Below, piece by piece: positions 1-64,000 of a DNA stretch of 64,000 bases. The stretch covers positions 186,001-250,000 of the forward strand of contig NZ_CP022363.1 in the NCBI RefSeq assembly GCF_003119115.1, read 5' to 3'. A model generated the notes under the pieces. It saw nothing but the letters and a program-made list of their open reading frames with translations. It had not been told where the DNA came from and ran no database searches. How positions within the stretch are numbered: position 1 is the first letter of the stretch; each line of letters opens with the position of its first letter. This stretch comes from Azospirillum sp. TSH58 (GTDB taxonomy: Bacteria; Pseudomonadota; Alphaproteobacteria; Azospirillales; Azospirillaceae). Made by a program: the position numbers and the translations under genes.

Positions 1-607
1 CCGTGCGGCGCAGGTCCGCGGTGTAGCTGGCGACGCTGTCGACCACGTCGTTGGCCTCGTGATCGATGGAATCGACCATCGCGTCCACCGCCTGGAGCCG
101 CTCGTCGATCAGGCGGTCCCAATAGACGGACAGGGCGGCGTCGAGATCCATCAGCACCGCCGAGACCACGGCGCGCTGCATGGTCACGATGGAGCCGAGC
201 CGGCCACCGGTCAGCAGGGTCCCGCCCATGCTCTGCGCCAGGGCGGCCATGATCTCGCCCAGGATGAAGGCGTAGCCGCCGACGTACCAGCTCGGGCTCA
301 GCCCGATGCGGTGGTGGGCGATGCCCACCGCGCGCACCGACTCCTTGTAGCTGTCGTCGAAGCGGCCTTCGAACAGCCGGGTCCAGTGGGCGATCTGGGC
401 GCGCTTGGCCCCTTCGACCTGCGCCGGGTTGGCGAACAGGGCGGCCAGTTCGGGCTGCGACAACGTGCGGGCGTAGAAGCGGTCCAGAATCCCCGGAAGG
501 GCCCTGGCGATGATCGGCGACGCCTGCTGCAGGCTGCCGACCGCCTCCGGTCCCAGATCGAAATAGGCGGTCTTGGTGACGTCCAGGGCGCGCAGGGTGT
601 CCGGCAT
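1..607 (-). CDS. Globin-coupled sensor protein, N-terminal part (truncated by window edge)
   Basis: The frame is open from an ATG at 607 to the left edge, giving about 202 residues. Residues about 15-165 match the protoglobin/globin-coupled sensor fold. The stretch VGIAHHRIGLSPSWY (about 94-108) contains the likely haem-binding proximal histidine, His98. The visible C-terminal end (VDSIDHEANDVVDSVASY) looks like the start of a helical linker into an output domain that lies outside the window. In this family the globin binds haem and senses O2 and drives a methyl-accepting, cyclase or kinase output; which one cannot be seen here. The gene is divergent from the chemoreceptor at 956, so a chemotaxis output is plausible. 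No clear Shine-Dalgarno precedes the ATG, so the start is less certain than the domain. Confidence 0.85.
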   Translation of the reverse strand, partial: MPDTLRALDVTKTAYFDLGPEAVGSLQQASPIIARALPGILDRFYARTLSQPELAALFANPAQVEGAKRAQIAHWTRLFEGRFDDSYKESVRAVGIAHHRIGLSPSWYVGGYAFILGEIMAALAQSMGGTLLTGGRLGSIVTMQRAVVSAVLMDLDAALSVYWDRLIDERLQAVDAMVDSIDHEANDVVDSVASYTADLRRT

Positions 608-955
608 GGCGAATGTTTGTATTCTGTAATGAACGAGCACCAACCGATAACATCTCCGCCATACCAAAGGTATCTCTAAAAGGAATTCGCATGCGGCATG
701 CTGTCCCACTTCATGATTAACAGATGGTTTAATTTGTGCACCTCCAAAAAGGAACGCGGTCGATAAGCCTGATAATACAATCACTTTCCTCCAGGCGGGC
801 GACCAACGCCGCAACGACACCTTCACATTGCAGGGAGCCGGTGCGTCCCGAGGTTGCTAAAACTATTTGTTACAAATACGCGACAAAGGTTACGAATGCC
901 CGCCCTCCCGGTGCATCCGGGACGATCCGACGGTTTTTCAAGGAGTTTTCGGCCG
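608..955. other. Divergent intergenic region between globin sensor and chemoreceptor
   Basis: No gene is supported in these 348 bases. The region is more AT-rich than its neighbours and must carry the promoters of both divergent genes. A GCATGC-rich inverted patch lies near 690-701. I found no clear sigma-54 or EcfG-type promoter. Confidence 0.5.
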
Positions 956-2950
956 ATGAATCCCCTCCGGACGCTCAGCCTTGCGACGAAGCTGACCATT
1001 CTGTGCACGCTCGGCCTGATTGCCCTGTCCGGCGCGCTGACCTACGCGACCATCGCCAAGATCACCGCCAGCATCAGCAACGACGCTGCGGAGCGGAGGG
1101 AGCAGGCGATCACCAACTTCCGGATGCTGCTCGACCAGCGGGGGTCCGAGTACCGGCTCAAGGACGGCGCGCTCTACATCGACGATGTCAAGCTGGACGG
1201 CGCGAACGACATCGTCGACACCGTCCGCAGCGTGACCGGCGGCGTGGCCACCATCTTCCGCGGCGACACCCGCGTGGCGACCAACATCCACAACCCGGAC
1301 GGCAGCCGGGCCGTCGGGACGAAGCTGGCCCGCGGCCCGGTCTACAGCGCCGTCATCGACGGCAAGGAGCCCTTCCGCGGCGAGGCCGACATCCTGGGCG
1401 AGGCCTATTTCACCGCCTACGACCCGATCATCGACCAGAACGGCGAGGTGATCGGCGTCCTGTTCGTCGGCCTGAAGAAGAGTGTCGCGTTGCGCGTGCT
1501 GGAGGAGGTGGTTCCCAACGTCATCCAGGTGGCGGCGGTCATCACCGTCGGCATGGCCCTGGTGATGCTGCTGGTGGTCCGGCGCCAGTTCCGCACGCTG
1601 GACCAGATCCGCGGCACCATGTTCCAACTGGCCGACGAGCGCTACGAGGTGACGGTGCCCGGCCTGGACCGCCAGGACGAGATCGGTGCGATGGCCAAGA
1701 CGGTCGAGGTCTTCCGCCAGAAGGGCATCGACAACCAGCGCCTGCGCGAGGCGCAGGAGCGTGAGCGCCGCGAGGCCGAGGCCGCCAAGATCGCCGCCCT
1801 GGAATCCATGGCCCGCACGGTGGAGCAGGAAACCCGCACCGCCGTGGACCGCGTCGCCGAGCGCTCCGTCTCGATGGACAGCAACGCCCAGGCGATGGCC
1901 AGCTCCGCCGAGACCGTCTCCGCCAACTCGCAGAGCGTGGCGGCGGCGGCGGAACAGGCGCTGGGCAACGCCCAGGCCGTGGCGGCGGCCACCGACCAGC
2001 TCACCGCCTCCATCGCCGAGATCACCGGCCAGGTCACCTTCGCCAGCCAGATCTCCCGCCGCGCGGTGGAAAGCGGCCGCAAGACCGAGGACGTGGTGCT
2101 GTCCCTGTCCGAGGCCATCGGCCACATCGGGGAGGTCGCCACCTTCATCCAGGACATCGCCAGCCAGACCAACCTCCTGGCGCTGAACGCGACCATCGAG
2201 GCGGCGCGCGCCGGCGAGGCGGGCAAGGGCTTCGCCGTGGTGGCCCAGGAGGTGAAGAACCTCGCCACCCAGACCTCCAAGTCGGCGGAGGAGATTTCCC
2301 GCCAGATCACCGACCTGCAGAGCATGACCGCCGGGGCCGTCGACGCGGTGCAGGACATCGGGCGGACCATCACCGAGATCGACGGGGTCGCCAGCAGCAT
2401 CGCCAGCGCCATGGACGAGCAGGGGGCGGCGACCAGCGAGATTTCCCGCAACGTCGGCCAGACCGCCGCCGCCGCGCAGGAGGTGTCATCCCGCATCGCC
2501 CATGTGTCGGAGGAAGCGGCGGTGACCGGCAGCCGCGCCGACGAGGTGCGCCGGGTCGCGTCCGACGTGGCGGGGAGCATCGACCATCTCCGCGAGATGC
2601 TGGTGCGCGCCGTGCGCACCGCCACGCCGGAGGTGGACCGCCGCCGCGCCCCGCGCTTCGAGGTCAACCTGCCCTGCACCGTCGCCGGGGCGGTGGGATC
2701 GCTGTCGGGACAGCTCACCAACCTGTCGGAAGGCGGCGCCACCATCCGCGGCCTGGACCGGTCGCAGGTGGGCAGCCGCGGCGTGCTGACCATTCCCGGC
2801 TGCGCCGTCTCCATCCCCTTCGCGGTGCTGGGGGGCAAGGAGCAGGATCTGCATGTCCGGTTCGAGCTGACGCCGGACATCGCCGACCGGTTCTCCACGG
2901 ATGTCCAGCGCCTCACCGCCGGCCTGCGCCCGCTTCCCGCGGTCGCCTGA
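956..2950 (+). CDS. Methyl-accepting chemotaxis protein with Cache, HAMP and C-terminal PilZ domains
   Basis: This is a 664-residue transducer. TM1 spans about residues 10-32, a single-Cache-type periplasmic domain about 40-180, TM2 about 184-206, then HAMP, then the MCP signalling domain with its conserved hairpin tip ([16 protein letters not shown], about 404-419). The end, about 561-650, is a PilZ domain with RRRAPRF and LTNLSEGGA, the RxxxR and (D/N)xSxxG-type elements that bind c-di-GMP. Azospirillum Tlp1 is a known PilZ-ended chemoreceptor; this protein has the same plan, though orthology is not shown. It would couple a small-molecule ligand and c-di-GMP to flagellar control. ATG 956 is chosen because AAGGAG lies at 940-945; an upstream in-frame ATG at 854 would add a non-membrane extension. 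Confidence 0.92.
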
Positions 2951-2993
2951 GGCGGATCGGGTCAAGCCCGCGGCCGATCCGCCGGGCTTGACC
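2951..2993. terminator. Interleaved inverted repeats between convergent genes
   Basis: Bases 2951-2960 pair perfectly with 2974-2983, and 2961-2970 pair perfectly with 2983-2992. The two 10-bp stems are interleaved, so they are mutually exclusive or form an H-type pseudoknot. The element starts right after the chemoreceptor stop and lies 16 bases from the end of the convergent DUF4142 gene. It has no T-run, so terminator function is inferred from position. Confidence 0.5.
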
Positions 2994-3008
2994 GCGGAAT
3001 CCCGGCCG

Positions 3009-3602
3009 CTACCGCAGTTGCGCCAGCGGGCTGCCGAGCGCGCGCAGGTCGCGCGCGTGCATCTGCAGACCGGGCAGCCATTTGGCGGCAAAGGCCCGGA
3101 TGTCCGGGTCGGTCCCACCCTGGGCCTGCGCGTTGAACAGGGCGATCGACACCTCGTGCTCGGCGATCTGCTGCTGCAGATACTGCCGGTCGAACGCGGC
3201 TCCCTGAAGCGAGGCCAACGCGTCGGCGACCGCCTGCCGGCCGGGGTCCGGGGCGGTGGGCGGCGTGACGCCCTTGGCTTGGGCGAGCCGGGCGAGATCC
3301 CGGTTGGCCTGGGTGTGGTCGGCGGCGATGCGCCGGCCGAGGTCGCGCACGGTGGCGCTGGACGCCTGCCGCTGGGCCAGCGTGCCCATCGCCACCTCGC
3401 CGAAGCCGCCATAGGCCGCCTGGGTCAGGAAGGACTGGTCCGCCACCGTCAGCGTCGAGGAGGCGCCTGACCCGGCGCTTCCCACCTGGGACGCGGAGGC
3501 ACCGGAGTTGCCCATCGGTGGCACGAGCCCCGGCTCGCTCGAGCAGGCGGCGAGCGCGAGGATGGACACGGCGGCTAGGGCCGCGGTTCGCAGCATGGGC
3601 AT
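3009..3602 (-). CDS. DUF4142 family lipoprotein
   Basis: This 197-residue protein has an N-terminal lipoprotein signal (hydrophobic core and lipobox LAAC with Cys near residue 20). A low-complexity Gly/Ser linker follows, then a four-helix DUF4142 domain (about 55-190) with the typical opening DQSFLTQAAYGGFGEVAMG and conserved helix HTQANRDLARLAQAKGV. DUF4142 proteins are exported, ferritin-like helical bundles of unknown function that are common in alphaproteobacteria. GGGAGG stands five to six bases before ATG 3602. It is monocistronic and convergent with the chemoreceptor. Role unassigned. Confidence 0.88.
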   Translation of the reverse strand: MPMLRTAALAAVSILALAACSSEPGLVPPMGNSGASASQVGSAGSGASSTLTVADQSFLTQAAYGGFGEVAMGTLAQRQASSATVRDLGRRIAADHTQANRDLARLAQAKGVTPPTAPDPGRQAVADALASLQGAAFDRQYLQQQIAEHEVSIALFNAQAQGGTDPDIRAFAAKWLPGLQMHARDLRALGSPLAQLR

Positions 3603-3902
3603 TCCGACCTCCCGTTATGCAATCTTGCGTTGGGACGCACCGGACCCCCAACAGCCTGTCGTTCTCCTTGTGCCTGGCAATGGGCGCTTTTACGGGTGCC
3701 CTGCCCACAAGGGCAGGTTGATCGGAACCATCCTCATAGGATGGACAGCCGGGGAGCGGACAGGCCTGCCCGAACGGGTGTGTCCTGGCAACCGCCTGTC
3801 CTCCCACCAAAGGAACGCAGCGGTGGCCGGCGCCATCGGGCGCCGGTCACGGGAGGGGCCGCTGCCCCTCCCGGCCGCACTGGGCATCGTCTGTCGGACG
3901 CG
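3603..3902. other. Intergenic region, cytochrome 3' end to DUF4142 promoter
   Basis: No gene is supported. The part near 3603-3700 should hold the promoter of the DUF4142 gene. The part near 3827-3872 carries two GC-rich hairpins downstream of the cytochrome gene. Confidence 0.5.
3827..3872 (-). terminator. Tandem GC-rich hairpins downstream of cytochrome c gene
   Basis: GGGAGGGG (3851-3858) pairs with CCCCTCCC (3865-3872) around a 6-base loop. CCGGCGCC (3827-3834) pairs with GGCGCCGG (3839-3846) around ATCG. Both follow the cytochrome stop codon on the minus strand by 30-75 bases. There is no T-tract, so this is a likely transcript end or 3'-stabilising structure, not a proven intrinsic terminator. 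Confidence 0.5.
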
Positions 3903-4274
3903 TCAGCTGTTCTTCTTCAGGAAGGCGATCAGGTCCTTGCGGGCCTGCTCGTTCTTCACGCCGGCAAAGGCCATCTTGTTGCCGGGGACGGTGCCCTTCG
4001 GATCGGTCAGATACTTGTCGAGATTGGCCTCGTCCCAGGTGAGCCCGGCGCCCTTCATCGCGTCGGAGTACTTGAAGCTCTCGATGGAGCCCGACGGACG
4101 GCCGACGACGCCGTGCAGGTTCGGGCCGACGCGGTTGGGGCCGCCGGCCTCGATGGTGTGGCAAGCCTTGCACTGGTTGAACACCTTCTCGCCCGCATCG
4201 GCGTCCTGCGCCGAGGCGATGCCGGGAAGGGTGGCGAACAGGCCGAAGGCCAGAACGGCAACACGACGCTTCAT
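3903..4274 (-). CDS. Small periplasmic class I c-type cytochrome
   Basis: This 123-residue precursor has a Sec signal peptide (1-22, ending GIASAQ) and one haem-attachment motif, CKACH (Cys35, Cys38, His39). A probable distal ligand Met101 sits in PGNKMAFAG, and the C-terminal helix is typical of cytochrome c2/c550-like proteins. It should be a soluble one-electron carrier in the periplasm. Its partners cannot be told because no oxidase or reductase gene is adjacent. ATG 4274 is preferred over 4295 because it gives a clean signal peptide and has GAGG eight bases upstream. Confidence 0.93.
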   Translation of the reverse strand: MKRRVAVLAFGLFATLPGIASAQDADAGEKVFNQCKACHTIEAGGPNRVGPNLHGVVGRPSGSIESFKYSDAMKGAGLTWDEANLDKYLTDPKGTVPGNKMAFAGVKNEQARKDLIAFLKKNS

Positions 4275-4568
4275 TGCGCTATCCTCGATTTCCAATGCCT
4301 AAAAGACAGGCACGACCACCCAAAGCCCGCAGGACGTCCTGCGTTCTTCGCTTTGCCATGAACAATATTCGTCGCTTCGGCGCGCGGCGACTGCCGGCCC
4401 GTTACTTCGTCTTGATCATGACAAGCGGCATGGGAAACCAGCCGCCACCTCGGCCGGCGTTTTAATCCTGGTATGCTGGCATGCACAATGCCGGGAATGG
4501 GCAGAGGGCATGCCCTGCGACAAAATGACCAACTCTTTGCGAAAATTTTTCGGGATTAAATTTCGCGG

Positions 4569-5855
4569 TCACTTCAACCGGCAATGGACCAGCGTCGTTC
4601 CGGTGGTGTTGGCCTTGTCGATGTCGGTGTCGCGCAGGTCGGCGCCCGACAGATTGCAGTTGGTCAGGTCCGCCCCGGTCAGCCGCGCGCCCCGCAGATC
4701 GGCGCCGCGGATGTCGCTGTCGGCCAATTGGGCGTTGCGCAGATTGGTCGGCCACATGCGCCCGGTGGATTCGCCGCTCGCCGACAGAAGCTCGATGGCG
4801 CGCATCACCGCGTTGCGCATCATGGCGCGGGTCAGGTCGCAGCCTTCGAAGCTGGCGCCGGACAGTTCCGAATTCTCGAAACAGGTCTCGCGCATGCGGC
4901 AGCCGGGAAACTGGGCGATCTGCAGCTTGCTGTCCCGGAAGGTCGCCCGCGTGAAGTCGCAGTTGCGGAAGATCGCCCCGCTCAGGTCGCAGCCGTCGAA
5001 ATCCGTCCCGACGAAGGCCGCGTCGGACACGTCGAACCGCTTGCCCTGCTTGCCGTTGCTGTTGATCCACCGGACATGGCCATCCAGCCCCTCCCGGATT
5101 TCCGGCGGGAAGTCCGACTGGTTGCGGTGGTAGATGGCGCCCATCATCCGCGCCTCCGCCCAGTCGGCGGTGGCCATGGCGACGTTGCGCAGTTCGGCGT
5201 CGCGCAGGTCGGCGCCCTGAAAGGTGGCGCCGGCGACGGCGGCGTTGTTCAGGATGGCGCCCTTCAGCTTCGCCATGCTGAAATCGGCGCCGCGCAGATC
5301 GGCGCCGCTGAGATTGGCGCCGAACAGTGCGGCGTTGCTGAAATCCGCCCCTTCCAGGCTGGCGCGGGTCAGGTTGGCGCCGGTCAGGTCGGCGTCGGTG
5401 AAATTCGCGTTGACCAGGACGGCTTCCCGCAGCGCCGCCTCCTGCCGGGCCTTGCGCCGGTCCTTCCACAGCACGAGCTGTCCCGGGCGCAGGTCCGCGC
5501 GTTCGAACAGGGTGTTGCGCAGGCACGCCTTGGTGAAGTTGGCCCCGCGCATGTCCGCCCCGACCAGCGAGGCCTCCCGCAGGTCGGCGGACACGAAGCT
5601 GGCGCCGAACAGATCCGCCCCATCGAAATTGCAGCGCCGGAGAACGCTGCGCCGGAAATTCGCTCCGGTCAGGATGGCGTCCGACAGAGCCAGCCCCGAC
5701 AGGTCGAAGCCGGTCAGGTCCGCCGCCTTCATCTGAAGACGCAGGCCGTTCGGGCGCGCCGCCAGATAGAGCCGGTGGGCTCGGATGGCCTGCGCCAGAT
5801 CCTCCAGGCTCAGCTCCGCTCCATCGCCCGGCCCGTTTGTCGGGGCAACGCTCAT
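4569..5855 (-). CDS. Pentapeptide-repeat protein
   Basis: A protein of about 428 residues made largely of A(D/N)LxG/x pentapeptide repeats, which fold as a right-handed quadrilateral beta-helix. The repeats come in three tracts. The first break is a charged insert (LVLWKDRRKARQEAALR). The second carries YHRNQSDFPPEIREGLDGH and INSNGKQGKRFDV, with conserved Trp and Tyr residues. About 20 residues of non-repeat N-terminus precede a short helical segment (LEDLAQAIRAHRLYL). No signal peptide or membrane span is seen, so it is probably cytoplasmic. Pentapeptide proteins have varied roles and none is assigned here. ATG 5855 is chosen as the start of conserved-looking sequence; the frame stays open upstream to 6005, but that part is AT-rich and looks non-coding. 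Confidence 0.85.
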   Translation of the reverse strand: MSVAPTNGPGDGAELSLEDLAQAIRAHRLYLAARPNGLRLQMKAADLTGFDLSGLALSDAILTGANFRRSVLRRCNFDGADLFGASFVSADLREASLVGADMRGANFTKACLRNTLFERADLRPGQLVLWKDRRKARQEAALREAVLVNANFTDADLTGANLTRASLEGADFSNAALFGANLSGADLRGADFSMAKLKGAILNNAAVAGATFQGADLRDAELRNVAMATADWAEARMMGAIYHRNQSDFPPEIREGLDGHVRWINSNGKQGKRFDVSDAAFVGTDFDGCDLSGAIFRNCDFTRATFRDSKLQIAQFPGCRMRETCFENSELSGASFEGCDLTRAMMRNAVMRAIELLSASGESTGRMWPTNLRNAQLADSDIRGADLRGARLTGADLTNCNLSGADLRDTDIDKANTTGTTLVHCRLK

Positions 5856-6282
5856 CCCGGTCCCCAGCACCCCAATGGTCGACTCCACGCCCGCCTCGTG
5901 GACAGAAACAAGCTTACGCGTAAAATTGCTTGAAAAATTGTTAAGAAGTCCGCACATCGCGACATGGCAGCCGCGCATTTGCGCCGTGTATTTCAATCGA
6001 CGCAAAGCAAAGACGCCCCAAACGCTCCCGATTCGTGCTATTCCACATCGAGGCTAAGGAATAGGCGCGCCCTCTTTTGGAGAGCGCTCACTCTATTGGG
6101 CATAACCTGTAGGGGGTATTTGACCTTTTCTCCCTTAATTGCCTCACCCCTCCGTGCTACTCGTCCCGGTCAGCTTCGCCGGTATCCGACGTCTCCGCTC
6201 GGGTTCCGGCGGCGGGCAGGATGGGCGTCTCACCAGCGCCGTCCCGGCACCGCAGCCGGCAGAACGACAAGAGGGATAAGGG
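5856..6282. other. Divergent intergenic region, pentapeptide protein / response regulator
   Basis: About 430 bases without a supported gene. Bases 5920-6140 are markedly AT-richer than the flanks and presumably carry both divergent promoters. No terminator or RNA gene is evident. Confidence 0.5.
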
Positions 6283-6714
6283 ATGACCAACCCGATCAAC
6301 AGGTCACCACGGGCCGGGGCGGACGGGACCGCACCCGCCGCAGCCGCCCCCGTGCGGGTCCTGGTCGTCGAGGATGAGACGATCGTCGCCATGTATCTGA
6401 CCGATATGCTGGAGGAGCTGTCCTACGAGGTCTGCGGCGTCGCCGCCAACGCCGCCGACGCGCTGAAGATCGCGGAGCGGGAGCGCCCCGCCCTGGCCCT
6501 GGTGGACATCGGCCTCGCCGGTCCGCAGGACGGCATCGAGACCGCGCAGGCGCTGCGCGAGCGCTTCGCCGTGGGCAGCATCTTCATGTCCGGGGCCAGC
6601 GATCCCGTCCTGCTGGAGCGCGCCCGCGCCGCCGGCCCGCACGGCTTCATCCAGAAGCCCTACGACGAGCGCCAGCTGAAGACCCTGCTCAACAACGCCG
6701 CCCCCCGGCATTAG
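6283..6714 (+). CDS. Single-domain response regulator (CheY-like receiver)
   Basis: 143 residues. A 23-residue Ala/Pro-rich N-terminus leads into one receiver domain. The acidic pocket is at Glu30/Asp31, the phospho-acceptor Asp75 is in LALVDIGLAGP, Ser103 is the Thr/Ser switch and Lys125 is in FIQKPYD. No output domain is present, so it acts as a phosphate relay or protein-interaction module. Receivers of this subtype (VDIGL core) commonly pair with hybrid kinases. The multi-HAMP kinase begins 140 bases downstream on the same strand, so it is the natural partner candidate. A purine-rich GAGGGATAAGGG precedes the ATG. Confidence 0.9.
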   Translation: MTNPINRSPRAGADGTAPAAAAPVRVLVVEDETIVAMYLTDMLEELSYEVCGVAANAADALKIAERERPALALVDIGLAGPQDGIETAQALRERFAVGSIFMSGASDPVLLERARAAGPHGFIQKPYDERQLKTLLNNAAPRH

Positions 6715-6854
6715 CTCCCGCCGCCTTCCGCTTGCCGTCCCATGGCTGCGCCGCTCCGGCGCGCGGCCATTCCGGCGTTCCGCCGGGCGCGCGCCGACCG
6801 TGCGCAAGGGGACAACCGAGACACAGGCCTGGACTTCTTAGGGACCATCGCGTC

Positions 6855-9800
6855 ATGACGATGACGGACGCTCACGACCGGCTTTCCCCACAACTTCTCC
6901 TGCGCGCGCTGCGCCAGTTCCGCAAGGGCGACTTCTCCGTGCGCCTGCCGCTGGACCTGGACGGGCTGGACGGCGAGATCGCCGCCGCCTTCAACGACGT
7001 GGTGGAGATGAACGAAGCCCTGGTGGAGGACGTCGGCCGGGTCAGCGTCGCCATCGGCAAGGAGGGCCGTATCGGCCAGCGCGTCCGCCTGCCCACCGCG
7101 TCGGGCGGCTGGGGCGCCTGCGTGGACAGCGTCAACGCCATGGTGACCGACCTGACGCAGCCGACCCAGGAGATGGCCCGCGTCATCGGCGCGGTCGCCA
7201 AGGGCGACCTGTCGCAGTCCATGCCGCTGGAGGTCGACGGGCGCCCGCTCCAGGGCGAATTCCTGCACACCGCCCGGACGGTCAACCGGATGGTCGAGCA
7301 GCTCGTCACCGTGACGGCGGAGCTGACCCGGGTGGCGCGCGAGGTCGGCATCGAGGGCAAGCTGGGCGAGCAGGCCCAGGTGAAGGACGTCGCCGGCACC
7401 TGGAAGGACCTCACCGACAACGTCAATCTGATGGCCGCCAACCTGACGGCCCAGGTGCGCAACATCGCCGACGTCACCACGGCGGTGGCGAAGGGCGACC
7501 TGTCGCGCAAGATCACCGTCGATGTGAAGGGCGAAATCCGCGAGCTGAAGGACACCATCAACACGATGGTCGACCAGCTCAACAGCTTCGCCAGCGAGGT
7601 CACCCGCGTCGCCCGCGAGGTCGGCAGCGAGGGCAAGTTGGGCGGGCAGGCCCAGGTGAAGGGGGTCGCCGGCACCTGGAAGGACCTTACCGACAACGTC
7701 AACCTGCTGACCGGCAACCTGACCAATCAGGTGCGCAACATCGCCGACGTGACCACGGCGGTGGCCAACGGCGACCTGTCGCGCAAGATCACCGTGGACG
7801 TGAAGGGCGAGATCCGCGAGCTGAAGGACACCATCAACACGATGGTCGACCAGCTCAACAGCTTCGCCTCGGAAGTCACCCGCGTGGCGCGCGAGGTCGG
7901 CACCGAAGGCAAGCTGGGCGGGCAGGCCCAGGTGAAGGGGGTCGCCGGCACCTGGAAGGACCTCACCGACAACGTCAACGCGATGGCGACCAACCTGACC
8001 AGTCAGGTCCGCAACATCGCGGAGGTCACCACGGCGGTGGCGAAGGGCGACCTGTCGCGCAAGATCACCGTGGACGTGAAGGGCGAAATCCGCGAGCTGA
8101 AGGACACCATCAACACGATGGTCGATCAGCTCAACAGCTTCGCTTCGGAAGTCACCCGCGTGGCGCGCGAGGTCGGCAGCGAGGGCAAGTTGGGCGGGCA
8201 GGCCCAGGTGAAGGGGGTCGCCGGCACCTGGAAGGACCTTACCGACAACGTCAACCTGCTGACCGGCAACCTGACCAATCAGGTGCGCAACATCGCCGAC
8301 GTGACCACGGCGGTGGCCAACGGCGACCTGTCGCGCAAGATCACCGTCGACGTGAAGGGCGAGATCCTGGAGCTGAAGGACACCATCAACACGATGGTCG
8401 ACCAGCTCAACAGCTTCGCCAGCGAGGTCACCCGCGTGGCGCGCGAGGTCGGCACCGAAGGCAAGCTCGGCGGTCAGGCCCAGGTGAAGGGGGTCGCCGG
8501 CACCTGGAAGGACCTCACCGACAACGTCAACATGATGGCCGCCAACCTGACCGGTCAGGTGCGCGGCATCGCCGAGGTCGTGACGGCGGTCGCCGAGGGC
8601 AACCTGAAGCGCAAGCTCACCGTGGCGGCGCGCGGCGAGATCGCGGCGCTGGCCGACACCATCAACGGCGTGATCGAGACGCTGGCGATCTTCGCCGATC
8701 AGGTCACCAACGTGGCGCGCGAGGTCGGCATCGAAGGCAAGCTGGGCGGTCAGGCCAAGGTGCCCGGCGCCACCGGCGTGTGGGGCGATCTGACCGACAA
8801 CGTGAACCAGCTCGCCGCCAACCTGACCACCCAGGTGCGCGCCATCGCCGAGGTGGCGACCGCGGTGACCAAGGGCGACCTCACCCGCTCCATCGCCGTG
8901 GAGGCGTCGGGCGAGGTGGCGGCGCTGAAGGACAACATCAACGAGATGATCCGCAATCTGCGCGACACGACGCAGAAGAACGCGGAACAGGACTGGCTGA
9001 AGACCAACATCGCCAAGTTCACCCGGATGCTCCAGGGCGAGCGCGATCTGGTCACCGTCACCAACATGATCCTGTCGGAAATCGCGCCGCTGGTGAACGC
9101 CCAGCACGGCGTCTTCTACGTCACCAGCCGCGAGGGCGACGAGCCGGTCCTCGATCTGGTCGCCAGCTACGCCCTGAAGGAGCGCGACGGGCTGGGCGCC
9201 CGCTTCACGCTGAAGCAGGGACTGGTCGGCCAGTGCGCCCACGAGAAGAAGCCGATCCTGCTGACCAACGTGCCGAAGGACTATGTGCGGATCAGCTCCG
9301 GCCTCGGCGAGGCGGCGCCGCTGAACATCATCGTCCTGCCCGTGCTGTTCGAAAACGAGGTGAACGCCGTGCTGGAGCTGGCCTCCTTCGGCCATTTCAG
9401 CGAGACGCACCGCTCCTTCCTGGAGCAGCTGACGGAAAGCATCGGGATCGTCCTCAACACCATCGCCACCAACATGCGGACCGAAGGGCTGCTCAAGCAG
9501 TCGCAGCGCCTGACCGCCGAGTTGCAGAGCCAGCAGGAGGAGCTGAAGACTACCAACGAGCGGCTGGAGCAGCAGGCCGCCTCGCTCCGCCAGTCGGAGG
9601 AGCTGCTGATGGCCCAGCAGGAGAAGCTGCGCCAGACCAACGAGGCGCTGGAGGAGAAGGCGGAACAGCTCTCCCTCACCTCCAAATACAAGTCGCAGTT
9701 CCTGGCGAACATGAGCCACGAGCTGCGCACCCCGCTGAACAGCCTGCTCATCCTGTCCAAGCTGCTGTCCGACAACGGCGACCACAACCTGACCCCCCGG

Positions 9801-11813
9801 CAGGTGGAGTTCGCCCGCACGATCAATGCCGCCGGGTCCGACCTGCTGAACCTCATCAACGACATCCTGGACCTGTCCAAGATCGAATCCGGCACGGTCA
9901 CGCTGGAGATCGGCGCGGTGGTGCTGGACGACCTGCGCGGCCATGTCGAACGCACCTTTGCCCAGCTGGCCGAGGAGAAGGGGCTGCGCTTCGACATCGA
10001 CATGACCCAGCCGCTGCCCGCGGCCATCCAGACCGACCAGAAGCGGCTGGAGCAGGTGCTGAACAACCTGCTGTCCAACGCCTTCAAATTCACCGAGACC
10101 GGCGGCGTCACCTTCCGGGTCGGGCTGGCGAGCGAGGGCTGGAGCGCCGCCCACCCCGTGCTGAACGCGGCCGAGGGGGTGCTGGCCTTCACCGTCGTCG
10201 ACACCGGCATCGGCATCCCCGAGAACAAGCAGCGCATCATCTTCGAGGCGTTCCAGCAGGCCGACGGCACGACCAGCCGCAAATACGGCGGCACCGGCCT
10301 CGGCCTGTCGATCAGCCGTGAGATCGCCCGCCTGCTGGGCGGCGAGATCCGTGTGCAGAGCGAGTCCGGGGCGGGCAGCGCCTTCACGCTCTACGTGCCG
10401 ATGGCGTTCGACATCGCCCGCTACGGCGACCCGGCGCCGAAACTGGCCCCCTTCCCCACGCCGACACGGCCCATCGTCGTGCCGGGACCGGAGGAACGGC
10501 TGGCGCTGCCGCAGAACCACCCCGTCGCCGACGACCGCGAGCGCATCCGCCCCGGCGACCCGGTGGTGCTGATCGTCGAGGACGACGTGAAATTCGCCTC
10601 GATCCTGGTCGATCTGGCGCGGGAGAAGGGGTTCAAGGCGATCCTCTCCCACGCCGGAAGCCCGGCCATGCCGATGGCGCGCAAATACCGTCCGGACGCG
10701 GTGATGCTGGACATCGGCCTGCCGGACATCGACGGCTGGGCGTTGCTCGACCTGCTGAAGCGCGACCCGCACACCCGCCACATCCCGGTGCACGTCATCT
10801 CCGCCAAGGAGGAGCGGCGCCGCGGCCTCGCCATGGGGGCCTTCGACTACACCGAGAAGCCGGCCGACCGCGAAGCGATCTTCGCCGCCCTCGCCAAGGT
10901 CAAGGGCTTCGTGGAGCGCCACCAGCGCCGGCTGCTGATCGTCGAGAAGCTGCCCAACCCGGAGACCGGCGGCATCGCCGGCCTGATCGACCACGACAAG
11001 GGCGGCAATGGGGGCGGAAGCGGGGGCGGGGACGACATCGACATCAGGACCGTCACCTCCGCCGAGGCCGCCCGCGCCCTGCTGGCGCAGGAGCGGTTCG
11101 ACTGCATGGTGCTCGACCTGACGATCCCCCAGCCCAGCGATTTCGAGCTGATCGACAGCCTGCGCACCCGCGATTCCACCGCCTGGATGCCGGTCGTCGC
11201 CTATGTCAGCGACGCCATCGCGCCGGAGGACGAGGCGCGGCTGCGCCGGCTGGCCGAGACGGTGGTGCTGCGCAGTGTCCATTCCGCGGACTCGCTGCTG
11301 GACGAGACGGCGCTGTTCCTGCACCGGGCGGTGGACCGGCTGCCCGACGACAAGCGCAACGCGCTCGACCAGATCCGCCAGCGCGACCCGGTGCTGGCGG
11401 GGCGCAAGGCGCTGATCGTGGACGACGATTTCCGCAACATCTTCTCGCTCGCCAGCGTCCTGGAGGCCCACGACATGACGGTGCTGCACGCCGAAAGCGG
11501 GCCGGAGGGGCTGGAGTTGCTGAAGGCGCACCCCGACCTCGACGTGGCGCTGGTGGACATCATGATGCCGCTGATGGACGGCTACCAGACCATCCGGGAA
11601 ATCCGCGCAACCACGGCGGGACGCGGCCTGCCGGTGATCGCCGTCACCGCCAAGGCGATGAAGGGCGACCGCGAGAAGTGCATCGAGGCGGGGGCGACCG
11701 ACTATCTCGCCAAGCCGGTGGACATCGATCACCTGCTGTCGCTGCTGCGGGTCTGGGCCGGGCGCCGGCAGGGCGATGACGGCGCCGCGCGCCACGATGC
11801 CGGACGGGAGTGA
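6855..11813 (+). CDS. Soluble multi-HAMP hybrid histidine kinase with GAF and three receiver domains
   Basis: A very large (1652-residue) cytoplasmic kinase with no membrane span. Residues about 15-710 are tandem HAMP units of 92 residues, with eight GDL/GNL-type cores visible. A GAF domain follows (about 712-880), then a glutamine-rich coiled coil (880-945) and HisKA with the phospho-acceptor His in MSHELRTP (about 955). An HATPase_c domain (about 1058-1182) and three receivers end it. REC1 (about 1235-1350) has Asp in [12 protein letters not shown]2 (about 1358-1490) is divergent and contains a Gly-rich insert. REC3 (about 1515-1635) has VALVDIMMP. The plan resembles the group III (Nik1/Os-1-type) osmosensing kinases of fungi and their bacterial counterparts. 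ATG 6855 ([10 protein letters not shown]) is used because the upstream extension to 6732 is non-conserved, basic sequence. Confidence 0.93.
7440..8580 (+). repeat. 276-bp tandem HAMP-unit repeats inside the kinase gene
   Basis: The core CTGTCGCGCAAGATCACCGT recurs at about 7501, 7777, 8053 and 8329, exactly 276 bases apart, matching a 92-codon unit. The unit from about 7561-7850 is nearly identical to about 8113-8402, so alternate units are most alike and a 552-bp (two-unit) duplication is likely. Confidence 0.85.
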
Positions 11814-11823
11814 GGAGACGCCC

Positions 11824-13908
11824 ATGCCCCACACCCAAATCCCGAGCTTCGCCGAGATCGAGGACGCCACCCTGCCCCCGCCGGAGGTCCGCGTGCTCGT
11901 GGTGGACGACGATCCCCGGAACCTGCTGGCGATGCGGGAGACCCTGGCCGACCTGGACGCCACGGTGATCCTCGCCCGCTCCGGCGAGGAAGCGCTGAAG
12001 CGCGTGCTCGACCAGGACTTCGCGGCGATCCTGATGGACGTCCACATGCCGGGCATGGACGGCTACGAGACGGCGGAGCTGATCCGCAACCGCCGCAAGT
12101 CGCGGCACATCCCCATCCTCTTCCTGACCGCCATCAACAAGGACGAGATGCACATCTTCCGCGGCTATTCCGCGGGGGCGGTCGACTACATGTTCAAGCC
12201 GGTGGACCCGGTCATCCTGCGCAGCAAGGTCACCGTCTTCGTCGAGCTGTACCGCAAGACGGAGGAGGTCAAGCGCCAGGCCGCCCTGCGCGAGCGGCTG
12301 ATGGCCGAGAACTACCGCGTGCGGGCCGAGAAGCTGGAGGCCGAGCAGGCGCTGCGCCGGTCGGAGGAGCGGCAGGCGATGATCGCCCGCTCCCTGCCGA
12401 TCCTGCTCTACACCGCCGGACCGGAGCGCGGCACGCCCTTCCGCTACGTCACCGAGAATGTCGAGGCGCTGTTCGGCTTCCCCGCCGAACGCTTCCTGAC
12501 GGACGGCGGCTTCTGGGAATCGCGCCTGCATCCCGACGACCGCGAGCGCGCCGCCGTCCAGTTCGAGGCGATGCGGCAGGGCGGCGTGTCCACCGTCGAG
12601 TACCGCTGGCGCGCCGCCGACGGGCAGTACCGCACGCTTCTGGAGAAGGCCATGCTGTTGCCGGGCGAGAACGGCCGCCCGCCGGAGCTGTGCGGCACGG
12701 TGCTGGACGTCACCGACACGCGGGAGCTTCAGCTGCAGCTCGCCCATGTCCAGAAGATGGAGACGATCGGGCAGCTGACCGGGGGCATCGCCCACGACTT
12801 CAACAACATGCTGACCGTGGTCATCGGCAGCCTGGAGCGGCTGGGCCGCATGGCCTTCGACGACCCCAAGGCGGCGCGGCGGGTGGAGATGGCCCTTCAG
12901 GCGTCGCTGCGCTGCTCCGACCTGACGCGTCGGCTGCTCGCCTTCGCACGGCGCCAGCAACTCCACCCCGAGAGCGTGGACATGGAGGCGCTGGTCCGCA
13001 ACATGGGCGAGCTGATGGAGCGCACGCTCGGCTCGGCGATCACCGTCGAGATCGACAGCGCGCCGTCGCTGTGCCCGGCGCTCGTCGATCGCACGCAGGC
13101 GGAGTCGGCCCTGCTGAACCTCGTCATCAACGCGCGCGACGCCATGCCGGCGGGCGGAAAGCTGACCATCGCCACCGCGATGGTGGAGGCCGAGGAGGGG
13201 GATGCCGAGCTGAACCCCGGACGCTATGTGCGGATGACCGTGAGCGACACCGGCTGCGGCATGCCGCCGGAGGTCCTGGCCCGCGCCTTCGAGCCCTTCT
13301 TCACGACCAAGGAGATCGGGAAGGGCACCGGGCTGGGGCTGAGCATGATCCACGGCTTCGTCAAGCAGTCGGGCGGGCTGATCCGGGTGGAGAGCGAGCC
13401 GGGGCGCGGCACCTCCTTCCACCTCCATCTGCCCTGCGCGCCGGTGGCCGCCCGTCGGGCGAAGGCGTGCGAGGAGAGCGAGGACAGCGGTCCGCTGCCC
13501 GGCCAGGGCGAGGTGATCCTGGTGGTGGACGACGACCGCGACGTGCGTCAGGTCGCCGTCCTGACCCTCCAGGATCTGGGCTACACCGTGGTCGAGGCGG
13601 AGAACGGGCCGGAGGCGCTGGCCGTGCTGGCCGGGGAGCCGCGGGTGGACCTGCTCTTCACCGACGTGGTGATGCCGGGCGGCATGAACGGGCTGGAACT
13701 CGCCCAGGAGGCGCAGCGGCGCCATCCCGCCCTGAAGGCGCTGTACGCCTCCGGCTACGCCCATGGCGTGGCCGGCGGATTGACCGGCGAGGGGCCGGGT
13801 GCGGAGTTCCTGATCAAGCCCTACCGCGACCGCGACCTCGCCCGCGCCGTCCGCAAGGCGCTGGGCGGCAGCGTGGCGGACGCCTGCCCGGAGTTGAAGA
13901 GCGCCTGA
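11824..13908 (+). CDS. Hybrid histidine kinase, receiver-PAS-HisKA-HATPase-receiver
   Basis: 694 residues. An N-terminal receiver (about 22-145) has VVDDDPRN and phospho-acceptor Asp in [10 protein letters not shown] short coiled coil leads to a PAS domain (about 188-300, with [19 protein letters not shown]), then a HisKA domain with [11 protein letters not shown] (His near 323). The HATPase_c domain has [17 protein letters not shown] and GTGLGLSM, and a C-terminal receiver follows (about 563-685, [11 protein letters not shown]). It begins 11 bases after the multi-HAMP kinase, with GAGGAG before ATG 11824, so the two are co-transcribed and their receivers and kinases probably form one phosphorelay. 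No membrane segment is visible. Confidence 0.92.
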
Positions 13909-14026
13909 CGATTGCCATTTCTGTCCAGGGCCGTCTCTGAAAGGTCATTGTCGCCCTTTTGCCCCAACCTTGAACGGGGCCGCGGTGCTCAGATGACGGT
14001 CGCGTTGCAATAAAGGAGTAGCCGAC

Positions 14027-14611
14027 GTGCCTGCTGTCCGTCTGTCCGGGATTCGCTTCGCCTCGGTCCTTTGTCTTGGCCTGTCCGTCGCCCTTCCCCT
14101 GACCGCCGCGCCCGCCGCGGCGCAGGTGTTCAGCCAGGGCGGTTACGGCGCGCCGACCCAGACCAACCCCCAGGGCAACGGCGGCAACACCACCTTCGGC
14201 ATCGACAACGACCTGCTGGGCAAGCTGGGCGGGGCCGCCGTCGGGGCGCTCGCCGGGTCGCAGATCGGCAAGGGCAGCGGCAACCTGCTGGCCATCGGCG
14301 CCGGCGGCCTGCTCGGCTACTTCGCCGGCGGCTACCTGATGGAGCAGCTGAGCCCCGGCAGCCGCGACGCGGCGCAGAGCGCGGAGACCCGCGCGCTCGA
14401 CGCGCCGGTCGGCCAGACCATCCGCTGGAACAGCCCGGACAGCGCCAACACCGGCGGCACCATCACCCCGATCCGCGCCGGGCGTGATTCCGCCGGTCGG
14501 GAGTGCAAGGAGTTCCAGCACAAGGTGACCATCGACGGCCGCCAGGAATCCGCCACCGGCACCGCCTGCCGCGGCGACGACGGCCAGTGGCGCCTCGCCG
14601 CCACCCCCTGA
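14027..14611 (+). CDS. Exported glycine-zipper surface-antigen-like protein
   Basis: 194 residues. A signal peptide (about 1-33, ending APAAAQ) is followed by a Gly/Asn-rich segment. Next is a glycine-zipper 2TM region (LGGAAVGALAGSQIGKGSGN... LLGYFAGGYL, about 66-104). The C-terminal small domain has two cysteines (ECKEFQHKVTIDGR and TACRGDDGQWRL), as in rickettsial 17-kDa antigen-like outer-membrane proteins. The start is GTG 14027 with AAAGGAG ten bases upstream. It shares its C-terminal plan with the smaller gene at 25204. Probably an envelope protein; precise role unknown. Confidence 0.85.
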   Translation: MPAVRLSGIRFASVLCLGLSVALPLTAAPAAAQVFSQGGYGAPTQTNPQGNGGNTTFGIDNDLLGKLGGAAVGALAGSQIGKGSGNLLAIGAGGLLGYFAGGYLMEQLSPGSRDAAQSAETRALDAPVGQTIRWNSPDSANTGGTITPIRAGRDSAGRECKEFQHKVTIDGRQESATGTACRGDDGQWRLAATP

Positions 14612-14659
14612 TCGACCGTCGGACGATAACGGAGCGGGTGGACCGGCGCGGCCGACCCG

Positions 14660-15631
14660 TCAGGACAGGGAGGCGCCGGTCAGGGTCTCCGAGACGCGCC
14701 ACAGCCGCTCGGCCAGCGCGTCGTCCGCCGCCCAGGGATGCACACCGCGCCGTCCCGTCGCCGCGTCGTGGATCGGCGCGACGTCGCAATCCTCGCAATA
14801 GAGCCCGCCGAGGCCGGCGAGCCGCGGGCTGGTCGCGCACCAGACGTTGGTCGCCGCCCCTTGCGTGACGGTCTTCATGCCGCGCGACGGGTCGATGCGC
14901 GGGCGCCCCTCCGCGTCCAGGGCGTCGAAGCCGGCGATCTCCGCGGCGCTCAGATGGCGGCCCAGCTCGGTGATGATCTGTCCCGGATGCAGCGAGAAGG
15001 CGCGCACCCCATGCTCCCGGCCGCGGCGGTCCAGGGCGACGGCGAACAGCGCGTTGGCCGTCTTGGATTGGCCATAGGCGATCCACTTGTCGTAGGAACG
15101 CCGTTCGAAATCGAGGTCGTCGAAGTCGATCCCGGCGAGTTGGTGGGCGCGCGACGAGACCGCCACGACGCGCGCGCCGCCCGCCGCACGGAGCGCCGGC
15201 CACAAGGCCAGGGTGAGCCGGAAATGGCCGAGATGATTCGTCGCGAACTGCCCCTCGCGCCCGTCGGAGTCGCGACGAAGCGGCGTCGCCATGATCCCGG
15301 CGCTGTTGACCAGGATCGACAGCGGCCGTCCGGCCCCGTGGAAGCGCCGGGCGAAGGCGGCGATCGAGGCGGCGTCCGCAAGGTCGAGCGTCTCCAGTTC
15401 GACGCGGTCGAGGCCGGCCAGCGCGGTCGTCGCGCGGTCGCGATCCCGGGCCGGCACGATCACCGTCGCGCCGGCCTCGGCGAGCGCGCGCGTCGTCTCC
15501 AGACCGATGCCGGAGTAGCCGCCGGTGACCACCGCCACCCGCCCGCGGAGATCGATGCCGCGGACCGCTTCGGCGGCGGTGGTGGCGGGGCCGAAGCCGG
15601 ACCCGATGGGTGTCTGGTCGGGGGAAATCAT
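14660..15631 (-). CDS. Short-chain dehydrogenase/reductase
   Basis: 323 residues with the SDR Rossmann motif TGGYSGIG (36-43), NSAG (109-112), the catalytic Ser in VSSRAH (159/160) and Tyr186/Lys190 in YGQSK. The length and C-terminal tail fit the retinol-dehydrogenase/WW-oxidoreductase-like branch of SDRs. Substrate unknown. ATG 15631 has AGGAGG just upstream. It is divergent from the AraC-type regulator gene at 15720 with under 90 bases between starts, so that regulator probably controls it. Confidence 0.92.
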   Translation of the reverse strand: MISPDQTPIGSGFGPATTAAEAVRGIDLRGRVAVVTGGYSGIGLETTRALAEAGATVIVPARDRDRATTALAGLDRVELETLDLADAASIAAFARRFHGAGRPLSILVNSAGIMATPLRRDSDGREGQFATNHLGHFRLTLALWPALRAAGGARVVAVSSRAHQLAGIDFDDLDFERRSYDKWIAYGQSKTANALFAVALDRRGREHGVRAFSLHPGQIITELGRHLSAAEIAGFDALDAEGRPRIDPSRGMKTVTQGAATNVWCATSPRLAGLGGLYCEDCDVAPIHDAATGRRGVHPWAADDALAERLWRVSETLTGASLS

Positions 15632-15719
15632 GGGGGGCCTCCTGGCAAGGCATGGCGTCGGACGCCGTTGTCGCCTATATGCGCGGGATGATCCATCCAG
15701 CCCCGTCCGGAATCCTGTC

Positions 15720-16712
15720 GTGATCGTCCAGAACGCGCCCGCCGACGTGCTGTCGGATGTGCTCCGCCTGATGCAGGCCCGGACCCTGTGCTCCGCGCGC
15801 CTCGCCGCCCGGGGCGACTGGTCGATCCGCTTCCAGCCTCCGGACACCATCAAGTTCAATGTGGTGACCGCGGGCACCTGCTGGATTCGGGCGGACGGAA
15901 CGGACGGGACGGAAGCGCCGCAGCGCCTCGACGCCGGCGACTGTTTCGTGGTGGTGCGCGGCGGCTTCGTCCTGGCGAGCGCGCCGGATCTGCCGCCCGT
16001 CCCGGCCCGGGAGGTGTTCCGGGCGCCGGGCGGTGAGGCCCGCGTCGATGCGGGGGATGGCGCGCCCGACGGCGCGGACGAGGTGCGGTTCCTCGGCGGC
16101 AGCGTGCGGTTCGACCGGTGGGACGGCGGCCTGCTGTTCGACCTGCTGCCGCGCCTGCTGATGATCCGCGGCGGCGCACCGGGGGCCGCCCCGGTCGGCT
16201 GGCTTCTGGAGCAGCTCGACCGCGAATGGCGCGGCGGGACGGCGGGGTCCCAGCTCGCCTGCAACGACCTGCTGCGGCTGATGTTCATCCACGCCTTGCG
16301 GACGCATCTGAGCGAACAGCCGCCGCTGGGCGCCAACTGGCTGGCGGCCAGCCTGGAGCCCTCGATCGGCCGGGCCCTCGGCGCCATCCACGCCGAGCCC
16401 TGCCGCAACTGGACGCTCGCGGAGCTGGCGGGCATCGCCGGACGCTCGCGCTCCAGCTTCGCCGCCGCTTTCCGCGAGCGCGTGGGCATGCCCCCGATCG
16501 ACTACCTGCTGCGCTGGCGCATGCGCCTCGCCGCCACGCGGCTGCGGCAAGGGCAGGAACCCGTCTCGGCCATCGCCGCCTCGCTCGGCTACCTGTCGGA
16601 CAGCGCCTTCAGCGCCACGTTCCGGCGGATCATGGGCGTCTCTCCCGCACGCTACCGCAGGGAAGCGGACCGGGAGGCCGCCTTGGAGCCCGGTTCCGCG
16701 ATCGGGGGGTGA
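15720..16712 (+). CDS. AraC-family transcriptional regulator with cupin-like sensor domain
   Basis: About 330 residues from GTG 15720. The N-terminal half (PADVLSDVLRLM... WSIRFQPP, about 5-180) is the cupin-type ligand domain common in AraC regulators. The C-terminal 100 residues hold two helix-turn-helix motifs (WTLAELAGIAGRSRSSFAAAF and PVSAIAASLGYLSDSAFSATF) and the AraC signature ending ATFRRIMGVSPARYR. Its position back-to-back with the SDR gene is the standard arrangement for a regulator and its target. No ATG is in frame near this point, so the GTG start is an inference. Confidence 0.88.
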   Translation: MIVQNAPADVLSDVLRLMQARTLCSARLAARGDWSIRFQPPDTIKFNVVTAGTCWIRADGTDGTEAPQRLDAGDCFVVVRGGFVLASAPDLPPVPAREVFRAPGGEARVDAGDGAPDGADEVRFLGGSVRFDRWDGGLLFDLLPRLLMIRGGAPGAAPVGWLLEQLDREWRGGTAGSQLACNDLLRLMFIHALRTHLSEQPPLGANWLAASLEPSIGRALGAIHAEPCRNWTLAELAGIAGRSRSSFAAAFRERVGMPPIDYLLRWRMRLAATRLRQGQEPVSAIAASLGYLSDSAFSATFRRIMGVSPARYRREADREAALEPGSAIGG

Positions 16713-16720
16713 GAGGCCTC

Positions 16721-16760
16721 GGCGGGAGAATGGGGGACGACCAAGCCCCCTCCTCCCGCC
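16721..16760 (+). terminator. GC-rich hairpin after the AraC-type gene
   Basis: GGCGGGAG (16721-16728) pairs with CTCCCGCC (16753-16760), and the inner GGGGG (16732-16736) with CCCCC (16746-16750). It sits just after the AraC stop codon. No T-run follows, so termination is inferred from structure and place. Confidence 0.5.
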
Positions 16761-16877
16761 ACCGTTCCCCAGGAGGGATCGGCGATCACGAGCGCCGCAC
16801 CGGTGGCGGCGGGACACCGGAACGCGTATGGTGCGGGGACTTGTTCGCCTCATGTTTCTTTTCAGGACCCTGCCGCC

Positions 16878-17363
16878 TTGGACCAGACCGCCGTTCCCAC
16901 GCCCCAGTCCGCCACCATCGCCGAGCGCGTCGCCAAGACCGGCATCGACGAGGCGATGATCGAAGCCCTAGTCCGCACCTTTTACGGCAAGATCCGCGAC
17001 GATGCCCTGCTCGGCCCGGTCTTCGGCGCCGCGATCACCGACTGGGAACCGCATCTGCAGAAGATGATGGACTTCTGGTCCTCGGTCGCCCTGCTGACCC
17101 ACCGCTACGACGGGCGCCCCCTGCCCGCCCATGTCCGCTTCGACATCGGACCGGCGCATTTCGAGCGCTGGCTGGAGCTGTTCCGCGAGACGACGGCCGA
17201 GGTCTGCACGCCCGAGGCCGCCGCCTTCTTCGAGGACCGCGCGGCCAACATCGGGCGCAGCATCCAGATGGGGGTGGATTTCTTCCGCAAGCAGGCCGCC
17301 GCTGACAACGCCAAGGCTGACAACGCCAAGGCCGACAACGCCAAGGGGGCCATGGGCGCCTGA
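16878..17363 (+). CDS. Group III truncated haemoglobin
   Basis: About 161 residues with a 2/2 globin core (about 20-145). Expected haem-pocket residues are visible: Tyr36 (FYGKI, position B10), His59 (WEPHL, candidate E7), His85 (RPLPAHVRF, candidate proximal F8) and Trp98 (FERWLELF, position G8). Such proteins bind O2 or NO and are linked to peroxide or NO handling and low-oxygen metabolism. The C-terminus is unusual: three copies of an Asp-Asn-Ala-Lys-Ala unit encoded by a 15-bp tandem repeat. The start is uncertain: TTG 16878 with AGGA upstream fits the family length; GTG 16803 would add 25 unlikely residues. It is convergent with the next gene, two bases apart. Confidence 0.88.
   Translation: MDQTAVPTPQSATIAERVAKTGIDEAMIEALVRTFYGKIRDDALLGPVFGAAITDWEPHLQKMMDFWSSVALLTHRYDGRPLPAHVRFDIGPAHFERWLELFRETTAEVCTPEAAAFFEDRAANIGRSIQMGVDFFRKQAAADNAKADNAKADNAKGAMGA
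17301..17345 (+). repeat. Three 15-bp tandem repeats at the haemoglobin 3' end
   Basis: GCTGACAACGCCAAG occurs at 17301-17315 and 17316-17330 and, with one change, at 17331-17345. Each copy adds five residues to a charged C-terminal tail. In-frame slippage could change tail length between strains. Confidence 0.95.
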
Positions 17364-17365
17364 TC

Positions 17366-17860
17366 TCAGGCCCCGCGCACCGGCTTGCCCTTCACGCCCC
17401 AGCTGTCCGTGAAGTCGCGCACGCCGGGGATGGTCATCATGTGGGCGTCCTTGACGTAGACGAACTGCTTGGGGCCAAGCTCGTACTCCATCATCGTGAT
17501 GCCCTTGGAGCGGCAGCGTTTCTGCTCCTCCGCCCCGATGCGGCGGTCGGACACCACCATGTCGGGATGCTCCAGCCCGACGCCGGCGCAGAAGCTGCGG
17601 AAACCGGCGTTCGTGCCCTCGGCGACGAGGCGCGGCTGGGTGTCGGGCGTGCTGTTGAAGCGGCTGGCCGCGGTGCCGACCGCCCCCCGCATGGACGGGC
17701 TGCCGACGATCCAGATCCCGCGCTCCTCGGGCGGCGGCTTCGGCACGGTCGGGGGCGGCAGGGTGGCCGTCTGCTGCGGCGACTGGAAGCCGGGAAACTG
17801 GCACCCGGCCAGCGCCGCCGCGACGGCGACCATGGCAAGGCCTTTCGACAGGGATGGCAC
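17366..17860 (-). CDS. PstS-like substrate-binding lipoprotein, half-length
   Basis: 164 residues. A lipoprotein signal (lipobox LAGC, Cys20) and a proline-rich linker precede a domain resembling the first lobe of phosphate-binding PstS-type proteins. It has GIWIVGSPSMRGAV, a Phe-rich helix, EGTNAGFRSFCAGVGLEHPDMVVSDRRI, and QKRCRSKGI. Only one lobe is present; family members are about twice as long, so it is a natural half-domain or a truncated paralogue. No ABC transporter genes are adjacent. The start is GTG 17860 with GGAGGAG upstream. The next gene upstream is a hybrid kinase whose stop is 64 bases away, so it may act as a ligand-sensing partner (inference). Confidence 0.75.
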   Translation of the reverse strand: MPSLSKGLAMVAVAAALAGCQFPGFQSPQQTATLPPPTVPKPPPEERGIWIVGSPSMRGAVGTAASRFNSTPDTQPRLVAEGTNAGFRSFCAGVGLEHPDMVVSDRRIGAEEQKRCRSKGITMMEYELGPKQFVYVKDAHMMTIPGVRDFTDSWGVKGKPVRGA

Positions 17861-17924
17861 TTTGTTGTCTCCTCCATAAGCCTCGCACGGGCGGCGCCAT
17901 CGGCGCCGCTGGTGGTAGCAACGC

Positions 17925-20333
17925 TCAAGCCGGCCCGATGGCTCCAAGATGGCGGGCGAGCGCGGCTTCGAGAAGGCGGGGGGTCACCGGCTTGTGCATC
18001 AGGCCGATGCCGTGCCGGGCGGCGTCGCGCTGCGGTTCCGGACCGATCTCCCCGGTGACGATGAGGCCCGGCACGTCGGCACCGAACAGGTCGCGGACGC
18101 GCAGGATGGCCTCGGTGCCGACGCGGCCCTGGCGCAGCCGGTAATCGGCCAGCACGATGTCGGGCCGCCGCCCGCCCGTGCGCAGGCGCTCCAGCGCCTC
18201 GCCGGTGCTCCCGGCGGACAGCACCTCGAACCCCCATTCGCCCAGCATCGCCGCCAGTCCCATCAGAACGATGGCGTCGTCCTCCACGACCACGGCCAGC
18301 CGCCCGCCTCCGGTCGCCGTCATGGCGTCGGCCCGCACCGTCCGGGGGGTGGTCGCCGGGGGGTGCGGCGCGTCCTGGCGAACCAGCGGAACGCTGACGG
18401 AGAAGATCGAGCCGCGCTCCGGACGCGACACCAGATCAACCGGGTGGTCGAGCAGCCGCGACAGCCGGCGCACGATGGCGAGGCCGAGGCCGAGCCCCTG
18501 GTCGCGGTCGCGCTCGGGGTTGCCGATCTGGTGGAACTCCTCGAAGATGCGCTCCCGCTGGTCGGGCGGAATGCCCAGGCCGGTGTCGTGCACCTCGACG
18601 CACAGGCGCGTCCCCTGCGGCCGGCAATCGACCATGACGCGGCCGCGGTCGGTGTAGCGGATGGCGTTGTCGACCAGATTGCGCAGCATCCGCCCCAGAA
18701 GGACGCGGTCGCTGCGCACCGTCCCGGTGCAGGGAACGACCCGCCAGTCCAGCCCCTTGGCCTCGGCCAGCGGGGCGTAGGCCGCGGACAGCGGGACGAG
18801 CAGGTCGGTGACCGGAAACTCCTCGATCTGCGGCGCCACGACCCCGGCGTCGAGGCGCGACACGTCGAGCAGGCTGTCCAGCAGATCCTTCAGCGTGTCC
18901 AGCCCCTGCTGGAGCCGGTCCAGCGCCCGCAGCCCGGCCTCGCCGGTGACGTGGGGGGCCAGCGCTCCGGCGAACAGCAGGATCGACTGCATGGGCTGGC
19001 GCAGGTCGTGGCTGGCCGCCGCCAGGAAGCGGCCCTTGGAGCGGTCGGCCTCCTCCGCCGCCTGCTGGGCGCGGCGAATCTCGTGGATGTCGACCGCGGT
19101 GCCGATCCAGGAGACGATGGCCCCCTTCTCCCGCACCGGCACCACGCGGCACTGGTGCCAGCGCCACGCCCCGTCGGCGCGCCGGATCCGGACGTTGCTC
19201 TGATAAGGCGTGCCCGCGACGATGGAGCGCGTCCGCAGCGCGATGAAGCCCTGACGGTCGTCCGGATGGATGGTCTTCCAGGTGGACATGCTCTCGACGT
19301 CCTGCCCGGTGTAGGAGCAAAGCTCCACGTTGTAGTATTCGGGGGTGCCGTCCGAACGGTTGATCCACATGAGCAGCGGCGTGTTGTCCACCAGCGTGCG
19401 GAACCGCGCCTCGCTCGACCGCAGCGCCTCCTCCGCCCGCTTGCGGGCGGTGATGTCGCGGGCCACCCCGACGACGCCGATGGCCTTCCCCCAGGCGTCG
19501 CGCAGCGGCATCACGCTGATCATCAGAACGCGTGTGCCCTCCTCCGTCGGAAAGGGCAGTTCCTCCTCCACCGTCTCTTCCCGCCCGGTGGCGATCACCC
19601 GCCCGCACAGGTCGTCGAGCCGTACAGCCTCCTCCGGCGGGAACAGGTCCTCGTCGGTCAGGCCCACCACCTCTTCCCGCGTCAGCCCGAACAGGCGCGC
19701 GGTCGCGGAGTTGACCAGGGTGAAGTGGCGGTCCCGGTCCTTGGCGAAGATCGGGTCGGTGACGCTCTCCAGAAGGCTTTCCAGCAGGGCGTTCTTGTCC
19801 CGCAGCAGCGCTTCCGCCGCCTGGGCGGCGCGGTGGGCGGCCTGGGACTCCATCTCGTGCATGGCGAGGCGGGCGAATTCCTCCAGGTCCCGCTCATCCT
19901 CCGCGCTGAATTCCGGGTGGGGCTGGTGGTCGAGCAGGGAATAGGTTCCGATCCGCAGCCCGTCCGGCGCGATCAGCGGCGCCCCGGCGTAGAAGCGCAG
20001 ATGCGGCGGCCCGGCCACCAGCTCGTGGTCGGCGAAGCGCTTGTCCTCCCGCGTGTCGCGCACGACCAGCGCCGCGTCGTCGAGGATGGTGTGGGCGCAG
20101 AAGGACAGCCGTCGTTCAAGGACCATCGTGTCCAGCCCATAGCCGGCCTTGCACCATTGCCGCGTCTCGTCCACCAGATTGACCATGACGATGGGCACGC
20201 CGAAATGGCGGGCGCCCAGCCGGGCCAGCCGGTCGAAGGCCGCTTCGGGCGGCGTGTCCAGCACGCCGTAGCTCTTCAGCCGGGCGAGCCGGGCGCGCTC
20301 ATCCGATGGCCATGGCGGCTCGATGCTGGTCAA
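17925..20333 (-). CDS. Hybrid histidine kinase, GAF-PAS-PAS-HisKA-HATPase-receiver
   Basis: 802 residues, cytoplasmic. The N-terminal GAF domain (about 24-150) is of the type starting LDTPPEAAFDRLARLGARHFG. Two PAS domains follow (about 175-290 and 300-430; the second has WKTIHPDDRQGF and a PAC segment). HisKA has ASHDLRQPMQSI. HATPase_c has NLVDNAIRYTDRG, DTGLGIPP and GLGLGLAIVRRL. A C-terminal receiver (about 685-800) has VVEDDAIVLMG and Asp in IVLADYRLR. Family members sense redox, light or ligands through PAS/GAF; no cofactor residue is clear enough to name one. The start appears to be TTG 20333 with AAGGGG five bases upstream; no in-frame ATG lies near. Confidence 0.9.
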   Translation of the reverse strand: MTSIEPPWPSDERARLARLKSYGVLDTPPEAAFDRLARLGARHFGVPIVMVNLVDETRQWCKAGYGLDTMVLERRLSFCAHTILDDAALVVRDTREDKRFADHELVAGPPHLRFYAGAPLIAPDGLRIGTYSLLDHQPHPEFSAEDERDLEEFARLAMHEMESQAAHRAAQAAEALLRDKNALLESLLESVTDPIFAKDRDRHFTLVNSATARLFGLTREEVVGLTDEDLFPPEEAVRLDDLCGRVIATGREETVEEELPFPTEEGTRVLMISVMPLRDAWGKAIGVVGVARDITARKRAEEALRSSEARFRTLVDNTPLLMWINRSDGTPEYYNVELCSYTGQDVESMSTWKTIHPDDRQGFIALRTRSIVAGTPYQSNVRIRRADGAWRWHQCRVVPVREKGAIVSWIGTAVDIHEIRRAQQAAEEADRSKGRFLAAASHDLRQPMQSILLFAGALAPHVTGEAGLRALDRLQQGLDTLKDLLDSLLDVSRLDAGVVAPQIEEFPVTDLLVPLSAAYAPLAEAKGLDWRVVPCTGTVRSDRVLLGRMLRNLVDNAIRYTDRGRVMVDCRPQGTRLCVEVHDTGLGIPPDQRERIFEEFHQIGNPERDRDQGLGLGLAIVRRLSRLLDHPVDLVSRPERGSIFSVSVPLVRQDAPHPPATTPRTVRADAMTATGGGRLAVVVEDDAIVLMGLAAMLGEWGFEVLSAGSTGEALERLRTGGRRPDIVLADYRLRQGRVGTEAILRVRDLFGADVPGLIVTGEIGPEPQRDAARHGIGLMHKPVTPRLLEAALARHLGAIGPA

Positions 20334-20569
20334 CGTGACCCCTTACAAGCAAGACGCGGACAAGACGGCGGACGGCCGGACGCAGACGCGCCTGAACCAT
20401 GATGTGGGCAGGGCGGAGGCTCATGGAAAGACGCGGACGCGGTTTCCCTTCCGCCTCCCTCCGGTCTGCGGCACAATTCCTTTGAATGCAAACCCTTTGA
20501 GTCCGGGCAGCGAGCCGTCCGCGACCCCACATGACCAGAAGCCGTCCCCGTCCCCATTCGGAGCACAGC

Positions 20570-21433
20570 ATGAAGGACAGCCGACCGAACCACGAATCCG
20601 CCGCCTACCGCATCGCCTTCGAGGACCGCGATTTCCTGTTGAGCGAGCCGATGCGCGGCGTGCGCTTCATGCTTGAATACGCCAAGCCGGAAGCGGAGCT
20701 GAAAGCCTGGGGCATCCGCTCCACCATCGTGGTCTACGGCAGCGCGCGGGTCCCCTCGCCCGAACGGGCGGAACAGCTTCTCAGCGCCGCCCGGACGCCC
20801 GAGGAGCGGCAACAGGCCGAACGGCGGGCCAAGCAGGCGGCCTGGTACGAGGAGGCGCGGACCTTCGGCCGCATCGTGTCGGAACGCGGCGGCGCGCTGG
20901 CGCCCACCGAGGACGGGCAGCGCGACAACGTGATCGCCACCGGCGGCGGTCCCGGCCTGATGGAGGCCGCCAACCGCGGCGCGCAGGAGGCCGGGGCGCC
21001 GAGCATCGGCTTCAACATCAGCCTGCCGCAGGAGCCGCACCCCAACCCCTACAGCACGCCGGAGCTGACCTTCCGCTTCCATTATTTCGCCATCCGGAAA
21101 ATGCATCTGGCGATGCGCGCCAACGGGCTGGCGATCTTCCCCGGCGGTTTCGGCACTTTCGACGAGGCGTTCGAGATCCTGAACCTGCGCAACACCAACA
21201 AGGCGTCGCGCCTGCCCATCGTCTTCGTCGGGCGCGACTACTGGAACGAGGTTGTGAACTTCCGCGCCCTGGCCGACCACGGCATGATCAGCGCCGGCGA
21301 CCTGGAACTGTTCGACATCGCCGACACGGCGGAGGAGGCGTGGGACTGCATGACCCGGCTCGGCCTCAAGCGCGGCAACCCGCCGCTCGGCCCCGCCGGC
21401 ACCGGCATGTCCGCCGCCGACGAGGAGACCTGA
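20570..21433 (+). CDS. LOG-family protein (TIGR00730-type, lysine decarboxylase-like fold)
   Basis: 287 residues. It has both hallmarks of the LOG family: GGGPGLMEAANRGA and PGGFGTFDEAFEIL (the PGGxGTxxE motif that binds and cleaves nucleoside 5'-monophosphates). Characterised members are cytokinin-activating phosphoribohydrolases or nucleotide-5'-monophosphate nucleosidases. This one belongs to the longer bacterial group with an N-terminal extension (residues 1-80), so the substrate is not certain. ATG 20570 has GGAG six bases upstream; an earlier ATG at 20531 lacks one. It is convergent with the DUF3750 gene. Confidence 0.9.
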   Translation: MKDSRPNHESAAYRIAFEDRDFLLSEPMRGVRFMLEYAKPEAELKAWGIRSTIVVYGSARVPSPERAEQLLSAARTPEERQQAERRAKQAAWYEEARTFGRIVSERGGALAPTEDGQRDNVIATGGGPGLMEAANRGAQEAGAPSIGFNISLPQEPHPNPYSTPELTFRFHYFAIRKMHLAMRANGLAIFPGGFGTFDEAFEILNLRNTNKASRLPIVFVGRDYWNEVVNFRALADHGMISAGDLELFDIADTAEEAWDCMTRLGLKRGNPPLGPAGTGMSAADEET

Positions 21434-21436
21434 GGT

Positions 21437-22237
21437 TCAGCCCGGAGGCGGGCTGTCGGCGGCCGGGGCCGTCGGGGCGGGGGCGTTCAGCGCCACCCGC
21501 CCGACACCCGGGATCTTGACCGCGAGATCGAAGGGATCGACCCCGAAGGTCATGCCGAGCAGATTGACCTCGAACCCCTCCTCCTTGGCCAGGAGCAGGC
21601 CGGCGATGCCGAACAGGCTGACCTGCCAGCCGGTGCCGCTGGGCGCCCGCGCGATCACGTCGGTGCCCAGATAATCCTTGCCCAGCGCCGTGGAGGGCAG
21701 GTCGAGCCGGAGGTCCGGCACCGCCCGCCCCACCCAGGCGGCGAAGGTGTTGCTGTTGGGGCCGGGCCAGATGCGGTATTCTCCGGCGTAGGGGTAGCTC
21801 CGGGCGGCCTCGGCGATCTTGGGGATGGCGGCTTCGGCGGCGGGGCCGCGCAACTCGGCCAGCACGGCGGGGGCGGAGCCGAACCAGCGCCCGTCCGGGT
21901 CGCGGTTGCTGACTGCCACCGCCGGCAGGCCGCGGTAGACCCGCCAGCCGACCACCTCATAGACGGTGTAGGCCGACGCCCCCGCCGGCTTCACCGCGAA
22001 CCAGGGGTGCGTGCCGAAGGCGCCGCGCCAGGACAGGGCGCGGGCGGCGTAGACCTGCACCACCGCCTCCGGCGTCGTGGCGGGATCGGGCGCGAGGCCG
22101 ACGGACCTGCGGTCCGCCCGGCTCCAGTCGACACCGAGCGTCGCCGTTCCCGACGCGATCACGAAGGCCGGACCGGCCAGAAGCAGGACCAGCGTCATCA
22201 AAATCACCAGGATGGTGGCCGTCATTCTTTTCCGCAC
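21437..22237 (-). CDS. DUF3750 family membrane-anchored protein
   Basis: 266 residues. One N-terminal transmembrane or signal-anchor segment (about 8-30) precedes an exported domain with ALSWRGAFGTHPWFAVKP, YEVVGWRVYRGLP and IWPGPNSNTFAAWVGR. The Asn-Ser-Asn-Thr-Phe element and conserved Trp/His residues are typical of DUF3750. Function unknown. GTG 22237 is preferred over ATG 22225 because it supplies the positively charged n-region (MRKRM). Confidence 0.85.
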   Translation of the reverse strand: MRKRMTATILVILMTLVLLLAGPAFVIASGTATLGVDWSRADRRSVGLAPDPATTPEAVVQVYAARALSWRGAFGTHPWFAVKPAGASAYTVYEVVGWRVYRGLPAVAVSNRDPDGRWFGSAPAVLAELRGPAAEAAIPKIAEAARSYPYAGEYRIWPGPNSNTFAAWVGRAVPDLRLDLPSTALGKDYLGTDVIARAPSGTGWQVSLFGIAGLLLAKEEGFEVNLLGMTFGVDPFDLAVKIPGVGRVALNAPAPTAPAADSPPPG

Positions 22238-22361
22238 CGCTCCCTCTCGCCTGATGGGCCGTATCCCAGATAGGCTGTCCTCGTCCCGCCCGCCACCGAT
22301 GTTGTACGTTGAGGACCATCCGGTTGGTTCATCACCAGTCGGTTATCAAAGGAGCGCCCCG

Positions 22362-22802
22362 ATGCCCGCCGCCGACCTGACCGATCTCCTGGACCGCATC
22401 ACCCGTCAGGCGCCGACCCGCGCCGCGACGATGGAGGTCGCCCGCGCGCTCGGCTGGACCACCGGGCCGAGCCGCAAGGGGTGGAAGGTGGTCCAGCCCA
22501 CCGGCTATGTCGGCGGCATGGTCGTCCCGCCCAGCGCCGACACCGCCGCCGCGGAGGCGTGGTTCGACCCCGAGGGAACGGAACGCGGCCTCGCCGGCGC
22601 AAACGCGGAATTCCCGCCCTACCTCACCAGCCTGGACACCGCCCTGTCCGCCGTCCCCGCGGCGGAGCGTGCGGCCGCCCTGCGCAACGCGCTGGACCGC
22701 CACCGGGCATGGCAGGAGGAGACCGGCCGGGACGACGCGGCGCTCGGCCGCCTGCCCGCCTTCGTCATCGCGGCGTGGCTGTCCGTAAAGCCGGCGGCGT
22801 AA
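22362..22802 (+). CDS. Hypothetical protein
   Basis: 146 residues with a good start: AAAGGAG eight bases before ATG 22362. I do not recognise a family. It has an N-terminal helix (LTDLLDRITRQAP), a short beta-rich middle (WKVVQPTGYVGGMVVPP) and a helical C-terminus with conserved-looking WFDPEG and HRAWQEETGRDDAALGRLP. No signal peptide, membrane span or cysteine is visible, so it is probably cytoplasmic. It is divergent from the DUF3750 gene and convergent with the MscS-type gene seven bases on. Confidence 0.75.
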   Translation: MPAADLTDLLDRITRQAPTRAATMEVARALGWTTGPSRKGWKVVQPTGYVGGMVVPPSADTAAAEAWFDPEGTERGLAGANAEFPPYLTSLDTALSAVPAAERAAALRNALDRHRAWQEETGRDDAALGRLPAFVIAAWLSVKPAA

Positions 22803-22808
22803 CGGACC

Positions 22809-24857
22809 TCAGTCGGCCGCTCCGCTCTCCTTGCGGGTGCCGTTCACGGCCTGGGCGGCGGCGAAGCCGATGATCCGGTTGGCGGCGTCCGGGTCTTCCA
22901 CCCGCACGACCACGCCGCGCCCGACCAGATGGATGTCGTGGGCCTGGAAGGCCTGGATCAGGCGGTGGTAGGCCTCGCGCCGGATGACGAACTGCTCGTT
23001 GGGCTTGGTGATGAACTTGACGCCGATGATGACCGCGTCGTCCTCCACCCGCCGCACGCCCTGGGACTTCAGCGGCTCGATGAAGCTCGGCCCCATCTCC
23101 GGGTCGGCGGACAACTCCTTGCCGACGTCCTTCACCAGCTTCTTGACCAGCCCCATGTCGGTCTCCGGCGGGACACGGAACTCCAGACGCATCAGCGCCC
23201 AATCGCGGCTGTAGTTGGTCAGCGCCTTGATCTGGCCGAAGGGCAGCGTGTGCACCGCGCCGCGGTGGTGGCGCAGCTTGAGCGAGCGCAGGGAAATACC
23301 CTCCACCGTGCCGCGCAGGTTCCCCACCTCCACGTAATCGTCCATGTGGAAGGCGTCCTCCAGCAGGAAGAAGACGCCGGCCAGGATGTCGGCGATGGTC
23401 GATTGGGCTCCCAACCCGATGGCGATGCCGACCACCCCCGCCCCGGCCAGCAGCGGCCCGATCTCGATGCCCAGCGAGGACAGCACGATCATGGCGACGA
23501 TGGCGACCAGCACGACCTGAAGGAACTTCCGCAGCAGCGGCAGCAGGGTCGCCAGCCGTTGCCCGCGGGACGACGGCCCGTCGTGCCGGGCCTCCTCCAG
23601 CGTCCGGTCGATCGCCCGCACCACCATCGTCCAGGCGACGTAGCCGAGCAGAAGCACGACCGTCACGTTGAACAGCAGCCGCAGGGCGATGCCGGACGCT
23701 CCGCTGGCCTGCTCCACCCGGAAGCCCCAGATGGCCGCGGTGGCGAAGACGCCGACGACGAACAGGGCCAGCCACAGCGCCCGCATCACCCGCGCCACCG
23801 CGGCCTTTCCCGCCTCCGTCTCCTCCCCCCGGTAGAAGCGGGCGAGCGGGCGCTGGGCCATCAGCGCGACAGCCGGCACGGCCAGCGCCACCAGCAGGCT
23901 GGCGAGCATCCGCGGCCCCGTCGCCGGCTCCAGCCGCACCGCCGCCGCCGCGACGACCAGCCACAGGACGACCAGATAGACCGAGGCCACCACCGCCCAT
24001 AGCCCCAGCGTGGGATGGTCCTTCGCCTCGATGCCCAGCGGACGGGCGATCGCCCGCGCCACCGCCACGCGCCCACGCCACACACGATGGAGCAGATACA
24101 GGAAGGGCACGGTGCTCAGCGGCAGGCCGACGGCGACGATGGCGTTCCCGCCGACCCCCAGCGCCAGCAGCAGATCGACCAGCCCGAGCACCGTCGCGGC
24201 CAGCGTCACGGTGACCACGCCGGTGCGGTGCAGGGCGCGCGCGTCGGCATCCTCCAACGGGATCAGGCGCAAGCCGCGGTGTCCTGGCGCGCAGAGGAAG
24301 CGGATCAGCCGGTCGGTCAGCAGCACGGTCAGCGCGGCCTGAAGCACCGCCAGCAGGACCGCCGGGGCCGCGGGGTGCGGCGGGCGCACGATCGCGTAGA
24401 CGACCAGCACCCCGAGCGCAAAGGCGCCCACCGGAACCAGCCCCAGCACGAAGCGCAGCGCGCCGGTCAGCAGCGGCGCCCCGCCGTCCGCCTCCAGCTT
24501 GCGGAGCGGCCCCGCCAGGACCCGGCGCGTCAGCAGAAACGCCACCGTCCCCGCCGCGAAGAGGATCAGCAGGCCGCGCAGCAGGCGCAGCGGGTGCACC
24601 GCCGCCTCCCGCCCGTTGGGGCGGGCGAAGGCGTCCGACAGGATGGAGGGAAGCAGTGGATAGGTGGCGGCGACCGCCTCCAGACGCGCGGCATACACCT
24701 CCAGCGCTGTCGCCGGTCCTTCGGGCGTGGAGGTGTGGGCATCCGGTGTCTGCGCCACGACCCATCCGGACGGCCAAGCCGCAAACAGCAGGGCGGCAAG
24801 CAAGGCCAGGGCCGGCCACCGGGCCGACGTGCGGCGCGTCCCCGAATCTCTGTTCAT
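22809..24857 (-). CDS. MscS-family mechanosensitive ion channel
   Basis: 682 residues. A signal peptide (about 1-36) and an exported segment lead to roughly eight to ten membrane helices. The MscS core has the Gly/Ala-rich pore helix (GVVGIAIGLGAQSTIADILAG, from about residue 473). Next are the beta domain (DYVEVGNLRGTVEGISLRSLKLR, HTLPFGQIKALTNYSRDW) and the alpha/beta cytoplasmic vestibule ending near residue 680. It is larger than E. coli MscS and resembles YbdG/MscK-like multi-helix members. Such channels release solutes on hypo-osmotic shock. It stands alone, divergent from the exported protein at 25204. Confidence 0.92.
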   Translation of the reverse strand: MNRDSGTRRTSARWPALALLAALLFAAWPSGWVVAQTPDAHTSTPEGPATALEVYAARLEAVAATYPLLPSILSDAFARPNGREAAVHPLRLLRGLLILFAAGTVAFLLTRRVLAGPLRKLEADGGAPLLTGALRFVLGLVPVGAFALGVLVVYAIVRPPHPAAPAVLLAVLQAALTVLLTDRLIRFLCAPGHRGLRLIPLEDADARALHRTGVVTVTLAATVLGLVDLLLALGVGGNAIVAVGLPLSTVPFLYLLHRVWRGRVAVARAIARPLGIEAKDHPTLGLWAVVASVYLVVLWLVVAAAAVRLEPATGPRMLASLLVALAVPAVALMAQRPLARFYRGEETEAGKAAVARVMRALWLALFVVGVFATAAIWGFRVEQASGASGIALRLLFNVTVVLLLGYVAWTMVVRAIDRTLEEARHDGPSSRGQRLATLLPLLRKFLQVVLVAIVAMIVLSSLGIEIGPLLAGAGVVGIAIGLGAQSTIADILAGVFFLLEDAFHMDDYVEVGNLRGTVEGISLRSLKLRHHRGAVHTLPFGQIKALTNYSRDWALMRLEFRVPPETDMGLVKKLVKDVGKELSADPEMGPSFIEPLKSQGVRRVEDDAVIIGVKFITKPNEQFVIRREAYHRLIQAFQAHDIHLVGRGVVVRVEDPDAANRIIGFAAAQAVNGTRKESGAAD

Positions 24858-25203
24858 AGGGCCATCCTGCCGGAGAGCGACGGAGCGGTGCCCATCGGGC
24901 GGAAAAGCCCGCGCCGATGACGTGGACCGACAATGGGAAACGCTCGTCCGCCCCTCGATCAGGAAGCCAGTACGTTACCGTTGCCTATCGAACGGCCCCG
25001 CGGCGGAACGCGCACCGTGATCCTGACTTTGGAACGTCCCGAAGCATGGGAACGGAGCATGGGAACGGCCGGAGGCCGCCGCCCGCCAACGGGTGAGGCG
25101 TATGTTACCGTAACACCCGGGTTCGTGACCTGCCTTCACATGGAGGCATCATCAATCGTTCCTAAAATGCCCGGAGTCACCAACGGTCATAAGGAGCCGC
25201 CGC
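24858..25203. other. Divergent intergenic region with GTTACCGT sites
   Basis: No gene is supported in these 346 bases. The octamer GTTACCGT occurs at 24974-24981 and again inside a perfect 13-bp palindrome at 25103-25115. The region must hold the promoters of the MscS-type gene and of the small exported-protein gene. Confidence 0.5.
25103..25115. promoter_or_regulatory. Perfect 13-bp palindrome, probable operator
   Basis: TGTTACCGTAACA is a perfect dyad around a central C, 89 bases upstream of ATG 25204. A half-site copy (GTTACCGT) lies 130 bases further upstream. Size and symmetry suit a dimeric repressor; the regulator is unknown. Confidence 0.5.
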
Positions 25204-25584
25204 ATGCGCCTGTTATCCATCCCGTCCTTTGCCTTCGGGGTCCACGCCGCCGCGCTGGTCGCGACGCTGGCCTTCGCCGCCCCGGCGCAGGCCCAGTTCG
25301 GCCTCTTCCTCGGCGGACGCGGCGGGGTGGATCTGACGGACGAGGATTGGGATCTGTTCCGCAAGGCGCTCGGCGACGCCCTGACCCCCATGGAGGAGGG
25401 GCGGCGCACCGAATGGAACAACCCGAAGACCGGGGTGCGCGGCGATGTGGTCGTGCAGAAGGTTCATGAGCGCGACGGTGCGCCCTGCGGGGACGTTCAG
25501 GCCAATTTCATCCGGCGGACGATCCAACCCTACAGGCTGACCTTCTGCAAGATGGCCAACGGGCAGTGGGCGATCGCGCCCTGA
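25204..25584 (+). CDS. Small exported surface-antigen-like protein
   Basis: 126 residues. A signal peptide (about 1-31, ending APAQAQ) precedes a compact domain with a charged helix (DLTDEDWDLFRKALGDALTPMEEGRRTEW). A beta-rich end has two cysteines (GAPCGDVQANFIRR and LTFCKMANGQWAIAP). The spacing and the terminal C...NGQWxIA pattern match the C-terminal domain of the glycine-zipper protein at 14027, so the two are probably paralogous envelope proteins. AAGGAG precedes ATG 25204. The stop codon lies inside the first copy of a short hairpin-forming repeat. Confidence 0.82.
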   Translation: MRLLSIPSFAFGVHAAALVATLAFAAPAQAQFGLFLGGRGGVDLTDEDWDLFRKALGDALTPMEEGRRTEWNNPKTGVRGDVVVQKVHERDGAPCGDVQANFIRRTIQPYRLTFCKMANGQWAIAP

Positions 25585-25640
25585 GGGGCGCCGGGGCAAT
25601 CGCGCCCTGAGGGGCGCCCAGGTTGATCGCGCCCTGACGG
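25573..25640. repeat. Three-copy hairpin repeat overlapping a stop codon
   Basis: ATCGCGCCCTGAGGGGCGCC occurs at 25573-25592 and 25599-25618; a shorter third copy (ATCGCGCCCTGACGG) lies at 25626-25640. Each full copy folds as GCGCCC-TGAG-GGGCGC. The first contains the TGA (25582-25584) of the exported-protein gene. The array lies between two convergent genes and may act as a bidirectional transcript end. Confidence 0.75.
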
Positions 25641-25650
25641 CCGCCCCCCG

Positions 25651-27852
25651 TCAGAACCCGGTTTCGCGGATGAGCACGGCCAGCGCGGTGCGCCAGAAGC
25701 GGTCGGCCAGGCTGCGCGCCTCGCCGTCGACGCGGGCCACGCCGCGCATCTGGTGGGCGGGTCCCGCCTGCGTCCGGTCCAGCGGCGCCAGGGTCACCCG
25801 GTAAACGGCCTCCACCGGCTTCAGGTTGGAACGCGCGGCCTCGGCGTTGGTCCGCCCCATCGACGGGCCGGTCTGGCTTTCCACCGCGATGGGACCGCCG
25901 TGGATCGAGGCCAGGGCGGGAACGTCCAGCCCCTTCACGCCGACCCGGTCCACCGCCGTCACCCGCGCCTCCATGCGGGGGCGCAGCGGATCGTCGGGGT
26001 GGAACACCGCGGCGGCGCCCGCCATCACGCGGGTCAGGTCGTTCTCGGCCACATAGCCGACCAGTTCCCCGCCGCCGTCGGCCACGATCTGGCCCAGCGC
26101 CAGCGACGGCCCCACCCAGCGGCCGGGGCGCAGCGCGTCGGCGACATCCACCACCGTTCCGGCGATCGGCGCGCGGATCTCCAGCCGCGCCAGACCGTCG
26201 AGCAGACCCTGCCGGTCGGCGAGCCCGGCGGCCAGATCCTCCTCCATCACGCGCACCCGGTCCAGCCCGTCGCGGGCGGCCAGCATGCGGTCGATGCGGT
26301 CCTGGGCCAGCGCGATGCGCAACTCCGACTGCTGCAGCCTGCTGGTCAGCTCCGGCGCCTCCAGGCGGAACAGCAGGTCGCCCGCCGCCACGCGCTGGCC
26401 GGGTTGGACCAGCACCTCCGCGATGCGGGACGGCACCGGGGCGAACAGGGTCGAGAACCCCTCCGCCCGCCACACCGACGGCACGGCGATGGAGCCGGTG
26501 ACCGGCACGAAGGCCAGCCACACCAGCGCGGTCAGGCCGCCCAAAGTCATCAGGAGGTTCCGGTTGGGCCGCAGGCTGCCCCGCCGCTCCCACCATTCCA
26601 TCATCTCGTTGACCAGCGGGCGCAGGATGAACCAGCCGACTTCCACCGCGAACAGCACGATGCCCAGCACCTTGATGAAGACGTGATAGACCAGCACCGC
26701 GATGCCGATGAACAGCACCAGCCGGTAGACCCAGGTGGCGAAGGCGTAGGCCAGCAACACCCGGTGCATCCACGGATCGAACCGCTCCGGCACCTCGTCG
26801 CCCAGGCCGAACAGCCATTCCCGCAGCCGCCAGCGGGCCAGCGCGAAGGCGCGGTCCTGCAGGTTCGGCACGTCCAGCGCGTCGGCGAGCAGATAATAGC
26901 CGTCGAAGCGCATGAAGGGGCTGAGGTTGATCGTCAGGGTCGTCACCCAGCTCACCGTCGCCACGAAGAAGGCGGCGCTGCGCAGCGGCCCGTCGGGCAG
27001 GAAGCTCCAGGCCAGGGTGGCGAAGGCGGCCAGCGCCAGTTCCGTCAGCATGCCCGCCGCCGCGATGTGCAGCCGGGCGCGGCGGGAGACGAGCCGCCAC
27101 GCGTCGCTGGTGTCGGTGTAGAGCACCGGCCACATCACCAGGAAGGCCGCCCCCATGGTCGGCACCCGGCAACCGAAGCGTTTCGCCGTGTAGGCGTGCC
27201 CCAGCTCGTGCAGCGTCTTGGTCACCAGCAGGGTCAGGCCGTAGAGCGCCATGCCCTCCAGCGTGAAGAAATGCAGGAAGGTGTGGGCGAAGCTGTCCCA
27301 CTGGCGCATCGCCAGGATGATGCCCAGAATCCCCGCCCCGATCACCGTCCACAGCCAAGCGCGGCTGTAGAAGGGCGCCACATAGCGCACCGTGGCGTTC
27401 AGGAAGGCGTCCGGGCGGACCAGCGGAATGCGGAAGAACAGGTAATTGTGCAGCAGCCACATCCACCAGGACGTGCGCCGCGCCGCCGTCTGCTTCGCCA
27501 GGAAATCGACGTCGGCGTCCTGGGTCAGGTTGCTGGAGGCCAGGAACTTGTAGAGGCCGACCACGTCCTCCGCCTCCGGCTGCAGGACCGTTTCGGCGGC
27601 CACCGCGGCGGCAATGGCGCGGGGCGACCCGTGATGCCAGCGCGCGATGACCTCGAAGGCGCCGTGGCCGATGCGGAAATAGCGGTTGCGCACCGGGTCG
27701 TGGATCGTCCAGCAGGGCGAGCCGTCCACCGCCGGCGGGGCCGGCAGCAGCTGCAACTCCTCGCGCAGCGGCGGCAACCGCACGCTGTCCAGCGGGTCCA
27801 CCGGCGTGACGACCGCCGGTCCCGTCGTCATGCCGATGGCGGCGGCGCCCAT
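25651..27852 (-). CDS. M50-type site-2 peptidase fused to HlyD-like adaptor
   Basis: 733 residues. The N-terminal cytoplasmic part (about 45-115) resembles a PqqD-like winged helix. The membrane peptidase region has HELGH (His215-His219) and a second metal-ligand motif FDGYYLL (Asp317), as in intramembrane zinc proteases, with several TM helices between about 165 and 455. The C-terminal 270 residues form a HlyD-type periplasmic arm: a lipoyl-like hairpin around VLVQPGQRVAAGDLLF, a coiled coil and a beta-barrel. It ends the locus that begins with the giant surface protein and starts four bases after the preceding stop. It is probably part of the exporter of that protein. Whether it cuts the substrate or acts as a scaffold is not known. 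Confidence 0.88.
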   Translation of the reverse strand: MGAAAIGMTTGPAVVTPVDPLDSVRLPPLREELQLLPAPPAVDGSPCWTIHDPVRNRYFRIGHGAFEVIARWHHGSPRAIAAAVAAETVLQPEAEDVVGLYKFLASSNLTQDADVDFLAKQTAARRTSWWMWLLHNYLFFRIPLVRPDAFLNATVRYVAPFYSRAWLWTVIGAGILGIILAMRQWDSFAHTFLHFFTLEGMALYGLTLLVTKTLHELGHAYTAKRFGCRVPTMGAAFLVMWPVLYTDTSDAWRLVSRRARLHIAAAGMLTELALAAFATLAWSFLPDGPLRSAAFFVATVSWVTTLTINLSPFMRFDGYYLLADALDVPNLQDRAFALARWRLREWLFGLGDEVPERFDPWMHRVLLAYAFATWVYRLVLFIGIAVLVYHVFIKVLGIVLFAVEVGWFILRPLVNEMMEWWERRGSLRPNRNLLMTLGGLTALVWLAFVPVTGSIAVPSVWRAEGFSTLFAPVPSRIAEVLVQPGQRVAAGDLLFRLEAPELTSRLQQSELRIALAQDRIDRMLAARDGLDRVRVMEEDLAAGLADRQGLLDGLARLEIRAPIAGTVVDVADALRPGRWVGPSLALGQIVADGGGELVGYVAENDLTRVMAGAAAVFHPDDPLRPRMEARVTAVDRVGVKGLDVPALASIHGGPIAVESQTGPSMGRTNAEAARSNLKPVEAVYRVTLAPLDRTQAGPAHQMRGVARVDGEARSLADRFWRTALAVLIRETGF

Positions 27853-27855
27853 GGC

Positions 27856-29220
27856 TCAGAGCCCCACGGTCTGGCGCAGCGCCGCCAGCGGACGGCGGAA
27901 CAGGTAGAAGGCCAGCGGCACCCGCTCCCCCTGGATCTTGGCGGTGCCGCGCAGCCCGATGCGCGGCGTCGGCTGGTCCGGCGCCAGATCGGCGCGGACG
28001 CGGTAGGCCAGAACCCCGCCCGGGGTCAGCCCCGGTTCGTAACTGGCGTGGGACACCCTGGCGCGCAGCGGACGCAGCGGATCGACGTTCAGATAGAGGC
28101 TGACCTCCGCCCCCTCCTGCAGCACGATCGCGTCGTTGACCGGCACATGCACGTCGACCTCCGCGGCCTGCGGATCGGCCAGGGTCAGGATGCGCTCGCC
28201 GACCGCCACCGGCTTGCCCAGCCAGTCGTTGGCGTCGGTGAAGACGGCGATGCCCGTCCGCTCCGCCTTCACGGTGACGCGGTCCATCAGGTCGCGGGCG
28301 AAGTCCATCTCCGCCCGGCGCAGCTCCACCTGGGTCTTCAACTGGGCGATGCGCGCCTTGCTCAGCGGATCGGTGAAGGCCCCCTGCGAGGCGGTCAGCA
28401 ACTCCGCCTCCGCCGAAGCCAGCGCCTTGCGCGCCACCTCCAGGCGGCTCTTCAGAACCGTCGCCTCGAAGGTGAACAGCGGTTGGCCGGTGGTCACCGG
28501 CTCGTTCGGCTGCACGTGGAAGCGTTCGATCACGCCTTCCAGCGGCGCGCTGACGATCAGCGGGTCGCGCGGCGCCACCTCCGCCGGAGCCAGCGTCGAT
28601 TGCGGCACCGGGATGGCCAGGACCGCCGCCAGGACCGCCACCACCGCCAGCGCCCACACCCCCTTGCGCGCCCGGACACCGGAGCGGCGTCCCGCCCGGG
28701 TCAGCGCCCACCAGGCGTGTCCATAGCCGCCGGAGAGCTGCGCGAGCAGCACCTTCTCGCCTTCCGTCCAGGCGTCGTCGCGGGCCAGCCACAACACCGC
28801 CGTGACGGTGCCGTCCGGCCCCGGCAGGGGCACCCACAACGCTTGCGCCGGTCCCCACTGCCCCCAGTCGCGGGCCAGCGCGGGCGGCACCTCGGTGGGA
28901 GCGATGCCGTGCAGGTTGCGCGCTTCCGCCCCCGCGGCGATGGCCGAGGCGGCGGCCTCCAGCCAGCGGGTGAAGGGAGCGTCGCGTTCCGGAACGGCGA
29001 CGTTGGACACCGCCTCCAGCCGCGCCTTGCCCGACGGCGCGACGGTCAGGAACACCGCCTGCTGGTAGGCGATCATCCGCCGCGTCTGGTTCACGATGAG
29101 GAAGCGCAGCGCCTCCGGATTCTGGGCCTGCCGGGCCTCCTGCTGCAGGTTCAGGAGGAGCAGGAGGCTGTTCAGCGGGTTGGCCGCCTCCATCCGGACG
29201 GATTTGACGTCATCGGGCAC
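27856..29220 (-). CDS. Inner-membrane HlyD-type adaptor with cytoplasmic GAF-like domain
   Basis: 454 residues. Residues 1-180 form a GAF-like domain (LIVNQTRRMIAYQQAVFL, LWVPLPGPDGTVTAVLWL, LLAQLSGGYGHAWWAL). One TM helix follows (about 187-205), then a periplasmic membrane-fusion arm with lipoyl-like halves (GVIERFHVQPNEPVTTGQPL and DRVTVKAERTGIAVF), a helical hairpin and a beta-barrel. HlyD adaptors usually have only a short cytoplasmic tail, so a GAF-like N-terminus is unusual and could sense a ligand or dock a partner. The gene overlaps the end of the preceding adaptor gene by 11 bases, which implies translational coupling. Confidence 0.87.
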   Translation of the reverse strand: MPDDVKSVRMEAANPLNSLLLLLNLQQEARQAQNPEALRFLIVNQTRRMIAYQQAVFLTVAPSGKARLEAVSNVAVPERDAPFTRWLEAAASAIAAGAEARNLHGIAPTEVPPALARDWGQWGPAQALWVPLPGPDGTVTAVLWLARDDAWTEGEKVLLAQLSGGYGHAWWALTRAGRRSGVRARKGVWALAVVAVLAAVLAIPVPQSTLAPAEVAPRDPLIVSAPLEGVIERFHVQPNEPVTTGQPLFTFEATVLKSRLEVARKALASAEAELLTASQGAFTDPLSKARIAQLKTQVELRRAEMDFARDLMDRVTVKAERTGIAVFTDANDWLGKPVAVGERILTLADPQAAEVDVHVPVNDAIVLQEGAEVSLYLNVDPLRPLRARVSHASYEPGLTPGGVLAYRVRADLAPDQPTPRIGLRGTAKIQGERVPLAFYLFRRPLAALRQTVGL

Positions 29221-30016
29221 CTTTGGCCTCCTCCGCCGGGTTGAAGCGGGCGGTTCCGCTCATGCCGGCGACCAGATTCGGGGCGTTGCCCTGCTTGTCG
29301 GCCAGCAGCTTGCCCGTCACCTTCAACGACTGGCTGACCGGGTCGACGCGGGCGCCGATCAGGGTGACCTCGCCGTCCAGGGCCTCGCCCGTCTCGTCGA
29401 TGCGCAGCTCGAACCGCTGGCCGGGCTTCAGCCAGACCAGCCAGGAGGACGGGACGATCAACTCCACGCGAAGATCGCGGTCGGACAGCACTTCGAGCAG
29501 GGCCGTGCCGGCGGGAACCGACTCATGCTCGCGGATCCGCTGTTCCACCACCTTGCCGTCGAAGGGCGCCTTCACGTCGCAACGGCGGACCTCGATCTCC
29601 GCCTTGCGCAGATCGGCACGGGCGGCCTCGGCCTTCACCTCGGCCATCTCGACCTCGGCCCCGCCGATCGACTTCAGCTGCTCCAGGCGCCGGCTCTGCC
29701 GCACCGTGACGTCGGCGGCGCGCAGGTTGGCGCGGGCCGCATCGACCGCCGCCTGATAATGGCTGCAGTCGAACGCGATGAGCGTCTGCCCCGCCTTGAA
29801 GGACTGGCCCGCCTCCACGGTGATTCGCCCGATGCGCCCGGCGATCTCGCTGGACAGCACGGCGTGCTGCCGCGCCTCGATCAGCGCGCGGACCCCGCCT
29901 TCGGGGACCGGCGCCGGGTCGGCGGCGGCAAGCGGCAGGGGGAGCAGCGCGATAGACAGCGCAGCGAGGAAGCGTGAGGGGCGAAAGCGGCACATCATGG
30001 CAGAGATTTTCTGCAC
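29210..30016 (-). CDS. Periplasmic adaptor (HlyD/RND-type membrane fusion protein)
   Basis: 268 residues. A cleavable-looking signal (about 10-32, ending PLAAAD) precedes a lipoyl domain (SEIAGRIGRITVEAGQSFKAGQTLIAFD), a short alpha-hairpin and the returning lipoyl half (DVKAPFDGKVVEQRIREHESVPAGTALLEV). A beta-barrel (SSWLVWLKPGQRFELRIDETGE) follows. It is the soluble or loosely anchored adaptor of the locus and would bridge the inner-membrane HlyD proteins to the TolC-like channel. The start is GTG 30016 with GGAG six bases upstream; ATG 29998 is a possible alternative. Confidence 0.87.
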   Translation of the reverse strand: MQKISAMMCRFRPSRFLAALSIALLPLPLAAADPAPVPEGGVRALIEARQHAVLSSEIAGRIGRITVEAGQSFKAGQTLIAFDCSHYQAAVDAARANLRAADVTVRQSRRLEQLKSIGGAEVEMAEVKAEAARADLRKAEIEVRRCDVKAPFDGKVVEQRIREHESVPAGTALLEVLSDRDLRVELIVPSSWLVWLKPGQRFELRIDETGEALDGEVTLIGARVDPVSQSLKVTGKLLADKQGNAPNLVAGMSGTARFNPAEEAKGAR

Positions 30017-30081
30017 CCTTTGCTCCGGAAGCGCAACGATCCAGGATTCGCGAGCGGTCCTGTACGCTTATTTGTTTCAGC

Positions 30082-30128
30082 GGCGGCGCACCGACACAGC
30101 CGAAAGGGGGCGGTGCCGGTGCGCCGCC
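30082..30128 (-). terminator. 12-bp-stem hairpin between TolC-like and adaptor genes
   Basis: GGCGGCGCACCG (30082-30093) pairs perfectly with CGGTGCGCCGCC (30117-30128), with a smaller stem inside. It lies ten bases after the TolC-family stop codon and about 65 bases before the adaptor start. Without a T-run it may attenuate read-through or stabilise the upstream mRNA, so that structural genes exceed downstream ones. Confidence 0.5.
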
Positions 30129-30137
30129 CCATCGGAA

Positions 30138-31985
30138 TCAGCGCGCGGAGGCACGCCCCAGCGGGGACAGAGCGCTCGGCGGCACCGAGTAGACCTTCGC
30201 CGGTTCCGGCCGCGTGGGCGGGCTGTAGGACACCGTCATCGGGGTGGCCATGGTGGCGGCCGGTTGCTGCGGCAGTTCGGCCACCGTCACGCGCTCCGGT
30301 GCCGCGGCCTTGCGATCCGCCGGCTCCTCGCCGCGCGCGGCGACCGGGGCGCCCTTCGGCTCGGTCTTCGGCTCGGCCGCCTTTTCGACCGGAGCCTTCT
30401 CCACCGGGGCCTTCTCGGAGGTCGTGGCGGGAACCAGCAGATCCTGGAGGCGCGCCGTGCCACCGGCCTTCTGCTGCCAGGTGCCCAGCCCGTCGGACAC
30501 CGCCTGACGCAGCGTCGTGAGATCCTGGGACGGAACGGCCTCCGGCATCGGATCGACGCCCGCCGACACCATGACGCGGGCGTAGGCGTTCTGCAGGTCG
30601 GCGTAGACGAGATCGCGCCGCAGATCGGAGACGAGTTCCGACACCTCGGCCTGGATCACGCTCATGTCGCCCTGCTGGCCGACCGTGCTGCTGTTGACGT
30701 ACTGCTGCCGGATGCGGCGGTCGATCGCCGCCTGATCGGCGTTGAGCGAGAACTCCTGCGACAGCTCGCGGAACTGCACCATCGCCACGCGCACCTGGCT
30801 CAGCACCGCCACGCTGAGGGCCTGACGGCGGAAGGCGACCAGCTCCTCCTGCGCCTTGGAGAAGGCGTGGGTGTCCGGGGCCGAGGCCAGGGACAGGATG
30901 TTCCACGACACCCGCGCTCCGTAATCGGCCCAGCGCTGGTTCAGCAGGAAGCTGTTGCTGTCGTAATGCAGGCCAGCGTTCAGGTCGATGCCCGGCAGCA
31001 GCTTCAGCAGGGCGCGGCGCGTCTCGTCGGCGGTGATGCGGGCGTTGTAGGACTCCTCCAGCAGCTCCGGACGGTTGAGGAGCGCGTAGGTTTCCAGGGA
31101 TTCGACCGACGCCGTGATCGCCGGCACGTCCTTGCCGGTGACGTCCGGCGGCATCTGGATGGTGAAGTTCTCGCCCGGCGGCAGGCCCATCAGCGCGCCG
31201 AGCTGCGACTTGGCGGCGACCAGTTCGCGCCGCAGCGTCTGGAGCTGGCGCAGCGTGTCGACCAGCGCGCGCTGGTAGGAAAGGGTCTGCAGCGGGGCCT
31301 GGACGCGCTGGGCCTCCAGGGCGTTCGCGTTCTTGCGGGCCGCCTCGATGCGCTTCTCCAGCGGCTCGATCCGCTTCAGCAGCCGCTCCGCCGCGACCGC
31401 GCGCCAATAGGAGGTGCGCACGTCCTGCAGGATGCCCTGGACGACGCGGCGGCGGCGCTCGTCGGCGATCAGGACGAGGTTGGAGTTCTGGCGGGCGCGC
31501 AGGTAGCTGACGCCGAAATCGAGAATGTTCCAGGTGAAGCCCAGGTCGGCGGTCCGGCGATGCCGGTCCGTCGCCGTGGTGCTCTCGCCCGTGCGGCGGC
31601 CGGTGGCGAGGTTGAGGCTTTCCGATCCGGATTCGTTGTTGCGCCCGGTGTAGCCCGCCCCCGCCACGAGACGCGGCAGCATATCGAAGCGCGACAGATC
31701 GAGCTGCTGGTTGGCGACCGCCATTTCCATCAGCTTCACGCGTTCGTCGAGGTTGTACTTGATGGCCCGCGCCATCGCCTCGTGCATCGACACGGGGCCG
31801 GTGATCGGCTCCTGCGGCGCCATGATGACCGACATGTCCTCGCGCAGGCGGGACACGTTCTCGTCATCGGAGAGGGGCTTCGGGCTGACGGAACATCCGC
31901 TGGCGAGCAGCGCGGCGGCAGCCAGGACGAAGGACGCGCGGGCCTTGTGGCCCCGCGGCCGGAAGGAGGAAGCGAACCGGGTCAT
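30138..31985 (-). CDS. TolC-family outer-membrane lipoprotein
   Basis: About 615 residues. A lipoprotein signal (lipobox LASGC, Cys near 30) precedes two outer-membrane-efflux repeats forming the helical tunnel and barrel. Their long helices (about 80-230 and 290-470) include MHEAMARAIKYNLD, YRAVAAERLLKRIEPLEKRI and LNRPELLEESYNARITADE. The C-terminal 130 residues form an unusual low-complexity Ala/Pro/Glu/Lys tail (EKAPVEKAPVEKAAEP). It is the outer-membrane exit duct of the giant-protein exporter and starts 69 bases after the giant gene's stop. ATG 31985 is chosen; TTG 31997 in the same frame is an alternative. Confidence 0.9.
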   Translation of the reverse strand: MTRFASSFRPRGHKARASFVLAAAALLASGCSVSPKPLSDDENVSRLREDMSVIMAPQEPITGPVSMHEAMARAIKYNLDERVKLMEMAVANQQLDLSRFDMLPRLVAGAGYTGRNNESGSESLNLATGRRTGESTTATDRHRRTADLGFTWNILDFGVSYLRARQNSNLVLIADERRRRVVQGILQDVRTSYWRAVAAERLLKRIEPLEKRIEAARKNANALEAQRVQAPLQTLSYQRALVDTLRQLQTLRRELVAAKSQLGALMGLPPGENFTIQMPPDVTGKDVPAITASVESLETYALLNRPELLEESYNARITADETRRALLKLLPGIDLNAGLHYDSNSFLLNQRWADYGARVSWNILSLASAPDTHAFSKAQEELVAFRRQALSVAVLSQVRVAMVQFRELSQEFSLNADQAAIDRRIRQQYVNSSTVGQQGDMSVIQAEVSELVSDLRRDLVYADLQNAYARVMVSAGVDPMPEAVPSQDLTTLRQAVSDGLGTWQQKAGGTARLQDLLVPATTSEKAPVEKAPVEKAAEPKTEPKGAPVAARGEEPADRKAAAPERVTVAELPQQPAATMATPMTVSYSPPTRPEPAKVYSVPPSALSPLGRASAR

Positions 31986-32046
31986 TCTCGTCGGCAATCC
32001 ATTTGGAAAGAAAAGCTTAAGCGGGGAAGACGGCGAAGGAAGGCGC

Positions 32047-32065
32047 GGGCGGCGCTAGGCCGCCC
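32047..32065 (-). terminator. Hairpin spanning the stop codon of the giant gene
   Basis: GGGCGGC (32047-32053) pairs with GCCGCCC (32059-32065) around GCTAG, which contains the TAG stop. The placement, with the stop inside the loop, is like the repeat at 25573. Function uncertain. Confidence 0.35.
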
Positions 32066-35000
32066 GACTTCCCGGAGGAGCATGCGAGATGAGGGCCGCG
32101 AGCAACGCCGCGGACTGCGCGTCGGCGGCGCCGTGGACCTGGGCGACCTGGCGGGAGAAGGCCGGGCGGGCCGGCAACGTCCCGTCGAGGTCGGCGCGCG
32201 GGCCGGGGGCCTGTCCCGGACCATCCGGCGCGGCCGGAGCGGCGGCCGGATCGCCACCCGCCGGCGGTGCGTCACCGGCCGGCGGCTGCCCCTGACCCTG
32301 ACCCTGCGGCCGTCCTTGCGGTCCACCCGGGGCGGCCGGCCGGTTGGCCGGCGCGCTTTCGATCGTGGAGCCGGGGCCCGGCTGGCCGCCGGGCCGGTTG
32401 CCCGGCGCACCGCCGGGGCCGCCGGTTGCGGTGCCGGGGCCTCCGGGAGCCGCGCTGCCACCCGGCGTGCCGCCGGTGGCCGATCCAGCCGCACCGCCCG
32501 GACCGCCGACTCCGCCATTCAAGCCGCCATTGCCCGTTCCGGTGCCCGTCGCCGGCCCGCCGGCTGCCGGTCCGCCCGTCGCCGGGCCACCGGAGCCGAG
32601 GCCAGCGCCCGGACCACCGCCCGCCGGTGCTCCACCGAACCCGGCACCGGCACCGGCGCCGATCCCGCCCGACGCGGTCCCGCCCAAGGCTGAACCGCCC
32701 AAGCCCGAACCGCCGCCAACACCGCCGCCAACACCGCCCCCGAGACCACCGCTGCCCAGGCCGCTGCCGCCGCTGACGACGCCGCTCAACCCGGAACCGC
32801 TCGACCCGCCGGTGCCACCGCCCAGAACCCCGTTGGACGAATTCGCCGTGCCGCCGCCGGAGGGAGCCCCGCCCATGGCCGAGATGGTGATCGAGCGACC
32901 GGCGTCGCTGCTGGTCGAGTTGCCGATGTTCCCGATGGTGATCGAGCGACCGGCGTCCGTGCTGCTGTTCCCGTTGCCGGAGCCGCTCCCGCTGCCGATC
33001 GACGAGCTGGTGATGACGCGGCCCGCGTCGCTGCTCGTCTGCAGGCTGGGCAGGGTCGGCGCGGTGCCCAGCGTCGGCCCGGTCGTCTGCGTGGTCCCGG
33101 CGGACGTCGCCACCGCGGAGTTGGAGGGAGACGCCGCCGTCGTCGTGTTCCCGGTGGAGGCGGCCACGACGACGACCGGCGGTGGCGGAGGCGGAGCCAC
33201 CGAGTAGGTGGTCGTGCCGGCGTTGCCGGTGTTGCCCACGGCATCGCTCGCCTTGGCCGAGATCACATAGCTGCCGACGCTCAGGTCGGAGGCCAGGGCC
33301 AGTTGCCAGACGCCGGTCGCGCTGGCGCGCGCCGTGCCGACCGCTTGCCCGTTGATCGTCACGGTGACCAGACTGTTCGCCTCGGCCGTCCCCTGCACGA
33401 CCGGCGTGCTGCCGACGGTGGTGTTCAACGCCACGGTCGGGGCGACCGGCGGCGTGGTGTCGATGGTCAGGGTGGTGACCGCCGACAGGCTGCTGACGTT
33501 GCCGGCCTTGTCGGTGGCCTGCACCTGCAGGCTGTGCGTGCCGTCGGCCAGCGCCGCCGTGAACTGGAAGGTCCAGGCGCCGTTGGCGTCGGCGAGCGCC
33601 GTACCGACGGCCTTGCCGTCGACCAGCACATTCACCGTGCTGCCGGCCTCGGTCGTCCCGGCGAGGGACGGCGTGGCGATCCCGGAAATCCGCTCGCCCG
33701 CCGTGGCGCCGGCGACGGTGGCGCTGGTCACCGACGGCGCGGGCGCCACCGGCACCGCGGTGTCGATCACCACGGTCAGCGCGTCCGACGGATCGCTGAC
33801 GATGCCGAAGCGGTTGGTCGCCGTGGTCGTGATGCTGTGCGTCCCGTCGGTCAGCGCCGTCTGGAGGCGATGGACCCAGAAGCCGTTCTCGTCGGCCACC
33901 GCGGTTCCCACCGCCTTGCCGTCCACCAGCACGGTCACCGTGGCGTTCGCCTCCGCGGTGCCGGACAGGGTGGGCCGCGTCACGTTGGTCAGCCGGTCCG
34001 TCGCCGAAACGCCGGAGTCGGACAGGCCGCTCAGCGCCGTCCCGACCGGCTTCGCCGGGATCGGGGTGTCGATGCGCACCTGGCTGGTGTCGCCCACCCC
34101 CTTCAGGGTCGTCACCAACGGTCCCTGCGCCGCGTCCGTCACGATGGACCCGTTCAGCGCCAGCCCCAGGACCGCGATGCCCTGCGGCGCGCGGTCACCG
34201 ACCGGAACGACATAGTCGAACCGCAGAAGCGTGCCGGTGCTGCCGGCCGCGTTGTAGGTGGCGTTCCGGATCTCGCTGCCCACCGCCAGTTCCAGGACCG
34301 GATTGCCGCCGCTGATGATGGACGCTTCGCTGAGCTGCACGAAGAAGCTGACCGTTTCGCCCGGCAGATAGGTCCGCGCCGGGGGAGGCGTGACGCTGAC
34401 CACCGACGGCGGTGTCCGATCCACCGCCACGCTGCGGGTCGCCTGGGTGGGGTTGCCCGCCGCGTCGGTGAGGCTGGCGGTGACGGTGTAGTTGGCGCCG
34501 TCCGTCAGCGCCAGCAGGTCGCTGGACGGAACGGTCAGGCTCCAGCGGTTGTTGGTCACCGTCGTGGTGTAGGACTTGCCGTTCAGCGTCACCGTGACCG
34601 TCCGACCGTACTCGACACCGTTGGTGACGCCCGCCACCGTCTGCCCCACGGCGCTGTCCGCCGCGTTCAACACATTGTCGCCCGCCACCGTGGCGATGGC
34701 GAGGGTCGGCGGCGTGCGGTCGACCGAGACGCTGCGCGTCGCCTGGACCGCGGCGTTGCCCGCCACGTCCGTCAGGTCGGCGGTGATGGCGTAGGTGCCG
34801 CCGTCCGGAAGAGCCTGCAGGTCGGCGGAGGGGATCGACAGGCTCCAGGCGTTGTTGGTCACCGTCGTGGTGTAGGTCTTGCCGTTCAGCGTCACCGTGA
34901 CCGTCTGGCCATCCTCGACCCCCGTGGTGGTGCCCGACACCGTCTGGGCCACGGCGCTTTCCGACGCGTTCAGCACATTGTCGCCGCTCACCGTGGTGAT

Positions 35001-38000
35001 GGCGACCGTCGGCGCCGTGCGGTCGAAGGTGACGGTCCGGACGGCCGAGTCGGCGCTTTCCATCCCGGCGATGACCTGACGGACGGTGAAGTCGACCGCA
35101 CCGCTGAGGCCGGACACGTCGACGCCGGTGAAGCTGTAGGCCCCCGACGCGTCGGCCGTGGTCGTCGCCACGAGCGAGCCGTTGGCGTAGAGCCGCACCG
35201 TCGTACTGGCGTTGGCGTTGGCGCCGCTGCCGTTGAAGGTGACGCTGCTCGCCTTGGTGATGTTGTCCGTGTTGCTGTTGCCCGTGTCCGACGCGGGCGC
35301 AAGCGTCACGGCGCTTCCCAGGATGGCCGGGGTGATCGAGAGGCTGGCCGTGTCCGTCGCCGCGGAGAAGGCGGATGTCCCGCCGCCGCCTGCGGTCGCC
35401 ACCTTGGTCCCGGCGGTGCCGCTGGTCTGGTCCCAGGCACGGAAGGTGATCGCGGCGCTGAGGATGCCGGCGTTGGCCCCCGTCGGCTGGTAGTAGAGCC
35501 GGTCGGTCGTGCGCAGCAGCAGCGCGTTTCCGCTGTCGTTCACGGTGCCGACCGCGGTCCAGCTGGTGCCGCCGTCGGTGCTGTAGTACCAGGTGCCCCC
35601 TTCCGAATTGTCCAGGCCGACCAGCGCGATGCCCGTGACGGCACCGCTGTCGACATCGGAGACGTTCGCGCCGAGCGCCACCAGAGACGACACGGCGACG
35701 CCGACGGCGCCGTTCGGCGCACCCGCGGCCTGGGCGACGCTGGGCAGGGTCAGGACGGTGTCGGTCAGCACCGGGGCGTCGTTCACCGCGGTCACGTCGA
35801 TGCCCGCCGTTACGCTGGCGGCGCTGAACTGGCCACCGGCTCCCAGCCCGCCGTTCGCGGTGGTGTCGTTCCCAACCGTGGTGCCCGCCGTGCCGGCGGT
35901 CTGATCCCACGCCTTGAAGGTGATGCCGTTGGCGACCGATCCGTTGTAGTCGGCGTTCGGCACGAAGCGCACACGGTCGGTGCTGGCGAGCAGCAGGGCC
36001 GACGCACCCGAGACGCCGGTGATGGTGGTCCAGGTCCCAGCCCCGGTCTTGTACTGCCACACGCCGTTGCTGGTGTCGGTCGCGGTGATCGCGATGCCCA
36101 GCGTATTGCCGTCGACATCGGTGGCGGTGCCGGCGGAGGCCAGGATGGCCGCCACGGTGTCGCCGTTGTTGCCGGTGGCGTCCTCCTGGATGGCGGTCAG
36201 GCTGCGCGCGTCCGTGCTCAGCACCGGCGCGCTGTTGATGACGGCGGTGTAGATCGAGGTGGCGGTCTGCGTGCCGCCCTTGCCGTCGTTGGCCGTCACC
36301 ACGACGCGCAGGTACTTGTGGGCGTCCGAGGTGGTCAGCGTGTAGCTGGAGCTCGTCGCCCCGCTGATCGAGGCGCCGTTGGTCCCGGTGGTGTCGTCGG
36401 CACGATACCACTGGTACGAATAGGTCCGGCCGTCGCCGTCGGCGTCCGTCCAGGTGCCGTTGGTGGTCGACAGCGCGTTGCCGACCGTCGCCGTGCCGCT
36501 CACGCTCGGCACCGCGCTGTTCACCGGCGCGCTGTTGGTGATCGCCGTGTAGGTCGAAGTGGCGGTCTGCGTGCCGCCCTTGCCGTCGTTGGCCGTCACC
36601 ACGACGCGCAGGTACTTGTGGGCGTCCGAGGTGGTCAGCGTGTAGCTGGAGCTCGTCGCCCCGCTGATCGAGGCGCCGTTGGTCCCGGTGGTGTCGTCCG
36701 CCCGGTACCACTGGTACGAATAGGTCCGGCCGTCACCGTCGGCGTCCGTCCAGGTGCCATTCGTTGTGCTCAGCGCGTTGCCGACCGTCGCCGTGCCGCT
36801 CACGCTCGGCACCGCGCTGTTCACCGGCGCGCTGTTGGTGATCGCCGTGTACGTCGAGGTGGCGGTCTGCGTGCCGCCCTTGCCGTCGTTGGCCGTCACC
36901 ACGACGCGCAGGTACTTGTGGGCGTCCGAGGTGGTCAGCGTGTAACTGGAGCTCGTCGCTCCGCTGATCGAGGCGCCGTTGGTCCCGGTGGTGTCGTCCG
37001 CCCGGTACCACTGGTAGCTGTAGGTCCGGCCGTCACCGTCGGCGTCCGTCCAGGTGCCATTCGTTGTGCTCAGCGCGTTGCCGACCGTCGCCGTGCCGGT
37101 CACGCTCGGCGCCGCGCTGTTCACCGGCGCGCTGTTGGTGATCGCCGTGTACGTCGAGGTGGCGGTCTGCGTGCCGCCCTTGCCGTCGTTGGCCGTCACC
37201 ACGACGCGCAGGTACTTGTGGGCGTCCGAGGTGGTCAGCGTGTAACTGGAGCTCGTCGCCCCGCTGATCGAGGCGCCGTTGGTCCCGGTGGTGTCGTCGG
37301 CCCGGTACCACTGATAGCTGTAGGTCCGGCCGTCGCCGTCGGCGTCCGTCCAGGTGCCGTTGGTGGTCGACAGCGCGCTGCCCACCGTCGCCGTGCCGGT
37401 CACGCTCGGCGCCGCGCTGTTCACCGGCGCGCTGTTGGTGATCGCCGTGTACGTCGAGGTGGCGGTCTGCGTACCGCCCTTGCCGTCGTTGGCCGTCACC
37501 ACCACCCGCAAGTACTTGTGGGCGTCCGAGGTGGTCAGCGTGTAGCTGGAGCTCGTCGCCCCGCTGATCGAGGCGCCGTTGGTCCCGTTGCTGTCGTCGG
37601 CCCGGTACCACTGATAGCTGTAGGTGCGGCCGTCGCCGTCGGCGTCCGTCCAGGTGCCATTCGTTGTGCTCAGCGCGTTGCCCACCGTCGCCGTGCCGCT
37701 CACGCTCGGCGCCGCGCTGTTCACCGGCGCGCTGTTGGTGATCGCCGTGTAGGTCGAGGTGGCGGTCTGCGTGCCACCCTTGCCGTCGTTGGCCGTCACC
37801 ACGACGCGCAGGTACTTGTGGGCGTCCGAGGTGGTCAGCGTGTAGCTGGAGCTCGTCGCTCCGCTGATCGAGGCGCCGTTGGTCCCGGTGCTGTCGTCCG
37901 CCCGGTACCACTGGTACGAATAGGTCCGGCCGTCGCCGTCGGCGTCCGTCCAGGTGCCATTCGTTGTGCTCAGCGCGTTGCCGACCGTCGCCGTGCCGCT

Positions 38001-41000
38001 CACGCTCGGCACCGCGCTGTTCACCGGCGCGCTGTTGGTGATCGCCGTGTAGGTCGAGGTGGCGGTCTGCGTGCCACCCTTGCCGTCGTTGGCCGTCACC
38101 ACGACGCGCAGGTACTTGTGGGCGTCCGAGGTGGTCAGCGTGTAGCTGGAGCTCGTCGCTCCGCTGATCGAGGCGCCGTTGGTCCCGGTGGTGTCGTCCG
38201 CCCGGTACCATTGGTACGAATAGGTCCGGCCGTCACCGTCGGCGTCCGTCCAGGTGCCATTCGTTGTGCTCAGCGCGTTGCCGACCGTCGCCGTGCCGCT
38301 CACGCTCGGCACCGCGCTGTTCACCGGCGCGCTGTTGGTGATCGCCGTGTAGGTCGAAGTGGCGGTCTGCGTGCCGCCCTTGCCGTCGTTGGCCGTCACC
38401 ACGACGCGCAGATACTTGTGGGCGTCCGAGGTGGTCAACGTGTAGCTGGAGCTCGTCGCTCCGCTGATCGAGGCGCCGTTGGTGCCGGTGGTGTCGTCGG
38501 CACGATACCACTGGTAGCTGTAGGTCCGGCCGTCGCCGTCGGCGTCCGTCCAGGTGCCGTTGGTGGTCGACAGCGCGTTGCCCACCGTCGCCGTGCCGCT
38601 CACGCTCGGCGCCGCGCTGTTCACCGGCGCGCTGTTGGTGATCGCCGTGTAGGTCGAGGTGGCGGTCTGCGTGCCGCCCTTGCCATCGTTGGCCGTCACC
38701 ACGACGCGCAGGTACTTGTGGGCGTCCGAGGTGGTCAGCGTGTAGCTGGAGCTCGTCGCTCCGCTGATCGAGGCGCCGTTGGTCCCGGTGGTGTCGTCCG
38801 CCCGGTACCATTGGTACGAATAGGTCCGGCCGTCGCCATCGGCGTCCGTCCAGGTGCCGTTCGTTGTGCTCAGCGCGTTGCCGACCGTCGCCGTGCCGCT
38901 CACGCTCGGCACCGCGCTGTTCACCGGCGCGCTGTTGGTGATCGCCGTGTAGGTCGAAGTGGCGGTCTGCGTGCCGCCCTTGCCGTCGTTGGCCGTCACC
39001 ACGACGCGCAGGTACTTGTGGGCGTCCGAGGTGGTCAGCGTGTAGCTGGAGCTCGTCGCCCCGCTGATCGAGGCGCCGTTGGTCCCGGCGGTGTCGTCGG
39101 CACGATACCACTGGTACGAATAGGTCTGGCCGTCGCCGTCGGCGTCCGTCCAGGTGCCATTCGTTGTGCTCAGCGCGTTGCCCACCGTCGCCGTTCCGCT
39201 CACGCTCGGCGCCGCGCTGTTCACCGGCGCGCTGTTGGTGATCGCCGTGTAGGTCGAGGTGGCGGTCTGCGTGCCGCCCTTGCCGTCGTTGGCCGTCACC
39301 ACGACGCGCAGGTACTTGTGGGCGTCCGAGGTGGTCAGCGTGTAACTGGAGCTCGTCGCCCCGCTGATCGAGGCGCCGTTGGTCCCGGTGGTGTCGTCGG
39401 CCCGGTACCACTGATAGCTGTAGGTCCGGCCGTCGCCGTCGGCGTCCGTCCAGGTGCCGTTGGTGGTCGACAGCGCGCTGCCCACCGTCGCCGTGCCGGT
39501 CACGCTCGGCGCCGCGCTGTTCACCGGCGCGCTGTTGGTGATCGCCGTGTACGTCGAGGTGGCGGTCTGCGTGCCGCCCTTGCCGTCGTTGGCCGTCACC
39601 ACGACGCGCAGGTACTTGTGGGCGTCCGAGGTGGTCAGCGTGTAACTGGAGCTCGTCGCTCCGCTGATCGAGGCGCCGTTGGTCCCGGTGGTGTCGTCCG
39701 CCCGGTACCATTGGTACGAATAGGTCCGGCCGTCGCCATCGGCGTCCGTCCAGGTGCCGTTCGTTGTGCTCAGCGCGTTGCCGACCGTCGCCGTGCCGCT
39801 CACGCTCGGCACCGCGCTGTTCACCGGCGCGCTGTTGGTGATCGCCGTGTAGGTCGAAGTGGCGGTCTGCGTGCCGCCCTTGCCGTCGTTGGCCGTCACC
39901 ACGACGCGCAGGTACTTGTGGGCGTCCGAGGTGGTCAGCGTGTAACTGGAGCTCGTCGCCCCGCTGATCGAGGCGCCGTTGGTCCCGGTGGTGTCGTCGG
40001 CCCGGTACCACTGATAGCTGTAGGTCCGGCCGTCGCCGTCGGCGTCCGTCCAGGTGCCGTTGGTGGTCGACAGCGCGCTGCCCACCGTCGCCGTGCCGGT
40101 CACGCTCGGCGCCGCGCTGTTCACCGGCGCGCTGTTGGTGATCGCCGTGTACGTCGAGGTGGCGGTCTGCGTGCCGCCCTTGCCGTCGTTGGCCGTCACC
40201 ACGACGCGCAGGTACTTGTGGGCGTCCGAGGTGGTCAGCGTGTAACTGGAGCTCGTCGCTCCGCTGATCGAGGCGCCGTTGGTCCCGGTGGTGTCGTCCG
40301 CCCGGTACCATTGGTACGAATAGGTCCGGCCGTCGCCATCGGCGTCCGTCCAGGTGCCGTTCGTTGTGCTCAGCGCGTTGCCGACCGTCGCCGTGCCGCT
40401 CACGCTCGGCACCGCGCTGTTCACCGGCGCGCTGTTGGTGATCGCCGTGTAGGTCGAAGTGGCGGTCTGCGTGCCGCCCTTGCCGTCGTTGGCCGTCACC
40501 ACGACGCGCAGGTACTTGTGGGCGTCCGAGGTGGTCAGCGTGTAGCTGGAGCTCGTCGCTCCGCTGATCGAGGCGCCGTTGGTCCCGGCGGTGTCGTCGG
40601 CACGATACCACTGGTACGAATAGGTCTGGCCGTCGCCGTCGGCGTCCGTCCAGGTGCCATTCGTTGTGCTCAGCGCGTTGCCCACCGTCGCCGTTCCGCT
40701 CACCGTCGGCGCCGCGCTGTTCACCGGCGCGCTGTTGGTGATCGCCGTGTAGGTCGAGGTGGCGGTCTGCGTGCCGCCCTTGCCGTCGTTGGCCGTCACC
40801 ACGACGCGCAGGTACTTGTGGGCGTCCGAGGTGGTCAGCGTGTAGCTGGAGCTCGTCGCCCCGCTGATCGAGGCGCCGTTGGTCCCGGTGGTGTCGTCCG
40901 CCCGGTACCACTGGTACGAATAGGTCCGGCCGTCACCGTCGGCGTCCGTCCAGGTGCCATTCGTTGTGCTCAGCGCGTTGCCGACCGTCGCCGTGCCGCT

Positions 41001-44000
41001 CACGCTCGGCGCCGCGCTGTTCACCGGCGCGCTGTTGGTGATCGCCGTGTACGTCGAGGTGGCGGTCTGCGTGCCGCCCTTGCCGTCGTTGGCCGTCACC
41101 ACGACGCGCAGGTACTTGTGGGCGTCCGAGGTGGTCAGCGTGTAACTGGAGCTCGTCGCCCCGCTGATCGAGGCGCCGTTGGTCCCGGTGGTGTCGTCGG
41201 CCCGGTACCACTGATAGCTGTAGGTCCGGCCGTCGCCGTCGGCGTCCGTCCAGGTGCCGTTGGTGGTCGACAGCGCGCTGCCCACCGTCGCCGTGCCGGT
41301 CACGCTCGGCGCCGCGCTGTTCACCGGCGCGCTGTTGGTGATCGCCGTGTACGTCGAGGTGGCGGTCTGCGTGCCGCCCTTGCCGTCGTTGGCCGTCACC
41401 ACGACGCGCAGGTACTTGTGGGCGTCCGAGGTGGTCAGCGTGTAACTGGAGCTCGTCGCTCCGCTGATCGAGGCGCCGTTGGTCCCGGTGGTGTCGTCCG
41501 CCCGGTACCATTGGTACGAATAGGTCCGGCCGTCGCCATCGGCGTCCGTCCAGGTGCCGTTCGTTGTGCTCAGCGCGTTGCCGACCGTCGCCGTGCCGCT
41601 CACGCTCGGCACCGCGCTGTTCACCGGCGCGCTGTTGGTGATCGCCGTGTAGGTCGAAGTGGCGGTCTGCGTGCCGCCCTTGCCGTCGTTGGCCGTCACC
41701 ACGACGCGCAGGTACTTGTGGGCGTCCGAGGTGGTCAGCGTGTAACTGGAGCTCGTCGCCCCGCTGATCGAGGCGCCGTTGGTCCCGGTGGTGTCGTCGG
41801 CCCGGTACCACTGATAGCTGTAGGTCCGGCCGTCGCCGTCGGCGTCCGTCCAGGTGCCGTTGGTGGTCGACAGCGCGCTGCCCACCGTCGCCGTGCCGGT
41901 CACGCTCGGCGCCGCGCTGTTCACCGGCGCGCTGTTGGTGATCGCCGTGTACGTCGAGGTGGCGGTCTGCGTGCCGCCCTTGCCGTCGTTGGCCGTCACC
42001 ACGACGCGCAGGCACTTGTGGGCGTCCGAGGTGGTCAGCGTGTAACTGGAGCTCGTCGCTCCGCTGATCGAGGCGCCGTTGGTCCCGGTGGTGTCGTCCG
42101 CCCGGTACCATTGGTACGAATAGGTCCGGCCGTCGCCATCGGCGTCCGTCCAGGTGCCGTTCGTTGTGCTCAGCGCGTTGCCGACCGTCGCCGTGCCGCT
42201 CACGCTCGGCACCGCGCTGTTCACCGGCGCGCTGTTGGTGATCGCCGTGTAGGTCGAAGTGGCGGTCTGCGTGCCGCCCTTGCCGTCGTTGGCCGTCACC
42301 ACGACGCGCAGGTACTTGTGGGCGTCCGAGGTGGTCAGCGTGTAGCTGGAGCTCGTCGCTCCGCTGATCGAGGCGCCGTTGGTCCCGGCGGTGTCGTCGG
42401 CACGATACCACTGGTACGAATAGGTCTGGCCGTCGCCGTCGGCGTCCGTCCAGGTGCCATTCGTTGTGCTCAGCGCGTTGCCCACCGTCGCCGTTCCGCT
42501 CACCGTCGGCGCCGCGCTGTTCACCGGCGCGCTGTTGGTGATCGCCGTGTAGGTCGAGGTGGCGGTCTGCGTGCCGCCCTTGCCGTCGTTGGCCGTCACC
42601 ACGACGCGCAGGTACTTGTGGGCGTCCGAGGTGGTCAGCGTGTAGCTGGAGCTCGTCGCCCCGCTGATCGAGGCGCCGTTGGTCCCGGTGGTGTCGTCCG
42701 CCCGGTACCACTGATAGCTGTAGGTCCGGCCGTCACCGTCGGCGTCCGTCCAGGTGCCATTCGTTGTGCTCAGCGCGTTGCCGACCGTCGCCGTGCCGCT
42801 CACGCTCGGCACCGCGCTGTTCACCGGCGCGCTGTTGGTGATCGCCGTGTAGGTCGAAGTGGCGGTCTGCGTGCCGCCCTTGCCGTCGTTGGCCGTCACC
42901 ACCACCCGCAGGTACTTGTGGGCGTCCGAGGTGGTCAGCGTGTAGCTGGAGCTCGTCGCTCCGCTGATCGAGGTGGCGTTGGTCCCGGTGGTGTCGTCCG
43001 CCCGGTACCACTGATAGCTGTAGGTCCGGCTGTCTCCATCGGCGTCCGTCCAGGTGCCGTTGCTCGTCGACAGCGCGTTGCCGACCGTCGCCGTGCCCGA
43101 CACGCTCGGCACCGCGCTGTTCACCGGCGCGCTGTTGGTGATCGCCGTGTAGGTGGAATAGGCCGTCGTCGTGTTGGAGTTGCCGTCGTTGGCGATCACC
43201 GCCACGCGCAGGTACTTGTGGGCGTCCGAGGTGGTCAGCGTGTAGCTGGCGCTCGTCGCCCCGGCGATCGACGCCGCGTTGGTGCCGTTGGTGTCGTCGG
43301 CACGGTACCACTGGTAGCTGTAGCTCAGCGAGTCGCCGTCCGGATCGCTCCAGGTGCCGGTCCCCCCGGTCAGCGCGTTGCCCACCGTCGCCGTTCCGCC
43401 CACCGTCGGAACCACGCTGTTCACCGGCGCGCCGTTGCCCGCCGCCGCCACCTGCGACGAGTAAGCCGACGTGGCCGCCTGCGTGCCGCCGCGCCCGTCG
43501 TTGGCCGTCACCTCCACCCGCAGGTACTTGTTCAGATCGCCCGCCGCCAGCGTGTAGCTGGAGCTCGTCGCTCCGCTGATCGAGGTGGCGTTGGTCCCGT
43601 TGCTGTCGTCGGCCCGGTACCATTGGTACGAATAGGTCCGGCCATCACCGTCGGCGTCCGTCCAGGTGCCATTCGTTGTGCTCAGCGCGTTGCCCACCGT
43701 CGCCGTGCCGCTCACGCTCGGCGCCGCGCTGTTCACCGGCGCGCTGTTGGTGATCGCCGTGTAGGTGGAATAGGCCGTCGTCGTGTTGGAGTTGCCGTCG
43801 TTGGCGATCACCGCCACGCGCAGGTACTTGTGGGCGTCCGACGTGGTCAGCGTGTAGCTGGCGCTCGTCGCCCCGGCGATCGACGCCGCGTTGGTGCCGT
43901 TGGTGTCGTCCGCCCGGTACCACTGGTAGCTGTAGCTCAGCGAGTCGCCGTCCGGATCGCTCCAGGTGCCGGTCCCCCCGGTCAGCGCGTTGCCCACCGT

Positions 44001-47000
44001 CGCCGTTCCGCCCACCGTGGGAACCACGCTGTTCACCGGCGCGCCGTTGCCGGCCGCCGCCACCTGCGACGAGTAAGCCGACGTGGCCGCCTGCGTGCCG
44101 CCGCGCCCGTCGTTGGCCGTCACCTCCACCCGCAGGTACTTGTTCAGATCGCCCGCCGCCAGCGTGTAGCTGGAGCTCGTCGCTCCGCTGATCGAGGTGG
44201 CGTTGGTCCCGTTGCTGTCGTCGGCACGGTACCACTGGTAGCTGTAGGTCCGACTGTCTCCATCGGCGTCCGTCCAGGTGCCGTTGCTCGTCGACAGCGC
44301 GTTGCCCACCGTCGCCGTGCCGCTCACGCTCGGCGCCGCGCTGTTCACCGGCGCGCTGTTGGTGATCGCCGTGTAGGTGGAATAGGCCGTCGTCGTGTTG
44401 GAGTTGCCGTCGTTGGCGATCACCGCCACGCGCAGATACTTGTGGGCGTCCGACGTGGTCAGCGTGTAGCTGGCGCTCGTCGCCCCGGCGATCGACGCCG
44501 CGTTGGTGCCGTTGGTGTCGTCGGCCCGGTACCACTGGTAGCTGTAGCTCAGCGAGTCGCCGTCCGGATCGCTCCAGGTGCCGGTCCCCCCGGTCAGTGC
44601 GTTGCCCACCGTCGCCGTTCCGCCCACCGTCGGAACCACGCTGTTCACCGGCGCGCCGTTGGAGGGGGAAGAACCCCCGAGGGTGATCTGGCTGGTCCGT
44701 GCGGTGCTGGTCGTTTCACCGTCGTTGACGGTGACCGTCGCGGTGCGGGTACCCGCCGTGGCGCTGCCGGCGGTGTTCTTGTACTGGATCAGCTGGAGCA
44801 CCGCCTGGTAACCCGCCACGCTGGCCGCACCCCGCAGGGTGATCGTGCCGGTGTCGTTGCCGGTGACGCTGATGCCGTAGGTCTTGGCCGTCGCCACGGA
44901 CGCCGTAAGCATGCTCAGCACTTCCGCCGCGCCGTCCGACGTGCCGGACAGGGTGATGGTGGCGCCGAGCAGGCGCGTGTCGCTGTCCGTCTGGGTCACG
45001 ACGGCGTTGGGAGCGATCAGCACGCCGGAGGCGGGGGTGGAGGTGCTGACGGACTCCCCGGTGCCGGCGCCCGCCCCGTTCAGGTCGACCGACGGGTCGC
45101 CCGCGTTCCAATGCACTTCGTAAGCGCCGAGGTCGAGGACACCGTCACGGATGCGGTCGATGCCGCGGATGTCGTAGCTACCGCCGTAGCGGTTCGCGTT
45201 GCTGCTGTCGCCGGCGTTGATGAAGGTCGTCGCTGTCGAGGCCGGACGATAGTCGCGCAGGCTCTTTGTGGCGTTGGTGGAGTCGACGAAGATCGCATTG
45301 CCAGTTATGGCACCCTGATAATTGCTGCCTGTGTTCAGGGTGATCTTTCCGCTGTTGTAAATAATGGCGTTCGGATCGGCAAAACTCGTCCCGCCAAGAC
45401 TACCGGAATTGCCCGCAATGATCGTGTTGTAAACGTTGACCGTTGCTGTTCCCGTAGAACCGTTGTACACGGTACCGATCGCCGCGGTATTGATGGCAGC
45501 GGCCGCCGCGTTGTTGGCGATGAAACTGTTGTTGGCAATGGTGACATTGCGTATGTTCGCCGTGAAAGCCGACGCGCTGCTCTGCACCACGATGATGCCG
45601 CCGGGATAGGTGGCGCTGTTCCCGTCGGGGCTCATGACGAAACTGTTGTCGACAAAGACACTGTTTTCGATCGTGGTCGCTACGGATGCCTGCGATTTGA
45701 TCACCGCATGTGCGGCGGTCCCGGCCACCATCCCAACGTTTTCACGAAAAACGGAGTTCCTAACCGTCACATTTGCCGCATTGGTGCCGGTGTAGATGAT
45801 CGTGTTCGCATTGTTCGCAAAGGTCACGCCGTCCACTTCGATCGAACCGTTCGTCAAGGCCAAAAGGCCGCCGGCGCCAGTTGCAACGTAAAAGCGCTCG
45901 AACGTCAAATTCTTGACCGTCAGCGTCTTGGCCGACGCGTTGAAGGTGATGCCGCGGTAGTCGGTCGACGCGGGCACACTGCCGGTGCCGGCGCCGGATA
46001 TGGTGATGTCGGCAATCCCATCACCGTTCACATCACCGTTGATCGTTATGTCCTGAGCCGCCGCCGTCAGGGGAGACGACGTGACACCCAGGGAAATCGT
46101 ACTGGACGTCAACGTCGAGCTGAACTCGATGATGGTCGATTGGGTCGCGTTCTTGATCGCGTCGTTCAGCGATCCGGCCGCCGTTCCGCTCGCCGAGGTG
46201 ACGACGACGGTTCCCAGCCGGCCGCTGAAGGTTTCCATGGACGCGCGGGCGAAGGGAATCGCCGCTTCGATAGCCCCGCTTTGCACCTCCAGCGTCCAGT
46301 TCTGGCCGGCGGCGTTGCCGGTCTCGTCGCTGGACACCGCCACGTCGGCCCCGGTGAGCCGGTGGATCGTCTGGACGAACTCCTGCCCCGCCTGTCCGGC
46401 GCCGACGTTGCAGGCGTAGAAAAGAATGTCGCCGCCGGGCTTCAGCGCGGCGCCGATCGCCTGGAGATCCTGGGCGCGATTCGCCAGCCCGTCCGCCCAA
46501 TAGGCGCGGCCGGCGATGTAGAGATGGCCCTCGTTGCCATGGCTGACGACCTGGACGGAATCCAGGCCGGACATCCCGGACAGCGCCTTCGCCATCTGGC
46601 CGAGCGCTTCCTGCTGGGAGTCGAGGAGAACGACCTTGGCGTCGGGCGCGATGTCCTTGAGCAGCGTCTGGTAGTCGGACACGCTGGTATCGACGAACAC
46701 CACCGACCGGGCCGCTCCCTGGAGCCCGGCGAGTCGCGCCGTAACCGCCGCGGGCTCGGTGAGCGCCGGGGCGGAGGCGGCCGGAGACGACGCCGCGGCG
46801 GGAACGGTCGACTCCTTGATGGCCCAATCGGCAAGCTTGTCGGCGTCGGCAGCCTTCGCGGCGCCCTTGTCGCCCGGCGCGGGCTGATCGGGTTGCTGAT
46901 GGACCTCGGCGGCCGTGACGGCACCCGCCGCGTCGAACATGAAGCGCGGTTCGAGAGCCATCGCGAACATCGATGAGGACGGCTTGTGCGTCTTGCCGGA

Positions 47001-47045
47001 ACGCCCAGTCACACCATTGCCGTTCGAACCACGCTTGCGCGTCAT
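32055..47045 (-). CDS. Giant LEPR/DUF4347 surface protein with 28 tandem repeats
   Basis: 4996 residues. There is no Sec signal peptide; instead the N-terminus has the LEPRFMFDAAG motif (about 35-45) typical of large exported proteins with DUF4347. DUF4347 spans about 111-275 (VVFVDTSVSDYQTLLKDI, VSHGNEGHLYIAGR, FYACNVGAG). A parallel beta-helix follows (about 285-640). Residues 796-3603 are 28 repeats with consensus elements GTATVGNALSTTNGTW, DADGDG, YSYQWYRADD and HKYLRVVVTANDGKGGTQ. Then come cadherin-like and bacterial Ig-like domains (about 3604-4610) and a Gly/Pro-rich tail (about 4615-4996) with three SDAGRSIT-like motifs. No RTX nonapeptides are seen. It is probably a cell-surface or matrix adhesin exported by the four downstream gene products. 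GGGAG lies before ATG 47045; an upstream in-frame start at 47138 is less likely. Confidence 0.92.
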   Translation of the reverse strand: MTRKRGSNGNGVTGRSGKTHKPSSSMFAMALEPRFMFDAAGAVTAAEVHQQPDQPAPGDKGAAKAADADKLADWAIKESTVPAAASSPAASAPALTEPAAVTARLAGLQGAARSVVFVDTSVSDYQTLLKDIAPDAKVVLLDSQQEALGQMAKALSGMSGLDSVQVVSHGNEGHLYIAGRAYWADGLANRAQDLQAIGAALKPGGDILFYACNVGAGQAGQEFVQTIHRLTGADVAVSSDETGNAAGQNWTLEVQSGAIEAAIPFARASMETFSGRLGTVVVTSASGTAAGSLNDAIKNATQSTIIEFSSTLTSSTISLGVTSSPLTAAAQDITINGDVNGDGIADITISGAGTGSVPASTDYRGITFNASAKTLTVKNLTFERFYVATGAGGLLALTNGSIEVDGVTFANNANTIIYTGTNAANVTVRNSVFRENVGMVAGTAAHAVIKSQASVATTIENSVFVDNSFVMSPDGNSATYPGGIIVVQSSASAFTANIRNVTIANNSFIANNAAAAAINTAAIGTVYNGSTGTATVNVYNTIIAGNSGSLGGTSFADPNAIIYNSGKITLNTGSNYQGAITGNAIFVDSTNATKSLRDYRPASTATTFINAGDSSNANRYGGSYDIRGIDRIRDGVLDLGAYEVHWNAGDPSVDLNGAGAGTGESVSTSTPASGVLIAPNAVVTQTDSDTRLLGATITLSGTSDGAAEVLSMLTASVATAKTYGISVTGNDTGTITLRGAASVAGYQAVLQLIQYKNTAGSATAGTRTATVTVNDGETTSTARTSQITLGGSSPSNGAPVNSVVPTVGGTATVGNALTGGTGTWSDPDGDSLSYSYQWYRADDTNGTNAASIAGATSASYTLTTSDAHKYLRVAVIANDGNSNTTTAYSTYTAITNSAPVNSAAPSVSGTATVGNALSTSNGTWTDADGDSRTYSYQWYRADDSNGTNATSISGATSSSYTLAAGDLNKYLRVEVTANDGRGGTQAATSAYSSQVAAAGNGAPVNSVVPTVGGTATVGNALTGGTGTWSDPDGDSLSYSYQWYRADDTNGTNAASIAGATSASYTLTTSDAHKYLRVAVIANDGNSNTTTAYSTYTAITNSAPVNSAAPSVSGTATVGNALSTTNGTWTDADGDGRTYSYQWYRADDSNGTNATSISGATSSSYTLAAGDLNKYLRVEVTANDGRGGTQAATSAYSSQVAAAGNGAPVNSVVPTVGGTATVGNALTGGTGTWSDPDGDSLSYSYQWYRADDTNGTNAASIAGATSASYTLTTSDAHKYLRVAVIANDGNSNTTTAYSTYTAITNSAPVNSAVPSVSGTATVGNALSTSNGTWTDADGDSRTYSYQWYRADDTTGTNATSISGATSSSYTLTTSDAHKYLRVVVTANDGKGGTQTATSTYTAITNSAPVNSAVPSVSGTATVGNALSTTNGTWTDADGDGRTYSYQWYRADDTTGTNGASISGATSSSYTLTTSDAHKYLRVVVTANDGKGGTQTATSTYTAITNSAPVNSAAPTVSGTATVGNALSTTNGTWTDADGDGQTYSYQWYRADDTAGTNGASISGATSSSYTLTTSDAHKYLRVVVTANDGKGGTQTATSTYTAITNSAPVNSAVPSVSGTATVGNALSTTNGTWTDADGDGRTYSYQWYRADDTTGTNGASISGATSSSYTLTTSDAHKCLRVVVTANDGKGGTQTATSTYTAITNSAPVNSAAPSVTGTATVGSALSTTNGTWTDADGDGRTYSYQWYRADDTTGTNGASISGATSSSYTLTTSDAHKYLRVVVTANDGKGGTQTATSTYTAITNSAPVNSAVPSVSGTATVGNALSTTNGTWTDADGDGRTYSYQWYRADDTTGTNGASISGATSSSYTLTTSDAHKYLRVVVTANDGKGGTQTATSTYTAITNSAPVNSAAPSVTGTATVGSALSTTNGTWTDADGDGRTYSYQWYRADDTTGTNGASISGATSSSYTLTTSDAHKYLRVVVTANDGKGGTQTATSTYTAITNSAPVNSAAPSVSGTATVGNALSTTNGTWTDADGDGRTYSYQWYRADDTTGTNGASISGATSSSYTLTTSDAHKYLRVVVTANDGKGGTQTATSTYTAITNSAPVNSAAPTVSGTATVGNALSTTNGTWTDADGDGQTYSYQWYRADDTAGTNGASISGATSSSYTLTTSDAHKYLRVVVTANDGKGGTQTATSTYTAITNSAPVNSAVPSVSGTATVGNALSTTNGTWTDADGDGRTYSYQWYRADDTTGTNGASISGATSSSYTLTTSDAHKYLRVVVTANDGKGGTQTATSTYTAITNSAPVNSAAPSVTGTATVGSALSTTNGTWTDADGDGRTYSYQWYRADDTTGTNGASISGATSSSYTLTTSDAHKYLRVVVTANDGKGGTQTATSTYTAITNSAPVNSAVPSVSGTATVGNALSTTNGTWTDADGDGRTYSYQWYRADDTTGTNGASISGATSSSYTLTTSDAHKYLRVVVTANDGKGGTQTATSTYTAITNSAPVNSAAPSVTGTATVGSALSTTNGTWTDADGDGRTYSYQWYRADDTTGTNGASISGATSSSYTLTTSDAHKYLRVVVTANDGKGGTQTATSTYTAITNSAPVNSAAPSVSGTATVGNALSTTNGTWTDADGDGQTYSYQWYRADDTAGTNGASISGATSSSYTLTTSDAHKYLRVVVTANDGKGGTQTATSTYTAITNSAPVNSAVPSVSGTATVGNALSTTNGTWTDADGDGRTYSYQWYRADDTTGTNGASISGATSSSYTLTTSDAHKYLRVVVTANDGKGGTQTATSTYTAITNSAPVNSAAPSVSGTATVGNALSTTNGTWTDADGDGRTYSYQWYRADDTTGTNGASISGATSSSYTLTTSDAHKYLRVVVTANDGKGGTQTATSTYTAITNSAPVNSAVPSVSGTATVGNALSTTNGTWTDADGDGRTYSYQWYRADDTTGTNGASISGATSSSYTLTTSDAHKYLRVVVTANDGKGGTQTATSTYTAITNSAPVNSAVPSVSGTATVGNALSTTNGTWTDADGDGRTYSYQWYRADDSTGTNGASISGATSSSYTLTTSDAHKYLRVVVTANDGKGGTQTATSTYTAITNSAPVNSAAPSVSGTATVGNALSTTNGTWTDADGDGRTYSYQWYRADDSNGTNGASISGATSSSYTLTTSDAHKYLRVVVTANDGKGGTQTATSTYTAITNSAPVNSAAPSVTGTATVGSALSTTNGTWTDADGDGRTYSYQWYRADDTTGTNGASISGATSSSYTLTTSDAHKYLRVVVTANDGKGGTQTATSTYTAITNSAPVNSAAPSVTGTATVGNALSTTNGTWTDADGDGRTYSYQWYRADDTTGTNGASISGATSSSYTLTTSDAHKYLRVVVTANDGKGGTQTATSTYTAITNSAPVNSAVPSVSGTATVGNALSTTNGTWTDADGDGRTYSYQWYRADDTTGTNGASISGATSSSYTLTTSDAHKYLRVVVTANDGKGGTQTATSTYTAITNSAPVNSAVPSVSGTATVGNALSTTNGTWTDADGDGRTYSYQWYRADDTTGTNGASISGATSSSYTLTTSDAHKYLRVVVTANDGKGGTQTATSIYTAVINSAPVLSTDARSLTAIQEDATGNNGDTVAAILASAGTATDVDGNTLGIAITATDTSNGVWQYKTGAGTWTTITGVSGASALLLASTDRVRFVPNADYNGSVANGITFKAWDQTAGTAGTTVGNDTTANGGLGAGGQFSAASVTAGIDVTAVNDAPVLTDTVLTLPSVAQAAGAPNGAVGVAVSSLVALGANVSDVDSGAVTGIALVGLDNSEGGTWYYSTDGGTSWTAVGTVNDSGNALLLRTTDRLYYQPTGANAGILSAAITFRAWDQTSGTAGTKVATAGGGGTSAFSAATDTASLSITPAILGSAVTLAPASDTGNSNTDNITKASSVTFNGSGANANASTTVRLYANGSLVATTTADASGAYSFTGVDVSGLSGAVDFTVRQVIAGMESADSAVRTVTFDRTAPTVAITTVSGDNVLNASESAVAQTVSGTTTGVEDGQTVTVTLNGKTYTTTVTNNAWSLSIPSADLQALPDGGTYAITADLTDVAGNAAVQATRSVSVDRTPPTLAIATVAGDNVLNAADSAVGQTVAGVTNGVEYGRTVTVTLNGKSYTTTVTNNRWSLTVPSSDLLALTDGANYTVTASLTDAAGNPTQATRSVAVDRTPPSVVSVTPPPARTYLPGETVSFFVQLSEASIISGGNPVLELAVGSEIRNATYNAAGSTGTLLRFDYVVPVGDRAPQGIAVLGLALNGSIVTDAAQGPLVTTLKGVGDTSQVRIDTPIPAKPVGTALSGLSDSGVSATDRLTNVTRPTLSGTAEANATVTVLVDGKAVGTAVADENGFWVHRLQTALTDGTHSITTTATNRFGIVSDPSDALTVVIDTAVPVAPAPSVTSATVAGATAGERISGIATPSLAGTTEAGSTVNVLVDGKAVGTALADANGAWTFQFTAALADGTHSLQVQATDKAGNVSSLSAVTTLTIDTTPPVAPTVALNTTVGSTPVVQGTAEANSLVTVTINGQAVGTARASATGVWQLALASDLSVGSYVISAKASDAVGNTGNAGTTTYSVAPPPPPPVVVVAASTGNTTTAASPSNSAVATSAGTTQTTGPTLGTAPTLPSLQTSSDAGRVITSSSIGSGSGSGNGNSSTDAGRSITIGNIGNSTSSDAGRSITISAMGGAPSGGGTANSSNGVLGGGTGGSSGSGLSGVVSGGSGLGSGGLGGGVGGGVGGGSGLGGSALGGTASGGIGAGAGAGFGGAPAGGGPGAGLGSGGPATGGPAAGGPATGTGTGNGGLNGGVGGPGGAAGSATGGTPGGSAAPGGPGTATGGPGGAPGNRPGGQPGPGSTIESAPANRPAAPGGPQGRPQGQGQGQPPAGDAPPAGGDPAAAPAAPDGPGQAPGPRADLDGTLPARPAFSRQVAQVHGAADAQSAALLAALISHAPPGSRAA
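36237..44660 (-). repeat. 28 tandem 300-bp repeats in the giant surface-protein gene
   Basis: Boundaries at the AsnSerAlaProVal or AsnGlyAlaProVal codons fall every 300 bases, giving 26 units of 300 bp and two of 312 bp (units 2 and 4 from the N-terminus). The first five units alternate between two types; the rest are near-identical. Period divisibility by three keeps several frames free of stops, which explains the long antisense open frame across the gene. Confidence 0.95.
39253..42713 (-). repeat. Recent 1.66-kb duplication (offset 1800 bp) within the repeat array
   Basis: Bases 39253-40913 equal 41053-42713 except one position, T at 40213 versus C at 42013. On the coding strand this changes TAC to TGC and gives the only HKCLRV among the repeats. 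A smaller 600-bp copy (about 39361-39940 equals 39961-40540) is nested inside, showing stepwise expansion by whole units. Confidence 0.9.
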
Positions 47046-47282
47046 CGTCAGTCTCCCGCCATACGCAACACCGCCCGACCCTAAGCCGAAAGCGGTCACC
47101 AAAAAGTGAATAGCGTTGGAAGGGTACCACCTTTTCACAGTCGTTGACAGCGCATCGGTCTATTCAGGCGACAAAAGGGGTGCCCGATTTGCACCGATTC
47201 GCGTCGTCAAAAAGAACAGCATGTCATAATTTGACGCATTTGCTTCCGCGAAGCGTTTTGTATTTCATTGCTGAAACGAACG

Positions 47283-47300
47283 CATATGTTGGTATGCTTT
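47283..47300 (+). promoter_or_regulatory. Recurrent motif, copy A (CATAT-N4-GTATGCTTT)
   Basis: CATATGTTGGTATGCTTT lies 238 bases upstream of the giant gene, in the opposite orientation to it. It agrees with copies at 48248-48265 and 48352-48369. It could be a regulator site; the TGGTATGCT part also fits an extended -10 box. Confidence 0.45.
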
Positions 47301-47384
47301 CCACACCGCCATTTCGCTGTCAGCGAGCGAGCATTGTGGTGTCGTCAAACATTTGTGTGCAAAACACCACGCACCGATGTCACA

Positions 47385-47408
47385 GGCCCGGCAAGCCATG
47401 ACCGGGCC
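47385..47408 (-). terminator. Hairpin downstream of the GNAT gene
   Basis: GGCCCGG (47385-47391) pairs with CCGGGCC (47402-47408) around a 10-base loop, about 55 bases past the GNAT stop on the minus strand. No T-run is present, so the call is tentative. Confidence 0.35.
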
Positions 47409-47462
47409 GAGACCCGATTCGGAGAGGGCGGACCGCCCGACCGAACCACCAGCGATTCCGGC

Positions 47463-48032
47463 TCAGGACGCGCCGCCCTGCTGCATCTGGGCTGGCAGGA
47501 TCTGCGGCGGCAGGTGCTGAATTCCCGGATGGCCGGGCGGAAGCCAGATCAGTTCCAGAGACGGCGACGTCTTCGCCAGAAGATCGAAGCCCAGCCGGTG
47601 GTAGAACCAATGAACGCGCGTGTCCACCTCGGCCACAGACAAGGTGATCGGGATGCGCATTTGCGCCGCGGTTCCCTGGATACTGCGCAAAAGATCGGTG
47701 CCGATGCCCTTGCCACGGGCCAGACGGTGGATTTCCACCTCCGACACCCGCCAGTCGTAGCGCCCCAGATCCATGACGATCCGCCCCACCGGCTGGCCCG
47801 TCTTCTCGACGACGAAATCCAGATGCTCCGGATAGCGGGTTTCCTGGCCCATCCGCCGGGCGCTGTACTGCTGTTCGTAGAGCGTCCGGATGAAGTCCCG
47901 GTCGTGATGCGCCTTGGCCAGCCAAGGGCGCGCGTCCATGAACAGGCCCATCAGGAAATCGTCGTCCGACGGCCGGGGGAACCGCACCGTCAATCCGCCG
48001 AGCAGCGGCAGCGACCCATTCAGAACGGCCAT
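47463..48032 (-). CDS. GNAT-family N-acetyltransferase
   Basis: 189 residues. The GNAT fold is visible, with beta4 and the acetyl-CoA loop around VGRIVMDLGRYDWRVSEVEIHRLARGKGIGTDLLRSI (split motif RGKGIG about 120-125) and the C-terminal VDTRVHWFYHRLGFDLL. Substrate unknown. ATG 48032 is chosen because GGAAGGGG lies about nine bases upstream; the longer frame to 48098 lacks such a site. It is divergent from two tail-collar genes, a pairing that suggests it modifies or serves those proteins (inference from position only). Confidence 0.87.
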   Translation of the reverse strand: MAVLNGSLPLLGGLTVRFPRPSDDDFLMGLFMDARPWLAKAHHDRDFIRTLYEQQYSARRMGQETRYPEHLDFVVEKTGQPVGRIVMDLGRYDWRVSEVEIHRLARGKGIGTDLLRSIQGTAAQMRIPITLSVAEVDTRVHWFYHRLGFDLLAKTSPSLELIWLPPGHPGIQHLPPQILPAQMQQGGAS

Positions 48033-48247
48033 CGGCCACACCCCTTCCGGTAGCACAAGCGCGGATCCTGAATAGCCGAAGATGCGTGCACGGCGCAAGA
48101 ATCGCCGTCGCGGACCATCGCCGCAGCGAACACCGTGCGAGTCGTCCGCTTCGGCGTCGGTCCGGGACGGGGAGCACCATGGCAGGAACCACTCGATACC
48201 CCGGGCAAATCATCCAATACGGCGCCTCCGCTCCGGCCGCATCGTCA

Positions 48248-48265
48248 AAAGCATACGCTGATATG
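48248..48265 (-). promoter_or_regulatory. Recurrent motif, copy C (minus strand)
   Basis: Read on the minus strand this is CATATCAGCGTATGCTTT, matching CATAT-N4-GTATGCTTT. It points toward the GNAT gene, about 215 bases from its start. Confidence 0.45.
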
Positions 48266-48300
48266 CAACCCAAGGGTCATTCTGCAAAGATAACAATCGA

Positions 48301-48315
48301 AAAAAGTAACTTTTT
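48301..48315. promoter_or_regulatory. 15-bp A/T palindrome
   Basis: AAAAAGTAACTTTTT is a perfect dyad around a central A, placed midway between the two inverted 18-bp motifs. Candidate operator or DNA-bending site in the divergent promoter. Confidence 0.4.
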
Positions 48316-48351
48316 GTATCGCCTATTGCCGCTGATCTAGCCGATCAGGAG

Positions 48352-48369
48352 AATATGTCGGTATGCTTT
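48352..48369 (+). promoter_or_regulatory. Recurrent motif, copy B (plus strand)
   Basis: AATATGTCGGTATGCTTT lies 86 bases upstream of the first tail-collar gene and points toward it. TATGCT in an extended -10 context (CGGTATGCT) makes it a candidate promoter core. Confidence 0.45.
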
Positions 48370-48455
48370 CTATCACATTCGGCGGCGTGGCGCGTCCTTA
48401 AGGGGAGGCCGGCCACAGGTCGCCGCAACCGGTTTCATACACAGGAGGTTTCGCC

Positions 48456-49127
48456 ATGGAAGTTTACCTCGGCCTGGTCATCCCGTTCACCGGCGCCTAC
48501 GCTCCGCAATACACGGCCCAGTGTCTGGGCCAGCAGTTTCAGGTCAGCCAGAACCAGGCCCTGTTCGCGATCACCGGCGCGATGTACGGCGGCAACGGCA
48601 CGACCAACTTCAACCTGCCGGACCTGCGCGGCCGCGTGATGATCGGGTCGGGCACCAGCCCCTACCTCAACAACCAGACGCTCAACCCGGGGAACTTCGG
48701 CGGCGTCGCGAACAACACCCTCACCCAGCAGAATCTGCCGGCGCACATCCACGCCGCGACCTTCTCGCCGGTCGGCAGCAGCACCAGCGCGACCGTCACC
48801 GCCGCCGCGGCCATCCCGGTGAGCACCGTCGACGGCGCCAGCAGCACCCCGCTGGGCGGCAACAACTATCTCGGCGCCCTCCGGTTCAACGACACCGTCG
48901 GCGCCGGCGTCGAGCTGGTGGGTCCCTACAGCTCCGGCACCGCGCCGAACGGCTCGGCCCTGGTCGGTTCGGCCACCGGCACCGTCACGATGGGCGGGCT
49001 GACGGGCACGGTCAGCATTTCGGCGGGCGGCGGCGTCACCAACCCGACTCCGGTGAACAACATGCAGCCCTATCTGGCCCTGACCATGCTGATCGTCACC
49101 AGCGGCATCTTCCCGATGCGCGACTGA
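48456..49127 (+). CDS. Phage-tail-collar (MdpB-type) protein
   Basis: 223 residues. The N-terminus has the tail-collar domain signature: EVYLGLVIPFTGAYAP, a conserved Cys-Leu-Gly-Gln, and NLPDLRGRVMIGSG. A variable Gly/Ser/Thr-rich beta region follows, then a conserved end (NNMQPYLALTMLIVTSGIFPMRD). Homologues are called microcystin-dependent proteins or tail collar proteins; in bacterial chromosomes they occur in small clusters and are thought to form trimeric fibre-like surface proteins. AGGAGG precedes the ATG. A paralogue lies at 49636. No phage structural genes are near. Confidence 0.9.
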   Translation: MEVYLGLVIPFTGAYAPQYTAQCLGQQFQVSQNQALFAITGAMYGGNGTTNFNLPDLRGRVMIGSGTSPYLNNQTLNPGNFGGVANNTLTQQNLPAHIHAATFSPVGSSTSATVTAAAAIPVSTVDGASSTPLGGNNYLGALRFNDTVGAGVELVGPYSSGTAPNGSALVGSATGTVTMGGLTGTVSISAGGGVTNPTPVNNMQPYLALTMLIVTSGIFPMRD

Positions 49128-49237
49128 TCCGGAAGCACACCCCGATCGTCGACCACCGGATGGACGGATGCGGCGCGTTGGCTTTGTATGCCTGGAACGA
49201 CAACCGTACCTTCAGAACTTGAGCCCGGACCTTTGAG

Positions 49238-49558
49238 ATGACCATCGACATCGCCTCCATCTCCCACGAGATGTTCGCCCCGCATCTCGGCCAGACGTTC
49301 CGTTTCGTGGCCCCGGAGGACGGGTCCGTGATCACGGAGGTCGAGTTGACGAAGCTGACGCCGCGGCCGGAATGCACGCCGCGCTGGGCGAAACGCACGT
49401 CCTTTTCGGCTCTGTTCGAAACCTACGGCCCCAGCCAGCTGTGGAACGGCTATTTCCAGATCGACCATCCGACGATGGGATTGCTGGGCCCCTTCTACAT
49501 CGTGCGGATCATTCCGCGCGATCCCGAACGGGGCTGCTTCGAGCTGGTCCTGAACTGA
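49238..49558 (+). CDS. Small DUF6916-like protein
   Basis: 106 residues between the two tail-collar genes. It starts MTIDIASISHEMFAPHLGQTF and is beta-rich, with PSQLWNGYFQIDHPTMGLLGPFYIVRIIP. Small proteins of this type (DUF6916, as I recall the family) recur beside tail-collar genes. No signal peptide or membrane span is visible. A chaperone or accessory role for the collar proteins is an inference from this conserved neighbourhood. Confidence 0.75.
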   Translation: MTIDIASISHEMFAPHLGQTFRFVAPEDGSVITEVELTKLTPRPECTPRWAKRTSFSALFETYGPSQLWNGYFQIDHPTMGLLGPFYIVRIIPRDPERGCFELVLN

Positions 49559-49635
49559 GCCCCGGCAGCCAGACGCCACCGCACAACACCGCGCACCGTC
49601 CGTCCCAGCGCATCGATTCCACCGGAGATTTCGCC

Positions 49636-50322
49636 ATGGAATTCTACCTAGGTTCCGTTTTTCCATTCGCCGGCAATTTCGCCCCCGTGAACACGCAGCA
49701 ATGCCTGGGGCAGGCGGTGAACACGAGCCAGTACCAAGCCCTGTGGGCGGTCATGGCCGGGGCCTTCGGCGGCGGACAGGGCTCCCCGACGTTCAACCTG
49801 CCGGACCTGCGCGGCCGCGTGATGGTGGGGCCGGGCACCAGCCCCTACACCAGCACCACGCTCAACAACGGCAACGCGGGCGGGACGCAGTACACGACGA
49901 TCATCGGCAACAATCTGCCGATGCACACCCACGGGGCCGCCTTCCAGGGTGGCAGCGCGGGCGGCACCGCCCCGTTCAACGCGACGGTCACCGTTCCGCT
50001 GAACCCCGCCGTCGGCACCAGCAACATCCCGTCCGCCATTCCCGCGGTGCTGGGCGGCCAGTTCGTCGACCCGAGCACCGACCTGAGCGTCGACGGCCCC
50101 TACATCCCGGCCTCCAGCCTGCCGACGCCGCCGACCGGAAGCTCGCTGACAGGCGCGCTCTCCTCGCAGGGCACGGTCAGCGGCGGTCCCACGGGTGCCA
50201 CCGTTGCGGTGAGCCCGGGCGGCGGCGTCGTCTCAACCCCGGTCGCGATCAACAACCTGCAACCCTACCAGTCGCTGTTCTTCTTCATCTTCATGCTGGG
50301 CTATTTCCCGTCGCGTGATTGA
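49636..50322 (+). CDS. Phage-tail-collar (MdpB-type) protein, second paralogue
   Basis: 228 residues with the same plan as the protein at 48456: MEFYLGSVFPFAGNFAP, QCLGQ, NLPDLRGRVMVGPG, a variable Gly/Thr-rich middle, and the end NNLQPYQSLFFFIFMLGYFPSRD. The middle has diverged most, which suits a host- or ligand-contact region. GGAG precedes the ATG. Its 3' end overlaps the convergent hydrolase gene by 32 bases. Confidence 0.9.
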   Translation: MEFYLGSVFPFAGNFAPVNTQQCLGQAVNTSQYQALWAVMAGAFGGGQGSPTFNLPDLRGRVMVGPGTSPYTSTTLNNGNAGGTQYTTIIGNNLPMHTHGAAFQGGSAGGTAPFNATVTVPLNPAVGTSNIPSAIPAVLGGQFVDPSTDLSVDGPYIPASSLPTPPTGSSLTGALSSQGTVSGGPTGATVAVSPGGGVVSTPVAINNLQPYQSLFFFIFMLGYFPSRD

Positions 50323-52120
50323 TGCGGAGAGCCCCGGTCCCTTCCGGTGGGCCGGGGCCTTCCCCGCGCACGGCGCCTGCCGCGCCCGCACCGATCCGGA
50401 TCAGCAGATCATCGAGTAGACCGGCGAAGCGCTCCCGTGCGGCGCGCTCCATCAGGCTGTGGTCGGCTCCGGCGATGCGCTCCATCCTCAAGCCGCCCAT
50501 CCGGCGCAGACGCCCGCCGCCCGCCCCGGCCTGGGCCTCCAACTCGCCCAGCGTCACGTCGCCCTCGCTGTGCACCATCAATGCGAGGACTCCGCGGTCG
50601 GTCAGCGCCTGGAAGGCGTGGAGCAGGTCGTCGCGGGCGTAGCCCCGGCCCGTCAGCCCGGCGCGCAGCCGCCCGGCCCCGATGCGCAGGCGGCGGGCCG
50701 CGCGCTCCGACAGGCCGAGCGCGACGCGCGACGCCTTGCGGTCCTGGCGCAGGATGGCCCGCCACACCGCCGGCTCGGTCAGCCGGGGCAGATAGGCGGC
50801 GGCCGGCTTCACCGCGCTGCCGATGGCCTCCTCCTGCGTCACGCCGTCCCCCAGGACGAAGCGGCCCGGATTGACCAGCGCCAGCCCGACCACCCGCGGG
50901 TCGGCCAGCGCCACATGCAGCGCCACCGCCGCGCCTGCGCACAGCCCCACGGCGACGGCGGCGCCATGCCCCGCCGCCGCCAGCGCGTCCAGCCCGGCCC
51001 GCGCGTCCTCCACCATGTCCCGGCAATAGATCAGCCCGTCGCGGCGCCCCGGCTTCGACGCGCTGTCCCCCAGCCCGCCCAGGTCGAGGCGCAGCGAGGC
51101 GATTCCCCGCGCCGCCAGCCGCCGGGCCAGCCGCACCGACATGCGCCCGGTGCCGGTGTGGGGCGTGGCGCCGCTGTTCAGCAGCAGAACGGCGGGCCGC
51201 CCGGTGGTCGCGGCGGCAGGCTCGCAGAGGATGCCGAACAGACCGGCGCCGGGACCGAAGCGGAGCGGGCGCTCCACCGCGCCGGCAAAGCACAAACGGA
51301 GGGTCGGCGCCTCCACCGTCCGGACCGGCCCCGGGGGCGCCATGTCCTGCGTCAGCCAGGCCGTCACCCGTGCGAAGGCCGGGCAGTCCAGGGCCGCGTG
51401 CTGGACGCTGGTCATCAGCCGTGCGTGGTCGGCAAAGGGCGCCTCCTCCACCGCGGCGCCCAGAGCACGGAACCGCTCCGCCAGAACGGCGGCGCGGCCC
51501 TCCGGGCGATCGAGGATGAGCACCCGCCGCGCCGGAGCCTCCGTCATCCGCGCAAGGTCGAGCGCGCGCAGAGCCTCCACCGTTTCCGGAGCCAAACGGA
51601 AGCCGGCGCTGTCGATCCCCTCCGGCCCCACCGCGGACGGGGCATTCGCCGGCCGTTCGGCGAGCAGGGCCACCGCCCGCAACTCCTGGAGGAAGGCCCG
51701 GCCCGAGGGGAAGGGGGACAGCAGGACCAGGGAGTCCGCCCCCACCTCGCGGGCCGCCGCCGCCGCGAGCAGCGCGCCCAGCCGCAAGCCCACCAGAGCC
51801 ACCTCCTCCACCCCCGCGACGGCGCGCAGATGGGCGGCCGCGGCGCGGATGCCGCCGAGCCACGCCTCCAGCCGGGCCGGATCGCCCTCCTCCCCGGCGC
51901 TGTTTCCGGTGCCGGGATAATCGAAGCGCAGAACCGGCATCCCCGCCGCCGCCAGTGCCCCGGCGAAGCCGCGCCACGCCCGGTGGGTGGCCAGCGCCTC
52001 TCCGCCATAGGGCGCGCACAGCACGACGCCGCGCCGCCCTCCCGCCGGGTGCAGCCAGCCGAAACAGCCTTCGAACAGAATGGGTGCGGCAGCGTCGGAT
52101 GTGAGCCGATCGGGCGTCAT
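50291..52120 (-). CDS. Tandem alpha/beta-hydrolase protein (two domains)
   Basis: 609 residues made of two alpha/beta-hydrolase domains. The first (about 12-290) keeps the fold (VVLCAPYGGE, RFDYPGTGNSAG), but its nucleophile elbow reads GLRLG (Arg112), with no serine. The second (about 310-590) has GGLGDSASKP and a nucleophile elbow GLCAG with Cys. A likely acid Asp (VHSEGDVTL) and His (GADHSLME) complete it. So the first domain is probably non-catalytic and the second may be a Cys-nucleophile hydrolase or acyltransferase. It is the last gene of the carrier-protein operon and overlaps the preceding gene by four bases (ATGA). It could release or transfer the acyl group (inference). Confidence 0.85.
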   Translation of the reverse strand: MTPDRLTSDAAAPILFEGCFGWLHPAGGRRGVVLCAPYGGEALATHRAWRGFAGALAAAGMPVLRFDYPGTGNSAGEEGDPARLEAWLGGIRAAAAHLRAVAGVEEVALVGLRLGALLAAAAAREVGADSLVLLSPFPSGRAFLQELRAVALLAERPANAPSAVGPEGIDSAGFRLAPETVEALRALDLARMTEAPARRVLILDRPEGRAAVLAERFRALGAAVEEAPFADHARLMTSVQHAALDCPAFARVTAWLTQDMAPPGPVRTVEAPTLRLCFAGAVERPLRFGPGAGLFGILCEPAAATTGRPAVLLLNSGATPHTGTGRMSVRLARRLAARGIASLRLDLGGLGDSASKPGRRDGLIYCRDMVEDARAGLDALAAAGHGAAVAVGLCAGAAVALHVALADPRVVGLALVNPGRFVLGDGVTQEEAIGSAVKPAAAYLPRLTEPAVWRAILRQDRKASRVALGLSERAARRLRIGAGRLRAGLTGRGYARDDLLHAFQALTDRGVLALMVHSEGDVTLGELEAQAGAGGGRLRRMGGLRMERIAGADHSLMERAARERFAGLLDDLLIRIGAGAAGAVRGEGPGPPEGTGALRINHATGNSPA

Positions 52121-54558
52121 GCGGTCCACCGGTAGCGCGTCGGGTCCAGACCGTTCAACGCGTGGACCTCGCCATCGGGCACCGCCGCGCCGGGATGACG
52201 CGGGACCAGCCGGACCCGGCGCTCCCGTCCTGGCGGCAGATGGAACCACTCCTCCTCGGCCCGGAACCCGTCGTCCTCGATGTGGACGGAGCGGGCAAGC
52301 CGCCGGCTCGACAGGAACAGCACCCACCCCTCGTCCGTCCGCTCCAGGCGGGTGCCGAGGCCCAGCTCCGCACGCTCCATCCGCCCGCCCTGGAGAAAAT
52401 GGAAGGCCTCCGCCACCGGCGTGCCGGACCGCGGGTCGGACAGCGCCGCCACCACCACGTCGTGCGCCGGCGGGCCGAAACGGTAGGCGCCGGTCAGGTC
52501 GACAAAGCGGTCGGGCAGCGAGGCAGCCGGAACCATCTGGACGCTGCGCGGCGGCAGGGTGACCGTCCGCTCGGCCCGCAGCACCGGCACCTCGCCCCGC
52601 CGCAGGGCGGTCAGGGTCAGCACCGCCTCCACCGGCGCCGCCGTCTCGTTCAGCAGATGGATCGCCAGCCCGTTCACCCCCTCGTCGGTCAGCAGCACCT
52701 GCACGGGCCGGAAGGCGCGGCGCAAGGCGTGCCACGCCGCCTTCGGCACACGGCCGGAATCGACCACGCCCCAGCCGGCCCCCGGCCAGACGTCCTGGAA
52801 CATCCAGACCAGCCCGCCCCCGCAGGAGGAGCCCGCCCGCCGCCACTCCGCGAAGACGGCCTCCATCACCTCCCCCGTCACCGCGCGGGACAGCCGCGCG
52901 TAGCGGTCGGGGTCCTCGTAGCGCAGGACCATGGGATCGACGCCGTACAGGCCGCGCAGGTAATGGTCCCGCACATCCTCGAAATCCCACGGGGCGCCGG
53001 GGTCGCGCGGCACGCGCGCCTTCCAGCGCGGGTCATGAACCGCCGGCACGCCGGGCAGCGCCCCGGCCGCCGGCATGTTGGCGAAGGCGAGGCATTCGGA
53101 GGCGAAGCGAACATTCGCCCGACGCGCGTCCTCCAGCGGGCGCAGATAGGCGCCGACGCCGTAGTAATGGGTCACCCCCGCGTCGGCGGCGAAGGGTAGC
53201 GGCCCGCCGGTCGGGGAGTTGGCCACGTATGGCACATCGGGCCGTCCCCGCTCCGCCTCGTCCCGCAGGACACTGTCGAACAGCGGCTGGCTCCAGCGCT
53301 CGCGCGGCAAACCGAGCATGGCCGCCTGCTGCTCCGCCTCGCTGCCGCCGCACAGCACGGCCAGCGACGGCGCCGACTGGACCCGGTCGAGGAACTGCGC
53401 CGCCTCCCGCCGGGCGCCGTCGAGGAACGGCTCGTCGGCCGGATAGTCGAAATTGGCGAACATGAAGTCCTGCCAGACGAGAATCCCCATCTCGTCGCAC
53501 AGGTCGAAGAAGGCGTCGGCCTCGTAGGCGGCGATGCCCGGCACCCGCAGCATGGTCATGCCGGCCTGCCGCGCCAGTTCCAGCCAGGGAGCGTAGGCGT
53601 CCCGCGTCCCCGGCAAGGCCACGACGTCGGGGCTGCTCCAGCAGGCGCCGCGGCAGAAGATGCGCTCCCCGTTGATGCGCAGGGCGAAGCCGTCACCGGG
53701 CTCCCGCTCGATGCGGCGGAAGCCGGTCCGGCCCAGCTCGATGCGGGCGTCGCCCACCACCGCGCGCACGGTGTGGAGCGCCGGGTTGCCATGGCTGTGC
53801 GGCCACCAGGGCGCGACCTCCGGCAGGCGGACGTCGCCGCGCAACTCTCCCGTCCCGGTCCAGCGGAGCGGCGCCCGCGCCTCCCCCACCTCCAGCCATC
53901 CCGGCGGCGGAGCGGAGCCGCTCCAGTCCGCCGCCAGGGCCAGGGATAACCGGCCGTCCCGCCCGTCCAGCGTGGCGCGCAGATCCGCCGCGCGGACGCG
54001 CAGCGGTCCGGTTTCCGTGATGAGGTCCACCGGGCGCCAGGGACCGACCGCCGGCACGGGCGGGCACCAGCCGGGCATATGCCCCAGCAGCGTCGTCCGC
54101 ACCGCGCGCAGCCCCGCCGGACCGGCCAGCCGGACCGGCCAGCGCCCCCGCCCCTTCTGCGCCTTCAGAACCGGATTCAGGGCACGGAAGACGATGCGCA
54201 GCGCGTGCGTCCCGCGCAACGTCACCGGAACGTCGTGGCTCTGGAACATGCTGGCGCTGCTCAGGATGCGCTTGCCGTCCAGCCAGACCTCCGCAACGGT
54301 GGCGAGGCCATGGAAACGCAGGATGCAAGGCCCGTCACCGGTCAGCGTCACCCGGTACCAGACGTCGCGGTCGTGCAGGGGAAGCGGATCGCCCAAGCGG
54401 TAGAGCCCGGCCGCGCGCAACGCCTGCGCGACGGTGCCGGGCACCGGGGCGGGCAGCCAGTCCCCCGCAGGCGTTCCCCCCGGCTCGGTCACGCACAGCT
54501 CCCACCCCGCGGACAGGGGCGTCACGCTGCGGCCCGTCACGGCGTGTAGGCGCGCCAT
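52117..54558 (-). CDS. Glycoside hydrolase family 2-type (beta-mannosidase-like) protein
   Basis: 813 residues. The N-terminal jelly-roll domain (WYRVTLTGDGPCILRFHGLATVAEVWLDG) and Ig-like domain precede a TIM barrel (about 285-620). Recognisable GH2 elements are NGERIFCRGACW, MTMLRVPGIAAYE, FFDLCDEMGILVWQDFMFAN, the acid/base region LCGGSEAEQQ (Glu where NGNNE is usual) and the nucleophile-like FASECLAFANMP. C-terminal beta domains follow. Both catalytic Glu positions look kept, but the acid/base motif is atypical, so the substrate may differ from mannosides. No signal peptide is seen, so it is cytoplasmic. Its place in a carrier-protein operon is unexpected and suggests it acts on a glycoside made or tailored there. 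Confidence 0.87.
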   Translation of the reverse strand: MARLHAVTGRSVTPLSAGWELCVTEPGGTPAGDWLPAPVPGTVAQALRAAGLYRLGDPLPLHDRDVWYRVTLTGDGPCILRFHGLATVAEVWLDGKRILSSASMFQSHDVPVTLRGTHALRIVFRALNPVLKAQKGRGRWPVRLAGPAGLRAVRTTLLGHMPGWCPPVPAVGPWRPVDLITETGPLRVRAADLRATLDGRDGRLSLALAADWSGSAPPPGWLEVGEARAPLRWTGTGELRGDVRLPEVAPWWPHSHGNPALHTVRAVVGDARIELGRTGFRRIEREPGDGFALRINGERIFCRGACWSSPDVVALPGTRDAYAPWLELARQAGMTMLRVPGIAAYEADAFFDLCDEMGILVWQDFMFANFDYPADEPFLDGARREAAQFLDRVQSAPSLAVLCGGSEAEQQAAMLGLPRERWSQPLFDSVLRDEAERGRPDVPYVANSPTGGPLPFAADAGVTHYYGVGAYLRPLEDARRANVRFASECLAFANMPAAGALPGVPAVHDPRWKARVPRDPGAPWDFEDVRDHYLRGLYGVDPMVLRYEDPDRYARLSRAVTGEVMEAVFAEWRRAGSSCGGGLVWMFQDVWPGAGWGVVDSGRVPKAAWHALRRAFRPVQVLLTDEGVNGLAIHLLNETAAPVEAVLTLTALRRGEVPVLRAERTVTLPPRSVQMVPAASLPDRFVDLTGAYRFGPPAHDVVVAALSDPRSGTPVAEAFHFLQGGRMERAELGLGTRLERTDEGWVLFLSSRRLARSVHIEDDGFRAEEEWFHLPPGRERRVRLVPRHPGAAVPDGEVHALNGLDPTRYRWTA

Positions 54559-54564
54559 CGTCCG

Positions 54565-55467
54565 TCACCCGTAACGGCGGAGCAGCGCGCCGAGCGCCCG
54601 GTCGTAGGCGCGCTCCATCGCCTCCAGCGGTTCCGCGTGATCGCCGAAGCGCCGCCGGTGCACGCCGCGCGCGAGCTGGAACTGAAACGCCTTGGCGGTG
54701 GCGGAGAGGGTGGCGCAGGCCTCCGCCGCGTCCGCCGGCCCGCCGATCCAGCGCGCATACATCCCGAGAAGCTCGAAATTCGCCCCCACCTGCCGCAGCG
54801 TGTTGAAGGCGTAGAGATGGAAATAGTCCATGGGCCGGGCGGCCAGCGTTTCCAAATGCTCGGGCAAGGCGGCGCGGAAGGCGGCGATGGGGTTGTCCAC
54901 CGGACGGCGGCCCAGATGGCGGGACAGCAGCCCGCGGGACGCCTCCATCAGGGCCTCCCCCTCCAAGGCCGGACCGCCGCGCTTCACGAACTCCACATAG
55001 GGGAACAGGGGGGCGGGGGCGAACAGGCCGTCGTAATCCTCCCCCTCCAGCGTGAAGCGCCCGGCGTTGTGGATGTAGTCGAGCCGCCGCGCGCCCGTGT
55101 CCATGCCGAGGATCGCGATGGTCGTCTTGACGCGCTGCGCGCGATACGAGGTTCCCCGCGTGTCGGGCAGGTGATAGCCGTCCACCTCCACCAGCACCGG
55201 GCGGCCGCGCGCCACCTGCACCGCCGCGTGGGTCTCCACCCGGTCGTAGAGGGCGAGTTCCTGCACCTCCAGCCCATAGAGGCGGCGCAGGTCCTCCGGC
55301 GGCACCTTGAAGAAGGTGAACTGGTCGCCTTCGAAATCCTGCGCGACGGTGAAGGCCAGGGCGGCCATCGGTTCCATCCCCAGCGCCCGCAGCAGCCCGA
55401 GCCACAGGTCGGTGTAGCAGTTGGTCTCCGCCCAGTCGCGGTCCGGCCTGTCGAGCGGATGCGCCAT
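54565..55467 (-). CDS. DUF1839 family protein
   Basis: 300 residues, no signal peptide. The middle has conserved-looking DFEGDQFTFFKVPPEDLRRLYGL, VEVDGYHLPDTRGTSYRAQRVKTTIAI and DYIHNAGRFTLEGEDYDGLF; the C-terminus is helical (YFHLYAFNTLRQVGANFELLGMYARWI). DUF1839 genes are found next to amino acid:[carrier protein] ligase genes, as here (the ligase is 20 bases upstream). The fold and the VEVDGYHLPDT and TIAI segments are reminiscent of papain-like peptide or acyltransferase domains, so an aminoacyl acceptor role is possible but unproven. ATG 55467 follows GGGGAGG. Confidence 0.87.
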   Translation of the reverse strand: MAHPLDRPDRDWAETNCYTDLWLGLLRALGMEPMAALAFTVAQDFEGDQFTFFKVPPEDLRRLYGLEVQELALYDRVETHAAVQVARGRPVLVEVDGYHLPDTRGTSYRAQRVKTTIAILGMDTGARRLDYIHNAGRFTLEGEDYDGLFAPAPLFPYVEFVKRGGPALEGEALMEASRGLLSRHLGRRPVDNPIAAFRAALPEHLETLAARPMDYFHLYAFNTLRQVGANFELLGMYARWIGGPADAAEACATLSATAKAFQFQLARGVHRRRFGDHAEPLEAMERAYDRALGALLRRYG

Positions 55468-55487
55468 GCCCGGCCTCCCCTGCCCGC

Positions 55488-56426
55488 TCAGCCCCACAGG
55501 ACGGCGCGCACGGCGGCCGGCCACGCCTTCACATCGAAGCCGTGATGGCGGAACAGCGCCAGCGCCACCCGCTCCATCCCGAAGCCGACGCAGGCCGTGT
55601 GGGCGACGGCACCGTCCGGCGTCCGCAGATCCCACAACAGCCCGAAATGGTCCTGGTGGTAGTTGAAGCTGAGGCAGGCGGTGGGCTGTTCCGCCGACGC
55701 GATGGGGATCAGCAGTTCGAACTTCAGCCCCTGGTCGCGCTGGCTGGCCGCCAGCATCCTGCCGGCCCGCCCGAAGAAGGGGTCGTTCGCCAGATCGACC
55801 GCCACCGGCAGGGAGAGCGATTCCATCAGCGCCCGCCCGCGCTCCACCCAGCTCTGCCGAAAGGCCATGACCTGCTCCGGCGTGCCGGCGCGCACATATT
55901 CGCGCATCCGGAACAGCTGCATGCGCGCCGGGTCCAGCGACGGTTCATGGCGGAAGCAGTAGGAATAGACATCGACCAGCGCGCCGTCGGCGGGCAGCGG
56001 CCCGCGCTCCGCGATGGTCGGGTAGACGGGGTAGCAGGCGGCGGGAGTCAGGACGACGTTGGTCGCCATCTGGGCGTCGGTCCACTCCTCCCCCTCCTCC
56101 AGCCGGCGCAGCAGGGACTGGTGGGCGCGCTCGTCGCCCTTGAAGGCGTGAACGGTGCCGGCCAGATGCGGAAAGCTCTTCAGATAGCCGCTCTGTTCGA
56201 ACTGATGGCGGGCCACCCCCGGAGGAAAGCGCATCACGTCCGCGCCGTCGTCGCCACCCCAGGTGGTGATCAGGTCGTTGAAGCGCTCCACGACATCCTC
56301 GAAGACGCCGCTGCGGCCGTAGAGCCCGTCGACCCCCGTGGGGATCAGCAGCCCGGCCGCGACCAGCGCATCGCGGAACGCCGCCTGCCCATTCTCCGCC
56401 GGTGTACTTCCTGCCCGCATGTCCAT
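55488..56426 (-). CDS. Amino acid:[carrier protein] ligase (class II seryl-tRNA synthetase-like)
   Basis: 312 residues, the catalytic-domain-only length of this family. Class II synthetase motif 2 is [21 protein letters not shown] and motif 3 is [13 protein letters not shown]. The zinc-ligand pattern Cys131, Glu176, Cys279 is intact. It lacks the tRNA-binding N-terminal coiled coil of SerRS. Characterised homologues from Bradyrhizobium and relatives activate glycine or alanine with ATP and load it on the phosphopantetheine arm of a small carrier protein, not on tRNA. The carrier-protein gene lies two genes upstream in the same operon. Which amino acid is used here cannot be read from the motifs alone. 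Confidence 0.93.
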
Positions 56427-56452
56427 CCGCCGCGTTCCGTTCCGAGAAAGCC

Positions 56453-57652
56453 TCAGCCGAAGAGAGTGCCGTTGTCCCTGTGCGCCAGCAGCAGGTTCGC
56501 CGTGTTGCCCAGTATCCGGTCGTTGTTGATCATCAGCGGCGCCGAGTGGGCGTCGCGCAGATGGCGGCACAGGCTGTAGGGGCTGTCGTTGCGGTAGGCG
56601 GCCAAGCCGCCGGCCAGCATCGCCTGCCCGACGATCCGCACCACCATCTCCGCCGCTTCCGTCTTCAGCGTGTTCATGGCGACCGTGAAGCCCGGCGCGG
56701 TGAGACGGTCGGGATCGTCCGCCGCCTCCTCGAACCGGGCGAGCGCACCGCGCACCATGCCGCGCATGGTCTGAAGCCCGGCGGTCGCCTCGGCCAGCCG
56801 CCGCGCCCCCGGCGGCGGGGTGCCGGGGCGCTTGCGCGCCTCCGCCCGGATGAAGGCGGCGGCCCGCGCCACCGCGTCCGTCGCGATCCCCAGCCAGACG
56901 CTGCTCCACAGGATGTGGGTCACCGGCAGCATGGTGCGGGCGGAGATGTCGGCGTAGGGCAGCGGCAGGATCTGCGTCCGGTCGGCCTCCGCCACCAGAC
57001 GGAAGCCGATGCTGCGGGTGCCCCGCATGCCCAGCGTGTCCCAGCCGCCGATCTCCTCCAACCGCGTCTGCCCGCGCAGCACCGGCACGATGACCTGATC
57101 GGAGGGCGGCGAGTCCGCCGTGCGCCGCGCCGTCACCAGGATCGCGTCGGCCTCCGTCCCGTAGGAAATGACCGTCGCCTGCTTTTCCAGCCGGAAGGCC
57201 GCGCCCGTCGCGTCGTCGCCCGCGCCTTCGACCGCGCAGGCGCTGGAGCGGACGTCGCCGCCGATCCCGGCCTCGGTCGTCGCGGAGGCGAGAAGAAGCT
57301 GCTCCCCGGCCAAGCGCTCCAGGAAACCGCGATGCCAGTCGCTGCCCTGCCCATGGCGCACGAGGCAGGCCACCTGGATCTGGTGCATGGCGTAGATCAG
57401 CCCGGTGGACGGGCATTGCCGGGCCAGCGCGTGGGCCACCGCCGCCGCATCGGCCAGACCGCTGCCGCCGCCGCCGAAATCCCGCGGCACCATCAGGCCG
57501 AGCAGCCGCGCCTCCTTCAGGGCGGCGAAGGCTTCGGCGGGAAAGCGCGCCTCGCGGTCCACGCTGTCCGCATGGCGCCCGGCGACGGCCGCGGCATCGG
57601 CGGCAACCTCGGCGGCCATCGCGGGCAAGCTGTCCGGTGCCGGCGCCCTCAT
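56453..57652 (-). CDS. Acyl-CoA dehydrogenase-like flavoprotein
   Basis: 399 residues with the acyl-CoA dehydrogenase fold: helical N-domain ([22 protein letters not shown]), beta-domain ([35 protein letters not shown]) and C-terminal helices ([36 protein letters not shown]). The typical FAD-contacting Arg/Gly elements are visible; the usual catalytic Glu is not obvious. It begins inside the stop of the carrier-protein gene (ATGA overlap), so a carrier-bound substrate is more likely than CoA esters. An analogy is the flavoprotein that oxidises prolyl-S-carrier protein to pyrrolyl in pyoluteorin-type pathways. Confidence 0.9.
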
Positions 57653-57978
57653 CCAGCCCCCAACCCGCCCGGCGCGCCGCCCAGCAAACCGGCGACCGCG
57701 GAACGGATCGCCGCGATGCTCTCGAAGGTGCGGCGGCGCAGCAGATGTTCCGGGAACTCGACGCCGTAGCGCTCCTCCAGCGCCAGCATCAGGTTCACCG
57801 ACCCGTGGGAGGTCAGTCCGGCGGCGTAGAGATCGTCCTCGTCGGCCAGGCTGGAGGCGTCGGTGGCCAGCCAGCCGCTCTCGGCCAGAAGCGCCCGGAT
57901 GTCGGCGGCGCTGACCGCCGGGGCATCGCCGCCCCGCGGCGCCGTCCCAGCCGCGATCTGCCAATCCGGTTGGCGCAT
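57649..57978 (-). CDS. Acyl/aminoacyl carrier protein
   Basis: 109 residues, with a carrier-protein domain in the last 80: [46 protein letters not shown], where Ser in GLTSHGS is the phosphopantetheine attachment site. It would accept the amino acid activated by the ligase at 55488. The first 30 residues are a loose, Gly/Ala-rich leader. ATG 57978 is chosen because AGGAGG stands seven bases upstream; ATG 57984 would be only one base from it. First gene of the operon; its promoter lies in 57979-58202, shared with osmC. Confidence 0.9.
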
Positions 57979-58202
57979 GCTCATTCCTCCTACCCCCATT
58001 CAACCTCTGGCTTTCCCTGTGCCGGGACAACGCCACAAAACCTTAATTGTTCTGCGCCTTCCTCTGCTTTTCCGTATGCCTCGGGTGCTTTTCGGATGCC
58101 AAACGCTCCTCTTGCTTAACTCCTGTGGCGATTGCCGTTTCCCCGGACGGCTCTAACTTGAGCGGCGGTTCATCCACCAATCTCATGAATGGGAGAACAC
58201 CA

Positions 58203-58628
58203 ATGGCTGTGCGGCAATCGGATGCGGAATGGCGCGGCAATCTCGCCCAGGGGTCGGGCACCATGCGGCTGGGCAGCGGCGCGTTCGAAGGCGCCTATTC
58301 CTTTCCGTCGCGCTTCGAGAACGGCACCGGCACCAACCCGGAGGAGTTGATCGCCGCCGCCCATGCCGGCTGCTTCTCCATGGCGCTGTCCGCCGGGCTG
58401 TCCAAGGCCGGACACACGCCGACGCGCGTGCACACCACCGCCCGCGTCCATCTGGACAAGGCCGGCGAGGGGTTCGCCATCACCAAAATCGAACTGGATT
58501 GCGAGGCCGAGATCCCCGGCATCGACGCCGAGACCTTCCGGCAGCAGGCCGACGGCGCCAAGAAGAACTGCCCGGTGTCCAAGGCGCTGGCCGGAACGGA
58601 GATCACCCTGAACGCCCGGCTTCTGTGA
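58203..58628 (+). CDS. osmC: OsmC-family organic hydroperoxide reductase
   Basis: 141 residues, close in plan to E. coli OsmC: AEWRGNLAQGSGTMRL, RFENGTGTNPEELIAAAHAGCFSMAL, and KKNCPVSKALAGTEITLNARL. The two redox cysteines (HAGCFS and NCPVS) are present. The enzyme reduces organic hydroperoxides as a dimer in the cytoplasm, usually under general stress or osmotic control. GGGAGA precedes ATG 58203. It is divergent from the carrier-protein operon and unrelated to the autotransporter beyond. Confidence 0.92.
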   Translation: MAVRQSDAEWRGNLAQGSGTMRLGSGAFEGAYSFPSRFENGTGTNPEELIAAAHAGCFSMALSAGLSKAGHTPTRVHTTARVHLDKAGEGFAITKIELDCEAEIPGIDAETFRQQADGAKKNCPVSKALAGTEITLNARLL

Positions 58629-59016
58629 TCGTGTCCGGTCCGGCGGTCCGCGACGATGCAACGACCGCCGGGCCGACGCCGCTCCGCCCATTAACGTTCG
58701 GCGCTGGAATTTGCCACATTCACACGGCGGAAGCAGAGCGGCGGGCGGTCCGGAGTACGGCTTTTGACAATTTTCTGCATTTTCAAATCAGGGCATTCTT
58801 AAAATTGTTAATTGGTTAAGCCCCTTTCTTCCGAACAGAACGATCAAACCTGAATGAAATTCTCCAAACAAGACACCTATCGATCTTTTCATTATACAAG
58901 AACCCACAACTTCATTATCTAATGTTCATGACGATTTACAAGATTAGGGAAAAATTAAGTTCGTGATTTTTATGTTTGTATGCATTTTATCTTAGCGGCA
59001 ATGCGAGGTACTCGTT
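58629..59016. other. AT-rich leader upstream of the autotransporter
   Basis: 388 bases without a gene. From about 58760 to 59010 the sequence is strikingly AT-rich for this replicon. It ends with GAGG eight bases before ATG 59017. TTTATGTTTGTATGCATT (58969-58986) resembles the recurrent GTATGCTTT motif and points toward the gene. The region probably holds its promoter and a long untranslated leader. Confidence 0.5.
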
Positions 59017-62000
59017 ATGATTGGATGGTGTAAACCATTGGTCGTAACGCTTACGCCCCGCTCGCAAGGTGAATCGCCTATGCCGCCGCAATCCCCCCTT
59101 GAGTCGATCCGCCAGAGCCTGATGTCGGGCGGGCGCCTGCCGGCGATGGTCGCCGCCCCCATCGCGCTCGGCGTGTCGCTGGCCGCGAACGCGGCGCCGA
59201 TGGACACGCTGACGACGATCCAGAACCAGACCTTCGAGCCGACCTCCGGCAACATCCTCATCACCAGCACCGGCGGCGTGGTCGACAGCGGCACCGGCAA
59301 CCACGCCACCGACCTGACCACCGGCGTGTGGGTCAAGTCGCCCGGCGGATGGACCCTGACCAACCAGGGCACGATCAAGATCTCGATCGAGACCAACTTC
59401 TATCAGGCCGACGGCATCTACGCTCAGACCTATGGCACCGTCATCAATTCCGGACTGATCGAGGTGCCGAAGACCTACAACGGCATCCTGTTCGCCAATT
59501 CGGCGAATTCGCTGAAGTCGGTCGTCGAGAACACCGGGACGATCATCGGCAATTGGGCCGCCATCGAATCCTCGCACGCGCTCAGCCTCACCAACGGCTC
59601 CCCGTCCAACAGCGCCGCGCTGATCAAGAATGTGCGGTCCGCAACGGCGTTCTCGCAGACGGATTACGCCGCGGTGATGGTGTCCGCCCTGTTCACGCCC
59701 TCCAGCATCACCAACCACGGCACGATCATCGGCACCACGGACGCGCTGTCCGTCTCCGGCGTTTCGACCATCGTCAATCACGGGACCATCGCCGCCGGAA
59801 GCGGCTTCAGCGCGATCAAGACGTTCGGCATCGCGGGCGGCAGCTTCATCAACCTGAAGGATGGCAGCCTTGTGGTCGGCGGCATCCAGGCCGCGGGTGC
59901 CAACCAGGTCCTTCTGCTGGAGGGCAGCGGCACGCTGTCCGGTCCGGTGTCTGGCCTGACCACCCTCAACGTGAACGGTACGGAGTGGACGCTGGGGGGC
60001 GTGAGTTCGGCCACGACCACGAACCTCCAGGCCGGCACGCTGCGCGTCAACGGCTCCCTCACCACCGGGCTGCAGCTCGGCAGCGGCACGACGCTGACGG
60101 GCACCGGGACGGTCGTCGGCAACCTGACCAGCCCGTCCGGGACGACCGTGACCCCCGGCGGTTCCGGCGCGCCCGGCACCCTGACGGTCACCGGCAACGT
60201 CACGCAGCAGAGCGGCAGCACGCTGGCGATCCGGACGACGTCTTCGGCTGCCAGCAAGCTGGCCGTCACCGGCACCGCCACCATCGGCGGCGACCTGTCC
60301 GTCACCTCCACCGGCAGCGGTTACGGCGACAGCACGACCTACACCATCGTGACCGCGACGGGCGGGGTGTCCGGCGCCTTCACCACGATCACCGGCAGCG
60401 ACACGACGCTGACCCCGACGGCCACCTTCGACACGGCGAACAACCGGATCCAGCTCACCCTGACCAAGGTGACGCCGCCGCCCGACCCCGATCCGACTCC
60501 GAACCCCGATCCTGATCCGAATCCCGATCCTGGCCCGACTCCGAACCCCAACCCCGATCCGACGCCCAACCCCGATCCGAGCCCGAATCCCGACCCGACC
60601 CCGAATCCTGCCCCCACGCCTCCGGTCACCGGCGTGATCGACACCAGCCGCCCCAGCTTCACCAACAGCGATGGCGCGGTCCAGGGCAGCTCGGTCACGT
60701 TCGATGGCGGAACGCTGCGCCCGGCCTCGCCGCTGACGGTCGGCCAGTCGGTCACCGTGACCAGCCGCGGCGGCACCATCACGCCGGACGGCAGCACCGT
60801 CACCCTGGCGGGCGCCGTCGGCGGCAGCGGCGCGCTGGCCGCGTCGGGACCCGGCACCGTGGTCGTCTCCGGCCAGCTCGCCAACGCCGGCGGCCTGTCG
60901 GTCGGCGACGGCGCGGCCCTGACCATCGCCAAGAGCGGCGTGGTCGCGGGCGGCACGCTGGCCCTGAACAACGGCGGCAGCGCCACGGTCGGCGGCATCG
61001 TGGCCGTTCCGGTGACGGTGGCCCGCGGCGGCGCCATGACCGTCGTCGAGGGCGGCGGCGTCGGCGGCACGCTGGCGGTGGAGGGCGGCACCCTGACCGT
61101 CGCCGCCTATGGCGCGGTCAACGGCGCGGTCACCGTGACGTCCGGCGGCAGCGCCACCCTGGCCGGCGCCGTCATGGCCCCGGTCACGGTGAGCGACGGC
61201 ACCGTCACCGTGGCCGCCACCGGCATCACCGGCGCGGTCAGCGTGGGGAACGGCGGGTCGGTTGCCGTGAACGGCGTGGTCTCCGGCTCGCTGACCACCA
61301 GCGCCGGTTCGACCTTCAGCGGCGGCGGCACCGTCCGCGGCCCGGCCACGCTCGCCGGCACCGTGTCGCCGGGCAACTCGCCGGGCGTGCTGACCTTCCA
61401 GTCCGCGGTGACGCTGACCGGCACCAGCGTCCTGAACGCCGAGATCGACGGCCCGACCGCCGGCTTCGGCGCCGGCCATCACGACCAGATCCGGGTGCAG
61501 GGGGCGTCCTTCACGGCCGCCGGCACGCTGGCTCCGCTGCTGCGCGGCATCAGCGGCGACGCGACCAACGCCTACACCGCCACGCTGGGCCAGAGCTTCA
61601 CCATCGTCCAGGCCGACGGCGGCGTGTCAGGCGGCTTCGCCACGGTGACGCAGCCGGCGGCGGGGCTGGAGGCCGGCACCCGCTTCGACACGCTGTACGA
61701 CGCCACCGCCGTCCGGCTGGTGGTCACGCCGACCAGCTACGCGGTCCGCGGCGGCACCCGCAACCAGCGGGCCGCCGGCGCGGCGGTGGACGCGCTGCGT
61801 CCGGCCGCCGGGGCGCGGCTGGAGGGCGTCGCCGCCCCGCTGTTCAACGGCCTCTACGGCCTGCCGGGGAACGGCATCGCCGGGGCGCTCGACCAGCTCT
61901 CGGGCAAGCTCCACGCCGACACGCTGGCCGCCGACCGCACCAGCCGCCGCCTGTTCGGCAGCGCGGTGGAAGGCCGCCTGTCGGCGCTGCGCGGCGGCGA

Positions 62001-62919
62001 GGCGGCGTCCTCCGGCGTCCGGCTGGCCGGCAGCGGCAACGGCACGAGCGCCGTCGGCGAAGCCGGTGAGGCCCGCGGGTCGGGCGGCGTGTGGGGCCAG
62101 CCGCTGGCGGCCTACAGCCGGACCGGCTCGGACGGCAACGCCGCCGGCACCACCGAGCGGATCGGCGGTTTCCTGCTGGGCGCCGACCACAGCTACGAGA
62201 ACGGCGTGAGCGGCGGCGTGGCGCTCGGCTACCTGCGCAACCGCGTCACCTCGCGCGACGGGCTGGGCAAGGCCGACGTGGACAGCTACCAGGCGACGCT
62301 CTACGGCTCCTGGAGCCTGCGCGGCACGGCGGACAGCCCCTATGTCGAGGGCGCCATCGGCTACGGCTACGCCAACTACGACGCCTCGCGCGGCATCGCC
62401 TTCGGCACGCTGGGCCAGGGCGCCAGCGGCAGCGCGGACGGCCATGACGTCTCGGTGGAGATTGCCGCCGGGCACCGCATGGCCTTCGCCGGCTCGGACA
62501 GCGCCTGGATCGAGCCGCGGGCCGGACTGCGCTTCGACCGCATCACCCGCGAGGCCTTCCGCGAGTCCGGCGGCGGCGTGGCGCTCGACGTCGAGGCGGC
62601 GGGCTGGACCAGCCTGCACAGCGCGCTCGGCGTCCGCGCCGGGACCAGCGTGACGGTGGGCGGCTGGCGCCTGCTGCCCAACGCCGCCCTGGCGTGGGAG
62701 CATGACTTCGCCGACGCGACGGCCTCCACCACCAACCGGCTGGGCGGGGTGGCCTTCACCGCCGACGCCAGCAAGCCGGGCCGCGACGCCCTGGTGATCG
62801 GCGCCGGGCTGGGCATGGCTCTGGACGACCGGCTGACCGCCACCATCGGCGTTCAGGACGCGATCCGCGCCCGCGAGAACACGGTGTCGGCGACCGCCGG
62901 CCTGAAGTGGAAGCTGTGA
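59017..62919 (+). CDS. Autotransporter (type Va) with Pro/Asp/Asn linker
   Basis: 1300 residues. An extended signal region (about 1-60, basic, then PAMVAAPIALGVSLAANAAP) precedes a beta-helical passenger in two halves. The first (about 61-485) has TNQGTI, NSGLIEV and NHGTIIG repeats. A Pro/Asp/Asn-rich linker (about 488-535, PDPTPNPDPDPNPDP and variants) joins it to the second half (about 540-1010), of Gly/Val/Thr repeats (GGTLAVEGGTLTVAA). The C-terminal 280 residues are the autotransporter barrel, ending in aromatic/basic GLKWKL. It should be an outer-membrane-anchored surface protein, perhaps an adhesin; no protease motif is seen. ATG 59017 has GAGG upstream; ATG 59080 with AGGTGA is an alternative. 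Confidence 0.9.
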   Translation: MIGWCKPLVVTLTPRSQGESPMPPQSPLESIRQSLMSGGRLPAMVAAPIALGVSLAANAAPMDTLTTIQNQTFEPTSGNILITSTGGVVDSGTGNHATDLTTGVWVKSPGGWTLTNQGTIKISIETNFYQADGIYAQTYGTVINSGLIEVPKTYNGILFANSANSLKSVVENTGTIIGNWAAIESSHALSLTNGSPSNSAALIKNVRSATAFSQTDYAAVMVSALFTPSSITNHGTIIGTTDALSVSGVSTIVNHGTIAAGSGFSAIKTFGIAGGSFINLKDGSLVVGGIQAAGANQVLLLEGSGTLSGPVSGLTTLNVNGTEWTLGGVSSATTTNLQAGTLRVNGSLTTGLQLGSGTTLTGTGTVVGNLTSPSGTTVTPGGSGAPGTLTVTGNVTQQSGSTLAIRTTSSAASKLAVTGTATIGGDLSVTSTGSGYGDSTTYTIVTATGGVSGAFTTITGSDTTLTPTATFDTANNRIQLTLTKVTPPPDPDPTPNPDPDPNPDPGPTPNPNPDPTPNPDPSPNPDPTPNPAPTPPVTGVIDTSRPSFTNSDGAVQGSSVTFDGGTLRPASPLTVGQSVTVTSRGGTITPDGSTVTLAGAVGGSGALAASGPGTVVVSGQLANAGGLSVGDGAALTIAKSGVVAGGTLALNNGGSATVGGIVAVPVTVARGGAMTVVEGGGVGGTLAVEGGTLTVAAYGAVNGAVTVTSGGSATLAGAVMAPVTVSDGTVTVAATGITGAVSVGNGGSVAVNGVVSGSLTTSAGSTFSGGGTVRGPATLAGTVSPGNSPGVLTFQSAVTLTGTSVLNAEIDGPTAGFGAGHHDQIRVQGASFTAAGTLAPLLRGISGDATNAYTATLGQSFTIVQADGGVSGGFATVTQPAAGLEAGTRFDTLYDATAVRLVVTPTSYAVRGGTRNQRAAGAAVDALRPAAGARLEGVAAPLFNGLYGLPGNGIAGALDQLSGKLHADTLAADRTSRRLFGSAVEGRLSALRGGEAASSGVRLAGSGNGTSAVGEAGEARGSGGVWGQPLAAYSRTGSDGNAAGTTERIGGFLLGADHSYENGVSGGVALGYLRNRVTSRDGLGKADVDSYQATLYGSWSLRGTADSPYVEGAIGYGYANYDASRGIAFGTLGQGASGSADGHDVSVEIAAGHRMAFAGSDSAWIEPRAGLRFDRITREAFRESGGGVALDVEAAGWTSLHSALGVRAGTSVTVGGWRLLPNAALAWEHDFADATASTTNRLGGVAFTADASKPGRDALVIGAGLGMALDDRLTATIGVQDAIRARENTVSATAGLKWKL

Positions 62920-62933
62920 GGAGCATGACGGCG

Positions 62934-63446
62934 ATGCGCAAGGCCATCATCACGGGGGCGCTGGCAGCGCTCCCCCTCCTCATGAGCGGGGCTCCCGCTA
63001 TTGCGGTGGAACCGGGCAAGACCTTCGGCGACTGGCAGACCGAATGCGAGACGCCCCCCGACGGCAAGCCGCGCTGCTTCCTCTCGCAGACCCGCGTGAT
63101 GGAGAACAAGGAGGCCAAGCAGGCGACCCGCATCCTCAAGGCGTCGCTGGGCTATTTCGCCCCGGACGGCAAGGGGGTGATGGTGGTGATCCTGCCGCTG
63201 GGCGTCGACCTGCGCGCCGGGGCCGCCCTGACCATCGACGACGGCAAGCCGCTGCCGTTGACCTACCAGCAGTGCATCCAGGACGGCTGTCTAGCCAACG
63301 CCCCGATGGACGAGGCGACCCTGACCGCGCTGCGCCGCTCCAAGGGGGCGCAGATCGCCGTGCGCCCCTATGGCGGGACGCAGGCCGTGGCCTTCCCGAT
63401 CTCCACCAAGGGGATCACCGACGGCTTGGCCGCCCTGAAGCCCTGA
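62934..63446 (+). CDS. IalB-family (invasion-associated locus B) exported protein
   Basis: About 170 residues. A signal peptide (ALAALPLLMSGAPAIAVEP) is followed by the IalB domain: FGDWQTECETPPDGKPRCFLSQT, then LPLGVDLRAGAALTIDDGKPLPLTYQQCIQDGCLANAPMD, AVRPYGGTQAVAFPIS and GITDGLAAL. Four cysteines probably form two disulfides. Homologues are common in alphaproteobacteria and are linked to host-cell or envelope stress in some. It starts just after the autotransporter stop, so the two are probably co-transcribed. GAGGAG at 62918-62923 favours ATG 62934; ATG 62907 and 62925 are alternatives. Confidence 0.88.
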   Translation: MRKAIITGALAALPLLMSGAPAIAVEPGKTFGDWQTECETPPDGKPRCFLSQTRVMENKEAKQATRILKASLGYFAPDGKGVMVVILPLGVDLRAGAALTIDDGKPLPLTYQQCIQDGCLANAPMDEATLTALRRSKGAQIAVRPYGGTQAVAFPISTKGITDGLAALKP

Positions 63447-64000
63447 AGTTGCTTCCGGCCACCGCGGCGACGGCGCCGCGGATGGCCTCGTCCCACCGTC
63501 CCGGCGCCGGCTGCCGGTGCAGGGTGACGGTGGGATACCAGGGCGTGCCGCCGCGGCCGAGCAGCCAGCGCCAGTCCGGCGCGTAGGGCAGCAGCACCGC
63601 GGTCGGGCGCCCCATCGCCCCGGCCAGATGGGCGACCGCCGTGTCCACGCAGACCACATGGTCGAGCTGTGCCAGCACCGCCATGGTGTCAGCGAAACTC
63701 TCCAACTCCGGCCCCAGACCGACCAGCGGCGCCGCCCCGTAGTAGCGGGCGGCCTCGGCCTGCGCCGGCCCCTTCTGGAGCGACACCAGCGCGGTCTTCT
63801 CAAGCGCGAACAACGGCGCCAGCCGCGCGAGGGTCAGGGAGCGGTTGCGGTCGTTCCCGTGCGTCGGACGCCCCGCCCAGACCAGCCCGACGCGGCGGTG
63901 GCCGCGGGGCAGCAGCCCGTCCAAACGATCCGTCCAGCGCTCCACCCGCTCCGGCTCGGCCCGCAGATGGGGGACGGGTTGCGGAACGCTGTCGAGCGTC
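63415..64000 (-). CDS. Glycosyltransferase (GT9/TPR-linked type), C-terminal part
   Basis: The frame is open through the right edge, so the N-terminus is outside the window; about 195 residues are visible. They show the C-terminal nucleotide-binding lobe of heptosyltransferase-like glycosyltransferases: RRVGLVWAGRPTHGNDRNRS, DHVVCVDTAVAHLAGAMGRPTAVLLPYAPDWRWLLGR and TPWYPTVTLHRQ. Proteins with this lobe often carry N-terminal TPR repeats and sit beside autotransporter genes, whose passengers they may glycosylate; that is an inference here. The 3' end overlaps the convergent IalB-family gene by 32 bases. Confidence 0.87.
   Translation of the reverse strand, partial: TLDSVPQPVPHLRAEPERVERWTDRLDGLLPRGHRRVGLVWAGRPTHGNDRNRSLTLARLAPLFALEKTALVSLQKGPAQAEAARYYGAAPLVGLGPELESFADTMAVLAQLDHVVCVDTAVAHLAGAMGRPTAVLLPYAPDWRWLLGRGGTPWYPTVTLHRQPAPGRWDEAIRGAVAAVAGSNFRASGRPSRR

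Follow-up and report, generated by a model that had tools for sequence, protein, structure and literature searches.

A conserved carrier-protein operon in Azospirillum and its proposed role in the aminoacylation of a sugar or exopolysaccharide

Six genes of Azospirillum sp. TSH58, found within the 64,000-nucleotide stretch of DNA analysed here (the window; positions 186,001 to 250,000 of contig NZ_CP022363.1), probably form a self-contained aminoacyl-transfer cassette in which a ligase would load an amino acid onto a carrier protein, a flavoprotein would modify it, and a DUF1839 protein would transfer it to a sugar acceptor, with a GH2-type glycosidase and a double hydrolase involved in trimming. 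The best reading of the cassette is the aminoacylation of a sugar or exopolysaccharide (EPS), and this agrees in outline with the aminoacyl-derived, possibly glycosylated product suggested by an earlier note on this DNA, as the product we have in mind would be both aminoacyl-derived and sugar-linked. The new point of our analysis is the DUF1839 protein, which we propose from its modelled structure as the acceptor-side enzyme.

Operon layout, conservation and the carrier–ligase pair

The six minus-strand ORFs lie at 50291–57978 in the tight order carrier, ACAD-fold flavoprotein, ligase, DUF1839, GH2 and double α/β-hydrolase. All of the gene types named in the earlier note are present, and the four-base overlaps it reported at two junctions were confirmed between the carrier and ACAD genes (57649–57652) and between the GH2 and hydrolase genes (52117–52120). 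The order carrier–ACAD–ligase–DUF1839–GH2 is repeated in almost every one of 80 named genome loci, with the hydrolase in about half (ligase and ACAD were each found in 79 loci, the carrier in 78, GH2 in 77, and the hydrolase in 45). When an even sample was used, the ligase adjoined a DUF1839 copy in 19 of the 19 genomes with DUF1839, and GH2 was also there in 18 of these. DUF1839 was found in five of 385 genomes of the class, all five being among the ten with a full-score ligase, and the chance of this is ~4e-9 if the two genes are independent and phylogeny is ignored. Pairwise gene distances of the cassette correlate at r = 0.81–0.95. The synteny is far above chance, and conservation of the neighbours with the ligase in other genomes, which had been set beforehand as a refutation test, proved to be strict.

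The carrier protein (57649–57978, minus strand) scored 93.8 bits against NF005480 (cut-off 72) and has a PP-binding domain (E = 2.8e-7), and in the PDB it is closest to 2jq4, the Atu2571 carrier, and to the carrier chain found in the ligase complexes 4h2w/x/y. The phosphopantetheine site, Ser57 within AGLTSHGS, is found in 79 of 79 homologues. The amino acid:[carrier protein] ligase (55488–56426, minus strand), a class II seryl-tRNA-synthetase-like protein of 312 aa, scored 523.5 bits against NF005479 (curated cut-off 357) and matched Bll0957 (3mey/4h2w) with E = 1e-96 to 1e-98; residues 25–310 align to Bll0957 and there is no tRNA-binding domain. The Zn ligands picked out earlier, Cys131, Glu176 and Cys279, are each invariant in 80 of 80 homologues, and the suggested pairing also holds, as the ligase belongs to the structurally solved Bll0957 type and its cognate NF005480 carrier is encoded in the same operon. 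For ligases of this family, the use of both Gly and Ala has been reported (PMC9437257), and by analogy with the characterised members the cassette ligase would activate one of the small amino acids glycine and alanine and load it as a thioester on the Ser57-phosphopantetheine. The Bll0957/Atu2571 system shares both protein families over curated cut-offs, the same zinc ligands and adjoining genes, but differs in that the ligase of the cassette is also coupled to ACAD, DUF1839 and GH2, and in many cases to the hydrolase as well.

Genomic setting and the likely acceptor

Genes for Bac_transf, Wza, Wzc, Wzy and glycosyltransferases were found in all 27 of the Burkholderiaceae loci sampled, and in Shinella an EPS cluster lies near the cassette. 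In B. multivorans the cassette is flanked by a BerA-like and a BerB-like regulator, its hydrolase gene falling within the bep part, and this layout fits the published Bep gene list, in which the hydrolase is the TIGR03100 gene. The Bep biofilm locus is c-di-GMP-regulated, and since the cassette falls within a locus of this type, the acceptor in the Burkholderiaceae would likely be an EPS or its lipid-linked precursor. It should be noted that while the cassette lies in the B. multivorans counterpart of the Bep/Bec loci of Burkholderia (BCAM1330–1349, becA–R), bep was defined in publication as Bcam1330–1341 and the carrier, ligase and DUF1839 genes are not discussed there, and a literature search turned up nothing on the BCAM1342–BCAM1349 genes. 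In B. pseudomallei, a transposon inserted into becG, the ACAD gene of its bec cluster, resulted in smooth colonies and lower biofilm (PMC5507470), an effect which was modest (0.84 of wild type), and we infer that becG belongs to this cassette.

The published Bep polysaccharide consists of neutral hexoses only (PMC7084887), and a CcbD-type amide would thus be left without an obvious site. Caution is needed here, as the polysaccharide was prepared by 0.3 M NaOH extraction and its structure determined by NaOD NMR (PMC7084887), and this exposure to alkali would have erased any ester-linked aminoacyl groups.

Beside the cassette in the window we recognised no Bep-type regulators and no Wza, Wzc, Wzy or sugar-transferase genes; the genes found there encode a giant adhesin, accompanied by type I secretion genes, and an autotransporter, and the genome has its initiating sugar transferases at other sites. 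In the loci of Azospirillum and Reyranella, and in most of those of Methylobacterium, no EPS genes were found within 10 kb of the cassette, and a conjugative Rhizobium leguminosarum plasmid carries the bare five genes, which suggests that the acceptor need not be EPS. The standalone cassettes of Azospirillum and Reyranella and the bare plasmid copy, together with the small-molecule pathways from which every structural neighbour of DUF1839 comes, would suit a cassette whose product, formed through the same carrier and DUF1839 steps, is a small diffusible aminoacyl-glycoside with a signal, siderophore-like or antibiotic-like role, and the polysaccharide neighbours in Burkholderia would then be secondary. 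We regard this as rather unlikely, as the cassette has no dedicated exporter or resistance gene, the EPS neighbourhood is consistent in all of the sampled Burkholderiaceae loci and in Shinella, and the hydrolase is of the published Bep TIGR03100 gene type.

The flavoprotein, DUF1839 and the remaining enzymes

In the sugar or EPS aminoacylation that we favour, the ACAD-fold flavoprotein (56453–57652, minus strand; Pfam Acyl-CoA_dh_N and Acyl-CoA_dh_1) probably modifies the carrier-bound amino acid. The nearest folds to its AF2 model (pLDDT 91) are TdsC/DszC, DnmZ and SCAD-type ACADs, with the nitrososynthase DnmZ being the top sequence match and the monooxygenase TdsC the top fold match; TdsC/DszC/DnmZ rank first, with true ACADs within a few-fold in E-value. 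The family has Ile/Val375 and Thr245/His246 at the two known catalytic-Glu positions, so that neither the EGT-type nor the IVD-type Glu is found in it, while one or the other is present in nearly all of the ACADs sampled from the same genome. His246, Trp249 and Trp253 are invariant in 79 homologues. The likeness of the protein to flavin monooxygenases is no weaker than its likeness to dehydrogenases, and it is more likely an oxygenase or oxidase than a classical dehydrogenase; oxygenation or oxidation at the nitrogen or alpha carbon would be likelier than α,β-desaturation. The likeness to the class D flavin monooxygenases (DnmZ, KijD3 and TdsC/DszC) lies in these top matches and the missing dehydrogenase Glu, but identity is only ~20%, no flavin reductase is present in the operon, and several true ACADs score nearly equally.

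The earlier note held that the ACAD probably oxidises an amino acid on the carrier. Oxidation by dehydrogenation is not supported, and we rejected it as the default reading after comparison with the ACADs of the same genome, given the absence of both Glu residues and the mixture of flavin monooxygenases and ACADs among the nearest folds. A true dehydrogenase would convert carrier-bound alanine to a dehydroalanyl or imino acyl group, making the transferred group pyruvyl-like, and while the ACAD fold, the large number of SCAD-type ACADs recovered in the fold search and the use of alanine reported for family ligases (PMC9437257) are consistent with this, we consider it improbable because of the missing Glu residues and the top matches to DnmZ and TdsC.

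The DUF1839 protein (54565 to ~55467, minus strand) matches PF08893 with E = 3.5e-118; its residues are numbered here from the GTG at 55497, with the ATG at 55467 being the start annotated in the A. brasilense orthologue. Foldseek searches with the AF2 model (pLDDT 91, pTM 0.89) produced full-length matches only to AziU2-U3, CtaG and CcbD (E = 4e-7 to 2e-4), and all 17 matches with E < 0.001 were carrier-protein-dependent Cys acyltransferases or amide synthases with TM ~0.6, which at 11–15% identity indicates fold and class but not substrate. The two-part fold, papain-like with a C-terminal helical domain, extends over the full length as in CcbD, CtaG and AziU. Cys27, within ETNCY, is present in 37 of 40 rows. 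It is lost only in a decayed operon from which the ligase has gone (L095) and in paralogues backed up by a second Cys-bearing copy nearby (L121/L135, L122/L136 and Cupriavidus L160). His143 is invariant. In a published analysis the position normally held by His is occupied by Thr/Ser, the two having exchanged places compared with papain (PMC10318531), and the triad thus differs from that of CcbD.

DUF1839 thus shares both fold and nucleophile with the carrier-protein-dependent aminoacyl transferases, a point missed by the earlier note, and we propose that it is one of them. CcbD is a Cys-His-Glu ping-pong enzyme which attaches an amino acid held on a carrier to an amino sugar (PMC12945683), and DUF1839 would similarly take the acyl group onto Cys27 before passing it to a sugar amino or hydroxyl group. 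The cassette is like the CcbD/LmbD lincosamide condensing enzymes, AziU2-U3 and CtaG in the full-length fold match, the catalytic Cys and the cognate free-standing carrier protein, while BtrH is a weak sequence match only. In contrast, DUF1839 shares 11–15% identity with these enzymes, has a different Ser/Thr-His arrangement and constitutes its own Pfam family, and the amino acid is loaded by a tRNA-synthetase relative rather than by an NRPS adenylation domain. It is very unlikely that DUF1839 is instead a thioesterase or protease clearing or processing carrier proteins, as might be supposed from its papain-like superfamily and Cys/His pair (PMC10318531), since carrier-dependent acyltransferases alone match the fold over its whole length, C-terminal helical domain included, and hydrolytic papain-like enzymes appear in the fold search only at E > 0.1.

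The GH2 protein (52117–54558, minus strand; Glyco_hydro_2_N2) is a β-mannosidase-like retaining glycosidase (5n6u, E = 2e-50) with no evident signal peptide, in which the acid/base Glu407 (GGSE) and nucleophile Glu488 (FASE) are each found in 74 of 74 homologues. The Asn preceding the acid/base is replaced by Ser in 73 of the 74, a change on which we found nothing useful in the literature. The tandem α/β-hydrolase (50291–52120, minus strand) has two α/β-hydrolase domains: the N-domain is like hydr2_PEP with GxRxG and no nucleophile, and the C-domain is like hydr1_PEP with Cys394, Asp553 and His554. The Cys-elbow described earlier is present as GLCAG, with Cys394 in 46 of 46 homologues and His554 in 45 of 46. 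Membership of the exosortase A-associated hydrolases 1/2 was rejected as scores fell below the cut-offs (121 vs 168 and 102 vs 203 bits for TIGR03100/TIGR03101), and no solved relatives of the double hydrolase were found at 1e-6. The role of both enzymes may be in trimming or editing, either of the sugar or of the acyl group.

Comparison with Dlt and significance

The Dlt system of Gram-positive bacteria uses a D-Ala carrier ligase and transferases, including the membrane proteins DltB and DltD, to modify teichoic acids. The two are alike in principle, as each would link an ATP-dependent ligase and a carrier protein to transfer onto a surface polymer (this last being proposed for the cassette), but apart from the carrier fold no gene of the cassette is homologous to Dlt, and a cytosolic papain-fold transferase would be used in place of DltB/DltD. 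We tentatively suggest, as a possibility that goes further than the cassette itself, that alpha- and betaproteobacteria aminoacylate a biofilm EPS by machinery wholly unlike Dlt, comprising a tRNA-synthetase-derived ligase, a free carrier protein, the papain-fold transferase DUF1839 and a flavin-dependent oxidation on the carrier, with c-di-GMP controlling the process in Burkholderia.

The structures of the amino acid:[carrier protein] ligases have been solved and their biochemistry is known, but not their purpose, and a 2022 review gives the biological role of carrier aminoacylation as unknown (PMC9437257). The cassette proposes DUF1839 as the missing acceptor-side enzyme, and few proteins would suffice for a direct test. 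In some genera the module sits in characterised biofilm polysaccharide loci, and if our suggestion is true, EPS aminoacylation would be the first physiological role for these ligases and the cassette would explain these tRNA-synthetase look-alikes.

Organisation and conservation of the cassette

The six genes lie on the minus strand at the positions proposed in the earlier note, with the carrier protein (57649–57978; NF005480, well over the cut-off) followed by the ACAD-fold protein (56453–57652), the ligase (55488–56426; NF005479, well over the cut-off), the DUF1839 protein (54565–55467, with the start at 55467 following the annotated A. brasilense orthologue; PF08893, well over the cut-off), the GH2 protein (52117–54558) and the double hydrolase (50291–52120). 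The two four-base overlaps it described were borne out at the carrier/ACAD and GH2/hydrolase junctions, and the remaining intergenic gaps are 26, 20 and 6 bp. Elsewhere in the window, two tail-collar-domain (phage tail-fibre-like) proteins (48456–49127 and about 49630–50322) lie outside any evident prophage with a DUF6916 protein (49238–49558) between them, an arrangement shared by A. brasilense plasmid p2 (locus L138), and apparent type I secretion genes (25651–31985) adjoin the gene for a 5027-aa adhesin-like protein (32055–47138) which has a DUF4347/LEPR-XLL start and is largely built from repeats, each about 100 aa long and almost identical to one another.

DUF1839 was found in five and a full-score ligase in ten of the 385 genomes of an even sample of the class, with all five falling within those ten (the chance of this overlap is about 4e-9, assuming independence and ignoring phylogeny), and a phylum sample added 14 further DUF1839 genomes. 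The earlier note had held that neighbours not conserved with the ligase would count against its reading; they are in fact conserved. The ligase adjoins a DUF1839 copy in 19/19 of these genomes, with GH2 also there in 18, and conservation was seen again in a scan of named genomes which returned at least 585 confirmed stretches. Among the matches listed, 80 loci (from Azospirillum, Reyranella, Methylobacterium, Paraburkholderia, Caballeronia, Mesorhizobium, Roseibium and others) include the ligase in 79, the ACAD in 79, the carrier in 78, GH2 in 77 and the hydrolase in 45, where it is inside the operon or divergent. Pairwise distances between the cassette genes are correlated (r 0.81–0.95), which fits the expectation for genes inherited jointly. 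In the even class sample the cassette is absent from a genome of the same genus and from three further members of the family, and a 228-kb conjugative plasmid of R. leguminosarum carries a bare carrier–ACAD–ligase–DUF1839–GH2 cassette (L139, 12604–18418); the genes are therefore moved or lost together as a unit.

Fold and predicted role of DUF1839

The DUF1839 model (40-sequence alignment; pLDDT 91.2, pTM 0.89) had 17 PDB matches at E <0.001, all to AziU2-U3, CtaG or CcbD, each spanning the full length at a TM of about 0.6, and nothing else scored better than E 0.12; BtrH_N was the sole other Pfam family matched, and weakly (E 0.08). CcbD passes a carrier-bound amino acid via the catalytic Cys of a Cys-His-Glu triad to a sugar amino group (PMC12945683), and CtaG is a peptidyl transferase working between carriers (PMC6772006). 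A previous classification counted DUF1839 among papain-like proteins, gave its triad as a permuted C(T/S)H and ventured in one line, from genome context, a guess of acyl-CoA-dependent glycan processing (PMC10318531); our model newly ties it to what is likely to be carrier-dependent aminoacyl transfer. Cys27 (numbered from the GTG at 55497) is kept in 37/40 aligned sequences, and we consider it probable that transfer proceeds through this residue. In Burkholderia sp. H160 (L095, 9717–11690) the Cys is replaced by Gly, the ligase and ACAD are gone and GH2 is a remnant, which makes this locus a decaying cassette. The Cys is also lost from the operon copy in three betaproteobacterial loci of the Cupriavidus type (L121/L135, L122/L136 and, from Cupriavidus metallidurans, L160), where a second copy a few kilobases off keeps it, which suggests a pseudo-enzyme partner.

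Probable loading and possible oxidation of the amino acid

The ligase has the zinc ligands Cys131, Glu176 and Cys279 noted earlier, and these are invariant across 80 homologues; its alignment with the solved Bll0957 ligase spans 286 residues. For the carrier, the best matches among solved proteins are Atu2571, a carrier from Agrobacterium, and the carrier chain of ligase complexes. Judged by family membership, the ligase very likely loads the carrier with a small amino acid, a modification whose role was described as unknown in a 2022 review (PMC9437257). Both bll0957 and bll0958 (acd) are listed, each 3.0-fold changed, in a table for a Bradyrhizobium phaR mutant (PMC10888616). The ligase–ACAD pair also occurs without DUF1839 in two genomes (L032, 9828–12026, and L033, 8694–12189), beside an apparent O-acetylhomoserine sulfhydrylase gene (gene names read from sequence), and there possibly has a sulfur-amino-acid role. 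Other class genomes hold ligase relatives below the cut-off (125–160 bits; L016, L017, L018, L020, L021 and L025) with no cassette genes nearby, and these would form a separate subfamily.

The ACAD model (36 sequences; pLDDT 91) is closest in fold to the monooxygenases TdsC/DszC, with the DnmZ nitrososynthase and SCAD-type ACADs ranking close after, and DnmZ is the best solved relative by sequence. The earlier note had this ACAD probably oxidising an amino acid on a carrier. Nearly all aligned ACADs of the same genome have a glutamate at one of two known catalytic positions, whereas the cassette family has Ile/Val and Thr there, adjoining an invariant His246, and a classical dehydrogenase is therefore unsupported. 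The role we favour, though unproven, is that it oxygenates or oxidises the amino acid on its carrier; that the flavoprotein carries out an oxidation of some type we rate as about an even chance.

Polysaccharide context and the proposed acceptor

The best match of the cassette GH2 is to beta-mannosidases (E 2e-50) and both catalytic glutamates are invariant, with Ser in place of the usual Asn before the acid/base in 73/74 sequences, a substitution which hints at an unusual sugar. Of the two domains of the double hydrolase, one lacks a nucleophile and the other has Cys394 and His554; the protein resembles exosortase-A-associated hydrolases 1 and 2, scoring under both cut-offs; together with GH2 it might perhaps serve in editing or trimming.

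Every one of the 27 loci examined from Paraburkholderia, Burkholderia, Caballeronia and Pararobbsia has polysaccharide genes within 10 kb, for a sugar transferase, Wza, Wzc, Wzy or glycosyltransferases; no such genes lie within 10 kb of the cassette in Azospirillum, in Reyranella or at most of the Methylobacterium loci. Shinella has an exopolysaccharide (EPS) cluster about 7 kb from the cassette, and Mycetohabitans has all six cassette genes plus an acyltransferase. The B. multivorans record runs from a BerA-like CRP regulator through carrier, ACAD, ligase, DUF1839 and GH2 to a sigma-54 regulator with a VpsR domain, GNAT, beta-helix, flippase, glycosyltransferase, the cassette hydrolase and an acyltransferase, in agreement with the published Bcam1330–1349 list, in which the hydrolase is Bcam1334 (PMC3584217, PMC9684580). 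From the layout match we infer that becG of the B. pseudomallei bec cluster is the cassette ACAD; a transposon insertion in becG gave smooth colonies and biofilm at 0.84 of wild-type (PMC5507470). The Bep polysaccharide of Burkholderia, extracted with 0.3 M NaOH and studied by NMR in NaOD, contained neutral hexoses only (PMC7084887); under this treatment an ester-linked amino acid would escape notice, and there is no amino sugar to bear an amide.

Each of the protein families is already known, as is carrier-to-sugar aminoacyl transfer as a kind of reaction; the six-family combination, its strict conservation and the DUF1839 assignment appear new, with no earlier account in the literature searched (most subscription papers lie outside it). 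By analogy with CcbD, and considering GH2 and the loci, we lean towards a sugar as the acceptor, and more tentatively the acceptor may be EPS specifically.
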